This document shows, in pieces, positions 1 to 51,294 of a DNA stretch of 51,294 nt. The stretch is from Kordiimonas sp. Its GTDB lineage: Bacteria > Pseudomonadota > Alphaproteobacteria > Sphingomonadales > Emcibacteraceae. Each line of letters starts with the position of its first letter. Position 1 is the stretch's first letter. A program made the translations under genes and the position numbers. The stretch is from the NCBI GenBank assembly GCA_002700365.1, contig PADB01000005.1:1-51294 (forward strand), written 5' to 3'. A model generated the notes under the pieces. The model was not told the DNA's origin. It was given only the letters and a program-made list of their open reading frames with translations, and did no database searches.

Positions 1-1
1 C

Positions 2-190
2 TTCAGCAATAATGGATGCATGGTTAAAAATGCATCACATAAGCGTCAGGATTCAGGTCCGCAAAACAGTCAAAAGGGAATAGACCCCAGACTGAAAGCG
101 CTTGTGACTTATCTGGCCGAATGGGCAGCGGAACAAGATTTTGAAGCACTCCGCAAACAAAAGAAGGATGCAGATACCAATAAAGGATAA
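2..190 (+). CDS. C-terminal part of a small protein upstream of a serine recombinase
   Basis: A frame open from the left edge of the window ends with TAA at 188-190, four bases before the ATG of the serine recombinase. It encodes about 62 residues of a charged, probably helical C-terminus (it includes ALVTYLAEWAAEQDFEALRK and ends in NKG). Small proteins of this kind commonly sit directly in front of alphaproteobacterial large serine recombinases, so the two are probably co-transcribed. The N-terminus lies outside the window and no function can be assigned. Confidence 0.6.
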   Translation, partial: FSNNGCMVKNASHKRQDSGPQNSQKGIDPRLKALVTYLAEWAAEQDFEALRKQKKDADTNKG

Positions 191-194
191 GACC

Positions 195-1934
195 ATGACA
201 ACTGTCGCCATTTACGCCCGATATTCAACTGATATGCAAAGAGATGCCTCTATTGAGGATCAAATTCGCATATGTCAGGAACGAGCTGAGCGAGAAGGCT
301 GGACGGTTTATCAGTGTTATACTGATCATGGTCAAAGCGGCGCGACATTATTGCGCCCAGGCATTCAAATGCTTCTTCAAGATGCTCAACTTGGTAAATT
401 CGATATTATCTTATCAGAAGCCCTTGACCGTATTTCACGGGATCAAGAAGACATAGCAGGTGCATACAAGCGTATGAACTTTGCTGGCATCAGAATGGTC
501 ACCCTTACCGAAGGTGATATTAATGAGCTTCATATTGGCCTCAAAGGGACAATGGGAGCGCTTTTCCTCAAAGACCTTGCTGACAAAACCAGACGTGGTC
601 TGCGTGGCCGTGTAGAAGCCGGTAAATCTGGCGGCGGTAATGCTTACGGTTATGATGTTGTCAAAAAGTTTGATGCAAGCGGCGAAGCCATACGCGGTGA
701 CCGCACAATCAACGAGTTTGAATCTGGCGTTGTGAAGCGGATTTTTAACGCTTACGCAAAAGGTCAGTCTCCCCGTTCGATAGCCAAAGAACTCAATGCA
801 AAAGGCGTAAAAGGCCCTTCTGGCAAAGGCTGGGGACCAAGCACTATTCACGGCAACCGCAAGCGCGGCACAGGTATTCTCAATAATGAACTTTATATCG
901 GCAGGTTGGTATGGAACCGCCTGCGCTATATCAAAGACCCAGACACTGGTAAACGTGTGTCTCGTCTCAATCCAGAGTCAGAATGGATTACGCAGGATGT
1001 TCCTGAGCTTCGTATCATCGACGATACGCTTTGGCAAAATGTCAAAGACCGGCAAAAAGGACAAAGTGCCTCCACATTTGGAAAAAGTGGTCCAGGTTAC
1101 TGGGATCGTCGCCGTCCTAAGTATCTCTTTTCTGGCCTTACCAAATGCGGCTCTTGTGGTGGCGGCATGGTGAATGTCAATTCAGAGCGTGTTGGCTGTG
1201 CCAATGCTCGCAACAAAGGCACTTGCGACAACAAACGCACCATGCGCAGAGAAGACCTTGAAAATATGGTTCTTGATGGCCTAAAAAACAATCTGATGGA
1301 GCCTGAACTGTTTGAAGTCTTCTGCGATGCTTATACAGCCAAGCTGAATGACTTGCGCATACAGAAAAATGCCTCACTGAACGCCGCGCGTGCTGAACTG
1401 GAACGTAATGACCGTGATCAGGAAAAGTTGGTGGATGCCATTTGTGACGGTGTTCCCGCCCACAAGGTCAAAGACCGTATGATAGCCTTAGAGGTGCGAC
1501 AAAAAGAACTGGAGGCGCTGATTGCAAATACGGACGAAGAACCTGTGCTGCTCCATCCTAATATGGCCCATGTCTATAAAGACAAGGTTGGTAAACTGAC
1601 TGAAGCCTTAACCGATGATAGCCGCCGCGCTGAGGCCGTTGATATCATACGTGGCCTTATCGACCAGATTGCCCTTACCCCTGTTCAGAAAGACGGCAAG
1701 GACAGCTTAGCTGTTGATTTAAAAGGTGCTTTAGCAGGTATGCTGCAACTGGCTACAGAGTCAAAAAGGCCACTCGATGAGAGTGACCTTAATGAGTCTA
1801 CAAAGTTGGTTGCGGGAGGGCGATTAACGCTTGATAGACCTGCTAACGAAGCCAATAAAAAAGACCCGCCCGAAGGCGAGTCTACAAAATTGGTTGCGGG
1901 GGTAGGATTTGAACCTACGACCTTCAGGTTATGA
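195..1934 (+). CDS. Large serine recombinase (resolvase/invertase family)
   Basis: About 579 residues from the ATG at 195, chosen because it gives the usual start of the resolvase domain (TTVAIYARYSTDMQ, with the catalytic Ser in YARYS). Order of domains: resolvase fold about 4-150, Recombinase domain about 180-300, zinc ribbon about 320-355 (KCGSCGGGM ... CANARNKGTCDN), then a coiled coil. It would catalyse site-specific integration or excision through a phosphoserine intermediate. The last 45 or so residues are odd: they twice contain STKLVAG and end in GVGFEPTTFRL, which is the translation of the antisense strand of a tRNA 3' end. The reading frame therefore runs through the old tRNA-fMet terminator into the attachment site of the next element. 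It lies outside the 49-kb element and probably belongs to an older neighbouring insertion. Confidence 0.88.
   Translation: MTTVAIYARYSTDMQRDASIEDQIRICQERAEREGWTVYQCYTDHGQSGATLLRPGIQMLLQDAQLGKFDIILSEALDRISRDQEDIAGAYKRMNFAGIRMVTLTEGDINELHIGLKGTMGALFLKDLADKTRRGLRGRVEAGKSGGGNAYGYDVVKKFDASGEAIRGDRTINEFESGVVKRIFNAYAKGQSPRSIAKELNAKGVKGPSGKGWGPSTIHGNRKRGTGILNNELYIGRLVWNRLRYIKDPDTGKRVSRLNPESEWITQDVPELRIIDDTLWQNVKDRQKGQSASTFGKSGPGYWDRRRPKYLFSGLTKCGSCGGGMVNVNSERVGCANARNKGTCDNKRTMRREDLENMVLDGLKNNLMEPELFEVFCDAYTAKLNDLRIQKNASLNAARAELERNDRDQEKLVDAICDGVPAHKVKDRMIALEVRQKELEALIANTDEEPVLLHPNMAHVYKDKVGKLTEALTDDSRRAEAVDIIRGLIDQIALTPVQKDGKDSLAVDLKGALAGMLQLATESKRPLDESDLNESTKLVAGGRLTLDRPANEANKKDPPEGESTKLVAGVGFEPTTFRL
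1794..1902. repeat. Tandem remnants of a tRNA 3' end and downstream flank
   Basis: Two near-identical stretches of about 25 bp (1794-1818 and 1878-1902) share GAGTCTACAAA, then TTGGTTGCGGG. They differ at two positions and are 84 bp apart. The second is the real 3' end of the displaced tRNA-fMet with its flank (read on the minus strand); the first looks like a decayed copy. Such a tandem pair is expected where successive elements have used the same tRNA end as a target. Confidence 0.6.
1857..1882 (-). terminator. Original rho-independent terminator of the tRNA-fMet gene
   Basis: Read on the minus strand, an 8-bp stem GACTCGCC / GGCGGGTC with a TTCG loop is followed by TTTTTT. It lies directly after the displaced tRNA 3' end (1890-1935), so it is the terminator that served the tRNA before the element inserted. 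It is now about 49 kb from the tRNA body. Confidence 0.8.
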
Positions 1935-1935
1935 G
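1890..1935 (-). other. Left attachment site: displaced 3' part of tRNA-fMet
   Basis: On the minus strand this reads from the anticodon stem-loop through the T arm to CCCCGCAACCA of an initiator tRNA. Positions 1917-1935 are identical over 19 bp to 51196-51214 in the intact tRNA at the other end of the element. The T stem differs (GTAGG here, GTCAG in the intact copy), as expected if this piece is the host's original 3' end and the element supplied a replacement. There is no 5' half here, so it cannot make a tRNA. Confidence 0.88.
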
Positions 1936-2052
1936 ATTTAAGTAAACTATAACTCACAACAATTCACATATCTATTTATTGTTGTTTTTCATATATTTAT
2001 AAAACTATCACTACTGTGGCTTATTGTCGTTTATTGCCATTTTTTATGGTTT

Positions 2053-2076
2053 AGTGGTCCAAATTTGGTCCAAAAA
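2053..2076 (+). other. Probable integrase arm-type sites, left end
   Basis: A 24-bp sequence containing two direct copies of GGTCCAAA (AGTGGTCCAAATTT followed by GGTCCAAAAA) lies between the left att core and the integrase gene. The identical 24 bp recurs at 51068-51091, near the right end, in the same orientation. Short direct repeats near both ends of a tyrosine-integrase element are typical of arm sites bound by the integrase N-terminal domain. Confidence 0.6.
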
Positions 2077-2140
2077 TGTTTGTGACGACCTTCATATGTG
2101 ATAGAGTGCGATCATATTCAAAGCATATGAGGACGGAAAT

Positions 2141-3259
2141 TTGGCAGTTATTGATAAACGTGTTGGCAAAAAAGGCGTGAGCTACCGCGCCCGCGTTCGG
2201 GTGCATGGCTATCCTGTTCAGGCAAAAACATTCAAACGCCTAACCGATGCCCAAACATGGGCTAAACGTATCGAAACACAAATTGCCGATGGTGAGTTTC
2301 GCAATGTCTCAACACAGGCCAAAAAACAAACCCTAGCCGACGTTATCAACAAATATCGTGAAGATGTGCTGCCCCATAAGGCTCCATCAAGCCAGCGGGT
2401 GGAAAACACCTATCTGAACCACTGGGAACGGGAACTGGGCAGCTATGCCCTCTCCTTCCTTACTCACGAGATTATCAGCAAGAAGGTTGCTGAGCTTAAA
2501 AACGCAGGCGACCAGCGCGAACAGCTTGAAGAAGGACAAAAGCCAAACAAGCCCAAGTCACCCAAAACCGTTAAACACTATCGGGACAATCTGGAAATTC
2601 TGCTCAACCATGCCCAAAAATGGGGCTGGCTCGGTGCAGCGAACCCCATGCAGGGTGTTGGCCGCATTACCAAGGCCAATAAAGAGCGTGTGCGCTTCCT
2701 CGATGATGATGAGCGTCAAGCACTGCTTGCAGCCTGCAAGGCCAGCCCGAACCCTCAGCTATATGCTGTAGTAGTCTTTGCCCTATCCACCGGCGCACGC
2801 AAGAATGAGATTTTAAAGCTGAAACTCAAAGACCTGGACCTTGACCGCCAAGTTGCCATCCTGCGTGAAACCAAAAACCGCGAAACACGCAAGGTGCCGA
2901 TTGTTGGTTATTTGAAAGATGTTCTTCTGGACCATCTGGAATGGCGCAAGGACTATGTGGCGGATATGGAAAATGGCTCAGACTTCATTTTCCCGCGCAC
3001 AGACGGGAAAGAGCCTATTGATATTCGCAAGGCTTGGGAAAACGCCCGCGATAAAGCCGGCATTGTGGATTTCCGTTTCCATGACCTTCGCCATAGCGCT
3101 GCCAGTTACCTCGCCATGAACGGGGCCAGCCAGCTTGAGATTGCCGAAGTCCTTGGCCACAAAACATTGCAGATGGTGAAACGCTACTCGCACCTATCTG
3201 AAGATCATACCCGCGATGTGGTCAAAAAGATGAACAGCAAGATTTTCAAACCCAAATGA
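2141..3259 (+). CDS. int: Tyrosine-family site-specific integrase of the element
   Basis: A 372-residue phage-type integrase. Domains: N-terminal arm-binding region about 1-60, SAM-like core-binding domain about 62-170, catalytic domain about 185-360. All catalytic positions are visible: R220 (STGARKNEI), K245, H314 and R317 (FHDLRHSA), H340 (LGHKT) and nucleophile Y349 (KRYSHL). The start is a TTG at 2141 preceded by AGGACGG at a good distance. The gene is 205 bp inside the left attachment site and reads away from it, with probable arm sites between. It should drive integration into tRNA-fMet and, with an excisionase, excision. Its stop is followed 12 bp later by the convergent end of the metal efflux operon. 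Confidence 0.93.
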   Translation: MAVIDKRVGKKGVSYRARVRVHGYPVQAKTFKRLTDAQTWAKRIETQIADGEFRNVSTQAKKQTLADVINKYREDVLPHKAPSSQRVENTYLNHWERELGSYALSFLTHEIISKKVAELKNAGDQREQLEEGQKPNKPKSPKTVKHYRDNLEILLNHAQKWGWLGAANPMQGVGRITKANKERVRFLDDDERQALLAACKASPNPQLYAVVVFALSTGARKNEILKLKLKDLDLDRQVAILRETKNRETRKVPIVGYLKDVLLDHLEWRKDYVADMENGSDFIFPRTDGKEPIDIRKAWENARDKAGIVDFRFHDLRHSAASYLAMNGASQLEIAEVLGHKTLQMVKRYSHLSEDHTRDVVKKMNSKIFKPK

Positions 3260-3271
3260 ATCGTATGAATA

Positions 3272-4171
3272 TTAGCCCCTCAGCAGCTCATGCTTTGAAC
3301 TGCAGTCACTCATTTCAAACTCTAGCGTGGAATGTGTAATTTCAAACTTGTCGTGCAGGACATTCTTCAAACAGATTTTTAACATATCCATATCAGTATT
3401 TCTCTCCATCACAACATGGGCTTCTAAAGCACTTCTATTTTCATCAAGTTGCCAAACATGGACATGGTGAACGCCTGCAACCCCATCAATATCCTCCATA
3501 GCTGAAATCACTTCCTGCAGTCTCAAGCCCTCTGGCACTCCCTCCATAAGCAGGTGCGTAACTTTCGGAATTTCAACACAGCCCTGATAAAGAATATATC
3601 CAGCTATGAGAAGGGTCATTACAGCATCCACCCAAACCCAACCATAAAGTAAGATAAGCGTGCCTGCGATAATAACACCAACTGAGGCAAGAGCATCTGT
3701 AAGGTTATGCAAGAATGCCGCTTTAATGTTCATGCTGTTCTTAGACTGACTGTAGGTGAGTAATGCAGTAATCACATCGACAATCAGAGCCACTCCAGCC
3801 ACAACAACAACTATCCATCCAGCGACTGGTTCTGGCGTTATGAATCGCATAACAGCTTCATAACAAAGATACAGACCAATAAGCACAAGCGTCGTAAGGT
3901 TAATCAAGGCAGCTATTGTCTCAGCACGCTTATAACCAAAAGTTTTGAACTGATCGGGTGGTTTACGGCCTATACGAATTGCAATCAATGCGATAAGAAG
4001 TGAGGCTGCATCACTAAAGTTATGCAAAGCATCGGCAATTAACGATAAGGAACCGGAAATGATACCTCCGATAATTTGTGCAAAGGTAAGCAAGATATTG
4101 ACGAAAGCCGCCCACCAGAGACGGCGCTCACCTATTTCAGACGGGTCTCTTTGATGGTGATTGTGTCCCAA
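3272..4171 (-). CDS. czcD: Cation diffusion facilitator (CzcD-like metal efflux)
   Basis: A 299-residue protein with six hydrophobic segments and the paired metal-site motifs of CDF antiporters: ALHNFSDA (TM2) and FLHNLTDA (TM5). A cytoplasmic C-terminal domain follows (about 205-299, with VHHVHVWQLDE). The N-terminus is short and His-containing (MGHNHH). It should exchange cytoplasmic Zn(II), Cd(II) or Co(II) for protons at the inner membrane. It starts one base after the stop of the second CDF-like gene and is the last gene of the czc operon. The family is certain; metal preference is inferred from the neighbours. Confidence 0.9.
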   Translation of the reverse strand: MGHNHHQRDPSEIGERRLWWAAFVNILLTFAQIIGGIISGSLSLIADALHNFSDAASLLIALIAIRIGRKPPDQFKTFGYKRAETIAALINLTTLVLIGLYLCYEAVMRFITPEPVAGWIVVVVAGVALIVDVITALLTYSQSKNSMNIKAAFLHNLTDALASVGVIIAGTLILLYGWVWVDAVMTLLIAGYILYQGCVEIPKVTHLLMEGVPEGLRLQEVISAMEDIDGVAGVHHVHVWQLDENRSALEAHVVMERNTDMDMLKICLKNVLHDKFEITHSTLEFEMSDCSSKHELLRG

Positions 4172-4172
4172 A

Positions 4173-4796
4173 TCAATGACCTCTCTCTAGTTCTGATAAA
4201 GCTTGCTGTGTTATTTTTATAGAAGATTGTAAGAATAATCCCGCAACAATGAAAGCCACGATGATGTCAGGCCATACTGTTCCTGTTGCAAAAACTCCTG
4301 CACCAGCTATCACCACGGCGATATTGCCAATGGCATCATTGCGACTGCAAAGCCATACCGATTTAATATTAGAATCGCCCTCGCGATATTTTAAAAGCAG
4401 TAACACGCTAACTATATTGGCCGCAAACGCTACAAATCCGATAGCCCCCATAGTCATCGGATCCGGTTGTCCAGCGAGAATGACTTTGTAAAGTGTCAAT
4501 CCAAGAACAAAGACGGACATAGCGCCCAAGCTTAAGCCTTTTAAAAGAGCAGCCTTAGCACGTAACTCTAGGGGCTTTCCAATAACCAGAAGCGTAATTG
4601 CATAAGTCGCTGTGTCGCCCAGGAAGTCCAATGCGTCGGCTTTCAACGCAGTTGAGTCAGCTACAAAGCCAGCAATAATTTCAACAAAGAACATCAGACC
4701 GTTAATGGCAACGATAATCCAAAGTATTCTTTTATAGGCTTCTGACGCGCCCTCAAATTGCACACCACTACAAGAATCTCCGCAATTACCGGCCAT
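4173..4796 (-). CDS. Short CDF-like cation transporter
   Basis: A 207-residue membrane protein related to cation diffusion facilitators but without the cytoplasmic C-terminal domain. The N-terminus has a Cys pair (GNCGDSCSG). Acidic metal-site residues appear in the first half (KADALDFLGD) and in the fifth segment (CSRNDAIGN), where the usual HxxxD is NDAIGN, an altered site. Short CDF-like proteins of this kind are common beside RND metal pumps. It sits between czcA and the full-length CDF gene in the same operon. It may move or sense divalent cations; the altered site makes transport of the same ion uncertain. Confidence 0.75.
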   Translation of the reverse strand: MAGNCGDSCSGVQFEGASEAYKRILWIIVAINGLMFFVEIIAGFVADSTALKADALDFLGDTATYAITLLVIGKPLELRAKAALLKGLSLGAMSVFVLGLTLYKVILAGQPDPMTMGAIGFVAFAANIVSVLLLLKYREGDSNIKSVWLCSRNDAIGNIAVVIAGAGVFATGTVWPDIIVAFIVAGLFLQSSIKITQQALSELERGH

Positions 4797-4843
4797 CTCA
4801 AAACCCTTCCTTTGTCATATATTTTCGCTTATAAAGAGTTCGG

Positions 4844-8014
<3,171 letters not shown>

Positions 8015-8034
8015 TTAATTTTTTATTTTATTTA

Positions 8035-9096
8035 TTAATGAGCATGTTCTGCTGTTGACTTCATAATGTCAGATTTGACTATAAAGCTTCCTTCTGAAAC
8101 ATAGAGCTCGCGCGGTTTGACACCTTGCAGTATCTCAGTAAAGCTGCCATCTTTACTGCCCACTCTTACAGGTCTAGGAAGATATGAGTTGCCCTCTTTA
8201 ATAAAGATTACATCGCCTAATTCTTCCATTTTCTGTAATGCACTATTTTTAACAGCTATTGGCGTTTCGGTTGTTGCAACGGTGACATCGCCCTCCACAG
8301 TCATGCCAGGTTTCCATCTAAAGTCTGGATTAGGTAGGACTACAATCCCAACCTGGGTTTGGGTCAACTCATCTGCTGTCGGAAACAGCATATCAAGCTT
8401 ACCAATAGCCCCCTCACCCCCTTCAAGGGTGTGAACAGCTATTTTTTGCCCACTCTTAACAAACGCATCATCGCGGGGAAAAATATGAAACTTTGCCCAT
8501 ACATTTGAGAGGTCAGCCACAACGAAGAGGCTTTTGTCCCCTGTTACATCACCTACGTTTGTATTCCTCTCAAGAACCACCCCATTGATAGGAGAGGTAA
8601 TCGTGTAATTCTGCAAACTTTCATTTGCCTCAACAACTGCTAGTGCCTGGCCTTTTGTAACGCTTTGACCCAGATTAACCTTCACATCACGGACAATCCC
8701 TTGAAAACGTGCGCGAACATCCGATTTTGTATTCCTATTGAGCGTTATTCTGCCTGTAAGAGGGACTGTTTTTTCGATTGTCGCTGGTGTTACGGCCTCA
8801 ATAACAATGTTCATCTTCTTAGCTGACTCAGGTGAAATCTCTGCTTTAGCATCTTCATCCTCATGGTCACCATGCTCATCTTCATGGTTTTCATGCCCAT
8901 CACCTCTTGCATCTTCAGCTTCATCATGATGCGATTCATCTTCATATTTGTGTTCATGGGTATGGTTTTCTACATCATGACTTTCAGTCAACTCATTATG
9001 ATTATGTGTTCTGTCACCCTCTGCAAATACTGCTGGCGAAATGCTAATAACCCAACAAAAAGCCAGGCTTAGTAAAATCATTAGATACTTTTTCAT
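8035..9096 (-). CDS. czcB: RND periplasmic adaptor, CzcB type
   Basis: A 353-residue membrane-fusion protein. It has a signal peptide (about 1-25), then an unusually His/Asp/Glu-rich stretch (about 27-85, with HNHNE-like and HEDEHGDHEDED clusters) that should bind metal. The barrel-sandwich hybrid halves follow (SDVRARFQGIVRDVKVNLGQSV and TSPINGVVLERNTNVGDV regions), then beta-barrel and membrane-proximal domains. There is almost no alpha-hairpin, as in short CzcB/CusB adaptors. It links the RND pump to the outer-membrane channel and may hand metal over. It is two bases from the end of czcC. Confidence 0.9.
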   Translation of the reverse strand: MKKYLMILLSLAFCWVISISPAVFAEGDRTHNHNELTESHDVENHTHEHKYEDESHHDEAEDARGDGHENHEDEHGDHEDEDAKAEISPESAKKMNIVIEAVTPATIEKTVPLTGRITLNRNTKSDVRARFQGIVRDVKVNLGQSVTKGQALAVVEANESLQNYTITSPINGVVLERNTNVGDVTGDKSLFVVADLSNVWAKFHIFPRDDAFVKSGQKIAVHTLEGGEGAIGKLDMLFPTADELTQTQVGIVVLPNPDFRWKPGMTVEGDVTVATTETPIAVKNSALQKMEELGDVIFIKEGNSYLPRPVRVGSKDGSFTEILQGVKPRELYVSEGSFIVKSDIMKSTAEHAH

Positions 9097-9098
9097 TT

Positions 9099-10379
9099 TT
9101 ATTCCCCTTTTATAATAGGGTTATTGTTTTGTATTAGATTGATGTGCGCACCCATCAAGAAGTCGATTTGGGCTTTTGCATTATGGAGCTTTAGTAGGCT
9201 TGAAAGCATGGCTCCTTGCATTTCATATAGTGTCCGTTGCGCATCTAGCAGCTCAAGGAATGAGAACCGCCCCAAATTATAGCCCTCCGAGGCCTGCTTG
9301 TAAGCGCGCAAAGCACTTGGGACAATCTGGTCCTCATATGATTTAACTGCCCGTGATGCCATGAGCATTTGCGCATAAACAGACTCAGCATTTTGCTTCA
9401 AGGATAAGTAATTTGAATTTGCTATGTTCTCTGCCTTAAAGCTTTCAGCTCTCTCACGCGCAATATTCCCTTGATTACGGTTAAACAATGGCAATGGGAT
9501 TGAAAAACTGGCTATAAGGGCATTGTTGTTTGTCTCGTTGAATCGGCGAAAGCCGAGACCAAGTTTAGGATTCGGAATGCCATTTGCTTTTGCTAAGCTA
9601 ATTCGGTTTTTCGACTGGAGTTTACGCAAATTAGAAATGACAGCTTGAGGCGAGTTTTCCAACCACTCTAGTAAGCGGTTTTTGAGGGGCAAATCCACGA
9701 CCTCTAAATCTCTGATACCTGCCCCATCCAACCGCTCTAAAGAGCCAGGAACCAGCATTTCAATACGTGCTTCAGCTGAAGTTAACGCCTCTACAGATGC
9801 CGCTTTCTCAATTTCAGCTGCCTGTTGCTCAATATCAACTTTCGTATGCTGAATATCAGATGCAGCAGCTGCACTAACACGTCTTTTTACTGCTTCATGC
9901 GTGCTATTCGCCAACTCCACACGTTTTTCTGCCAAAATTACACGCTCTCGCGCAACGAGTAGCTCAACATAGGACTGATGAATATCTGCAAGTATTGCCA
10001 ATATACTAGAAGCAGCTTCTTGGCGTGCTATCTGTAAGTCGTATCTTGCGACCCTCTTACGATGATATCTTTTACCACCAACTTCTATTTCTTGGACCAA
10101 GCCATATGTCGTTTCGGCAGACTGGGTACCAGAAAAAGTACCGCCTCCTGAAAAATTTTCTAATTCTATTGTTGCCTCAGGATTTGGTCTTAACCCCGCC
10201 TGCGTAAGTCCTCCTTTAGCAGAGCGTATAGATGCAATAGCCGCTCTAATATCAGGGTTACTTTCAAAAGCAGCTTCAAGCAGGCCTGAAAGGTATATTT
10301 CTTTATTTTCAGCAACTACTGGTGCGGGATTAAGCGCTAACACTGAAAGAAATAATAATATAAATATTCTGTACTTCAT
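9099..10379 (-). CDS. czcC: Outer-membrane efflux channel, TolC/CzcC family
   Basis: About 426 residues. After a cleavable signal peptide (MKYRIFILLFLSVLALNPAPVVA) come two repeated outer-membrane efflux domains with the long helices typical of TolC-like channels; GYNLGRFSFLELLDAQRTL near the C-terminus is a family hallmark. The start was placed at the ATG that gives the signal peptide directly (10379); a frame extension to 10409 adds ten Lys/Arg-rich residues. It forms the exit duct of the tripartite Czc pump. An 8-bp inverted repeat lies just upstream (10415-10434). Confidence 0.88.
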   Translation of the reverse strand: MKYRIFILLFLSVLALNPAPVVAENKEIYLSGLLEAAFESNPDIRAAIASIRSAKGGLTQAGLRPNPEATIELENFSGGGTFSGTQSAETTYGLVQEIEVGGKRYHRKRVARYDLQIARQEAASSILAILADIHQSYVELLVARERVILAEKRVELANSTHEAVKRRVSAAAASDIQHTKVDIEQQAAEIEKAASVEALTSAEARIEMLVPGSLERLDGAGIRDLEVVDLPLKNRLLEWLENSPQAVISNLRKLQSKNRISLAKANGIPNPKLGLGFRRFNETNNNALIASFSIPLPLFNRNQGNIARERAESFKAENIANSNYLSLKQNAESVYAQMLMASRAVKSYEDQIVPSALRAYKQASEGYNLGRFSFLELLDAQRTLYEMQGAMLSSLLKLHNAKAQIDFLMGAHINLIQNNNPIIKGE

Positions 10380-10414
10380 GAGTCGTCTCTTTTGCTTGAA
10401 CATTATCAATGCGC

Positions 10415-10434
10415 ACTAGCAACAAATTGCTAGT
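10415..10434. repeat. Perfect inverted repeat upstream of czcC
   Basis: ACTAGCAA, a CAAA spacer, then TTGCTAGT: a perfect 8-bp inverted repeat in the 119-bp gap between the small His-rich gene and czcC. No T run follows on either strand, so it is not a clear terminator. It could be a processing hairpin that separates the first gene from the pump genes, or a regulator site. Confidence 0.5.
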
Positions 10435-10498
10435 GATCCTTCGTCGAGCAAAAGGCTATTTATGAAGTTTTTATATAGATAAACGCTTTTGCCCTTAG

Positions 10499-10861
10499 TT
10501 AGGCAAAAGTACGAGGAGGGCGTTTTAGGCCAAAAGAAATCTCTTGAATGAGGAGATTTCTGTTCTCTAAAAACCTCTTATTGGTGTTTAAAGATACTGA
10601 ATATGGGTGATTTGTTAATTCGCTAAACATGTGTGAGTGCGCACAACCGTGTCCACAATGAGTCGCCGAATGGTCAAGATTCATTTCGTAATTGAGTGAT
10701 GAATCCTCCTCAACACTAGAGAAAGGCATCGCATCTTGATCTACGGCTAAACTCAATTCATTTACATGGTGCAGTTCATCAATAGAATGCACATCAGCAG
10801 CAGCTGAAAGACCTCCAGCCAAAACCATAACCGCCATGAGAATGTGCAATATTTTTTTCAT
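10499..10861 (-). CDS. Small exported His-rich protein leading the czc operon
   Basis: About 120 residues from the ATG at 10861. This start was chosen because a good promoter ends 7 bases before it; a longer frame to 10897 would overlap the -35 box. It has a signal peptide (MKKILHILMAVMVLAGGLSAAA), a middle part with SATHCGHGCAHSHMF that could bind metal, and a C-terminus with RPPRTFA. Small exported proteins with a late RGPP/RPP motif often head RND metal operons and resemble DUF2946-like proteins; the same architecture occurs at 22733-23128 in front of the cus operon. A role as a periplasmic metal-binding helper is inferred. Confidence 0.7.
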   Translation of the reverse strand: MKKILHILMAVMVLAGGLSAAADVHSIDELHHVNELSLAVDQDAMPFSSVEEDSSLNYEMNLDHSATHCGHGCAHSHMFSELTNHPYSVSLNTNKRFLENRNLLIQEISFGLKRPPRTFA

Positions 10862-10868
10862 CTTTACT

Positions 10869-10897
10869 ATTATAGGTATGAGTTTAATGTTTCGCAA
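10869..10897 (-). promoter_or_regulatory. Promoter of the czc operon, giving a near-leaderless transcript
   Basis: Minus strand: -35 TTGCGA (10892-10897), 17-bp spacer, -10 TATAAT (10869-10874). The ATG of the first gene follows the -10 by 7 bases, so transcription should start at or next to the start codon. The promoter lies just past the stop of copA, so the czc operon is transcribed independently of the copA operon. Confidence 0.65.
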
Positions 10898-10946
10898 GCA
10901 TTAAGTAATAGTTCAGCAGAAGCTGAGTTATTCTCTCATTCCCTAA

Positions 10947-13205
10947 TTAAATACGTTCTTTACGCAAACGCAACGCATTCAAAACCACCGAAATTGACGA
11001 CGCACTCATCGCAAAAGCTGCAAACATCGGGCTGATTAAGATGCCAAAAAACGGGAATAATACCCCTGCGGCAACAGGCACGCCCGCCGTGTTGTAGGCA
11101 AGTGCAAAAAAGAGGTTTTGCCGTATATTACGCATGGTAGCTTGTACCAACCGGCGGGCGCGAACAATACCGTCAAGATCGCCCTTAACAAGGGTAAAGC
11201 CAGCGCTTTCAATAGCCACATCAGCACCCGTTCCCATGGCGATACCCACATCAGCCTGGGCTAAAGCAGGAGCATCATTTACACCATCACCCGCCATAGC
11301 AACTTTATGCCCCTGTTCCTGAAATTCCTTAATGATATTGGCCTTATCTTCAGGAAGAACATCGGCACGAATTTCATCGATACCCAAACGTGCAGCAACA
11401 GCCTTTGCTGTACGTTCGTTATCGCCTGTGGCCATAATAATTCTGAAGCCCAGTTGATGGAGCTCTTGTAGTGCCTTGGGTGTGGTTTCTTTTACGGGGT
11501 CCGCAACACTAACAAGCCCAGCGATTTTATTGTCGAGAACAACAAACATAACTGTCTCGCCCTCATCGCGGCGGGCATTTGCCATGTCAGATAGTGGCCC
11601 ACCATCAAGCCCCATACCAGAAACCAGCTTACTATTACCCAACGCAACATCATGACCATTAACGACACCTTTTACACCCTTGCCAGTAATGGCCTCAAAG
11701 TCAGTTGCATCAACCATCTTTACATCGCGCTCTTCTGCACCTCGAACAATGGCTTCTGCGAGTGGATGTTCTGAACCACGTTCCAGCGACGCAGCAAGAC
11801 GAAGAACTTCTTCTTCCTCATGGCCATTTTCGGGAAGTACGGCAACCAGCTTAGGCTTGCCTTCGGTCAGCGTTCCTGTCTTATCGACTATAAGTGTGTC
11901 AACTTTTTCAAAGCGCTCCAAGGCCTCGGCATTTTTAATCAAAACACCTGCTTGGGCACCGCGCCCGGTAGCAGTCATGATAGACATAGGTGTAGCCAAA
12001 CCCAAAGCACATGGGCACGCGATAATAAGAACAGCAACCGCTGAAACAAGACCATATGAAAGAGCAGGTTCAGGCCCCCAGATTGCCCAAGAAATAAAGG
12101 CAACTATGGCTATCAGAATAACTACAGGGACAAAATACCCTGCAACCATATCGGCATATTTCTGAATGGGCGCACGCGACCTTTGTGCATTAGCAACCAT
12201 TTCCACAATCTGGGACAGCATAGTATCTGAGCCAACCCGTGTTGCTTTAATAACCAAACTACCAGTTCCGTTAATGGTAGCACCGGTCACACCGTCACCA
12301 GCTGTTTTTTCGACCGGTACAGGCTCCCCTGAAATCATAGATTCGTCTACTGAAGAGCGGCCTTCAAGCACTGTGCCATCTACTGGCACCTTGTCACCTG
12401 GGCGCACACGCAATTTGTCGCCAACTTTTACATCTTCGAGAGGAATTTCTTCTTCACTACCGTCATCATGAATTATGCGTGCTGTTTTTGCTGCCATATC
12501 AAGCAGTGCCTTTATTGCAGAGCCAGTGCGTTCACGGGCACGCAACTCCATAACCTGCCCCAACAGCACAAGGGTTACAATTACAGCTGCGGCTTCAAAA
12601 TATACACCAACATGTCCGTCTGCATTACGGAACCCCGCAGGGAATATTTCTGGCACCAGAACAGCCGTAACGCTGAAAAGATAGGCTGCGCCCGTCCCCA
12701 TCGCAATCAGGCTGAACATATTCAAGTTCATTGAACGTAAAGAGTTCACCCCACGTACAAAGAAAGGCCAGCCAGACCAAAGAGTCACAGGCGTTCCAAG
12801 AATGAGTTCCAGCCAAAGAGCTGTGCGTTCACCAAGAAAATCCCGAATTTGGTAGAAGCCAAAAATGGGCGACATTGATAGTACAAGCAACGGAACGGAC
12901 AAGAGTACGCCTACCCAAAAACGCTTATTAAAATCAACAAGTTCCGGATTAGGCCCCTCATCAACTGCCGTTACAGTTTCAGGTTCAAGCCCCATGCCGC
13001 ATAAAGGGCACGAGCCAGGCCCAGGTGAACGGACTTCCGGGTGCATAGGACATGTATAAACCGTTCCTGTGTACCCCTCTGGAACTTTATCATATTTCCC
13101 GCCTGTTTGAGGTGCACCCTTACTTGTATGTTGGTGTTTATGGTGTTCCTCATGCATACAGCAAGAATGGTTGTGTGAATGCGCGCTATTATCTTTATTA
13201 TTCAT
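10947..13205 (-). CDS. copA: Copper-translocating P1B-type ATPase
   Basis: 752 residues. The N-terminus is His/Cys-rich (about 9-26), followed by a heavy-metal-binding domain about 50-73 ([22 protein letters not shown]) in place of the usual ferredoxin-like HMA domains. Core P-type motifs: SGEP about 292, the CPC metal motif of TM6 about 397-399 (IACPCALG), phosphorylation site DKTGT about 441, the SEHPLAEAI motif with the P1B His-Pro, and GDGVNDAP. It should pump Cu(I), or Ag(I), out of the cytoplasm using ATP. It is the third gene of the merR - permease - copA operon. Confidence 0.93.
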
Positions 13206-13218
13206 TGCCCTATGTCCT

Positions 13219-14535
13219 TTATGAATTATTATTGCCGTTCAAAAACCAACGCTCGCCTGCAAAGACAGCAATCATGCCAACAATTGCAGCGTAAATGACC
13301 ATCATATCGCTTTGTGCTTTAATCCAGAGCAACGCGCCCAGCACAACAGCGTCGAGGAAGATAGCTGTAACCAATATAAAAGCATTTGCCTGCACCTCTT
13401 TACGTAAGTGCTTCAGAACACCCCAGTGGATAACCATATCCATCACAATATAAAAAATAGCCCCTAGAGAAGCGATACGCCCAAGGTCGAAGAAAACGGT
13501 CAGCATCATTGCAAAAACAATTGTGTAGACCAAAGTATGTTTCTGAACATCACCTGGCATACCAAAGTGACTATGCGGCACCAGCTTCATGTCAGTCAGC
13601 ATGGCCAGCATTCGTGAGACAGCAAATACACTTGCGATAACGCCTGACACTGTTGCAACAATGGCAAATCCCACCGTAATCCAAAGGCCACTTTGCCCAA
13701 AGGCCGGGCGTGCGGCTTCTGCCAAGGCATAGTCTTTTGACTGAACGATTTGATCAATCGTCAGATTGCCCCCGACAGCAAAAGCAACCAGTAAATATAC
13801 CGCGATGCAGATCGCGATTGAGATCATAATGGCGCGACCCACATTCTTATGGGGCTCCTGAATTTCGCCGCCGCTGTTGGTAATCGTGGTAAATCCTTTA
13901 TAGGCCAGAATGCCCAAGGCCACTGCCCCTAAAAAGCCTGTGAACGTTGAATCTTGTGGTTGAACAGAGATGCTTTCAAAGCTCAGGCCACTGGCATATA
14001 GCCCACCCATGGCAAGCAATGCCAGCCCGCCAATTTTGATAAAGGCCATAAAAAAGGAGAATGTTTGGATAAATTTATTACCCAGTATATTGACCAAAAA
14101 TGCGAAAAACAAAACGCCCACACCCAGAACAGGGACCAGCCATGTTTTTGTGCCAACATCGAAAAGTTGCAGAGTGTATGTCGCAAATGTTCGTGCGACC
14201 AAGCTTTCGTTGATGACCATTGAAAGGTACATCAACAAAGCGCAAGCGGCGGTAATAGTCCCTCGGCCATAGGCTTTTTCAAGAAACATGGCAATCCCCC
14301 CAGCAGAGGGATAAGCATTTGCCATTTTGATATAAGAATAGGCACTAAACCCAACAACAATAGCTGCAACCAGAAAAGCCAGCGGAAACCATTCTCTTGC
14401 AAGTTCAGCCACCTGACCGGTTAAGGCAAAGATACCCGCACCAATCATAACGCCCGTTCCCATGGAAACGGCACCCGTTAGGCTTAAACTATTTTTTTCA
14501 TATGTTGCTGAACGGTTGTGGGCTGAATGGTCCAA
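13219..14535 (-). CDS. APC-family amino acid/polyamine permease
   Basis: 438 residues with about twelve hydrophobic segments. The APC signature is near the N-terminus ([18 protein letters not shown]), with unwound TM1 glycines, and TM6 has [19 protein letters not shown]. It should import or exchange an amino acid, polyamine or similar solute at the inner membrane. Its place between a MerR regulator and copA, 13 bp from copA and 11 bp from merR, suggests that it is induced with copper export. A link to a metal ligand such as Cys, His or glutathione precursors is possible but not shown by the sequence. Confidence 0.85.
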
Positions 14536-14546
14536 TGTTCATACCT

Positions 14547-14972
14547 TTATTTATTGTTCATTTGTTTAGTGCTGGCCGCTAAGTAATCAAGAATGGGGCA
14601 TTCGGTCAGTGGTTGTGCGCCGCCGGGGCAGTCTGCTTCAAGGCTTTCAAGTGCATTTCTCATGCGCTTCAGATACTGAATATTCTCTTCAGCTTCTTTG
14701 ATTTTAGCCTTTGTCCGGAGAAGCATATCTTCGCAGGACGCTGTCTGAGATGTTTGCAATTCAAGCAAAGAAGTGATTTCAGAAAGTTTGAAGCCCAAAG
14801 ACTTGGAGCGGCGGATAAAAGTAATTCTGTCAACAGCCGCCTCGTCATAAACTCTGTAGCCGGATCTGGTCCGGCCAGCCGGTTCTATAAGCTTAAGTGT
14901 TTCGTAATAACGCACAGTGTCCGTCTTAACGCCACTTGCCTTTGCTAATTGTCCAATCTTCATCTCAGACAT
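14547..14972 (-). CDS. MerR-family metal-responsive regulator (ZntR/CadR/PbrR-like)
   Basis: 141 residues: winged HTH about 4-70 (IGQLAKASGVKTDTVRYYE), dimerization helix about 80-112, metal loop near the C-terminus. Cysteines lie at 80, 115 and 125 (CPGGAQPLTECPIL). The Cys at 80, which in the partner subunit completes a divalent-metal site, is present in MerR, ZntR and CadR but is Ser in the copper sensor CueR. By these residues it should sense Zn, Cd, Pb or similar, although it controls a copper ATPase operon. Ribosome site AAGGAC is suitably placed before the ATG. It is autoregulated by the operator at 14994-15026. Confidence 0.88.
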   Translation of the reverse strand: MSEMKIGQLAKASGVKTDTVRYYETLKLIEPAGRTRSGYRVYDEAAVDRITFIRRSKSLGFKLSEITSLLELQTSQTASCEDMLLRTKAKIKEAEENIQYLKRMRNALESLEADCPGGAQPLTECPILDYLAASTKQMNNK

Positions 14973-14993
14973 TCATTTGTCCTTTCAAATACA

Positions 14994-15026
14994 AGCATGC
15001 ACCTTAGAGTATACTCTAAGGTCAAG
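14994..15026 (-). promoter_or_regulatory. MerR-type promoter and palindromic operator
   Basis: Minus strand: -35 TTGACC (15021-15026), 20-bp spacer, -10 CATGCT (14994-14999). The spacer holds most of a perfect 22-bp palindrome (15001-15022; ACCTTAGAGTA and its complement). An over-long spacer with a central dyad is diagnostic of MerR-activated promoters, and the layout closely matches the ZntR-controlled zntA promoter. It drives merR, the APC permease and copA leftward. Confidence 0.85.
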
Positions 15027-15028
15027 AC

Positions 15029-16099
15029 TTAATGTTCATGGTCTCCATGGCCGTCATCTTCTTTACTAGTTTGTTTTGAATCATTGCTTGCAGGGCCAGA
15101 CGACCAATGGATGTGGGCAACTCGCCAGCCGTCCTTTGTATTGGTCAGCACCATGGTTTCCATAAGTTTTGAATGAACATTAGTTCCCCGGAAAAGGCCG
15201 TTGCTGACAATTTCAGTAACAATCCAGGCAGTATCTCCAGATACATGAACCTGCTGGTCATTTACGGAATCCTCAACTGCTGCAACAAACTCCATATCGG
15301 AAACCATATGGTGTGAGGCATACTCATCCAAAGATCGCTCTGCATTTCCACCTTCTGAGATAAAAACATCAGGGAGCAACAGGGCTCTGATAGCATCCTC
15401 ATCTTTGTTCTTCAGAGCTTCGCGAAATGCCTTGACTACACCTGCCGGTTCAAGGGGATTGATAAACTCTTCAATAATCGCTGTCTCTGTATCGTGAGTG
15501 CTATTATGAGCGTTTTCTTCTTCATGGTTGTGGTCACCATGCGCGTGATCACTGTTGTGTTCAGGTGATGTTTCTTCTTTTTGATGCTCATTATGGATTG
15601 CGCCATGTTCTTCGCCTTCACCATGAGAGTGGCTACCATGACCACCGTCACCGCTTACTTCAGGCATGCGCATAACGCCAAGGCCATGGCGATAAACTGC
15701 CTCGCCGCCTTTGAAACCCGTGACCGCCAATAAGCCAGTAGCAATTAGAATACAGGCAATAAATAGAGGGGATGCTTTATCGGCAGTCCGGTGCTTGGCT
15801 AGCGACCAAACTGCCAATAAGGCAAATAGGCTGGCCGCCCCTAACGCCCAGTTTCTGTGGTCTGTCATCGCGGCATGTGATGGGCCGTCATGAGCTACTG
15901 TATTATAGGCATAGAAACCTGCCGCAACGGTGCCAATTGTTATTGCTACTCCCAGCCATAAATTCCAGCGGGCGACAACAAATAATTGCTCTTTTTTCAG
16001 CAGGGTTGATGCCAGAAACATCACCCCTGAGACACTCAGCAACGCTACTGAAAAGTGTACAAAAATAGGATGCCAGTTCGGTATGATTTCTATGCTCAT
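15029..16099 (-). CDS. Membrane protein: DUF2231 domain fused to a SnoaL/NTF2-like domain by a His-rich linker
   Basis: 356 residues in three parts. Residues about 5-130 hold four hydrophobic segments and start with PNWHPIFVHFSVALL, the DUF2231 pattern with conserved His. Residues about 148-205 are a His/Glu/Asp-rich linker (GGHGSHSHGEGEEHG and more). Residues about 212-330 look like a SnoaL/DUF4440 NTF2-like fold (VVKAFREALKNKDEDAIRAL ... WRVAHIHWS). The C-terminus ends in another His/Asp cluster. It is the last gene of the cus operon, 21 bp after cusF. It may be a membrane-anchored periplasmic metal buffer; the NTF2-like part could bind metal or a small ligand. No catalytic role can be read from it. 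Confidence 0.75.
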   Translation of the reverse strand: MSIEIIPNWHPIFVHFSVALLSVSGVMFLASTLLKKEQLFVVARWNLWLGVAITIGTVAAGFYAYNTVAHDGPSHAAMTDHRNWALGAASLFALLAVWSLAKHRTADKASPLFIACILIATGLLAVTGFKGGEAVYRHGLGVMRMPEVSGDGGHGSHSHGEGEEHGAIHNEHQKEETSPEHNSDHAHGDHNHEEENAHNSTHDTETAIIEEFINPLEPAGVVKAFREALKNKDEDAIRALLLPDVFISEGGNAERSLDEYASHHMVSDMEFVAAVEDSVNDQQVHVSGDTAWIVTEIVSNGLFRGTNVHSKLMETMVLTNTKDGWRVAHIHWSSGPASNDSKQTSKEDDGHGDHEH

Positions 16100-16120
16100 G
16101 ATTATTCTCTCTCTTTTATT

Positions 16121-16549
16121 TTAATGATTATGATTGCCATGGCCCTGCTCATGAGCGTCACCATGGTTCATTTGTTTGTGCATTGAATGATTACCAGCGC
16201 CAACTACCATCACTTTTGTGATGCGGTAACGCTTGTCTTCACCGAGCTTGATATGGAACTTGATGTTTTGGCCAGGCTGCAGCTCAGTGAGGTTCACACT
16301 GCGGGCGACCTCAAGGTCCATTTTCATTGCTGGCCACTTCAGTTCAGGGATTGGCCCATGCGATAAGTTGATAACCCGCGCATCTAAATCAATAGAGTGG
16401 ACAACACCTTCCCCTATGGCTTCCATGTGGCCTTGCTTCATTTGAACTTTATCTTGCCCGTGATCATGTCCAGCATAAGCAGGCGCAATAAAAGCCGCGC
16501 CCATAAGTGTTACGGTTGTTAACATCAGTGTATTTTTAAGCAGTTTCAT
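16121..16549 (-). CDS. cusF: CusF-like periplasmic copper-binding protein
   Basis: About 142 residues from the ATG at 16549, which has AAGGAG nine bases upstream and opens a signal peptide ending in PAYAGHDH. The small OB-fold domain carries the CusF copper site: a His, then HGPIPELKWPAMKMDL with Trp and two Met residues that bind Cu(I)/Ag(I) by thioether and cation-pi contact. The C-terminus has extra His/Met (NHSMHKQMNHGDAHEQGHG). It should carry Cu(I) or Ag(I) to the CusB/CusA pump in the periplasm. Its start overlaps the end of cusA by 14 bp. Confidence 0.9.
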   Translation of the reverse strand: MKLLKNTLMLTTVTLMGAAFIAPAYAGHDHGQDKVQMKQGHMEAIGEGVVHSIDLDARVINLSHGPIPELKWPAMKMDLEVARSVNLTELQPGQNIKFHIKLGEDKRYRITKVMVVGAGNHSMHKQMNHGDAHEQGHGNHNH

Positions 16550-19500
16550 GGTTGCTTTCTCCTTCATTTTTACTTTGGTTTGAACTGAATCTGCGGCCTT
16601 CCCAGATGTAATAAACAACGGGAATAACAATCAGAGTCAGAATTGTGGTAGTGGTCATACCGCCTATCATTGGCAAAGCAATTCGGCGCATAACATCAGA
16701 ACCAAGCCCTTCGGTCACAAATATTGGCGCGAGGCCAACCATTGTTGTGCACACCGTCATAAGCTTAGGTCTCACGCGCAGAACTGCCCCGTGGATAACG
16801 TCTTCAAGCAAGTCAGAAAGTGATTTGGGTGGGTGCTCACGCACTTGTTGGTCAATATAGATCAACATGACAACAGCGGTTTCTACTGCAATACCCGCTA
16901 AAGCAATGAAACCCACACCAACAGCAACCGAAAAGTTGTATCCAGCCAGATAAAGAGCCCATACACCGCCAATCAAACCAAATGGTAATGACAGCATAAT
17001 CATAAGCGTTCTATCAAGCCGACCAAAGTGCACCATCAATAAAGTGAAAATGATAAAGATGGCAGCAGGCACTGCAATTTGCATTCTGCTCTTTGCTTCT
17101 AGCATTTGCTCAAACTGACCAGACCAGATGAGTGCATAACCAGAAGGCAGATCAATTTTTGAATTTACAATTTCCTGCGCTTCTTTAACGTATGAGCCAA
17201 TGTCACGACCTTCAATATCGACAAACACCCACCCTGTTAGGCGTGCGTTCTCGCTTTTGATCATTGGTGGGCCTTCAACAAATTCAATCTTTGCTAACTC
17301 ACCAAGAGGAATATGCTGGCCCTGAGGTGTCGGGATTAAAATATCCTGCAAATCGCTAGGCTCTTCCCGGAAGGGACGGTCATAACGCAACATGATGTTG
17401 TAGCGCTCTCGCCCTTGAATAGACTCTGCCATTTTCATACCGCCTAGAGCCGTCCCGATAATATTCTGGAAAACTCCAAGGTCAATATTGCGTCGTGCTA
17501 GTTCATCCCGATCAGGCGTGACTTCAAGGTATTTACCACCCGTCACCCGGTCAGCAAACGCTGATCTGGTTCCTGGCACATCTTTGATAGCGGCCTCAAT
17601 ATCAACAGCTACACGACCAATCGTTTCCAAGTTGTCACCCGCAATTTTAATACCTATAGGCGTGCGGATACCTGTAGAAATCATGTCCATACGGATTTTA
17701 ATCGGGTACCCCCATGAGTTAACAACCCCCGGCAACTTAACACGTTTGTTAAGGTCTTTAATCAGGGCCTCAACATCCATACCTTTTCGCCATTCATCTC
17801 TTGGCTTAAGGCGTATCCAGGTCTCAATCATTGAAATAGGTGCCGGGTCGGTCGCTGTATCTGCGCGGCCAACTTTACCAAAGACATGATGCACCTCAGG
17901 AACCTGACGGATCATTCTGTTGGTCTGCTGAAGCACTTCCTTTGCCTTAGTAATTGAAACACCAGGCAAAGTAGTTGGCATGTAAAGCAGCTCCCCTTCA
18001 TAAAGGGCAGGCATAAATTCTGAGCCTGTTTTAGCCAGCGGCAAAGCCATCGAAACCAGTAAGGCACCGGCAATGATGATGGTTCGCCACTTCCACTTCA
18101 GCGCACTTTTCAGGATTGGTTCATAGATATGGATAAACCAGCGGTTAATAGGGTTTTCTTCCTCCTTACGAATTTTACCCCGTATCAGCCACAACATCAG
18201 AACAGGTACCACCGTCACCGACAGTATTGACGCAAAAGCCATGGCGTAGGTTTTTGTGTAAGCTAACGGCGAGAATAACCGGTAAGACTGACCAGTTAAC
18301 GCGAATACTGGCAGGAACGACACGGTTATAATCAACAGAGAAAAGAACAGCCCTGGACCAACCTCTTTTGTTGCCAAAAGAATTGCTGCATTCTTATCAG
18401 CCCGCGTTGCAGTTTTTGGGAGTTCTGATAACTTTCTGTGCGCATTCTCCACCATAACAATGGAAGCATCGACCATTGCGCCAATCGCAATAGCAATCCC
18501 ACCCAAAGACATGATGTTTGCCGTAATGCCTTGTGCCGACATAACTATGAAGGCTGCAAGAATTGCCAGTGGCAGCGTGACAATGGCAACAAAAGCTGAC
18601 CTTGCGTGCAACAGGAATATCAGTGAAACGAGGGCAACAACAATCCCCTCTTCCAAAAGCTTATGGGCCAGATATTCAATTGCCCCTTCAATTAGAGGAG
18701 CCCGGTCATATACCGGTACAATCTCCACACCTTCAGGTAAGCCATGCTGAAGCTCTTCCAGCTTTTCTTTAACGCCCTTAATAACGTTAAGGGCATTTTC
18801 ACCCGCACGCATCACAACAACACCGGCTACAACTTCACCTTCGCCGTTCAGTTCAGTCACGCCCCGGCGCAGCTCTGGCCCTTCAATAACACGAGCCACA
18901 TCTTCAAGCTTTACAGGTGTACCATCATTGGCATAGAGAACTATTTTTTGGAGCTCTTTTAGATTGGTCACATACCCCTTTGAACGGATCATCAGCTCCA
19001 TCTCAGCCTTTTCAATGACGCGCCCACCAGCATCCATACTGGCATTTCTGACCGCTTCCATTAGGCGTTTTAAAGGGATGTCAAATGCCCTCAGGCGGTT
19101 AGGATCAATCAGAACCTGATATTCTTTAACAAACCCGCCAACCGATGCCACTTCCGAGACACCTGACACTGTGGCAAGTTCGAATTTTAAGAACCAGTCT
19201 TGAAGGCTGCGAAGTTGCGACAAGTCATATTTGCCGCTTTTATCAATCAAGGCATATTGATAAACCCAGCCAACACCCGTGGCATCAGGGCCGATTTGAG
19301 GCTGCACACTCGCAGGCAGATCACCTTGAATTTTAGATAAGGCCTCAACTACCCGACTTCGCGCCCAATATTGATCAATACCGTCTTCAAAAATAATATA
19401 GACAAACGATGTACCAAACATTGAATAGCCGCGAACGTTTTTTGTTTTGGGCAGTCCAAGCATCGTGGTTGATAAAGGGTATGTGACAAGGTCTTCGACA

Positions 19501-19730
19501 ATTTGCGGAGATTGCCCAGCAAAATCAGTGCGAATAATAACCTGTGTGTCGGACATATCCGGGATAGCATCAAGCGGCGTTTTCTGCACAGAAAGAACAC
19601 CCGCGACAAGTAATGCCAGCATCATCATGCCAACCAATAATTGGTTGTGAACTGACCAATCGATCACCTTTGCAACGAATGATTTGGTCGGGTCGTGAGA
19701 TAAATGGTTATCTTTATTAGTGGTTTGCAT
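16536..19730 (-). CDS. cusA: Heavy-metal RND efflux pump, CusA type (HME4)
   Basis: About 1064 residues with twelve predicted membrane segments and two periplasmic loops. The TM4 signature GGIAIAIGAMVDASIVMVEN is the HME4 (Cu/Ag) form, with one Asp and one Glu, and contrasts with the HME1 form of the czcA gene at 4844. The start was set at 19730 (MQTTNKDNHLSH) because AAGGGGG lies six bases before it; the frame could extend eight residues to 19754. It overlaps the 3' end of cusB. It exports Cu(I)/Ag(I) from the periplasm with CusB and CusC. Confidence 0.93.
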   Translation of the reverse strand: MQTTNKDNHLSHDPTKSFVAKVIDWSVHNQLLVGMMMLALLVAGVLSVQKTPLDAIPDMSDTQVIIRTDFAGQSPQIVEDLVTYPLSTTMLGLPKTKNVRGYSMFGTSFVYIIFEDGIDQYWARSRVVEALSKIQGDLPASVQPQIGPDATGVGWVYQYALIDKSGKYDLSQLRSLQDWFLKFELATVSGVSEVASVGGFVKEYQVLIDPNRLRAFDIPLKRLMEAVRNASMDAGGRVIEKAEMELMIRSKGYVTNLKELQKIVLYANDGTPVKLEDVARVIEGPELRRGVTELNGEGEVVAGVVVMRAGENALNVIKGVKEKLEELQHGLPEGVEIVPVYDRAPLIEGAIEYLAHKLLEEGIVVALVSLIFLLHARSAFVAIVTLPLAILAAFIVMSAQGITANIMSLGGIAIAIGAMVDASIVMVENAHRKLSELPKTATRADKNAAILLATKEVGPGLFFSLLIITVSFLPVFALTGQSYRLFSPLAYTKTYAMAFASILSVTVVPVLMLWLIRGKIRKEEENPINRWFIHIYEPILKSALKWKWRTIIIAGALLVSMALPLAKTGSEFMPALYEGELLYMPTTLPGVSITKAKEVLQQTNRMIRQVPEVHHVFGKVGRADTATDPAPISMIETWIRLKPRDEWRKGMDVEALIKDLNKRVKLPGVVNSWGYPIKIRMDMISTGIRTPIGIKIAGDNLETIGRVAVDIEAAIKDVPGTRSAFADRVTGGKYLEVTPDRDELARRNIDLGVFQNIIGTALGGMKMAESIQGRERYNIMLRYDRPFREEPSDLQDILIPTPQGQHIPLGELAKIEFVEGPPMIKSENARLTGWVFVDIEGRDIGSYVKEAQEIVNSKIDLPSGYALIWSGQFEQMLEAKSRMQIAVPAAIFIIFTLLMVHFGRLDRTLMIMLSLPFGLIGGVWALYLAGYNFSVAVGVGFIALAGIAVETAVVMLIYIDQQVREHPPKSLSDLLEDVIHGAVLRVRPKLMTVCTTMVGLAPIFVTEGLGSDVMRRIALPMIGGMTTTTILTLIVIPVVYYIWEGRRFSSNQSKNEGESNHETA

Positions 19731-21408
19731 GAGCACCCCCTTGTGGCATTTCATTCATTTTAGGGGCTTCGGCTTCAACTTTATCAGGCCATTCAATCTG
19801 CATTGGATGACCAGCGCCATATGGGTTCATGGCTTCATTTTCCAATTGCAGCCAGTAACGCTCTAGGCCATGTGCCATATAGAGCTTTAAACCTTTACTT
19901 TCATAGTGGTTTGGCTTGCCACCTAACAGCCATGGCTTAAGAGCAACCACCAACGCATTAAGTGTTTGCTGCCATTCTTTATCCGTTACATTGTTTTGTG
20001 CTTTCTTGAGGGCCGCCTCTGCATCCTGCAAAACAAATTGCAGCTTGGTACCTCTAAATACCGGCATCAAATGATCACCCAGCGTTATTGCTGGCATAAT
20101 CATATTTGTGCGCGGTGTGCGGTCAGAAACAAGTTCTTGCTGAATGTAAACTGCTGCATCAACCAAATGGTCAATCATGGCCAGTTGATCACTGCTGACT
20201 TCCAATAATGAGAGCGGCATTTGCATACGCTCCATCTTACGGAATGACTCTCGTAGGGCACTTTCTGAATCAATCAGGAATTGGCCACTAACAACAATCT
20301 CATCCCCTTCAGACAGGCCTTCCAGCACTTCTGTCCGGCCCTTATATTTCAGACCAGAAAGAACCCGACGAGGCTCAAAACGCCCCTGGCCCAAAGCAAC
20401 CACAACAAAGTCACCGTCTTTGCTTTTTAGAATTGCGTCACTTGGGATAGATAATCTGCGCTTCACGCCTGTTTCAAATTCAACATCGGCATAAGCCCCT
20501 GGTAACAATTTGCCCTCAGTATTCTGGAGGACAAGACGAATACGCCCAGTGCGTGTCGCTCTATCAATGGTAGGGTATATATAATCTATAAAAGCGGCTT
20601 GATCTGTAATACCCAAAGCAGGCAACGACACCTTGGCAATTGTCTGCCTGGTTATGAATGGTATATCTTGCTCAGCAACACTTACATCAACCCAAACCGA
20701 GTCATAATTCTGAAGCGTCATCAGGTTCATACCAGGTTTGGCAAAACTACCTTCCCGAACATTAATGGCGCTGATCAGCCCATCTACTTCAGCATAGTAA
20801 GGCACACTGTTAAACGGCTTGCGGCTGGCTCGAACTTCCTCAACCGCGCGTCTCTGCATTCCTAGCGAAACCAAGCGTTTAAAAGCAGAATCAATCCGAC
20901 CGGTAATCCCTGTTTGCAATGCACTAACATAGTCCTGCTGAGCAGAAATGAGCGCAGGGCTGTATAGTTTAAAGAGCATGTCGCCCTTTTTCACACTATC
21001 GCCCACAGCCTGGGTTTTAAGTTCCTCAACCCAGCCTTCAACACGTGCAGAAATATCAAACTGCAAGCGCACATTTTCAGCCACATCACCATAACTACGA
21101 ACCAATGTTCCAAAACTGGCCATCTGCGCATTTTCCGAACGCACACCAGTATTTTGGATTGTTTCAGGGTCAATGGTAACAACAGTCCGCGTCGGGTTTT
21201 GGCTTTTATCCATCTCGTCAGACGCATGATTGCCCGCTTCTTCATCGTTCTCAAGTGCGACAAGGTCCATTCCACAGATCGGGCATGTTCCTGGGCGGTC
21301 TGCCACATAATGCGGGTGCATTGGGCAGGTATATTTTTCTGCCTGCGCAACAGCAGGGAATGCCATAAAATTAAAAACTAAAAACAATATAGGGATCAGA
21401 TATCTCAT
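19717..21408 (-). CDS. cusB: RND periplasmic adaptor, CusB type with N-terminal metal-binding domain
   Basis: 563 residues. After the signal peptide (about 1-23) comes a heavy-metal-binding domain (KYTCPMHPHYVADRPGTCPICGMDLV, split here between Cys-Pro-Met-His-Pro and Cys-Pro-Ile-Cys-Gly-Met), like that at the start of CopA. The adaptor core follows: barrel-sandwich hybrid, short alpha-helical region (SAQQDYVSALQTG), beta-barrel and membrane-proximal domains to about 400. The C-terminal 140 residues are an extra helical domain, longer than classic CusB and similar to the C-terminal extensions of other CusB-like proteins. It couples CusA to CusC and receives copper from CusF. It overlaps cusC by 4 bp (ATGA). 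Confidence 0.9.
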   Translation of the reverse strand: MRYLIPILFLVFNFMAFPAVAQAEKYTCPMHPHYVADRPGTCPICGMDLVALENDEEAGNHASDEMDKSQNPTRTVVTIDPETIQNTGVRSENAQMASFGTLVRSYGDVAENVRLQFDISARVEGWVEELKTQAVGDSVKKGDMLFKLYSPALISAQQDYVSALQTGITGRIDSAFKRLVSLGMQRRAVEEVRASRKPFNSVPYYAEVDGLISAINVREGSFAKPGMNLMTLQNYDSVWVDVSVAEQDIPFITRQTIAKVSLPALGITDQAAFIDYIYPTIDRATRTGRIRLVLQNTEGKLLPGAYADVEFETGVKRRLSIPSDAILKSKDGDFVVVALGQGRFEPRRVLSGLKYKGRTEVLEGLSEGDEIVVSGQFLIDSESALRESFRKMERMQMPLSLLEVSSDQLAMIDHLVDAAVYIQQELVSDRTPRTNMIMPAITLGDHLMPVFRGTKLQFVLQDAEAALKKAQNNVTDKEWQQTLNALVVALKPWLLGGKPNHYESKGLKLYMAHGLERYWLQLENEAMNPYGAGHPMQIEWPDKVEAEAPKMNEMPQGGAHANH

Positions 21409-22649
21409 TCTGACACCTCCTCATAACTATCCATTAAATTTGAATTGAACTCTGCAGAGCGGCGCACAAGAGCCTCTTGTGAAACAGCCAACTGCGCCAG
21501 AATATTCAGATGATCAATCCTAGCCAAAAGCACCGCATCAAGATTTTCAGTGCCAGCCTCATAGTTTCGCTGGGCAGCTTCAATCTTTTCTTCCATGGCA
21601 GTGCCTTTGCTCTTGAGAACCTCGACATTTTTGGCAGCTGCATCACGGTTGCTTTGGATTGAAATCATCTCACGAAGCCATGCACGGCGCATGTCCTCAA
21701 AGTTCAAGCTTGCACTTCGCTTACGCTCTTTCGCTGCTTTCAAACGAGGGTACTGGCTACTATGAGCCCAAAGGGGGATGCTCATCTGTAGCTGGACTGA
21801 AAACCAGTCATCTCCGGTAAAAGCACCAACCGCACTGGCCTCACGCTGCTTATAGGTAGCTGACAACCCAAAGTTTGGCAGAAAGTCAGCATTGGCAATA
21901 TCAACCCCTTTCTCAGAAATATTTATATCCTCAGCGGCGATAGCTACGGGGTAAAGTACAAGTGGGTCTTGATGCCAAGAAAGTAAGGGGACTAGCGGGA
22001 CTTCGATTGCAGGCACTTCCTCAACCAGCCTCACAAACTCGGCTTCGATTGAAACAAGCTGTGCTTCTAGGTCATTCAATCTGCGCTCAGCCTCGGCACG
22101 TTCAACATCCACTTCGGAAAAGCGCTGATAAACAGAGCGGCCAGATTCAATCTGTCCTTTGAAAGTATTTTCGAGCTCCTGATAATAACCAAGCTGCTGG
22201 TGAAGTAGGTCAATTTGCTTTTTTACGCTTTTGTATTCTGCCAATTTGGCAATCAACATAAAGCGCAGGCGAGCATTCGTATATTCAGCCATTAGCCTGC
22301 TTTTTGCCGACATTTGTGTAAAGCGTGCAGATTTTGCCTTTCTTACAGAAGGGTTAGGGATTTTTTGTGTAAACCCAACAACCTTAGATGACGGTAAAAA
22401 CCTGTCAAAGGCCGGGTCAGAAATGGGCACATTGTCCACCCCGATAAACAGCGTAGGGTCAGGAAGGCCCAACTCACCTCTTGCCTGATGTTTTAACGCC
22501 TCCGTCTCAGCCAGCACACCCATAACCTGAGGGTGTTGGCTAAGTCGCTCTATATAGTCTTCAAACGTATCGGCCTGAGCTGCTGATGTGCCCCAAAATA
22601 GTGATGTGACAATCGTAAAAACAACAGCGCCGTATTGTGCTTTTCGCAT
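21405..22649 (-). CDS. cusC: Outer-membrane efflux channel, TolC/CusC family
   Basis: About 414 residues from the ATG at 22649, preceded by AAGGAGATCAC. A signal peptide (MRKAQYGAVVFTIVTSLFWG to AAQA) is followed by long helical segments and two efflux-protein repeats (for example AQRNYEAGTENLDAVLLARI). There is no lipobox, unlike E. coli CusC. It forms the outer-membrane exit of the Cu/Ag pump and is coupled to cusB by a 4-bp overlap. Confidence 0.88.
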   Translation of the reverse strand: MRKAQYGAVVFTIVTSLFWGTSAAQADTFEDYIERLSQHPQVMGVLAETEALKHQARGELGLPDPTLFIGVDNVPISDPAFDRFLPSSKVVGFTQKIPNPSVRKAKSARFTQMSAKSRLMAEYTNARLRFMLIAKLAEYKSVKKQIDLLHQQLGYYQELENTFKGQIESGRSVYQRFSEVDVERAEAERRLNDLEAQLVSIEAEFVRLVEEVPAIEVPLVPLLSWHQDPLVLYPVAIAAEDINISEKGVDIANADFLPNFGLSATYKQREASAVGAFTGDDWFSVQLQMSIPLWAHSSQYPRLKAAKERKRSASLNFEDMRRAWLREMISIQSNRDAAAKNVEVLKSKGTAMEEKIEAAQRNYEAGTENLDAVLLARIDHLNILAQLAVSQEALVRRSAEFNSNLMDSYEEVSE

Positions 22650-22732
22650 TTTGTGATCTCCTTTATTGTGCGAATAAACATGCACTTAGAGCCCGCAACA
22701 GCACTGTTGCAGGCTAAATTCAGAGATCAAAA

Positions 22733-23128
22733 TCAGATACGAATACGCTGTGTCGTTAGATAAGTAAGCTGGGAGTTAATGCGTGGAGCATTAAAAGGTG
22801 GGCCACGAATATCTTGAATATTGCCAGGCTCGTACACATAGGGGTTTGTTAAATCAGCCCATGCCAAGTCTATAGTTGAATGGTCAGAGTTATGATCTAG
22901 GCTAATGCCATCATCAGCGGGGAATAAATCAATCCCCACACAGTCGATGTTTGTCATCAGATTGCATTCAGCATCATCTTGGCCATCTTGGTGGCACGGG
23001 GGAAGCTCTTTAGCTGACACTTCTGACGATGATGCCGCATGAGCCTGCATCGGACAAAACAGCATTTCACACGTCATAAATGACGTGAAAATCATAAACA
23101 CCATTAATGTCGAAGCAATGTATCTCAT
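22733..23128 (-). CDS. Small exported Cys/His-containing protein leading the cus operon
   Basis: 131 residues. A hydrophobic export segment (MRYIASTLMVFMIFTSFMTC) continues into CEMLFCPMQAHA; the mature part has scattered Cys and His (LPPCHQDGQDDAECN) and a late RGPPFNAPR. It matches in size, layout and position the small protein heading the czc operon (10499-10861), though the residues are largely different. Such genes, some classed near DUF2946, often precede RND metal pumps. The ATG lies nine bases after a TATAAT box, so the transcript is nearly leaderless. A metal-binding or sensing role is inferred. Confidence 0.65.
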   Translation of the reverse strand: MRYIASTLMVFMIFTSFMTCEMLFCPMQAHAASSSEVSAKELPPCHQDGQDDAECNLMTNIDCVGIDLFPADDGISLDHNSDHSTIDLAWADLTNPYVYEPGNIQDIRGPPFNAPRINSQLTYLTTQRIRI

Positions 23129-23137
23129 AACCCTATT

Positions 23138-23165
23138 ATTATAGGGAGTAATTTGAGACCTACAA
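23138..23165 (-). promoter_or_regulatory. Promoter of the cus operon with dyad around the -10 box
   Basis: Minus strand: -35 TTGTAG (23160-23165), 16-bp spacer, -10 TATAAT (23138-23143). The -10 box lies in an inverted repeat CCCTAT-aata-ATAGGG (23131-23146). The start codon follows nine bases after the -10, giving a 5' leader of only a few bases. The dyad is a candidate operator. No cus regulator gene such as CusRS is present nearby. Confidence 0.6.
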
Positions 23166-23339
23166 GTTTAAAGTTTAGATAAGTTTTTATTTACAGACTT
23201 GAGTTGCCACCAAAAATAATAATCTTGGATTTCTAGCATTAAAAAATCTGGCGAACATGTGGGCTTGTAAACATTCTGATCACTACCCACAATAAATCAT
23301 CAGCATTCTTCACTACCTTTCCGATCTATAGACATCTTG
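23160..23339. other. Intergenic stretch without a recognised gene
   Basis: This AT-rich stretch separates the divergent cus operon from the structured leader at 23340. Apart from the -35 box at its left edge I see no convincing coding frame or repeat. It must hold the promoter for the rightward gene at 23419. Confidence 0.4.
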
Positions 23340-23418
23340 TCTTAGCTTGAATGCTGGATTTTCATGAAACCGCAAAACAGGGAACCACTACCGGTAACGG
23401 AATAGTGGGCTACAAGCT
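23340..23418 (+). promoter_or_regulatory. Structured 5' leader, copy 1
   Basis: About 75 bases before the ATG at 23419 resemble the sequence before the small gene at 47454. Shared blocks in order are CTTGAA-GCTG-ATTTTCA, AAAC, ACAGGGAACC, a hairpin, and GCTATGAGCA holding the start codon. The hairpin here is CCACTA-CCG / GTAA loop / CGG-aa-TAGTGG (23385-23408). In the other copy the paired bases differ but the stem, a bulge on its 3' side and a GNRA loop are kept, which points to conserved RNA structure. It ends ten bases before the start codon, so control of translation is likely. Confidence 0.6.
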
Positions 23419-23973
23419 ATGAGCACCCCCACCACAACAGAACTTCTGGATGCAATAGGCGTTCTATACTCGCATATTCTAATCTCAATAAATACAAATC
23501 ACCCCAAAGCACCAGTGGGTACCTCACTGCACGACTTTGCTGATGGAAATGGGCGAATACCCGCTTATAAACATATTAACCCCAACGGGAGCATTGGCGG
23601 CTGGGTCGCTGTAACGGCTTATGTAGCACCAACCTGCCACATTGCAAAAGACGCAACAGTCTTTGGCTATGCGCGTGTTGAGGATTACGCCCGGATTGAA
23701 GGGTCCGCAAGGGTGCATGAGTTTGCTCGAGTTTATGGACATGCAAAAATCCGAGGTGATTCACAAATCTCAGGTTATGCACGTATTTTTGAGAATGCCA
23801 CTGTCTGTGGCTATGCCCAGGTTACTGGTAAATCCATGGTTTTCGGTAATGCTGTTATAGCAACCTATGCCAAAATAATGGATTTTGCCAAAATTTTTGG
23901 CCATGCTGTCATATCTGGAGTAGTCAGAATTGATGGAATAACAGAAGTTTCAGGCCATACAATGCTTAAGTAA
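23419..23973 (+). CDS. Hexapeptide-repeat (left-handed beta-helix) protein
   Basis: 184 residues. From about residue 65 the sequence is a run of imperfect hexapeptides of the form [V/A/I]xGxAx (VFGYARVEDYARIEGSARV, then VYGHAKIRG, ISGYARIF, VCGYAQV, VFGNAVI and so on), which fold into a parallel left-handed beta-helix. The N-terminal 60 residues are not repetitive. Proteins such as E. coli YdcK and many phage or island proteins share this build. Some are acyltransferases, but no catalytic His is obvious here, so a structural or binding role is equally likely. It stands alone between a structured leader and a strong terminator. Confidence 0.75.
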   Translation: MSTPTTTELLDAIGVLYSHILISINTNHPKAPVGTSLHDFADGNGRIPAYKHINPNGSIGGWVAVTAYVAPTCHIAKDATVFGYARVEDYARIEGSARVHEFARVYGHAKIRGDSQISGYARIFENATVCGYAQVTGKSMVFGNAVIATYAKIMDFAKIFGHAVISGVVRIDGITEVSGHTMLK

Positions 23974-23990
23974 GGCAAGCAAATAGCGAA

Positions 23991-24016
23991 AAAATGCCCC
24001 CTACGAGGGGCATTTT
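23991..24016 (+). terminator. Rho-independent terminator after the beta-helix gene
   Basis: Perfect 10-bp stem AAAATGCCCC / GGGGCATTTT with a 6-base loop, followed by GCGTTTTT. The A/T ends make it usable in both directions. It isolates the beta-helix gene from the HTH gene downstream. Confidence 0.85.
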
Positions 24017-24113
24017 GCGTTTTTGCGCTCCATCTGCTTAATTGCTGTTTCCGCCGAAAACGGCTATATTACGTGCGTCCGATTTTTCTTTTCTGCTTTT
24101 TTTCTATACCCAG

Positions 24114-24341
24114 ATGGAGAAAATATTGGTCGAATACACAGACCTTCGGACCGTAAAGCAGTTGGCGAAAGAAGCGCCATTTGTGACTGAAAGCACAATC
24201 AGGTGGTGGATATACCATGCAAACAGCAATGGTTTTGATGCTGTCCTGATTAAAATCGGTGGGCGGATTTACATTGATAAAAACGCCTTTAACAAATGGC
24301 TTGAAGGCCAGCGCCTGGCCGCTCCTGGCGACGCTGCTTAA
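24114..24341 (+). CDS. Small HTH protein, paralogue of the excisionase-like gene at the right end
   Basis: 75 residues from the ATG at 24114; a longer frame from 24042 overlaps AT-rich leader sequence. It has a winged-HTH/excisionase-like pattern: ESTIRWWIYHANSNGF, then LIKIGGRIYIDKNAFNKWLE. The protein at 50583-50807 shares RWWIY, NSNGF, RIYID and the final W-E, so the two are clear paralogues. They could be regulators or recombination directionality factors. It is followed by a terminator at 24365 and stands as a single-gene unit. Confidence 0.8.
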   Translation: MEKILVEYTDLRTVKQLAKEAPFVTESTIRWWIYHANSNGFDAVLIKIGGRIYIDKNAFNKWLEGQRLAAPGDAA

Positions 24342-24364
24342 CACGTAAGTCCTATTTAAGGACG

Positions 24365-24396
24365 AGAGCCCTGCCTAAACGGTGGGGCTCTTTTTT
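24365..24396 (+). terminator. Rho-independent terminator after the HTH gene
   Basis: Stem AGAGCCC / GGGCTCT (24365-24371 and 24385-24391) with a 13-base loop, then TTTTTT. It lies between the HTH gene and the convergent ardA gene. Confidence 0.8.
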
Positions 24397-24419
24397 ATCC
24401 ATTGGGTAAAAACTCAGGC

Positions 24420-24926
24420 CTAAAAGCAGGCCTGAACAATATATTGGGTGCGGTCAACTTCAAGCTCTGCAATGTCACCGCCAAGAAGCAGGTCACGGGC
24501 AAAAGCTTCTGTATCGAAGTAGTAGCGCAGGTTCTCAGGCATTTCATTCAAAAGGCCAGTATCTTCGATATAGCTTTCAGCATATTCGATAGCAGTGCCC
24601 TCAAAGAGGTGCACGTCGTCCAGACAGTCAAGCGCGTCTTCAAGACGGTAGCCAAGGTCTTCAGCCAGATAGATGGCTTTGATTGCGTCATCGCCGTCAA
24701 GGTCTTCGAACTTATCGAACCAGGTTTGGAGGTTGGCTTGATTAACGCCAACGGCTTTGAAAAGGCGTGAGTTATCACCGTCAATGAATTGGATTTCATA
24801 TTCCTCGACAGGATCGCCATGCTCGTTGCGATGGCTGGCAGCTTTCTCAGCGTATTCATCATAGGTGCTGAAGTAGAAGCCGGTTGCTGAAATGTCGTAA
24901 GGTGTTGCGTGATAGATGTTTGTCAT
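24420..24926 (-). CDS. ardA: ArdA-type antirestriction protein
   Basis: 168 residues, strongly acidic. It matches ArdA, a DNA-mimic dimer that occupies type I restriction-modification enzymes and protects incoming conjugative DNA: N-terminal IYHATPYDISATGFYF, a middle rich in Asp/Glu (EDLDGDDAIKAIYLAEDLGY), and the conserved end NLRYYFDTEAFARDLLLGGD. It has ribosome site GGAGG. It lies directly downstream (by direction of transcription) of a large hairpin at 24984-25035 and beside the defence operon. It is probably expressed early after transfer. Confidence 0.9.
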   Translation of the reverse strand: MTNIYHATPYDISATGFYFSTYDEYAEKAASHRNEHGDPVEEYEIQFIDGDNSRLFKAVGVNQANLQTWFDKFEDLDGDDAIKAIYLAEDLGYRLEDALDCLDDVHLFEGTAIEYAESYIEDTGLLNEMPENLRYYFDTEAFARDLLLGGDIAELEVDRTQYIVQACF

Positions 24927-24983
24927 GATGTTCCTCCTTTGCTTTGAACGCAGAAGGAACAGCGGGTGTATTTATGGGGCGGA

Positions 24984-25035
24984 CACAATTGCCTTCACGG
25001 GGCCTGCAAGGCCGTGGCGCGGAAGGTCGGTTGTG
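24984..25035 (-). promoter_or_regulatory. Large imperfect hairpin upstream of ardA
   Basis: Nested complementary segments surround one centre: CACAA/TTGTG (24984-24988 with 25031-25035), CCTTC/GAAGG (24992-24996 with 25022-25026), ACGG/CCGT (24997-25000 with 25012-25015) and CCT/AGG at the tip. In F-like plasmids, hairpins upstream of leading-region genes such as ardA act as promoters on single-stranded DNA (Frpo/ssi type). The position 58 bases before ardA fits that model, but no activity can be read from sequence alone. Confidence 0.45.
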
Positions 25036-25240
25036 AACGCACCGGCACCCGCTAAATATGCGGATCACTCAAAGCGGGAGGGCATAAGGCAACGATGGTC
25101 ATGCGCTACTAATATAAGTAGATGGGTCACCAATATTACGGCCTCGCACTCCGCTTCCATGTCAATACAGGAAGTACCTTGGTAGTCATGTAGTGCGATC
25201 TAACGGAAACCTAAGCGTCCGAGGTGGCGCAGAACGCTCT
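25036..25240. other. Intergenic stretch between ardA and the AAA ATPase gene
   Basis: No convincing gene is seen on either strand. Together with 24927-24983 and the hairpin it forms a gap of about 314 bp between ardA and the last gene of the defence operon, both of which run leftward. A short inverted repeat CTACT/AGTAG occurs around 25107-25124. No clear terminator for the defence operon was found. Confidence 0.4.
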
Positions 25241-27547
25241 CTATCCCTTCTTGGTGAAGGCAATAGTCCTGCTGCAATGATTGACAAGTTCCTGATCATT
25301 GATGCTCTCTGTCGCATATGCAGGGTTTGTTTCGTGGTGAAACTTGTTGGCATAGTCGAGTAAACTACGCAGCTCATCTGCATCTGCCTGTTTCAAAATT
25401 GGATTTCCCGCTGCCAGCGCCTGCACACATTCACCATGGAATGGCCCCAACATTTTACCTGGAGGAAAATTAGCAGGGTAGGCAACACGCAGAAAGGCTT
25501 CCAGAACATAGCGCAGGGCAGTAGCAACCTCTCGTGCCTTGCTTTGATCGGACTGGTTAAGATACTGCTGAATCAGGGCATGTCGCTTATCATGCTCAGT
25601 GATGCAATCCTGCGTTACGTCCCAAGTATCAATGATTGATGACTGACCGCTTCGGATGATGTGTAGCGCCGCGCGGGCAGTTTTATCTGCACCTTCCCAA
25701 ACCTGACACAAAAACGGTTTTGAGTGTGAAAGAAGGATAACTTGCTGAACTCGCTGCGCTAATCTCCGAACTTCTTGAATGGTTGCGAGTGATCTATGCT
25801 CATCCAAACTGGTCATCGGATCATCAATAACAACGATCTTTTGTGCCAGACCTGCATCCTGATCAAGAGACGCAAAAAAGAAGGCAAGAGCCAGGGTGTT
25901 TCTATCTCCGGCGCTCATAGTGTTCCTGAATGAAGGGCCGTTATTGCTGGCAAGCGGCACAGAAACATTGTTGATCAATACATTGTATGTGCATGATGAT
26001 CCGCCTCTGTTATTTTGAGCAGACACGCTATCCAACCGAAAACCTGCATTGAACTTACCCAAGTAATCGTTGATTGCCTGCTGATACGTGGCGAAGATAC
26101 TGGCACGGTATTGTTCAAGATCAGTCTTTGCCTTATCGCGCTTTACCTCTGTTTTTTTCTTCTCGTTTTTCTCTGCCAGATAGGCATCGCAATGCGTTGC
26201 CACATCTGGTTCAAATCGCGCCTTGATCGTTTTCAATTTGTTCAAATCGGCCGTTAGCGTTGCCACATTGGCTGTGGCCGCTTTTTCTTTCACAGCCTTG
26301 ATCGGATCATTGCATTCGATCAGGCTTGAAGAGAGCCCTGCAATGGCTTCACGATACCCGTCATAGGATTTCACGGCCTCAAGAACATCCTCAGAAAGAG
26401 TCATCTTCTCAAGAGGTGAGGCCAGCTTTGCTCTCAAGATTTCAAGGATAGGTTCACGTGCTTCTTTCCAGGCGCGGGCAACCTCTGCTGTATCAACCTG
26501 AATTGCAGGAATATCCATGAATTTCCGCCAGAATTCACCGTTCTGAATTGCTTCACTGACAGCTCGTTCAAAGGCAGATTGGATTTCTCCCTTGTGAGCA
26601 TCAGCAATCGACTTTCCAATCTCGGTGATAGCCTGCTTCAGGGAAGTATAAGCCTCGCTGAAATAGGTCTCATAGTGAGCGATAATATCTGAATCTTTCA
26701 GCTCTTGGTCACAGAACGGGCATCGCTGTTCATCATCAGAAGAGTCGGCAATCTTCTGCATCCCCTCACCAATCCAAGACTCGGCACCTTTACCCAATTT
26801 TTCAAGATGTTGCTTCACTCTGGCTGTTGCTTTGACCTGCAATCCAGGCAAGTCACGTTGAAGGATTGCTTCAATCTCAGCGGTATCGAATGCAGGCAGT
26901 GATAGGGGCTTAAACTCGCCTTGCTTATTGATTGGATCAGCGTCTTTCGATGCGGCCAGATTTCGTTCAGCCTGCTGAATCTCATCATCTATATTGGGAT
27001 TCTGATGCAACGCGCAGAAGTCCTCAACATTCATTGCGCCTCGCGCCTTGGCGGGAATAGCCGCTTCCTTGGTTTTTAGCGTGCGATTATGCTCTTCGAT
27101 TTTGCTGATATGACCTTTCAGGGCTTCATTCAGAGCAATACCCTGTGCCCCTAGAATAAGCTCATGCAACTTCTGTTTATGGCCAGAATCAACTGCAACG
27201 CCCGAATAAACATTCTCGACCACAAAGTGATCGTCGAAAATAGCGATTTCCGGGAGATGGGTCTGCCATGCACCATTTTGAAAAATGAACGATTGCTGGC
27301 CATTTGCCTGCACAACGATATGTGGATCGGCATTCGCATGAGGGGCAGTGCTGGATCGCAAGCGTTTTCGTTCTTCGATCAATGTTGGATTATTGGTACT
27401 CAAAGAGCGTAGCAAATTGGCGAAGGTTGTCTTCCCTCGTCCATTCTCGGCATATATCAGTGTCATGCCAGAAAAGCTCGTTTGCTGCCCTGGGGAGACG
27501 TTATCGAATTGCCCAACATTTCTGATCAGTTGAATGTGCTCGATCAT
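25241..27547 (-). CDS. AAA/ABC-type ATPase with zinc-hook Cys pair and possible anticodon-nuclease end (RloC/PrrC-like)
   Basis: 768 residues. Walker A at about 33-41 (AENGRGKTT), a coiled-coil middle with a CPFC pair at 276-279, ABC signature SAGDRNTLA near 545-553, Walker B IVVIDDP 571-577 followed by D-loop TSLDE, and H-loop LLSHSKPF near 605. This is the build of COG4694/AAA_13 proteins such as RloC and PrrC, whose C-terminal domain cuts tRNA anticodons using Arg, Glu and His. Here the C-terminal 100 residues contain R679-xxx-E683 and a later HH (737-738), a possible match to that triad. It overlaps the GIY-YIG gene by 4 bp (ATGA) and is the last gene of the operon. If right, it would be a suicide or second-line effector. 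The ATPase call is firm; the nuclease call is tentative. Confidence 0.75.
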   Translation of the reverse strand: MIEHIQLIRNVGQFDNVSPGQQTSFSGMTLIYAENGRGKTTFANLLRSLSTNNPTLIEERKRLRSSTAPHANADPHIVVQANGQQSFIFQNGAWQTHLPEIAIFDDHFVVENVYSGVAVDSGHKQKLHELILGAQGIALNEALKGHISKIEEHNRTLKTKEAAIPAKARGAMNVEDFCALHQNPNIDDEIQQAERNLAASKDADPINKQGEFKPLSLPAFDTAEIEAILQRDLPGLQVKATARVKQHLEKLGKGAESWIGEGMQKIADSSDDEQRCPFCDQELKDSDIIAHYETYFSEAYTSLKQAITEIGKSIADAHKGEIQSAFERAVSEAIQNGEFWRKFMDIPAIQVDTAEVARAWKEAREPILEILRAKLASPLEKMTLSEDVLEAVKSYDGYREAIAGLSSSLIECNDPIKAVKEKAATANVATLTADLNKLKTIKARFEPDVATHCDAYLAEKNEKKKTEVKRDKAKTDLEQYRASIFATYQQAINDYLGKFNAGFRLDSVSAQNNRGGSSCTYNVLINNVSVPLASNNGPSFRNTMSAGDRNTLALAFFFASLDQDAGLAQKIVVIDDPMTSLDEHRSLATIQEVRRLAQRVQQVILLSHSKPFLCQVWEGADKTARAALHIIRSGQSSIIDTWDVTQDCITEHDKRHALIQQYLNQSDQSKAREVATALRYVLEAFLRVAYPANFPPGKMLGPFHGECVQALAAGNPILKQADADELRSLLDYANKFHHETNPAYATESINDQELVNHCSRTIAFTKKG

Positions 27548-28764
27548 CCAGCCACCTCATTTTTCTTCAAACAGGCTCCGCCTGGGTCATAGGCGTAGTC
27601 TGAAATAGTGCCGTCTTTGATTTTTTCGACCAATTCATCAATTACGAAAAGTGGCACCAGGAACCACTCGCGGGGAACGACGGGCTGGCCGAAGCGATCT
27701 TTGATCTGTACATCTAGCTGAGCGCGTTCAAAGAAGCGGTGAATAAGCTTTTCCAGCTTGGTTCGGTTGATATTGTAAAGCTCGTAAGTGGCAACAATTT
27801 CAACATCTGCCATCAAAAACGTTGGGTCTTTTGACGCACCCGCAATACGTTTATCAACACTTCCACCTGTAACCCCAATCTTATGAAGAACATCACGGTG
27901 TTCTTTTACCTGAGGGTGCTCAGACTTGCTTCTGAGAACATAAATCGTGCCGCTGGCCAGGTCGTCTTCGGCCTGAGTATCGGAAAATAGCGGCCCCATT
28001 GACGGGTCAGTAATAATGCGGCTGGCCTCATCCTTATAGAGGGCACGCTGCAAAGAGCGCAAAAGCAAATCGCTTTCCGTACCGTTGGAATAAATCACTC
28101 GCAGGCGTGCATCAGTATCACCGTTAGGGGCTTTTATTGGATCACCAACCTCAGCAATATAGGCCACCTGACCGCCCAGAATAAAGAATTGGCCTTTCGT
28201 TATGCTTGTTTTTGAAAACCCTGCATCCTTACGAATTTTAACAGTGTTACGAACTCCGTTATCAATATCTTTCTGCACGGCATCAAAGAGCGGTTTGAAT
28301 GTGTCAAAGTCCTCACATTTTGTGCGATTGGCAATTTCCTCGGCGGCACGAATTTCGGCACGTGTTTTCACATGGCGCAAGTTTCTCACGTCATTTTCGG
28401 CTGAAACTTCAACGCCTAGCTCAGCAAGAAGCTCATCATCGCTCAGACTATCCGCCTGGTTATCCGCCTCTGGCGAAGCTACACCAAGCAGACCTTGAAG
28501 ATCCATATCTGAGACCAGCTCATAGCATTCTTTCTGGCGGCGGATTTGATCCAGCCGCGTCGCATAAATACGCTCAAATATGTCTTTATCCTCGCCGTGA
28601 GCTGGGACGCGTCCATGTTCTTCCACAAAGCGTTGGATTTCTTCAAAGCCCGCGATAATGCGTTCCTCACGCGGGGTGCGGGCAGCGACCTTCTTGGCTT
28701 CAACCTCTACGCCCAATTCGGCGAGAAGCGCATCATCTTCATGTGTAAACTGTGACTTAGCCAT
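27544..28764 (-). CDS. GIY-YIG nuclease-domain protein (T5orf172/MUG113 type, YeeC-like)
   Basis: 406 residues. The C-terminal GIY-YIG domain spans about 272-372: GTIYVLRS, then KIGVTGGSVDKRI with the catalytic Arg, E338 (KLEKLIHRFF) and VPREWFLV. The N-terminal 250 residues hold a duplicated short motif LLAELGVEV at 13-21 and 112-120, perhaps a docking peptide. GIY-YIG domains hydrolyse DNA with one metal ion. Neighbours are a helicase upstream (8-bp overlap) and the AAA ATPase downstream (4-bp overlap). B. subtilis YeeC, with YeeA methylase and YeeB helicase, has a similar arrangement. It is the likely cleavage subunit of the system. Confidence 0.8.
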   Translation of the reverse strand: MAKSQFTHEDDALLAELGVEVEAKKVAARTPREERIIAGFEEIQRFVEEHGRVPAHGEDKDIFERIYATRLDQIRRQKECYELVSDMDLQGLLGVASPEADNQADSLSDDELLAELGVEVSAENDVRNLRHVKTRAEIRAAEEIANRTKCEDFDTFKPLFDAVQKDIDNGVRNTVKIRKDAGFSKTSITKGQFFILGGQVAYIAEVGDPIKAPNGDTDARLRVIYSNGTESDLLLRSLQRALYKDEASRIITDPSMGPLFSDTQAEDDLASGTIYVLRSKSEHPQVKEHRDVLHKIGVTGGSVDKRIAGASKDPTFLMADVEIVATYELYNINRTKLEKLIHRFFERAQLDVQIKDRFGQPVVPREWFLVPLFVIDELVEKIKDGTISDYAYDPGGACLKKNEVAG

Positions 28765-30808
28765 TGGCAGCCTCGGCTTTCATTCTTGCCAAGTAAGCAA
28801 CACCTTCGGCCATGCGTTTTTCCCACGCATCCGCAGAATCGAGCGCAGGCAAACGTCCCCGTTCCTGCTTGAATTTCAGGGCGCGTTTGGCAAGGTCACG
28901 CGCTTCTTCTGGAGTCAGGTTAACGCGCTTGGCTGCAATAACGGCTGCAACCTGTTTCAGGCTTTCTTCTGACATAGCCTTGGCAAGGATAGCATAGGCT
29001 TCACCAAATGGATTAATGCGGTCAATCAGATCAATATCCAACTCTCGCACGTCCATCGCAAATTTGCGTACGCCATCAATCAATGCAGTGTTGCCGCCCA
29101 GCTCACCTTCATCACCTGAGTTTGCAAATTCTTTGGCTTTCTGGGTCAGGTTCAGGGCAGCGATCGCATGTTGGCGAATGGCTTCCTGATCTTCTTCATC
29201 CAGCTCTGGGTAACGGTCTTTGACGATCTTACCCATCCGCACCTGGGTCAGCTCTTCAGGTACCATTTCTTCATCAAACAAGCCGCGCTCAAGGGCAGTT
29301 TTGTCCTGCACAAATGCGGTAATAACCTCGTTCAGGTCTTCCTGCACAATGCGCTGGGCATCATTGCTTTTCGGCTCTGCAAGACCCTTAATTTCAATCT
29401 GAAACTGGCCAGTCTCTTCATTAAAGCCGACGTTTTCCTTGTTTGGATCATACCCACCTTCACCATAGTCAAACCCTTCCACAGGGCCACTTGCGGCATT
29501 CTTGGGCGTAAAGTTGAACTTTGGTGCCAGCACTTGTTCCATCAGCAAGCTGGCTGCAATGGCCTTCAGGGTGTCGTTCACCGCATCTGTCACTGCTTCT
29601 TCTGAGGCATCAGGCTCCGCAATCAGGTTGGTGAAGCGGGCATGGGTTTTACCCTCAGCATCACGGGTTGCGCGGCCAATAATCTGGATGATTTCCGTCA
29701 GGCTGGCGCGGTACCCGATGGTCAGGGCATGTTCACACCAAATCCAGTCAAAGCCTTCCTTGGCCATACCAAGGGCAATAATAATATCCACATGGTCACG
29801 GTTATTCTTTTCTTCTGGCCGCTTCAGCGCGGCTGAAACCTTGTCGCGCTTGGCGGGGTCATCATCCACCAGGTCGGCAATTCGCAATATTTTGCGATCT
29901 TCACGGGCAACCAGGTGAAAACCTGTGTCTGGATCAATGCCTTTCCATTCACCCAGCTCTTCAATGATATGCTCAACTTCCTTGTGCTTATCCTTGGTGC
30001 TTTCACGGCTGTTTACATTGGGGATATGGATGATGGTTTTCTCACTCGGGTCCAACACTTCCAGAATGCTGTCAGCATATGATCCTGAATAGAAATAATA
30101 GCCAATATCGAGGCGCTTCAGGTGCTCATACCCATTAAGCTGCTCATAGTAAGTATAAGTCACCGTATCGAAATTAGCTTCATCTTCAGGGTTCAACACC
30201 GCAACAGCGTCGCCACGGAAGTATGAGCCTGTCATGGCCACAATATGCACTTTGTCACGGGCGATAAATTGGCCCAGGTGCGCCCCCAGCTTATTATCGG
30301 GGTTTGCGCTGACATGGTGGAATTCATCTACCGCGATCAGGCAGTTATCAAACACTCCAACGCCGTATCGGTCCACCGCAAAGCGGAAGGTAGAATGGGT
30401 GCAAACAAGCACCTGATCTTCACTGTCCAGAAATGCCTTAACCGAGTTGACCTTGCCGCCATCTTCCCCTGGGGCATTGCACAGGTTCCATTTTGGCTCC
30501 ACTTGCCAATCCCAGTAAAAACCATACTTGGTCAGCGGTTCATCATTAAAGCTGGAACCGATAGATTTCTCCGGCACCACAACAATCGCCTTATCAACCC
30601 CTTGGCTGTTCAGCTTATCAAGCGCTATAAACATTAAGGCACGGCTTTTGCCTGAAGCCGGTGGTGATTTAATAAGTAAATATTGCTCGCCGCGCTTCTC
30701 GAAGGCGCGTTCTTGCATGACGCGCATACCCAGCTCGTTAGACTTTTTGGCGCCGCCATTCTGTGCGTAATTCACCGAAACTGATGGGACCGATTTATGC
30801 TGGGTCAT
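28757..30808 (-). CDS. DEAD/DEAH-like superfamily 2 helicase (YeeB-like)
   Basis: 683 residues. Helicase motif I PPASGKSRA near 49-57, motif II DEFHH near 163, motif III-like AMTGSYFRGD, and a second RecA domain with ALGMAKEGFDW and motif VI QIIGRATRD. The C-terminal 250 residues are helical, without a recognised domain. It resembles restriction-enzyme translocases that work on double-stranded DNA. It is placed between the small Ala/Lys-rich gene (18 bp) and the GIY-YIG gene (8-bp overlap), suggesting one complex with the methylase and nuclease. Confidence 0.85.
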   Translation of the reverse strand: MTQHKSVPSVSVNYAQNGGAKKSNELGMRVMQERAFEKRGEQYLLIKSPPASGKSRALMFIALDKLNSQGVDKAIVVVPEKSIGSSFNDEPLTKYGFYWDWQVEPKWNLCNAPGEDGGKVNSVKAFLDSEDQVLVCTHSTFRFAVDRYGVGVFDNCLIAVDEFHHVSANPDNKLGAHLGQFIARDKVHIVAMTGSYFRGDAVAVLNPEDEANFDTVTYTYYEQLNGYEHLKRLDIGYYFYSGSYADSILEVLDPSEKTIIHIPNVNSRESTKDKHKEVEHIIEELGEWKGIDPDTGFHLVAREDRKILRIADLVDDDPAKRDKVSAALKRPEEKNNRDHVDIIIALGMAKEGFDWIWCEHALTIGYRASLTEIIQIIGRATRDAEGKTHARFTNLIAEPDASEEAVTDAVNDTLKAIAASLLMEQVLAPKFNFTPKNAASGPVEGFDYGEGGYDPNKENVGFNEETGQFQIEIKGLAEPKSNDAQRIVQEDLNEVITAFVQDKTALERGLFDEEMVPEELTQVRMGKIVKDRYPELDEEDQEAIRQHAIAALNLTQKAKEFANSGDEGELGGNTALIDGVRKFAMDVRELDIDLIDRINPFGEAYAILAKAMSEESLKQVAAVIAAKRVNLTPEEARDLAKRALKFKQERGRLPALDSADAWEKRMAEGVAYLARMKAEAANG

Positions 30809-30826
30809 GCTGATACCTCTTTATCT

Positions 30827-31078
30827 TTATTTCTTCTTATCGCGGCGTTGAGTTAATGCCGACGCGGCGGCTGACTTGGCAGCCTTTGATGCTGTCTTGC
30901 TTTGCAGGGTCTTTGCGGCCTTACTGGCCGCAGCCGCAGATGTTTCCTTGGTTGTTTTACGCTGTGCCAGCGCAGAACCCGCAGCAGACTTCGCAGCCTT
31001 GCTGGCAGATTTTGACTGCAAGGTTTTTGCCGCCTTGCTGGCCGCTGTTTTCCCCGTTTTTTCAGTGTTCTTTGGCAT
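30827..31078 (-). CDS. Small Ala/Lys/Ser-rich repetitive protein
   Basis: 83 residues made mostly of A, K and S, with an internal duplication. The unit ASKAAKTLQSKSASKAAKSA, followed by a [G/A]SAL[A/T]QR tail, occurs twice with few changes (about 13-40 and 51-78). It is very basic and probably helical, like the tail of histone H1. The ATG lies 2 bp after the methylase stop and the gene ends 18 bp before the helicase, so it is clearly in the operon. Short single-unit proteins of this type are seen beside many unrelated genes; a doubled form in a restriction operon is less usual. DNA binding or bridging is inferred. Confidence 0.75.
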   Translation of the reverse strand: MPKNTEKTGKTAASKAAKTLQSKSASKAAKSAAGSALAQRKTTKETSAAAASKAAKTLQSKTASKAAKSAAASALTQRRDKKK

Positions 31079-31080
31079 GG

Positions 31081-33816
31081 CTATTTCCCCGTCATTTTGG
31101 TGTAGAGTTCAAAAAGTTTCTCCAGCCGCTCGGTGTCATTCTTGAAGCGGCGGCCAATATAGATACGCTCTAGCACTTCATCATTTCGCTCATGGGCATG
31201 GCGCAGATCGTCAGGCATTTTTTCAGGATCATAGAGATCAGCAATCGTCGCTGGAAAATGGGCTTCCCTCGCCAGCAGAATATCCTCCGCGCAGCGTGTC
31301 AGGTCTTCTTTATTTTTTTCTGTGAGTTTAGGGATTGGAAATGTGTTCCATCCCATTTTGTTTGAATAACTAAATCGTGTCTCAAGCTTGCCACAAACTG
31401 AACTAATCCAGATCAAGTGAATTCTTGAACCAATGATGGATAAATTCAATAAATCAGGGTCATATATCGCGTATGCAAGATTACTTGCCGTATATGAGCT
31501 ATCATATAAGCCGAATGGTAGGTATTCTCTATTTTCTGAACTTCTAATCGGAACGACAAGCACTGAATCAGAGCCAGACTTCATTTCGCAAAACTGATGC
31601 GATCGAGAGGCCATAGCTTGTGTTGCCGGACGTGTACTGGCTCTTCGCCAGCTTCTTACACTATTAATTCTATCGGCGACCTCAGGGTAAGTATTAGCTA
31701 GTTCAAGGTTTTGATCTTCAATCCATAAACAGTAGCGTTCTGTGCCTTTTATCACTTCATTGGAGCCTAAAATCTTCCTTCCAAGAACCTGCCGGTGCTC
31801 TCTCAATAAACCAAGATGATCAAACTCATCTTTATTTAAAATCAAGTAACCACCTTCGTACGGTTGATTACCCAACTCCATTTTGCCTAAGCTAGGATTT
31901 TGACGGCTCTTTTTTTCAACAATGAGATTTGGAGCATTTACCAAATACGGATTAATATTGCCGACAACGCTTTCGGTTACATTGTCTTTATCAGTGATAA
32001 AAAGAGACTTATTTTTGGGGGAGCTGGAAATCCCGACAACTACAACAGTAACTCCCGCATTGTTTGAAGCTAAATTTGCCCATTTAAATGACGTATATGC
32101 AAAGGATATTTCTACTCCTAGCTTGAACAATAGCGGCCAGAGTACAGGAACCTGATTCCCTTGGCAGATTGAATTAGTTGATACTAGGGCAGCTCCCCCC
32201 GAACTGTATTGGAGATATTCTGCCGATTTAACAAACCAGCCACATACATAATCCAAAACTTTATAGGAACCATCATACTTCTCAAAAACGTCTGCCAACT
32301 CTTGTTTCTGATCTGGGGTTTGTCCTTTTGTCCCTTTATACGGAGGATTGCCGCAAATATAGGTTTCACCACCCTCGTTCTCAAAATCAATTTCGGCTTG
32401 ATCAAGTGGCGTACTAAATAGATCGTCTCCTGCCAGTTTAACCGCCTTACCTGTCGGAGGGCAGATGCTGAGCCAATCCAGCCGCAGGGCATTGCCTTGA
32501 GTGATCCAGTTCATGGCATTCAGGGGCAGGAACTCAGCCAAAGCTTCCTTTTGGCCGCGATAGAGAACATCACACTGATATTCGGCAATAATCAGGGCAA
32601 GACGGGCGACTTCTGCAGAAAAGTCTCGCAACTCAATCCCGCGAAAGTTGGTAAGCGGAATATCTGTGCGGCGGTCAGGTTCGCCCCTGCGCTTATTAAT
32701 TTCCGCCTCAATCTCCCGCATTTGCTTATAGGCAATGACAAGAAAGTTACCGGAACCACAAGCTGGGTCAAACACGCGGATTTTGGCAATGCGTTTCCGC
32801 AGATTGAGAAGCTTGCGTTCATTATCACCTGCTTCTGCCAACTGATCCCGCAGATCATCAAGGAACAGCGGGTTCAACACCTTCAGGATGTTCGGCACAC
32901 TGGTATAGTGCATCCCCAGTGCCCCGCGCTCTTCATCATCGGCCACAGCCTGGATCATTGAGCCAAAAATATCAGGGTTGATTTTCTGCCAATCCAGATT
33001 GCCGATATGCAGCAGGTAAGACCGCGCAATTTTGGTAAACTTCGGCACCTCGGTTGAGCCTGAGAATAGACCCCCGTTTACATAGGGAAACCCATCTGCC
33101 CAGCGGGGCAGCTTGGCGTTTTTACGGTCCTCAATCTTGGTGTTCATGGCACGGAACAGTTCAGAGATCACCTCATGGGTGTTTGAGCTATCCCGATCAC
33201 TCATCTGCTCAACAGTGGCTGTAAACAGGTCTTCGCCGTTGAAAATATCGGTGTCTTCAGCAAAAAAGCAGAAGATCAACCGCGCCATAAAGTGGTTCAT
33301 GTCATGGCGGCGGTCAGACGCGCCCCAGTCTGGGTTGTCTTTCAAAAGCTGCACATAGAGACGGTTCAGGCGGCTGGTTGCCCGAATATCAAACGTGCTT
33401 TCACGGATTTGCTTGACCGTTGAAATGCCTGCAAGGCTCAGGAAAAAGCCGAAATGGTTGGGGAAATCTTTATATTCGCAGGCGACGGTTTCACCTGAGT
33501 TTAATTCTTCTGCCTCAAAAGTAACGCCGTCCGTTGCCAGAATGAATTTGGCTTTAGCCTTCGTGGTGGCGGGGCTATCCTTCAGGGCTTTCAGTGTGTT
33601 TGTGACCTCACCCTCAAGGCAAACCTTCAAATGAATATGGTTGCGCTGAAGCACCGCACCATCAATATCGCTGGCATTGGTATTGCCGCTTTGCAGGCGC
33701 TTGATCGTGGTTGCCTTGTTGCCAAAGGCCTCCAAGAACGCAAATGGGAAGCCAGCAGGGTCAAACTCCTGCTCCGCTAACAGCGATATAGCTTCTTCAA
33801 TTTCAACAGCGTTCAA
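31081..33816 (-). CDS. Large adenine-type DNA methyltransferase (YeeA/MmeI-like)
   Basis: 911 residues. AdoMet site FDPACGSGNF at 349-358 and catalytic NPPY at 490-493 define an N6-adenine (gamma-type) methyltransferase. Upstream, NHFMARLIFCFFAEDTDIF (about 174-192) resembles the helical spacer of MmeI/YeeA proteins. The 400 residues after NPPY should hold the target-recognition domain. No PD-(D/E)XK nuclease motif stands out in the N-terminus, so cleavage is likely done by the GIY-YIG partner. It overlaps the HTH gene upstream by 4 bp. It should mark self DNA for the six-gene system. Confidence 0.88.
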   Translation of the reverse strand: MNAVEIEEAISLLAEQEFDPAGFPFAFLEAFGNKATTIKRLQSGNTNASDIDGAVLQRNHIHLKVCLEGEVTNTLKALKDSPATTKAKAKFILATDGVTFEAEELNSGETVACEYKDFPNHFGFFLSLAGISTVKQIRESTFDIRATSRLNRLYVQLLKDNPDWGASDRRHDMNHFMARLIFCFFAEDTDIFNGEDLFTATVEQMSDRDSSNTHEVISELFRAMNTKIEDRKNAKLPRWADGFPYVNGGLFSGSTEVPKFTKIARSYLLHIGNLDWQKINPDIFGSMIQAVADDEERGALGMHYTSVPNILKVLNPLFLDDLRDQLAEAGDNERKLLNLRKRIAKIRVFDPACGSGNFLVIAYKQMREIEAEINKRRGEPDRRTDIPLTNFRGIELRDFSAEVARLALIIAEYQCDVLYRGQKEALAEFLPLNAMNWITQGNALRLDWLSICPPTGKAVKLAGDDLFSTPLDQAEIDFENEGGETYICGNPPYKGTKGQTPDQKQELADVFEKYDGSYKVLDYVCGWFVKSAEYLQYSSGGAALVSTNSICQGNQVPVLWPLLFKLGVEISFAYTSFKWANLASNNAGVTVVVVGISSSPKNKSLFITDKDNVTESVVGNINPYLVNAPNLIVEKKSRQNPSLGKMELGNQPYEGGYLILNKDEFDHLGLLREHRQVLGRKILGSNEVIKGTERYCLWIEDQNLELANTYPEVADRINSVRSWRRASTRPATQAMASRSHQFCEMKSGSDSVLVVPIRSSENREYLPFGLYDSSYTASNLAYAIYDPDLLNLSIIGSRIHLIWISSVCGKLETRFSYSNKMGWNTFPIPKLTEKNKEDLTRCAEDILLAREAHFPATIADLYDPEKMPDDLRHAHERNDEVLERIYIGRRFKNDTERLEKLFELYTKMTGK

Positions 33817-34007
33817 GTTTCAGGCCTCCCACTCTGCCCATCAATCCAATTATCAATATCCTCGCGGCGGAAGCGCCATGCGCCCCCCACCTTAAAACCA
33901 GGAATTTTACCTTGTGCGACAAGCGCGTAGGCCGTCTTTTCCTTGATCTTCAGGTAGGTCGCGACTTCCTTAATGGTCCATATGTCGTCGTCCATCGACA
34001 GCTCCAT
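33813..34007 (-). CDS. Small HTH protein (excisionase/AlpA-like) heading the defence operon
   Basis: 64 residues, or 60 if translation starts at the internal ATG with GGAG before it. It is one winged HTH: DIWTIKEVATYLKIKEKTAY, then GKIPGFKVGGAWRFRREDIDNWI, typical of the HTH_17/excisionase-like family. The stop overlaps the methylase start by 4 bp. Position and size suggest a regulator of the operon and perhaps of the divergent traG gene; a DNA-recognition role in the complex cannot be excluded. Confidence 0.8.
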   Translation of the reverse strand: MELSMDDDIWTIKEVATYLKIKEKTAYALVAQGKIPGFKVGGAWRFRREDIDNWIDGQSGRPET

Positions 34008-34205
34008 TGATTCGCCCCCTTAGAAAATACGGGAAAATCGGGCAGCAACCAAGAAGTTTTAGGGAATTTTTACTACCTCTTATGGTGGAAAGACCATCAT
34101 AGCCATAATTTACAGTAGCCAGTCAGTCTGGCCTTTGCCGTACTGTTTTCTGGTTTTAAACCGCCTTCAGAAGCCCATAGATGCAACAATCTGGAGGCTT
34201 TAAAC
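34008..34205. promoter_or_regulatory. Divergent promoter region between the defence operon and traG
   Basis: 198 bp between the starts of two divergent units. It includes an inverted repeat ATGGT-ggaaag-ACCAT (about 34082-34097). I could not place confident -35/-10 boxes for either direction. It must contain both promoters and is the likely operator for the small HTH protein. Confidence 0.45.
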
Positions 34206-35747
34206 ATGCGTTCCCTTCGTACACTTATCCTGACTTTTCATGGTCTCATGCGCCTTATCTGGAAGGTTTTACCACTTTTTACCGCTCTAACGGGCTACCT
34301 GCTGTTTGCCCCGCCTATATGGCTTGGAGCCATTTTTGCACTGATTTTAGGTGTCGCAGGCGTGTTGGCTAAATATGCTGCCGCGCAGTTTGAACGCCCC
34401 GTCACGCATGGCTCTGCACGCTTCGCAAGCCTTGCTGACACTAGGAAAGGAAAGCTGTTACGCCGTAGCGGGCTGATCCTGGCCCGCAAAAGTGGCCGTA
34501 TGCTCCGTTATTCTGGTGATGGGCACTTGCTGACCTTTGCCCCTACACGCAGCGGTAAAGGCGTGGGCTGTGTGATCCCGAACCTTTTGGATTACCCAGG
34601 TTCCGTTGTGGTGACGGATATTAAGGGCGAAAACAGCACCATCACCCGTGCATACCGCGAAAGCCTTGGCCCTGTTTATGAGCTGGCCCCACTTGGCGGG
34701 ACAAATTGCAAGGCGGCCACCTATAACCCCTTGGACTTCATTCGCATTGATACCCCTTATGAGGTGGATGATGCCCGTCTGGTCGCTGAAATGCTTGTCG
34801 TGCCCGAGCATTCGCAGGCAAACCACTGGGAACGGGAAGCCCGCACCCTAATTACCGGTCTTTTGTTATACATCCGCCATGACTGGGATATTTTCAGCCA
34901 GAACCTTGGCACACTACGCGACCTTCTCATGCAGGACGCGGAAGAGTTTGAATTGCTACTTGCCAAAATGGCCGCGAGCAAACAGGAAAACGTCTCGCGC
35001 ATTGCGCGGGGCTTTAGCCAGAAAGAGCCAAAGGAACGCTCAGCGGTGATTTCAACCGCGCAAGGGGCAACGGAACTGTTTGAAAGCCCTGAGCTGCGCT
35101 CTGCCACAGAAATATCATCCTTCAGCTTTGAAAGCCTGAAAGATGAAGTGGCCTCGGTGTTCATCATCGTGCCACCCGAATATCTGGAGGCTTACCGCCC
35201 TTTCTTGCGGATGATGACGGGCCTCGCCACCGTTGCCATGACGCGCAACAGCGCAAAGCCTAAACACCCCGTTCTGTTCCTGCTGGATGAGCTACCAGCC
35301 CTTGGCTATATGCGCCCGATTGAAGAAGGCATTGGCTATCTGGCAGGCTACGGCGCAAAGCTATGGCTTTTTGTGCAGGACTTGGACCAGCTTCAAAAAA
35401 CCTACCCCAAAGCACGGTCAATGATTGCCAACTGCGCTGTGCGTCAGGCTTTTAACGTGCAAGACCCTGACACAGCAAAGCTTCTGTCAGATATGCTGGG
35501 GACGGCCACCGTGCGGATGCAGTCACAGGGGCAAACCTCACCCTTGCCGTTCAAGCTGATTTCCGGTGCATTTCATTCAGGCATCTTTGAAGGGGCACGC
35601 CCCTTGATGACCACGGGCGAGATACTCACCATGCCAGCCAAGGAACAGCTCTTGTTCGTGCAGGGCCTGCCCGCCATACGCGCCCGCAAAATCCGTTATT
35701 TTGATTGGTGGGAGTGGAAGCTTAAAAATCGCGCAATCAAAGAATGA
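34206..35747 (+). CDS. traG: TraG/VirD4-family coupling protein, first copy
   Basis: 513 residues. Two N-terminal membrane segments (about 12-60), Walker A APTRSGKGVGCVIPNL, then SVVVTDIKGEN, Walker B VLFLLDELPALGYM, and the C-terminal arginine region. It should be the hexameric inner-membrane ATPase that brings relaxase-bound DNA to a type IV secretion channel. A second, diverged copy lies at 48956-50530. The last 20 or so residues (KIRYFDWWEWKLKNR) are repeated as a gene fragment at 38402-38476. No mating-pair genes are near. Confidence 0.9.
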   Translation: MRSLRTLILTFHGLMRLIWKVLPLFTALTGYLLFAPPIWLGAIFALILGVAGVLAKYAAAQFERPVTHGSARFASLADTRKGKLLRRSGLILARKSGRMLRYSGDGHLLTFAPTRSGKGVGCVIPNLLDYPGSVVVTDIKGENSTITRAYRESLGPVYELAPLGGTNCKAATYNPLDFIRIDTPYEVDDARLVAEMLVVPEHSQANHWEREARTLITGLLLYIRHDWDIFSQNLGTLRDLLMQDAEEFELLLAKMAASKQENVSRIARGFSQKEPKERSAVISTAQGATELFESPELRSATEISSFSFESLKDEVASVFIIVPPEYLEAYRPFLRMMTGLATVAMTRNSAKPKHPVLFLLDELPALGYMRPIEEGIGYLAGYGAKLWLFVQDLDQLQKTYPKARSMIANCAVRQAFNVQDPDTAKLLSDMLGTATVRMQSQGQTSPLPFKLISGAFHSGIFEGARPLMTTGEILTMPAKEQLLFVQGLPAIRARKIRYFDWWEWKLKNRAIKE

Positions 35748-35754
35748 TGGGCTA

Positions 35755-36078
35755 TTACTTACAGCTTTTGATAACAGCTTCATATCCGCGAGGCATATAG
35801 GTTCCTCGCTTATCTTCCCCAATCCCGTTGGCAGGGGCCTTGATAATACTGCTGTTCTGTACTTTGCCGTCTGCTCCCATCACATAAACCGTGACAACCT
35901 TTGGCTCATCAGATGTGTTTTTGACATATAAGTGAAAGTTCGTTGCAACGCCGTATGGCTCTACGCTCAAGTCAATACCGCCGCAACCCTCTACACCACT
36001 GCTATTGCTGCTTTCACCACAACTGGCCAGCATCACTGACACCGCCATCACACTGCTCAACCTAACCAAATTTTTCAT
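35755..36078 (-). CDS. Small lipoprotein
   Basis: 107 residues with a lipoprotein signal (MKNLVRLSSVMAVSVMLASC; lipobox LASC). The mature part is short with Cys pairs (GVEGCGGID ... IKSC) and probably beta-rich. It resembles small entry-exclusion or island lipoproteins only in general build; no function can be assigned. It is encoded convergent to traG, 7 bp from its stop. Confidence 0.7.
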   Translation of the reverse strand: MKNLVRLSSVMAVSVMLASCGESSNSSGVEGCGGIDLSVEPYGVATNFHLYVKNTSDEPKVVTVYVMGADGKVQNSSIIKAPANGIGEDKRGTYMPRGYEAVIKSCK

Positions 36079-36178
36079 ATGTCATCCTCTCGCTTGCGCT
36101 CCCGCGCATAAGAAACTCAAATGAGCGACGCGCCCGATACATCTGGATGCGACGCAAAGGAATCCGCTTCTTACAAGA

Positions 36179-36203
36179 GTGACAAAATACAGTCTTTTGT
36201 CAC
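36179..36203 (+). repeat. Putative recombination site, left copy
   Basis: A 25-bp imperfect palindrome with arms GTGACAAAA and TTTTGTCAC around a centre TACAGTC. An inverted, related 25-bp copy lies at 36876-36900. The two share GT-ACA-AATACAGTC and TGT-AC over 19 of 25 positions when one is reverse-complemented. It lies just before the ATG of the tyrosine recombinase at 36226, in a place typical for a recombinase core site. Confidence 0.6.
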
Positions 36204-36225
36204 AAGCGATGCGAGAGGCAGGAAC

Positions 36226-36870
36226 ATGACAAATGAACAACCAGCACCTGATGGAGGGGAGACAATCTCGCTCGGCAACAAACCAACATTGATCAGCCTC
36301 TATACGCGGCAAGGTCAGCGGAAATACCTAACCCAAGAAGAACGCCAGCGTTTTATTAATACGGCCAGTGATGAAACGGCGCGGGCCTTTGCTTTTTGCT
36401 GCTTGCTTTCGGATACGGGCTGCCGAATTTCTGAGGCACTGGCCCTGACACCCAAGCATATAGACTATGCAGACGGTGTTATTGTTTTTGAATGCCTCAA
36501 AAAGAGACAGCATGGCATTTACCGAGCAATTCCTGCATCCCCCCAGCTCCTACATCAACTTTCAAAACTGACAACTTCACTGTCTCACAATGAACGTATT
36601 TGGCCCTGGTGTCGTATGACTGGCTACCGCCGTATCAAAGCTGTCATGAAGCAAGCGAATATTACGGGCCCACAGGCATCCCCAAAAGGGCTGCGACACA
36701 GCTTTGCCATTGCCGCTATCAGTGCGGGGGTGCCGCTTAATCTGGTACAGAGGTGGCTAGGGCACGCCGACATGGCCACAACAGCTATTTATACCCATGT
36801 TGTAGGGAATGAAGAGAAGCAGATTGCTGAAAAAATGTGGCGGGCGTGGCAACATACAGACGAAATTTAA
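36226..36870 (+). CDS. Short tyrosine recombinase
   Basis: 214 residues from the ATG at 36226 (GAGAGGCAGG upstream); a longer frame to 36121 would run through the palindromic site at 36179-36203. It is essentially a catalytic domain with a short N-terminus: R67 (TGCRISEAL), K92-93, R157 with H158 (KGLRHSFA, where Lys replaces the usual His of HxxR), H180 (LGHADM), and nucleophile Y189 (AIYTHV). It resembles plasmid or transposon resolvases of the XerC/TnpI kind. Inverted 25-bp sites enclose the gene, so it may invert its own segment or be a relic of a resolution module. Confidence 0.85.
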   Translation: MTNEQPAPDGGETISLGNKPTLISLYTRQGQRKYLTQEERQRFINTASDETARAFAFCCLLSDTGCRISEALALTPKHIDYADGVIVFECLKKRQHGIYRAIPASPQLLHQLSKLTTSLSHNERIWPWCRMTGYRRIKAVMKQANITGPQASPKGLRHSFAIAAISAGVPLNLVQRWLGHADMATTAIYTHVVGNEEKQIAEKMWRAWQHTDEI

Positions 36871-36875
36871 TCAAT

Positions 36876-36900
36876 GTTACACTTGACTGTATTCTGTAAC
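36876..36900 (-). repeat. Putative recombination site, right copy (inverted)
   Basis: On the minus strand GTTACAG-AATACAGTC-AAGTGTAAC, related to the site at 36179-36203 with the same asymmetric centre ATACAGTC but opposite orientation. It begins five bases after the stop codon of the tyrosine recombinase. A further bare ATACAGTC occurs at about 36930. Confidence 0.6.
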
Positions 36901-36901
36901 A

Positions 36902-37080
36902 GGAAGGTAGCAGACATTACTTGCCAGCGATACAGTCCACGGATTATCCGTCACGACACGCAACGATTGAGCCGAATAATCCCCTGCCGATCGCGGAAAC
37001 CTATACCTAGCTTGCGGTTGTAGCCCAGCCCACGCCCGCGTCCATCATTGATGCGCGCCCTTATAGGAACGCTCGCCCAT
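36902..37080. other. Intergenic stretch, possibly gene debris
   Basis: No intact gene. On the minus strand about 36955-37065 a short open stretch reads RINDGRGRGLGYNRKLGIGF, which might be the remnant of a gene, but I do not recognise it. The base composition is more G+C-rich than the repeats that follow. Confidence 0.3.
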
Positions 37081-37081
37081 A

Positions 37082-37199
37082 TTGGATAAAAATGGATGGA
37101 TAATTGGGTGAATCGTGATATATTGGATGGAATTGGATGGATAAATAGAGGTATCCCGCCCTTGGGAACGAATGGATGAAAACGGATGGAATTATGGAT
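37082..37199 (+). repeat. Cluster of TGGATGGA-like repeats at the fic promoter
   Basis: Between 37082 and 37199 the octamer TGGATGGA or a close variant occurs about seven times, several in pairs (for example ATTGGATGGAATTGGATGGA). The last copies run into the 5' end of the fic gene and include the candidate start codons. Such a cluster suggests a multi-site operator or an iteron-like array. Confidence 0.55.
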
Positions 37200-38252
37200 G
37201 ACCTACTAAGAACGGATACAATCAGCATCACGCCAACAATGCTGAAAACCATTGCCGCCATTGATGAGTTCAAGGGGGCATGGACAGCGCTCGGTCGCCT
37301 TGCGCCCGAACGGCTGGACAATTTGCGGCGTGTGGCCGCAATCGAAAGCATTGGATCATCAACCCGTATTGAAGGCGCAAAACTATCAGACCGGGAAGTT
37401 GATCAACTTCTCTCAAAGATCGATATTACGAGTTTCACCAGTCGAGACGAGCAGGAAATCGCAGGCTATGCGGCTGCAATGGAAACGGTCTTCGCACATT
37501 ATGCAGCAATCGACCTGACGGAAAACCACATCAAGCAGCTTCACCGAGACCTGCTACAATATGCTGATAAGGATGAGCGGCATCGGGGCGCGTACAAGAC
37601 TCTGGATAACCATGTCGAAGCTTTCGGGCCGGACGGAAGCAGCCTCGGCGTGGTTTTCGAAACCGCAACCCCATTTGAAACACCGGCGCAAATGGAATCG
37701 CTGACGACGTGGACACGCAGAGCGTTAAATGACGGGGAGCTTCATCCTCTGATTATCACCAGCGTGTTTGTCGTTGTCTTTCTGGCGATCCACCCATTCC
37801 AGGATGGCAACGGCCGGCTTTCACGCATTCTCACGACACTGCTTCTATTGCGCACGGGCTATGAATATGTGCCCTATGCCTCGCTGGAGAGCGTGATCGA
37901 GCGTACGAAAGACGATTACTATAGATCACTGCGCCGTACACAGGGGACACTGCGCAAAGACAGCCCAAACTGGCAGCCGTGGCTAGATTACTTCCTAGGC
38001 GCATTGCGTACGCAAAAGCAGCTGCTCGAAGAGAAGATCAAGCGCGAGAAAATTCTACTCGACTCGTTGCCCTCCCTCTCTCTGGAAATACTGGATATCG
38101 TGCGCACGCAGGGGAGAATTACGGTTTCCGACGCCGCAAAGATAACGGGTACCAGTCGCAACACGATTAAAGATCATCTCAAGGCCCTGACCGACAGCGG
38201 CCATCTCGCCCGCCACGGAGCTGGGCGCGGAACATGGTATGCCTTAGCATGA
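37176..38252 (+). CDS. Fic-domain AMP-transferase-like protein with C-terminal winged helix
   Basis: 358 residues. The Fic core motif HPFQDGNGRL is at 206-215, complete for AMP transfer from ATP to a target hydroxyl. Before it, at 61-67, SSTRIEG fits the inhibitory-helix pattern [S/T]xxxE[G/N], so the enzyme is probably self-inhibited (class II Fic). The C-terminal 60 residues form a winged helix (GRITVSDAAKITGTSRNTIK) that may bind DNA, likely the TGGATGGA cluster at its own promoter. The start could be 37176 or the ATG at 37194. A Fic gene fragment lies directly downstream. Confidence 0.88.
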   Translation: MKTDGIMDDLLRTDTISITPTMLKTIAAIDEFKGAWTALGRLAPERLDNLRRVAAIESIGSSTRIEGAKLSDREVDQLLSKIDITSFTSRDEQEIAGYAAAMETVFAHYAAIDLTENHIKQLHRDLLQYADKDERHRGAYKTLDNHVEAFGPDGSSLGVVFETATPFETPAQMESLTTWTRRALNDGELHPLIITSVFVVVFLAIHPFQDGNGRLSRILTTLLLLRTGYEYVPYASLESVIERTKDDYYRSLRRTQGTLRKDSPNWQPWLDYFLGALRTQKQLLEEKIKREKILLDSLPSLSLEILDIVRTQGRITVSDAAKITGTSRNTIKDHLKALTDSGHLARHGAGRGTWYALA

Positions 38253-38261
38253 GCAACGTTT

Positions 38262-38384
38262 TTTATATTATTGGCAACGGCGACACGCGACCTGTCAGAA
38301 CTGTCCGACCTTGGGGTTTTCCGCCAACTTTCTGGCGGTGGCCGCAGTACAAGCTATGAGCTAGTGTTGCCTCAGACAAGCTAA
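38262..38384 (+). pseudogene. 3' fragment of a second Fic-family gene
   Basis: A frame ending at TAA 38382-38384 encodes LLATATRDLSELSDLGVFRQ followed by LSGGGRSTSYELVLPQTS. This is the typical C-terminal winged-helix end of Fic proteins (ATATRDL, then GGGRST-YEL). There is no start codon or Fic motif upstream, so it is the tail of a lost gene joined to the end of the intact fic gene. Confidence 0.7.
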
Positions 38385-38401
38385 GCCCCGTCATCCAATC
38401 C

Positions 38402-38476
38402 TGCAAAATCCGTTATTTTGATTGGCGGGAATGGAAGCTCAAGAAGCGATCTGAACTATCAGCGACCCGCTTATGA
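38402..38476 (+). pseudogene. 3' fragment of a traG-like gene
   Basis: KIRYFDWREWKLKKRSELS and a stop at 38474-38476 repeat the end of the TraG protein encoded at 34206-35747 (KIRYFDWWEWKLKNR), and the DNA is also very similar (AAAATCCGTTATTTTGATTGG is shared over at least 20 bases). It shows that another traG copy once ended here. The stretch between the two ends (lipoprotein, recombinase, Fic) is therefore probably an insertion or product of recombination between traG copies. Confidence 0.75.
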
Positions 38477-38510
38477 GCCGAAGAGCCAATATATTCAGCT
38501 CAAAGAAAGT

Positions 38511-39554
38511 TCATGCTGACTTGAAGTAGTTTTTCGTTCTGTTAGCAAAAGCAACCAGTGACAACATGACAGGGACTTCAACCAATACACCAACCACCGT
38601 GGCTAAGGCTGCGCCTGAGTTAAGTCCAAACAAACTGATAGCCACAGCGACGGCCAATTCAAAAAAGTTTGATGTACCTATAAGAGCCGCTGGCGCTGCG
38701 GTGTTAAAAGGCACACGCCACAGGTAAGACCAACCATAAGCAACGGCAAATATACCATAACTCTGGATCAATAGCGGGACGGCGATAAGACCAATAACCA
38801 TTGGCTTTTCAATAATTGTTCCAGCCTGGAACCCAAACAACAGTATAACGGTCGCCAGCAACCCCATAATAGAAAAAGGCTTTACGCGTGCAGTAAAACG
38901 ATCAATCTTTTCCTGAGTATGTTTGTTTTCCAGATTTTTGCGGGTGATGTAGCCTGCACCCAAGGGGATGATCACATAAAGCAGGACTGACAGCAAAAGT
39001 GTCTCCCACGGGACAACAACATCAGTAATGCCCAGCAACAATGCCACCAATGGCGCAAAGGCAAAAACCATAATAATATCGTTAATCGATACCTGTACCA
39101 GTGTGTAGTTAGCGTCGCCGCGTACAAGCTGGCTCCAGACAAACACCATAGCTGTACAAGGCGCAACGCCGAGCAAAATCATTCCTGCTATGTATTCCTT
39201 GGCGTCTTTGGGGTCTACCAGACCGGCAAACAGATATTCAAAAAACAGCACACCCAGAGCCGCCATAGTAAAGGGCTTAATCAGCCAGTTGACAACCAGC
39301 GTAACACATAAGCCTTTGGGCTTTTTGCCCACATCTTTGAGGCTGGCAAAATCAACATTAACCATCATGGGGTAAATCATAACCCATATAAATACCGCGA
39401 CGACTAGGTTCACACTGGCATATTCTAGAGAAGCAATTGCTTGAAATACATCTGGCACCAATAAACCAAGCCCAACACCAGTGGCAATGCAAAGCCCTAT
39501 CCAGACAGATAGATAACGCTCAAAAATTCCCATAGGTGAGGTTGCGTCATTCAT
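38511..39554 (-). CDS. arsB: ACR3-family arsenite efflux transporter
   Basis: 347 residues with ten hydrophobic segments. The hallmark of ACR3 is present: [13 protein letters not shown] in TM4, with the essential Cys. It should export arsenite (and perhaps antimonite) using the proton motive force. It is the last gene of the ars operon; its ATG overlaps the arsC stop by 4 bp. Also known as Acr3 or arsB in annotations, but not related to E. coli ArsB. Confidence 0.93.
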
Positions 39555-39961
39555 AGTAATTCACTTTCAATTCTGGTTTTGAGCATATGAAACGCCTCGT
39601 CAAACGCGGCATTGATTTCCTCCTCACTGCCTGTGGCAGCGGCAGGGTCTGGCGTGCTCCAGTGTCGCTTTTCATGACGCCCTAAGAACACCGGACAGCT
39701 CTCAGCGGCAGCGGCATCACAGACGGTAATCACGAGGTCAAAGTTTTGACCTTCAAACTCATCCCATGACTTGCTTCGCGGTTGCTCTACCTCAATGCCA
39801 TGACGGTTTAGCGTTTCAATAGATTTAGGGTGCACATAACCGGCTGGCTTACTGCCAGCACTTACAGCATGAAACTGCCCCTTGCCGAGTTGGTTAATTA
39901 AAGCTTCAGCCATAATACTGCGGCAGGAATTCCCAGTACAGAGTACAAGTATGCTTTTCAT
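39551..39961 (-). CDS. arsC: Arsenate reductase, low-molecular-weight phosphatase type
   Basis: 136 residues from the ATG at 39961. The N-terminal P-loop is [15 protein letters not shown], with the nucleophilic Cys and Arg. A redox Cys pair follows further on ([14 protein letters not shown]). This is the thioredoxin-linked arsenate reductase family, turning arsenate into arsenite for export by ACR3. The start overlaps the stop of the cadI/arsI gene by one base (TGATG). Confidence 0.92.
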
Positions 39962-40434
39962 CAGTCGCAACAACCCGCTGTTTTTTCAGAAGGTTCGCAA
40001 CAGCCTGGCTGGCCCTTTGTTTCAGGCACACAGCAGGCACTTTGCTCTTCTTGCTCAGCATCTGAGAATATCTGTGCATCGTCCATGGTGTGGTAAGCTT
40101 CCCAGGCAATACCATTTGGGTCATTCACCCATGATTTTTCAGACTTGGCATAACAGCAAGTCGTCTCACCATCGCTATGCGTTGAGATATTGGCCGCTGA
40201 CATTTGCGCACGAATAGCGTCTAATTCTTGAGATGAGTCCACCTGAATACCCAGATGGTCGACCCCTTTTTTGCTTGCCCGTGTTGAAATGGCAAAATTT
40301 ACACTTGGATCATCAACCATCCATTTTGCGTAGTCTGCTTTTGTTTTTACAGGTTCCGCTCCAAAAAGCGCCGTATAGAACCGGATGCTCTCTTCTAGGT
40401 TTTCGACGCCCATATGTATGTGCAAACGTTTCAT
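39961..40434 (-). CDS. arsI: ArsI/CadI-family vicinal oxygen chelate enzyme
   Basis: 157 residues of the glyoxalase/VOC fold. Likely Fe(II) ligands H5, H60 and E112 match ArsI, and the vicinal pair C93-C94 (TTCCYAKSEK) corresponds to the arsenic-binding cysteines of C-As lyases. The last 25 residues add three more CC pairs (SACCVPE, GCCEPS, GCCD). ArsI removes methyl groups from trivalent organoarsenicals; CadI homologues are induced by cadmium without a proven reaction. The operon setting favours arsenic. Starts in TGATG overlap with arsR. Confidence 0.88.
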   Translation of the reverse strand: MKRLHIHMGVENLEESIRFYTALFGAEPVKTKADYAKWMVDDPSVNFAISTRASKKGVDHLGIQVDSSQELDAIRAQMSAANISTHSDGETTCCYAKSEKSWVNDPNGIAWEAYHTMDDAQIFSDAEQEEQSACCVPETKGQPGCCEPSEKTAGCCD

Positions 40435-40766
40435 CAGCAACATTCCTTTTTTTGTTTTATTTCAATGCGGCAATCCATGTCGCTTTCTTTGCAACAATTG
40501 TCAGTGAGGTATCTTATTGAGCCAACAAGAACATCATAGTTTGCCGTATAAATTGTGGCACGGCCTTGCTTTTGGTTTTCAATCAATCCCGCCTGTCGCA
40601 GCTTATCCAAATGAAACGAAAGCGTGGCATGTGGCAGCCCCAGTTTTTCACCAATAAGCCCAACAGCATAGCCTTCAGGCCCCTTTTCCACCAATAAGCG
40701 GAAAATATCCAAGCGGCTTTCCTGTGCCAAAGCATCAAGTGCATTTATAACATTTAATTTATCCAT
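40434..40766 (-). CDS. arsR: ArsR-family arsenic-responsive repressor
   Basis: 110 residues. A winged HTH (GLIGEKLGLPHATLSFHLDKLRQAGLI) is followed by a C-terminal Cys-rich tail (DNCCKESDMDC ... KKECC), where arsenite would bind. This places the sensor cysteines at the C-terminus, unlike the E. coli alpha-3 site. It heads the ars operon and represses it through the dyad at 40768-40785. The ATG lies only a few bases from the predicted transcription start. Confidence 0.9.
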   Translation of the reverse strand: MDKLNVINALDALAQESRLDIFRLLVEKGPEGYAVGLIGEKLGLPHATLSFHLDKLRQAGLIENQKQGRATIYTANYDVLVGSIRYLTDNCCKESDMDCRIEIKQKKECC

Positions 40767-40767
40767 A

Positions 40768-40803
40768 TATCTAGAAATATAGATACTTAATACACATTGT
40801 CAA
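40768..40803 (-). promoter_or_regulatory. ars promoter and ArsR operator, near-leaderless
   Basis: Minus strand: -35 TTGACA (40798-40803), 16-bp spacer, -10 TATATT (40776-40781). An inverted repeat TATCTA-gaaata-TAGATA (40768-40785) covers the -10 and start point, the usual place for ArsR binding. The arsR ATG begins at 40766, so the mRNA leader is at most about three bases. Confidence 0.75.
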
Positions 40804-41040
40804 CTATGAATAAAGGGGCTGCCCCATAAAATTTCAGAATCCCGGTAACTGGCAATACCGTAAAACCATTTTATACGAGCATGTTAGCCTGAGAAATTCC
40901 GAACCCGACTTTGCTCCAGCATGCGACGGCGATCCGTATAGCGACCTCACTCACGTTGCATTTAGACGCATTTAGAAATATTATCTGCTGATGATAACCG
41001 ACTATAAACAGCCAGAAAGAACCCAAACCAACTCATTTTT
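40804..41040. other. Intergenic stretch between ars and mer regions
   Basis: About 237 bp without a recognisable gene. It starts with GGGGCTGCCCC and carries short repeats (GCATTTAGA twice near 40958-40977). It could be the scar of an insertion that joined the ars and mer modules, but no insertion-sequence ends or transposase fragment could be identified. Confidence 0.35.
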
Positions 41041-41589
41041 TTATTTCATCCATTTCTGTCGCATTTCCCACTGATCAATCGGCGTTAATGGACCTATGGG
41101 GCAGTGATGCTCTTTTGTTGGCCGTTTTGTGATTAAAGAAAATAGATGGTGAAAGGCGCGCATTTCGCAACCGGGTGTGCGGAGCACAGCGGCAAACATA
41201 AAAGCCAAGCCCAAATGGCTAAAAACATACAGCTCCCATGCATGGACAGTGTGCGCTAGCAGATAAGTCTCAATCGAACCTGTTAGCGCATATCCGGTGC
41301 CTGCTGCCACAAGCATAATCGCAATGCTTGCAATCGCAGGCCATTTTTTCCACGCACGGGAAAAACCAATATTAATCACATAACTGACGAGAATAAGCCC
41401 AGGCACGATGCCGTTCCAGACAAGCTGCCGGATTGTACCAGTGTCGGTAATTAAATCCTGCCTTACCCCCCAAAGAGCAAATACGTAATACAAGCACAAG
41501 GCGCCAAAGCCGATGCGCGCCAAACGGCCAAATGGACCCGGCTTTGGTAAAGAGCCACATTCTTCCAGTTTGAGATCAGTTGTTGCCAT
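41041..41589 (-). CDS. Membrane protein of the mer operon, function unknown
   Basis: 182 residues with about five hydrophobic segments (GRLARIGFGALCLYYVFALW; GIVPGLILVSYVINIGF; SIAIMLVAAGTGYALTG; ELYVFSHLGLAFMFAAVL). There is one Cys in the N-terminus and two near the C-terminus (RTPGCEMRAFHH, EHHCPIGPL) that could bind metal. It is 18 bp after merA in the same direction and so probably induced by mercury. I do not recognise a characterised family; a role in Hg or Cys handling at the membrane is only a guess. Confidence 0.65.
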   Translation of the reverse strand: MATTDLKLEECGSLPKPGPFGRLARIGFGALCLYYVFALWGVRQDLITDTGTIRQLVWNGIVPGLILVSYVINIGFSRAWKKWPAIASIAIMLVAAGTGYALTGSIETYLLAHTVHAWELYVFSHLGLAFMFAAVLRTPGCEMRAFHHLFSLITKRPTKEHHCPIGPLTPIDQWEMRQKWMK

Positions 41590-41607
41590 TATTTACTTTT
41601 TCTTCGT

Positions 41608-43071
41608 TTACCCGGCGCAGCACGATAGCGTGCTGACATCTTTGTCGAATGTTTGGGCTGCGAGCTTTAACCCTTCAACGCCGGTAAGATATGGGAATAT
41701 GGCCTGTCCCAAATCCGTTGCAGTCATGCCTGCTTTAAGGGCAATCACAACGGTTTGGATTAACTCGCCGCCTTCTGGTGCTAATATATGCGCCCCCAAT
41801 AATTTGTCTGTGTTTTTGTCAGCCACAAGCTTTATCAGACCGCGTGTGTCCCGTGCCGCCAGATAACGCGGCACATGGTCAAGCGTAATAACACTTGTTT
41901 TAATGCTGTAACCTTGCTCATTGGCCTGCACTTCAGTTAACCCGACACTGGCTACTTGCGGATCGGTAAAAACAACTGAAGGCATGGCAGCATTATTATA
42001 GCGCTGTGTGTTACCGCCTGTTGCATTCTGGGCGGCAAGCTTCGCGCCGTAGGCTGCCATATAAACAAACATATCTGTGCCTGTAACATCGCCAGCAGCG
42101 TATATTTTACTGTTCGTGGAACACATCAAAGTATCAACCTCAATACCGCCGTTTTTAGTGAGCGAGACACCTACGTCTTCAAGTCCAAGGCCAGCCGTGT
42201 TTGGCTTGCGTCCGGCAGCAAGTAAAACGCTGTCTGCTTCCAGTGTATGAGTTTTGCCATGGTTTTCGTAGTGAAGTCTAACGCCGTCACCGTGCCGTTC
42301 AATAGATTGGTAGCCAATGCCAGCGTATATAGTGATGCCTTCAGCTTCCAAATAGCTTTGCAAAGCTTGGCTAATTTCAGGCTCCATATCTGGCACCAAG
42401 TGACTGCGGCAGCATAAGATGACCTTAACGCCGGCACGGGCAAACATCTGGCCTAGCTCGCACCCGATTACACCGCCGCCAATGATAATCATCGAACCGG
42501 GGAGGGTTTCAAGGTCGAGCGCGGACGTACTGTCCAGATGATCGACGGTTTCAATGCCGGGGATCGGCGGCACCCGGTTTGACGAACCGGTGGCAATGAT
42601 AATCTTGTCAGGCGTGTGAAGCGTGCCGTCCACCTTAACGCCGTCTTTGGCTAGCTGTGCACGGCCTTCTATATAATGCACGTCTGGATGAGCGGGCAGA
42701 ACGTCAATATATTTGGCTTGGCGCAGTTCTTCAACAAGCTGCTGCTTGTGCGCGACAACGGCCTGCCAGTCGAGCACTCTGGCCGTGGATGTTATGCCGT
42801 GAAACCTGGCCGCATGCGGGGCCTGATACAGGGCCTCCACAGCACGGATCATGGTTTTGGAAGGCACACAGCCAACGTTAACGCAGGTGCCGCCAATGAT
42901 GCCCTCACCAACAAGTGTTACAACAGCTCCAGCTTCCGCCGCTGTAATAGCCGCAGAAAACCCAGCCGAGCCTGCACCAATAACCATGACACTTGTTTTT
43001 GTCTCAGTATCTTCAGATGTGCAGCAACCGCTCTCTGGCTTGTCAAACGCCATATTAGGAACCTTGCTCAT
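41608..43071 (-). CDS. merA: Mercuric reductase
   Basis: 487 residues of the FAD-dependent disulfide reductase family. Redox pair C63/C68 in GGTCVNVGCVPSK, FAD motif GAGSAGFSAA, NADPH-binding GGGVIGCELGQMF, and the C-terminal vicinal pair STLSCCAG that receives Hg(II). It reduces Hg(II) to volatile Hg(0) with NADPH in the cytoplasm. The N-terminal HMA (NmerA) domain of longer MerA forms is absent, although a CC pair lies near residue 16-17. It overlaps merP by 17 bp. Confidence 0.94.
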   Translation of the reverse strand: MSKVPNMAFDKPESGCCTSEDTETKTSVMVIGAGSAGFSAAITAAEAGAVVTLVGEGIIGGTCVNVGCVPSKTMIRAVEALYQAPHAARFHGITSTARVLDWQAVVAHKQQLVEELRQAKYIDVLPAHPDVHYIEGRAQLAKDGVKVDGTLHTPDKIIIATGSSNRVPPIPGIETVDHLDSTSALDLETLPGSMIIIGGGVIGCELGQMFARAGVKVILCCRSHLVPDMEPEISQALQSYLEAEGITIYAGIGYQSIERHGDGVRLHYENHGKTHTLEADSVLLAAGRKPNTAGLGLEDVGVSLTKNGGIEVDTLMCSTNSKIYAAGDVTGTDMFVYMAAYGAKLAAQNATGGNTQRYNNAAMPSVVFTDPQVASVGLTEVQANEQGYSIKTSVITLDHVPRYLAARDTRGLIKLVADKNTDKLLGAHILAPEGGELIQTVVIALKAGMTATDLGQAIFPYLTGVEGLKLAAQTFDKDVSTLSCCAG

Positions 43072-43396
43072 CTTTTAGTATTGCAGGATATCCAGCATTT
43101 TCAGAGGCTTTGGCAATGTCTTCAATATTTGCTTTTGCGGGATCAAAAACCACTACAGCAGTTCTTTTGTCATAGTCTGTTTTAACTGAAGCTACGCCGT
43201 TAACTTTTTCCATGGCTTTGCGCACCGTAATCGGGCACATGGCGCAGGTCATTTTTTCAATCTCGAAGGTCACCGTCTTTTCCGCAGTTTGTTGGGTAGC
43301 TGGTTTGGCCTCGTCAGCAAAGGTAGCTGTGATCGGCAATGCCATACCAAGTACGAGCGCAACCGCGCATGTTTTGATTAAGTGTTTCATCTTCAT
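43055..43396 (-). CDS. merP: Periplasmic mercury-binding protein
   Basis: 113 residues: signal peptide (about 1-27), then one HMA domain with the metal motif MTCAMCPITVRKAM. It traps Hg(II) in the periplasm and passes it to MerT. It is 15 bp after merT and overlaps merA, in the order merT-merP-merA. Confidence 0.93.
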   Translation of the reverse strand: MKMKHLIKTCAVALVLGMALPITATFADEAKPATQQTAEKTVTFEIEKMTCAMCPITVRKAMEKVNGVASVKTDYDKRTAVVVFDPAKANIEDIAKASENAGYPAILKDEQGS

Positions 43397-43411
43397 TCTC
43401 CTTGTTTAAAA

Positions 43412-43795
43412 TTAAATGTATTCACCCAGAATCGGTGCCCAAAAATCAACGCTCAGCGCCAGCAGAACCAGCACTGTCGATACCCATAAAACAGTTTTAA
43501 TGACACGCTCAGATTTCTGCGTCGCACAGTAGCCCTCAGCGCATTGTTTCTTTGGCTTAAAGTAAACTTGCCAAAAACCGACAGCCAAAAATCCAAGCGT
43601 AACCACTGCAAAATAATTCTTGTAGGGCTCCATAACGGTGAGGTTGCCAATCCATGAACCGCTTACACCAAGCATCAGGAAAACAAACGGCAATATGCAG
43701 CATGATGAGGCCAATATAGCCCCGATCGCACCAAGGCTGGCACTCCAGTTTTTGCTGTTTTCCGCTGATTGTTTTATATCACTCATTACAGTCAT
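43412..43795 (-). CDS. merT: Mercuric transport protein
   Basis: 127 residues with three membrane segments. The Hg-relay cysteines are the pair in ILASSCCILPFVF (TM1) and a second pair in a cytoplasmic loop (KKQCAEGYC). It carries Hg(II) from MerP into the cytoplasm for MerA. Translation could start at 43795 or at the ATG three codons later. First gene of the operon, divergent from merR. Confidence 0.93.
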   Translation of the reverse strand: MTVMSDIKQSAENSKNWSASLGAIGAILASSCCILPFVFLMLGVSGSWIGNLTVMEPYKNYFAVVTLGFLAVGFWQVYFKPKKQCAEGYCATQKSERVIKTVLWVSTVLVLLALSVDFWAPILGEYI

Positions 43796-43871
43796 CTTTC
43801 TCTATCTATCAAGTGGGGGATGCTTCAATTCTTGTGATCTCAATCAGTTGCACCACGCCTTTATATATATT

Positions 43872-43902
43872 ATGCTACACTCTGTATTAATTACAGGGTA
43901 AA
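43872..43902 (-). promoter_or_regulatory. mer promoter/operator in the merT-merR gap
   Basis: Minus strand: -35 TTTACC (43897-43902), 19-bp spacer, -10 TAGCAT (43872-43877). The spacer contains the dyad CTGTA-attaa-TACAG. The 19-bp spacing with central dyad is the signature of MerR-controlled promoters and drives merT leftward; MerR is transcribed in the other direction from the same region. Confidence 0.8.
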
Positions 43903-43909
43903 GGGAAAA

Positions 43910-44320
43910 ATGACCGCATCTCGAAAATGTGAATATACGAGGGGCAAGTTGGCAAAAGAGAGCGGTGTCAACTTGGAAACCATCCGCTTTTATGAAAAAA
44001 TTGGGCTTATGCCAGACCCGCCGCGCTCTGCTGCTGGTTACAGGTGTTATTCAATAGATCACCTGAAACGATTGACATTTATCCGTCGTTCCCGCGAACT
44101 TGGTTTTACCAACAATGAGGTTGGCGGTCTTTTGGAAATGGTAGATGGCTCCTATGCGTGTGATGAGATAAAGCAGATCGCATTAGAGAATGTGAAGCTC
44201 ATTATAAAAAAAGTGCTCGATTTGAAGAAGATGCAGCAGGCGCTGGAATCAATGGCGGCAGAATGCAGCGGCGGCGTTACACCAGACTGCGCTATCATTG
44301 ATCGCTTGCTAGAAACCTGA
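43910..44320 (+). CDS. merR: Mercury-responsive MerR regulator
   Basis: 136 residues: winged HTH (GKLAKESGVNLETIRFYEKI), long dimer helix, and cysteines at 84, 119 and 127, corresponding to the three Hg ligands C82, C117 and C126 of classic MerR. It represses and, with Hg(II), activates the mer operon through the operator at 43872-43902. Divergent from merT; the ATG has AGGGAAAA before it. Confidence 0.93.
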   Translation: MTASRKCEYTRGKLAKESGVNLETIRFYEKIGLMPDPPRSAAGYRCYSIDHLKRLTFIRRSRELGFTNNEVGGLLEMVDGSYACDEIKQIALENVKLIIKKVLDLKKMQQALESMAAECSGGVTPDCAIIDRLLET

Positions 44321-44428
44321 TCTCAAGCCATTTTATATATTCATCCATCTGTCAGCAGCCAAGATCAAAAAAATAAACTACCAAGCATTACTCAGCTGCA
44401 TTCAACCTTGTAAAAATCTTCCATCACT

Positions 44429-46378
44429 TTATCCGTCCAGATAATCCAGCCCTTGAGCCCTGTTATGCTCAAGGCTGCGATCCCGTTCGCGCTTGCGTCG
44501 CATATAAAGATTACGAGCACGTAAGAGATCATTTTTTCTATCTTCCGCAAGGTTACTTTCCAGAATGGCCTTTTCCGTCACACGGGACAGGGCCTTCTGC
44601 CTGCGGATGACTTTATCCCGAATGATGGCTTTCAGCTCAAACGGGACATCGGTTCTGAGTTTCATCATCTCAAAATCATTCAGCGCGATATTCAGGGCGC
44701 GGCGGTTGGCTTCAATCCTATCTCTATGGTGGCCCAGTTTAAGCTGCTGCTCACGCCAGCGCTGGCGTTTTTGGTCCAGATAACGGAAGGCCCGTTTGGC
44801 TTTTTGCCTCTTGGCGCTGTCTTTGCCAATTTCACCCCGACCGTGCATCCGACCGATTAAGTTGGGATTTTCTTTAACAAGTCGATCAGCAATCTTAACG
44901 CCGTGAACCTGTTCGAGTTTGCGCCATTTTTTCAGCGCTGCTGACGGATTTCTGAAGATAGGCCTTAGAGACTCCAATACATTTTTTTCTCGGCGCTCAT
45001 GCCATATATCCAGAGATCGAAACGCTTGCTTGGCCTTGACTCTTTTATCTGAATCATAGGCTATCCGCTCCCATCCATTCATCCGGCCAAGGATTTGTGG
45101 GTTTTCACTAATAAGACGCTGAGCTTCCTCAATCCCGTATGTTGTTTCGAGTGTGCGCCATTTTTCTTCGGCTGCTTCTGGGTCTCGGAACACCACCTTA
45201 AGAGACTCCATTAAGACCTGGCGGCCCTTCTCTTCACGAGCTTCCATAAACGGGAGACCTTTTTGCAGCCGCTCTTTCTCCCACTCCAACCTGCTTATGC
45301 GACGTTCACCGGCACGGTAAACCGCTTCAACCCCTGACCAGTAGCGATAATCCCAATCGGCGGCTTCAAGCTCCCGCACGGGATCACCACGTTTTTGGTC
45401 CACTGCCTTTTGCGCTTCGTAAACGCGCTCGGCCCGCTTGCGCTCAGCAGGTGTCATCGCATCATAGCCTGGGATATTTGCTTCTGGCGCTTCGCCTCGT
45501 GCCAGCTCTTTCATGCGAGCGGCCATGTAGGTATCAAAACGCTGACCAAAGCGATCTTCTAGCTCGTTTAGCCGCACCCCTTTACCCATTTGTGAAAGTT
45601 TGGCGAAACGCTCTCCATTTGTGAGAACCAGCCCTTGCCCCTTGCGCTCCAGAAACACGCCCTGTGCACCAAGGCGTGCGGTTAGGTCGTCCCAGTCTTT
45701 GGCGTTATAGAAATGACCCTGAACTTTCTCTCGCAGGGCTTTCACCTGGGCCTTATCCATTGCAATTTGCGGGGCACGCTCTTCGCGCTTCGCCTGCCAA
45801 TATTCCCCTTCTGGCACCTGGCCTGGTTGCTCCTGCTTCAGGGCTTCCACAAGGTCAAAATCATCCACCCGTTCTTTATCGCGGATGCGTTCTTTTTCCA
45901 GTGGGATATTGAGGCCGCGCTCACGGGCAATATCTCGGCACAGCTCAGTCAGTTTGCGCCCGTCATTATGACGATCAAACGCCTTACCTGTTTGAGGGTG
46001 CACACGGTTAATCAGGAAGTGCATGTGGGGGTGCTTGGTGTCTTTATGGGCATAGATCATCATCTGGTGTTCGGTCAGACCCATACGCTCTATCGCCTCG
46101 CCAGCAATTTCCCTCATCACTTCTGGCGGGACTTTGCCACGCCGTGCGTCATTTGGGTCAAAAGACAGAACAAAATGATAGGTGGGCTTTTTGCAGCGCA
46201 AATTTTGGGCTGCGGTTGCCTCCATAATCGTGGCGGCGGCAATGGGGTCTCTGGTTTCCAGATTGCGGACCTCCATCCAATCAACGCGGTCTGGTGACTG
46301 CCCCTTGGTGCGCCCAGCCAGATAAAGCGCGGATGCTTTAAAGCTTGATGGTTGCTTGGCTGGGATTTTGAAACGCAT
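44429..46378 (-). CDS. mobA: MobA/VirD2-type relaxase
   Basis: 649 residues. The N-terminal relaxase domain has the metal motif HKDTKHPHMHFLIN (111-124) and a candidate catalytic Tyr among the early residues (Y19). Middle and C-terminal parts are helical and basic. Two tandem repeats of about 70 residues (about 390-459 and 467-540) share FR[D/N]P-AA--KWR-LE, then a ENP--[L/I]GRM motif. It nicks oriT and pilots the strand through a type IV secretion channel. It is 10 bp after mobC. The repeats recall the C-terminal secretion-signal repeats of alphaproteobacterial relaxases. Confidence 0.88.
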   Translation of the reverse strand: MRFKIPAKQPSSFKASALYLAGRTKGQSPDRVDWMEVRNLETRDPIAAATIMEATAAQNLRCKKPTYHFVLSFDPNDARRGKVPPEVMREIAGEAIERMGLTEHQMMIYAHKDTKHPHMHFLINRVHPQTGKAFDRHNDGRKLTELCRDIARERGLNIPLEKERIRDKERVDDFDLVEALKQEQPGQVPEGEYWQAKREERAPQIAMDKAQVKALREKVQGHFYNAKDWDDLTARLGAQGVFLERKGQGLVLTNGERFAKLSQMGKGVRLNELEDRFGQRFDTYMAARMKELARGEAPEANIPGYDAMTPAERKRAERVYEAQKAVDQKRGDPVRELEAADWDYRYWSGVEAVYRAGERRISRLEWEKERLQKGLPFMEAREEKGRQVLMESLKVVFRDPEAAEEKWRTLETTYGIEEAQRLISENPQILGRMNGWERIAYDSDKRVKAKQAFRSLDIWHERREKNVLESLRPIFRNPSAALKKWRKLEQVHGVKIADRLVKENPNLIGRMHGRGEIGKDSAKRQKAKRAFRYLDQKRQRWREQQLKLGHHRDRIEANRRALNIALNDFEMMKLRTDVPFELKAIIRDKVIRRQKALSRVTEKAILESNLAEDRKNDLLRARNLYMRRKRERDRSLEHNRAQGLDYLDG

Positions 46379-46388
46379 GGATCAGCCC

Positions 46389-46895
46389 TTACCCCTTACC
46401 ACCCGATAAGGCATCTTCCAGCGGCTTTAGGGCCAGCTTGATAGACTGTATGGCAAAGGTACGTTCTTCGGCTTCAATATCTGACCCGCTGTTTGCTTTT
46501 CGTGCCAGGCCATTGATTGCATGACCTGCGCCGTTAAGAGGTTCAAGCTGGGCTTCCATAACCTCGGTCAGGTCGGTGCGGCCAATAAATTTTTCAACCA
46601 ACTGGCCGCCAATATACCGCGCCCATTTGATATAGCCTTCATTGCCGGTGGCATCGGCAAGCTGGCGGAAATTTGTGGCAATGGATTGCAGCTCATAAAT
46701 GAGCTTTTCAAACACAAGATTGGTGACGGGTTTTGACCTGGGCCGCTTGCCCAGAATGGTCGCACGGGCATAGGGGCCTGCCAGCATACCAGCGGCGCGG
46801 GCCATGTCTTCCACACGCGCATATTCCTCTGCCGTGAGCCTTACACTCAGCACACGGTTGCGCTGGTCTTCAGGAGCCTTTTTAGGACGCGCCAT
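46389..46895 (-). CDS. mobC: MobC-family relaxosome accessory protein
   Basis: 168 residues from the ATG at 46895 (GGGAG eight bases upstream). An N-terminal ribbon-helix-helix (NRVLSVRLTAEEYARVEDMA) precedes a helical domain (LVFEKLIYELQSIATNFRQLA) typical of MobC. It binds near oriT and helps melt the nic region for the relaxase. Promoter and oriT should lie just upstream, after 46902. Confidence 0.88.
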   Translation of the reverse strand: MARPKKAPEDQRNRVLSVRLTAEEYARVEDMARAAGMLAGPYARATILGKRPRSKPVTNLVFEKLIYELQSIATNFRQLADATGNEGYIKWARYIGGQLVEKFIGRTDLTEVMEAQLEPLNGAGHAINGLARKANSGSDIEAEERTFAIQSIKLALKPLEDALSGGKG

Positions 46896-46901
46896 GAACA
46901 T

Positions 46902-47388
46902 TCTCCCATGCCGTTTTAGCGAAGCGCTGGCATGACCACTTTAGCCTGCTGCCAAGCACAAGATGAGCCCGACTTGAGACCTCCCCCCAATCTTCAGATG
47001 GGGATGGTCGAATGCCTAAAGGGTCTTTTCGCAAGGAAACTCAAAGCCATTCGGGCTGAAGGGTTTTCGTATGCGAAAATACATCTTGCAGTCAGCCTGA
47101 GCTGCCAAGCACCTCCGCCTTTTATGGAATATATCAATAATTCCAATACTATAAACGACAGCGACACTCTATAATACGCATACACAAACAGCAAGAGGCA
47201 ATAGCACACAGCAAGCCACAATACTGGCCATTACGGCGCAACACCGTCAGGAATGACTTGGGAAAAGTAGCTGACAGGTGACTGAACAGGCCGTTCAAGG
47301 GCTTGCAAGCGCCAAAAATCGTACCCACACCTTAGGTATCAACACTTCTTCAGTACCGTTTCAAACGCCTTGGCTTATGCCTGCGCTT
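46902..47388. other. Non-coding region, candidate oriT
   Basis: No convincing gene, apart from a weak rightward frame (46932-47174). The stretch lies just upstream of mobC, where oriT of MobA/MobC elements normally lies, and contains short inverted repeats (for example CCCCATC near 46996 against GATGGGG, and GGCTTGCAAGC near 47302). The exact nic site cannot be fixed without a family match. Confidence 0.45.
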
Positions 47389-47453
47389 GAACGCTGATTT
47401 TCACAAACTTCAAACACAGGGAACCGCCACGGAAACGTGCGCGGCATTTTGCT
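47389..47453 (+). promoter_or_regulatory. Structured 5' leader, copy 2
   Basis: This stretch corresponds to 23340-23418. It shares CTTGAA-GCTG-ATTTTCA, ACAGGGAACC and GCTATGAGCA with the ATG. The hairpin is CCGC-CACG / GAAA loop / CGTG-c-GCGG (47424-47444). Most stem bases differ from copy 1 while pairing, a bulge on the 3' side and a GNRA loop are kept. Confidence 0.6.
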
Positions 47454-47621
47454 ATGAGCAATCAATCAAGACTCACTCTCAAACCCGAAACTGTAGGAAT
47501 AAAATCCATGCTAAATGATGGCCGAAGAATATACGGTCTTGGGTCCGATAATAATATCTATCGTTGGTTTGACTCAGATGGCTTCTGGGCTCTTCATTCA
47601 CTCAAAAAGCCACGAGCGTAA
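47454..47621 (+). CDS. Small protein behind the structured leader
   Basis: 55 residues, start MSNQSRLTLKPETVG, with NDGRRIYGLGSDNNIYRWF and a basic end (KKPRA). It begins with the same ATGAGCA context as the beta-helix gene at 23419 and ends shortly before a strong terminator (47641). No family is recognised. The combination of leader, short frame and terminator makes it likely to be a real single-gene unit. Confidence 0.6.
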   Translation: MSNQSRLTLKPETVGIKSMLNDGRRIYGLGSDNNIYRWFDSDGFWALHSLKKPRA

Positions 47622-47640
47622 ATCAACTGTTAACGAACAA

Positions 47641-47665
47641 CCGTTCCCGAAAGGGAGCGGTTTTT
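47641..47665 (+). terminator. Rho-independent terminator
   Basis: Stem CCGTTCCC / GGGAGCGG with a GAAA loop, followed by TTTTTG. It ends the small-gene unit at 47454-47621 and separates it from the convergent parDE operon. Confidence 0.85.
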
Positions 47666-47687
47666 GTTTATTTAATAAACAGTCATT

Positions 47688-48029
47688 TTAGCGTTCAAGA
47701 GTACGTTTCTTTTGTTTATCCAAACGGAGACTACGCTCAATATCCATGCCCATATGAAGCACCCGGTTTACATATACACTTTCACCAATAATTTCATAAA
47801 CAATGTAATGGGAGCCTGACGATAAAAGCCTTATTTGATTACCAAGCTCGTCATTAGCAGGGCCTATGGCGGGATGAACGGCTAACTTTATTAATTTACT
47901 ATTGAGTTGGGAAATATATTTTCGCCGCCCAAGCTTCCCCCATTGCTTCAAACTATCTCGTTTGATTTGACTCACGTCTTTCTTAGCGTCATCAGACATG
48001 ATTAATTGATATTTTTTAGATAGGGTCAC
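47688..48029 (-). CDS. parE: ParE/RelE-family toxin
   Basis: 113 residues of the RelE/ParE fold: YQLIMSDDAKKDVSQI at the start, a helical middle (GRRKYISQLNSKLIKLA), and the conserved end strand IRLLSSGSHYIVYEI followed by VYVNRVLHMGMD. The start is a GTG at 48029 overlapping the antitoxin stop (GTGA). ParE toxins poison DNA gyrase, while RelE cuts mRNA; the neighbouring ParD-like antitoxin favours ParE. It probably stabilises the element. Confidence 0.85.
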   Translation of the reverse strand: MTLSKKYQLIMSDDAKKDVSQIKRDSLKQWGKLGRRKYISQLNSKLIKLAVHPAIGPANDELGNQIRLLSSGSHYIVYEIIGESVYVNRVLHMGMDIERSLRLDKQKKRTLER

Positions 48030-48295
48030 TCATCATCTTCAGCGTCAGGAATTTCATCCAAAAATTTTGTAAGCTCTTCCTTGCTGTTAATTGCAGTATA
48101 TTCACCACGAGCAATAGAATCTTGGCCTTTCTTTATTTCTGCACGCAATGTATTGAGCCGTTCCTCATGCTCTTTATCTTCGTTAGCCATCAGTCTAAGC
48201 GCCGCACGAATGACCTCACTGGCATTGTTATACAGACCAGAGTCAACCTTGTTGCGGACCATTTCTTCCAGTTTCGGCGTTAATGAAATATGCAC
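48026..48295 (-). CDS. parD: ParD-family antitoxin
   Basis: About 89 residues. The start is probably the GTG at 48295, since TTGGAGG lies eight bases before it; the ATG at 48322 would place that ribosome site inside the gene. N-terminal ribbon-helix-helix (HISLTPKLEEMVRNKVDSGLY, shown here in two parts HISLTPKLEEM and VRNKVDSGLY), then a charged tail that neutralises the toxin. A TATAAT box lies upstream (about 48323-48328 on the minus strand), so the pair forms its own operon. Confidence 0.85.
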   Translation of the reverse strand: MHISLTPKLEEMVRNKVDSGLYNNASEVIRAALRLMANEDKEHEERLNTLRAEIKKGQDSIARGEYTAINSKEELTKFLDEIPDAEDDE

Positions 48296-48413
48296 GGGGC
48301 AAACCTCCAAAATTTTTAGCATTATACAAATTTTGACAATCTATGTATATTTCATTCTCATGACTCGATGATTTTCGCGGCGTGATTGCCGCTTCAAATT
48401 GCAGGGTGGCATA

Positions 48414-48656
48414 TTGAAAGAGGAAACGGGATACTCAGAAAACACCGGCTGGTTAGCATCTCTGCTGATCCAACTGGCCACGGCTTATCAAAAGCTTGCC
48501 CCTGACTTCATCCGCGACCGCTGCCGCTATGAGCCTTCCTGCTCAACCTATTCAAAACTAGCACTCAAAAAACACGGGGCCAGGAAAGGCCTTTTATTGA
48601 CTTTAGGGCGGCTGAAGCGTTGCCGCCCGCCAAATGGTGGAGAGGATTACCCGTAA
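48414..48656 (+). CDS. yidD: YidD-like membrane protein insertion efficiency factor
   Basis: About 80 residues, starting at a TTG with AGGGTGG before it. The YidD (DUF37) pattern is clear: CRYEPSCSTYSKLALKKHG, then GRLKRCRPPNGGEDYP. YidD assists YidC and the Sec machinery in inserting inner-membrane proteins. Host genomes normally carry yidD between rnpA and yidC; here it is beside a coupling protein gene on a mobile element and could help assemble transfer proteins. Confidence 0.85.
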   Translation: MKEETGYSENTGWLASLLIQLATAYQKLAPDFIRDRCRYEPSCSTYSKLALKKHGARKGLLLTLGRLKRCRPPNGGEDYP

Positions 48657-48698
48657 ATCTCCCTTTGTTTACATACCCTGCTCAGGAAAGGACATTCT

Positions 48699-48938
48699 AT
48701 GGAAAGGTATGAATATCGCTGCGTCAATGCACCCACTGGTATTGTGGTCCGTAAAGAACCTGACCGCGATCAGGCCATCAAAGCCTATGAGAATATTATC
48801 AACCAGGAAGCGGCTGAAGGTTGGGAATATGTGGGGATGGACAGCTATACCACGCATATCAAGCCTGGCTGCTTTACACTTGCCCCCGCCCAAACGCAGG
48901 AAACCCATCGGATGCTGGTTTTCAAGCGCCCCAAATAA
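48699..48938 (+). CDS. DUF4177-like small protein
   Basis: 79 residues, YEYRCVNAPTGIVVRK, then NQEAAEGWEYVGM and a final strand HRMLVFKRPK. The E-GWEYV pattern followed by a closing VFKRP strand is typical of DUF4177, small alpha-beta proteins of unknown role. It lies 42 bp after yidD and 17 bp before the second traG, in one probable operon. Confidence 0.75.
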   Translation: MERYEYRCVNAPTGIVVRKEPDRDQAIKAYENIINQEAAEGWEYVGMDSYTTHIKPGCFTLAPAQTQETHRMLVFKRPK

Positions 48939-48955
48939 GCAAAAGGGGGCGCGTC

Positions 48956-50530
48956 ATGGAACCAGCCATACTCTTATTCTTTTTGGTGGGCGGTTTAGGG
49001 CTTGCCATATATCTATTCTACAGCATGAGGTCCAGCTATAGAGAAGGCTATCAACGCGGGCAAGCTGAGGCTGTAGCCAAGGGGGCCAAGCCCTGGGGCA
49101 AACCAATGTCCCATACCTTTGGCTCCGCCTATATTATGACCCCACAACAAATTATTGATGCTGGCCTCGGCATGGCCCCTGAAACATTCCAGAAACGGCT
49201 CAAAGACCATGATCTAGGCTTTCTGATTTTGGGGATGACCCAATATCAGAAAAAATCAGCGGGTATTACGTTTGAGCGAGCTGGCCACCTGCTGACCATT
49301 GCCCCGACACGTTCAGGCAAAGGTGTCTCGGCGGTTATTCCGAACCTGCTGTTTTATACAGGCTCGGTGGTGGTGAATGACATTAAAGGTGAGAACTATG
49401 CCGTGACCGCAAGTTGGCGGCGCAAAATGGGCCATAACGTCTATATGTTTGCGCCTTTTGCGGATGAGAACTTTGACGTTTTCAATAGCAGCCGCTGGAA
49501 CCCATTTGATATGCTGGTTGATAGTGACGATCCGTGGGAAGATTGCCGCTATATGGCGGAGCTTTTGGTCCCAGATGAGCGCGGCAAAGATGATTTCTGG
49601 TCAAATGCTGCACGCAATTTCCTGACGGGACTAATTCTTTACCTACACAGTCAAAGGCAAAAACAAGCGCCTATGCTCGTGGATATCCGTATCCTGCTTA
49701 CCCAGAATGAGGCAGAATTTCTGGAAACACTGCGCGATATGGCGGAATGTGGGGACACCAATGTGGAACGCGCCGCCAATGTAATGTGGCGGGCGGATGA
49801 TAAGGTGCGCGAAGGCATATTAAGCACGCTTGATAGCCACCTGAGTTTCCTAGATAGCAAAAAACTGGTGGCCTACACACATGATTCCACCATGAACTTC
49901 AAAGACCTCAAAGAGGACCTTTGCTCGATTTATCTTATCCTGCCGCCTGAACGGCTGCGGACTTTTGCGCCGTTCGTGCGCCTTTTCATGGGTATGGCCG
50001 CTTTAGAAATGAAGCGCACCCGCAAAAAGCCTGAACAGCCAGTCCTGTTTATGATTGACGAGTTTCCGGCAATGGGCCGCATGAGGGTGGTGGAAGAAGA
50101 GATTGCTTATCTGGCGGGTTACGGCGTGAACCTGTGGCTCTTCGCCCAGGATTTAAAGCAGATTGCCACCATATACGGTGACAAGGCCCAAAGCATTATT
50201 GCCAACTGTGCCGTAAAGCAGTTTTTTGGCGTTTCAGACATTGAGACAGCCCAGTTTGTCAGCATGATGTGTGGGGAAACCTCTATCCCGTCTATCAGCT
50301 ATTCAAGTGAACAAGGGCTATCCATCAAGAATGGCAATCGCACCCTATCCTCTGGGGCTCGCCCGCTGCTCACAACAAATGAAGTGATGAGCCTGGACAA
50401 AGATACTCAGCTTCTGTTTTTCCAAGGGCAACAGGTGGTCATCGCAGGCAAGATGAATTATCTGATTGATCCATTATTCAAGGGCTCGGACCAGACACCC
50501 ATCTATAAAGATAATCCGTTTCACTATTAA
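48956..50530 (+). CDS. traG: TraG/VirD4-family coupling protein, second copy
   Basis: 524 residues from the ATG at 48956 (AAAAGGGGGCGCGTC upstream), giving one clear N-terminal membrane segment (ILLFFLVGGLGLAIYLFYSM). Walker A APTRSGKGVSAVIPNL, SVVVNDIKGEN, Walker B VLFMIDEFPAMGRM. It is clearly paralogous to the protein at 34206-35747 but diverged. Together with the relaxase it should link oriT DNA to a helper secretion system. Confidence 0.9.
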   Translation: MEPAILLFFLVGGLGLAIYLFYSMRSSYREGYQRGQAEAVAKGAKPWGKPMSHTFGSAYIMTPQQIIDAGLGMAPETFQKRLKDHDLGFLILGMTQYQKKSAGITFERAGHLLTIAPTRSGKGVSAVIPNLLFYTGSVVVNDIKGENYAVTASWRRKMGHNVYMFAPFADENFDVFNSSRWNPFDMLVDSDDPWEDCRYMAELLVPDERGKDDFWSNAARNFLTGLILYLHSQRQKQAPMLVDIRILLTQNEAEFLETLRDMAECGDTNVERAANVMWRADDKVREGILSTLDSHLSFLDSKKLVAYTHDSTMNFKDLKEDLCSIYLILPPERLRTFAPFVRLFMGMAALEMKRTRKKPEQPVLFMIDEFPAMGRMRVVEEEIAYLAGYGVNLWLFAQDLKQIATIYGDKAQSIIANCAVKQFFGVSDIETAQFVSMMCGETSIPSISYSSEQGLSIKNGNRTLSSGARPLLTTNEVMSLDKDTQLLFFQGQQVVIAGKMNYLIDPLFKGSDQTPIYKDNPFHY

Positions 50531-50582
50531 AAAGCCCATTCCACGTTGGTCTTATAAAAACAAACAAGGCATGGGCTATCTA

Positions 50583-50807
50583 TTAATCTGTCTCAATGTC
50601 CTGTGGCATATCTGAAACGGGTCGATGTTTTTCAACCCATAAAACAAAACGCTCCCGATCAATATAAATACGGGAGCCAATGCGGATGAGGCAGGCCTCA
50701 AAGCCATTTGAGTTGCCATTATATATCCACCAGCGGACAGTCTTTTCGCTAAAAGCAGGAAACGCCATGACCAGTTGGTCGATTGTGAGGATGTTGTCAC
50801 CATTCAT
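50583..50807 (-). CDS. Excisionase-like HTH protein near the right end
   Basis: 74 residues: ILTIDQLVMAFPAFSEKTVR, then WWIYNGNSNGFEACL and IGSRIYIDRERFVLW. It is a paralogue of the protein at 24114-24341. The place close to attR and the small winged-HTH build suggest the recombination directionality factor (xis), but a regulator of traG is possible. It is convergent to traG. Confidence 0.78.
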   Translation of the reverse strand: MNGDNILTIDQLVMAFPAFSEKTVRWWIYNGNSNGFEACLIRIGSRIYIDRERFVLWVEKHRPVSDMPQDIETD

Positions 50808-51067
50808 GGATAAACCCTTTCAATAGTTGGTTCAGCTTATCCTTTTATGCAGTTACATTTTTATTTTCGCTGACATGTAACTGCGCATGGCGCAGAAGCG
50901 AACATAGGCCTTACTCTCGCTGCTTAATACCATTTATATCTGAGAGTTCTGTTATGTCTAGCGCTGCCTGTATATTATTGGCGGCGCAAAAACTAACATT
51001 CTGCCTTACCCTGATCCAAGAATATTTGTTGAGGTTTACTGTCCAGACCTGTCTTTTCTTATCGCTG
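50808..51067. other. Non-coding right-end region
   Basis: About 260 bp, AT-rich, with no convincing gene. It includes the promoter of the HTH gene and leads to the putative arm sites at 51068. Confidence 0.4.
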
Positions 51068-51111
51068 AGTGGTCCAAATTTGGTCCAAAAACGGAATTTG
51101 GTCCAATTTTT
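51068..51111 (+). other. Probable integrase arm-type sites, right end
   Basis: Positions 51068-51091 are identical to 2053-2076 (two direct GGTCCAAA units); a third unit, AATTTGGTCCAA, follows at 51095-51106. The pattern lies inside the right attachment site, mirroring the left end. Confidence 0.6.
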
Positions 51112-51125
51112 AGAAGTCGCTAGAC

Positions 51126-51163
51126 AAAGAAAAAGGCCAGTAACTTATTGAAGTTACTGGCCT
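51126..51163 (-). terminator. Element-borne terminator for the tRNA-fMet gene
   Basis: Minus strand: perfect 13-bp stem AGGCCAGTAACTT / AAGTTACTGGCCT (51134-51163) with a 4-base loop, followed by TTTTCTTTG. It starts six bases after the tRNA CCA end, so the element replaced the terminator that it displaced to 1857-1882. Confidence 0.85.
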
Positions 51164-51169
51164 AATGTT

Positions 51170-51246
<77 letters not shown>

Positions 51247-51294
51247 TCAATGTTTTATCCGGGGCAGGCCCGGTAGCAGTTTTTTGTTTTGTGC

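Follow-up and report, generated by a model that had tools for sequence, protein, structure and literature searches.

The closest described parallels to the leaders reported here are T4 genes 25 and 38, in which, as reviewed, a hairpin cuts the distance between the Shine-Dalgarno (SD) sequence and the AUG from 27 to 11 nt (gene 25) and from 22 to 5 nt (gene 38), and mutations that destabilise these hairpins lower initiation (PMC3014915). The two leaders that we describe, A and B, share with these genes the order of an SD-like site, a hairpin and then the AUG, and their effective spacing of 11-12 nt compares with the 11 nt given for gene 25 (PMC3014915). However, they do not belong to phage genes, the same module stands before two unrelated genes, the raw gap is longer (36 and 32 nt, versus 27 and 22 nt in T4), and the leader is known from sequence alone. 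The Frpo/ssi promoters of plasmid leading regions are a further parallel, given that they too are repeated upstream elements with a hairpin in a conjugative element (PMC11541004), yet neither a long shared promoter-bearing stem nor -35/-10 boxes were found in A and B.

The window, by which we mean the whole stretch of DNA analysed, is contig C10 in its full length of 51,294 bases, one of the 12 contigs that make up a 2.4 Mb genome. It carries an integrative conjugative element, next to which lies a tRNA-Met gene. The element encodes a relaxase, a NikA-like protein, two coupling proteins, two RND efflux pumps, a cation-efflux protein, a P-type metal ATPase, MerT, ArdA, an MmeI-type restriction enzyme and ParDE. 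The 47 bases at 1890-1936 are identical to the right-hand end of a related element, that of genome G020, and 51026-51214 aligns with this same end at 85.7%. Comparison of the two window ends found no exact repeat between them, so the att sites are putative.

The homology of leader A (23345-23425) and leader B (47385-47460) is real (Table 1). Comparison by blastn within the window joins 23284-23399 to 47322-47437 (70.8% over 120 columns, E 2.8e-9), the local alignment score of A and B is 51 (32 or less for the best of 2000 base shuffles), and a covariance model built from A alone gives B an E of 1.4e-7 (40 bits), while no other match in the window is better than E 0.9. The initial annotation, which reported blocks shared before the starts at 23419 and 47454, is thus borne out, as GCTTGAA, GATTTTCA, ACAGGGAACC and GCTATGAGCA are common to both copies and the resemblance exceeds chance by all of these measures; it gave the leader an extent of some 65-80 bases, where homology is indeed found, but some 60 more bases on the upstream side belong to the shared stretch. 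The similarity starts at least at 23284/47322 and extends one base into the third codon, and consequently the unit is upstream DNA, leader and start, not the leader alone. From 23270/47298 to the third codon, 109 of 180 alignment columns are identical (gaps counted), and 50 of these 109 bases lie in runs of at least 7, a figure reached by 0.085% of shuffled columns (p 0.00085; for runs of at least 10, p 0.048). The element thus has a promoter-leader that is repeated and whose hairpin has been maintained; to date it has turned up in no more than two elements, which are related. The promoter is putative, as no sigma-70-like site and no -35/-10 boxes were found inside either copy. The products of genes A and B show no similarity to each other, in keeping with the earlier view of them as unrelated. 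A Streptococcus relative was rejected as support for the start of gene A, its annotated CDS beginning 63 bases before the match.

Table 1 Coordinates of the features of the two leader copies and of landmarks of the element in the window
Feature	Coordinates	Strand	Method
Copy A: upstream part of shared stretch, putative promoter region, no promoter motif found	23284..23344	+	blastn
Copy A: conserved block GCTTGAATGCTGGATTTTCA	23345..23364	+	
Copy A: invariant ACAGGGAACC, with AGGG as the best SD-like site within 60 bases of the AUG	23377..23386	+	
Hairpin A: 9 bp, GTAA loop, AA bulge on 3' side	23385..23408	+	
Copy A: invariant GCTATGAGCA with start codon (ATG at 23419)	23416..23425	+	
Gene A: 184 aa, weak YdcK beta-solenoid repeat match below Pfam cut-off	23419..23973	+	
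Terminator-like hairpin downstream of gene A	23991..24016	+	
Copy B: upstream part of shared stretch	47322..47384	+	blastn
Copy B: conserved block GCTTGAACGCTGATTTTCA	47385..47403	+	
Copy B: invariant ACAGGGAACC, with AGGG as the best SD-like site within 60 bases of the AUG	47416..47425	+	
Hairpin B: 8 bp, GAAA loop, C bulge on 3' side	47424..47444	+	
Copy B: invariant GCTATGAGCA with start codon (ATG at 47454)	47451..47460	+	
Gene B: 55 aa, no family found	47454..47621	+	
Terminator-like hairpin downstream of gene B	47639..47662	+	
Tyrosine integrase	2141-3259		
tRNA-Met gene	51170-51246		

As had been proposed, each copy has, at the same place, a hairpin that ends in a GNRA loop and is bulged on its 3' side, between the invariant ACAGGGAACC and the invariant GCTATGAGCA (A: CCACTACCG GTAA CGG-AA-TAGTGG; B: CCGCCACG GAAA CGTG-C-GCGG), with a predicted outer pair probability of 0.99 in A and 0.98 in B. 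The hairpin is not rare in absolute terms, though it is stabler than most base shuffles: the hairpin segment is equalled by 0.27% (A) and 0.64% (B) of 20000 shuffles, among 20,506 contig windows of 31 bases, 1.3% equal the stability of A and 0.8% that of B, and a single hairpin of at least 7 pairs with a GNRA loop occurs in 75 of 17,088 contig windows. At the scale of the whole leader, the 85 nt of A are more stable than shuffles (z -2.92, 1 of 200), and the 75 nt of B show no excess stability (z -0.37, 77 of 200). A longer conserved fold was considered and rejected, as A can pair CAGCATTC with GAATGCTG upstream and B does not.

The hairpin survives better than expected from simulated drift. 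When A is the starting point and drift is simulated as 4-7 substitutions plus 3 deletions, at least 8 pairs remain in 1.0-2.1% of cases (0.9-2.0% with GC bias), and the stability of B is reached in 0.04-0.07% (0.03-0.075% with GC bias). In a model-fitted alignment of A, B and a third copy, from genome G570, none of the nine pairs is broken, each of the 25 cells that could be scored is paired, and two pairs have changed in both partners; a hand alignment yields three such doubly changed pairs. The initial annotation read such changes as covariation, but the pair count is equalled by 55 of 500 shuffles and, given only two independent sequences, we grade the covariation as no more than suggestive.

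The best explanation of the leader hairpin, which we advance tentatively, is a hairpin-bridged (“split”) ribosome-binding site, building on the observed homology, extent, hairpin, positions and spacings. A module of ~140-155 bp, consisting of a putative promoter region, a 5' leader, the start codon and the second codon, is present twice in one integrative conjugative element, ahead of two unrelated single-gene cargo units, and the second copy would have arisen either by duplication inside the element or by two imports. Transcription would start upstream of the leader, AGGG would serve as the SD, and the hairpin would form a structured spacer in the mRNA between the SD-like CAGGGAA and the AUG, aiding translation and not repressing it. 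The SD-AUG spacing is 36 nt in A and 32 nt in B without the hairpin, and 12 and 11 nt with it (B by hand), and it is this shorter gap that the ribosome would meet. With an anti-SD of the E. coli type, which may differ from that of the host, no site within 60 bases of either AUG pairs better than AGGG (-5.1 kcal/mol), which immediately precedes the hairpin; within 20 bases of the AUG, the best value is only -3.3 (A) and -1.7 (B). A hairpin-bridged site is favoured because the SD-like site is too far from the AUG without the hairpin and none as good lies within 20 nt, and because the hairpin brings the gap near a functional length, a feature kept in A, B and the G570 copy (two of them independent). 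The near-equal effective spacing, the outcome of the drift simulations and the outer pair probabilities point in the same direction.

Other observations count against it. The G's of the SD-like site are predicted to be mostly paired (each unpaired with a probability of 0.05-0.49 over four assumed 5' ends), which argues against a split site, and their predicted partners differ between A and B. AGGG is also a weak SD. Moreover, 7 of 23 other genes in the window lack an SD better than -2.9 kcal/mol within 20 bases (14 of the 23 have one of -5.0 kcal/mol or better), on starts taken from an open reading frame list in which some may be wrong, so that a missing SD is not unusual in this window. Finally, the conserved GCTTGAA..GATTTTCA block is left unexplained by a bridging hairpin. 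If true, the proposal would place an SD-AUG-bridging hairpin outside T4-like phages, and would reveal a ready-made expression module that a conjugative element has put to use with more than one unrelated cargo gene. Such elements could then render newly acquired genes translatable by this route. Its reach is limited by its rarity, with two related element lineages in the samples searched.

The suggestion of a shared regulatory RNA made in the initial annotation stands as regards a duplicated structured leader of a mobile element before unrelated genes, but not as regards regulation, since nothing points to a ligand, a protein or a second conserved fold. The order of AGGG, hairpin and AUG suits a hairpin-bridged ribosome-binding site that acts constitutively at least as well, and the leader is probably such a site, not a proven regulatory RNA. 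The recurrence of the GNRA loop, the 3' bulge and the invariant flanks before two unrelated genes, together with conservation that goes beyond the needs of an SD, could alternatively mean that a protein or other factor, from the element or from the host, binds the hairpin and so controls how both cargo genes are translated, forming a small RNA-level regulon. We consider this unlikely, as no candidate factor was identified and the leader precedes only two of the element's genes. The leader's ACAGGGA fits the CsrA consensus ACARGGA; unlike in CsrA/RsmA-controlled leaders, however, the GGA lies beside and not in the hairpin loop, and the family (PF02599) is without a match in the host's own genome (0 of 1, with 3 of 14 control genomes positive), making CsrA an unlikely factor. 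A broader proposal, of a previously undescribed leader RNA of conjugative elements in which a portable promoter-leader module, through a GNRA hairpin recognised by one element-encoded or host factor, would jointly control translation of several unrelated cargo genes, appears improbable.

Stable small hairpins in both leaders would also be consistent with a stability element whose only task is to shield or insulate the mRNA at its 5' end and which plays no role in initiation, yet this would explain neither why an invariant ACAGGGAACC stands immediately ahead of the hairpin nor why the distance to the AUG is nearly constant, and we regard it as doubtful. A plain duplication of the upstream region, with the hairpin as a functionless leftover, could account for there being two independent copies only, for covariation equalled by 55 of 500 shuffles, for a whole B leader that is not unusually stable and for the 0.8-1.3% of 31-base contig windows as stable as the hairpins; it is nonetheless very doubtful in view of the stem being kept in just 1-2% of drift simulations and of the clustering of long identical runs above that of shuffled columns. 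A single-strand DNA promoter of the Frpo/ssi kind, used on entry by conjugation, would suit a repeated upstream element within a conjugative element, with copy B just beyond the relaxase-NikA side, oriT presumably near B and ArdA near A. However, the short hairpin is the only single-stranded DNA helix common to A and B (a further helix occurs in A, not in B), neither copy has a sigma-70-like site, and B folded as DNA is no better than shuffles (z -0.56 and -0.83, versus -2.64 and -2.21 for A), which together make such a promoter extremely unlikely.

A third copy was sought in the window and the 2.4 Mb genome and none was found, and the model of A, run on this genome up to E 10, returns A and B and nothing else. 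A stretch at ~38320-38361 was rejected as a third, decayed copy and is not counted (it matches the end of leader A over 14 bases, E 1.1, with a stop after two codons); it holds a hairpin, CCGCCA/TGGCGG, followed by ACAAGCTATGAGCT, and may be a decayed copy or chance. In overlapping genome samples, model R2 (a covariance model built from both copies) matches 2 of 385 genomes of the class, namely the host's own and G570, and 1 of 396 of the order, its own (both with stricter filters that lose weak matches), 0 of 7 in the family of G020, 1 of 12 in the genus of G570 and 1 of 28 in the latter's order, G570 itself. The G570 copy is an orthologue of A in a related element, with three differences in the leader stretch, all outside the hairpin; similarity to gene A ends after ~58 codons, and the reading frame is cut short. 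This orthologue provides no independent structural evidence, and the structural case rests on two sequences. Where the initial annotation looked to homologues with compensatory changes, one more homologue has emerged, but with a hairpin identical to that of A; nor are the hits just decayed repeats lacking starts, the contrary outcome it had envisaged, as all three copies lie directly before a start codon, albeit with a shortened frame in G570. Rfam 15 detects a tRNA alone at gathering level in the window and no match up to E 1 in either 221-base leader stretch, consistent with the earlier statement that no named riboswitch or leader fits.

The exact pattern CAGGGAACC..CTATGAGC occurs in 1 of 246 genomes of the order (the host's own), in at least 118 genome-contig stretches and in 47 viral-contig stretches; among the matches listed, inspection by eye found the rest of the leader only at the window's own loci. 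A Bombella match (L083) looks like coding sequence and was rejected. The GCTTGAA-block pattern gave 22 viral stretches, and R2 over the 69 viral loci from both patterns reached a best E of 0.1; L178 and L180 were discarded for want of ACAGGGAACC. From 84 viral stretches with the pattern TTTTCA..ACAGGGAACC, R2 run on 79 gave two matches (best E 0.29), both inside long ORFs and not accepted, and on L303-L306, presumably four of the remaining stretches, its best E was 0.11 at L305, the letters of which resemble the L284 match. A match at L196 (E 0.15) lies inside a relaxase ORF and was likewise dismissed. DNA searches of plasmids and phages returned no match or short ones at E 0.9 or worse, and blastn with leader A in 11 genomes none better than E 0.2. 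In viral contigs, relatives of gene A were not found, and those of gene B amounted to two loci with 21 common residues inside another ORF, without the leader. The literature found by searches not specific to the leader does not mention it, which says little.

The related element in G020 has relaxase pieces 88% and 76% identical to those of the window, and its patchy matches span 27604 to 51214. Its homology breaks at 47280 and restarts at 48186, with other cargo at the place of copy B, and a search of this element for a leader copy found none. The G570 element (G570:C2:186001-222000, L310/L311) is 96.2% identical to window 10776-23594 and 83.8% identical to 1887-4170, integrase included; the integrase region and a metal-resistance block are common to this element and the window at 66-96% identity, suggesting shares of differing age.

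Further features of the element were noted in passing. Two T4SS-DNA_transf coupling-protein genes occur in the one element (34206-35747 and 48821-50530), and the relaxase (44429-46378) bears a Bartonella-type BID match behind its relaxase domain (Bep_C_terminal, 31 bits, cut-off 29.5). A defence-like block at 25241-33816 contains an AAA_13 protein, which matches the PADLOC candidate PDC-S06, a T5orf172 protein, a helicase-like protein and the MmeI-type enzyme, of type IIG. By blastn within the window, 24189-24278 matches 50658-50747 on the opposite strand (66.7%, E 4.5e-7); these stretches sit in small ORFs (24042-24341 and 50583-50807) without a Pfam family, which look like paralogous small DNA-binding or excisionase-like genes.
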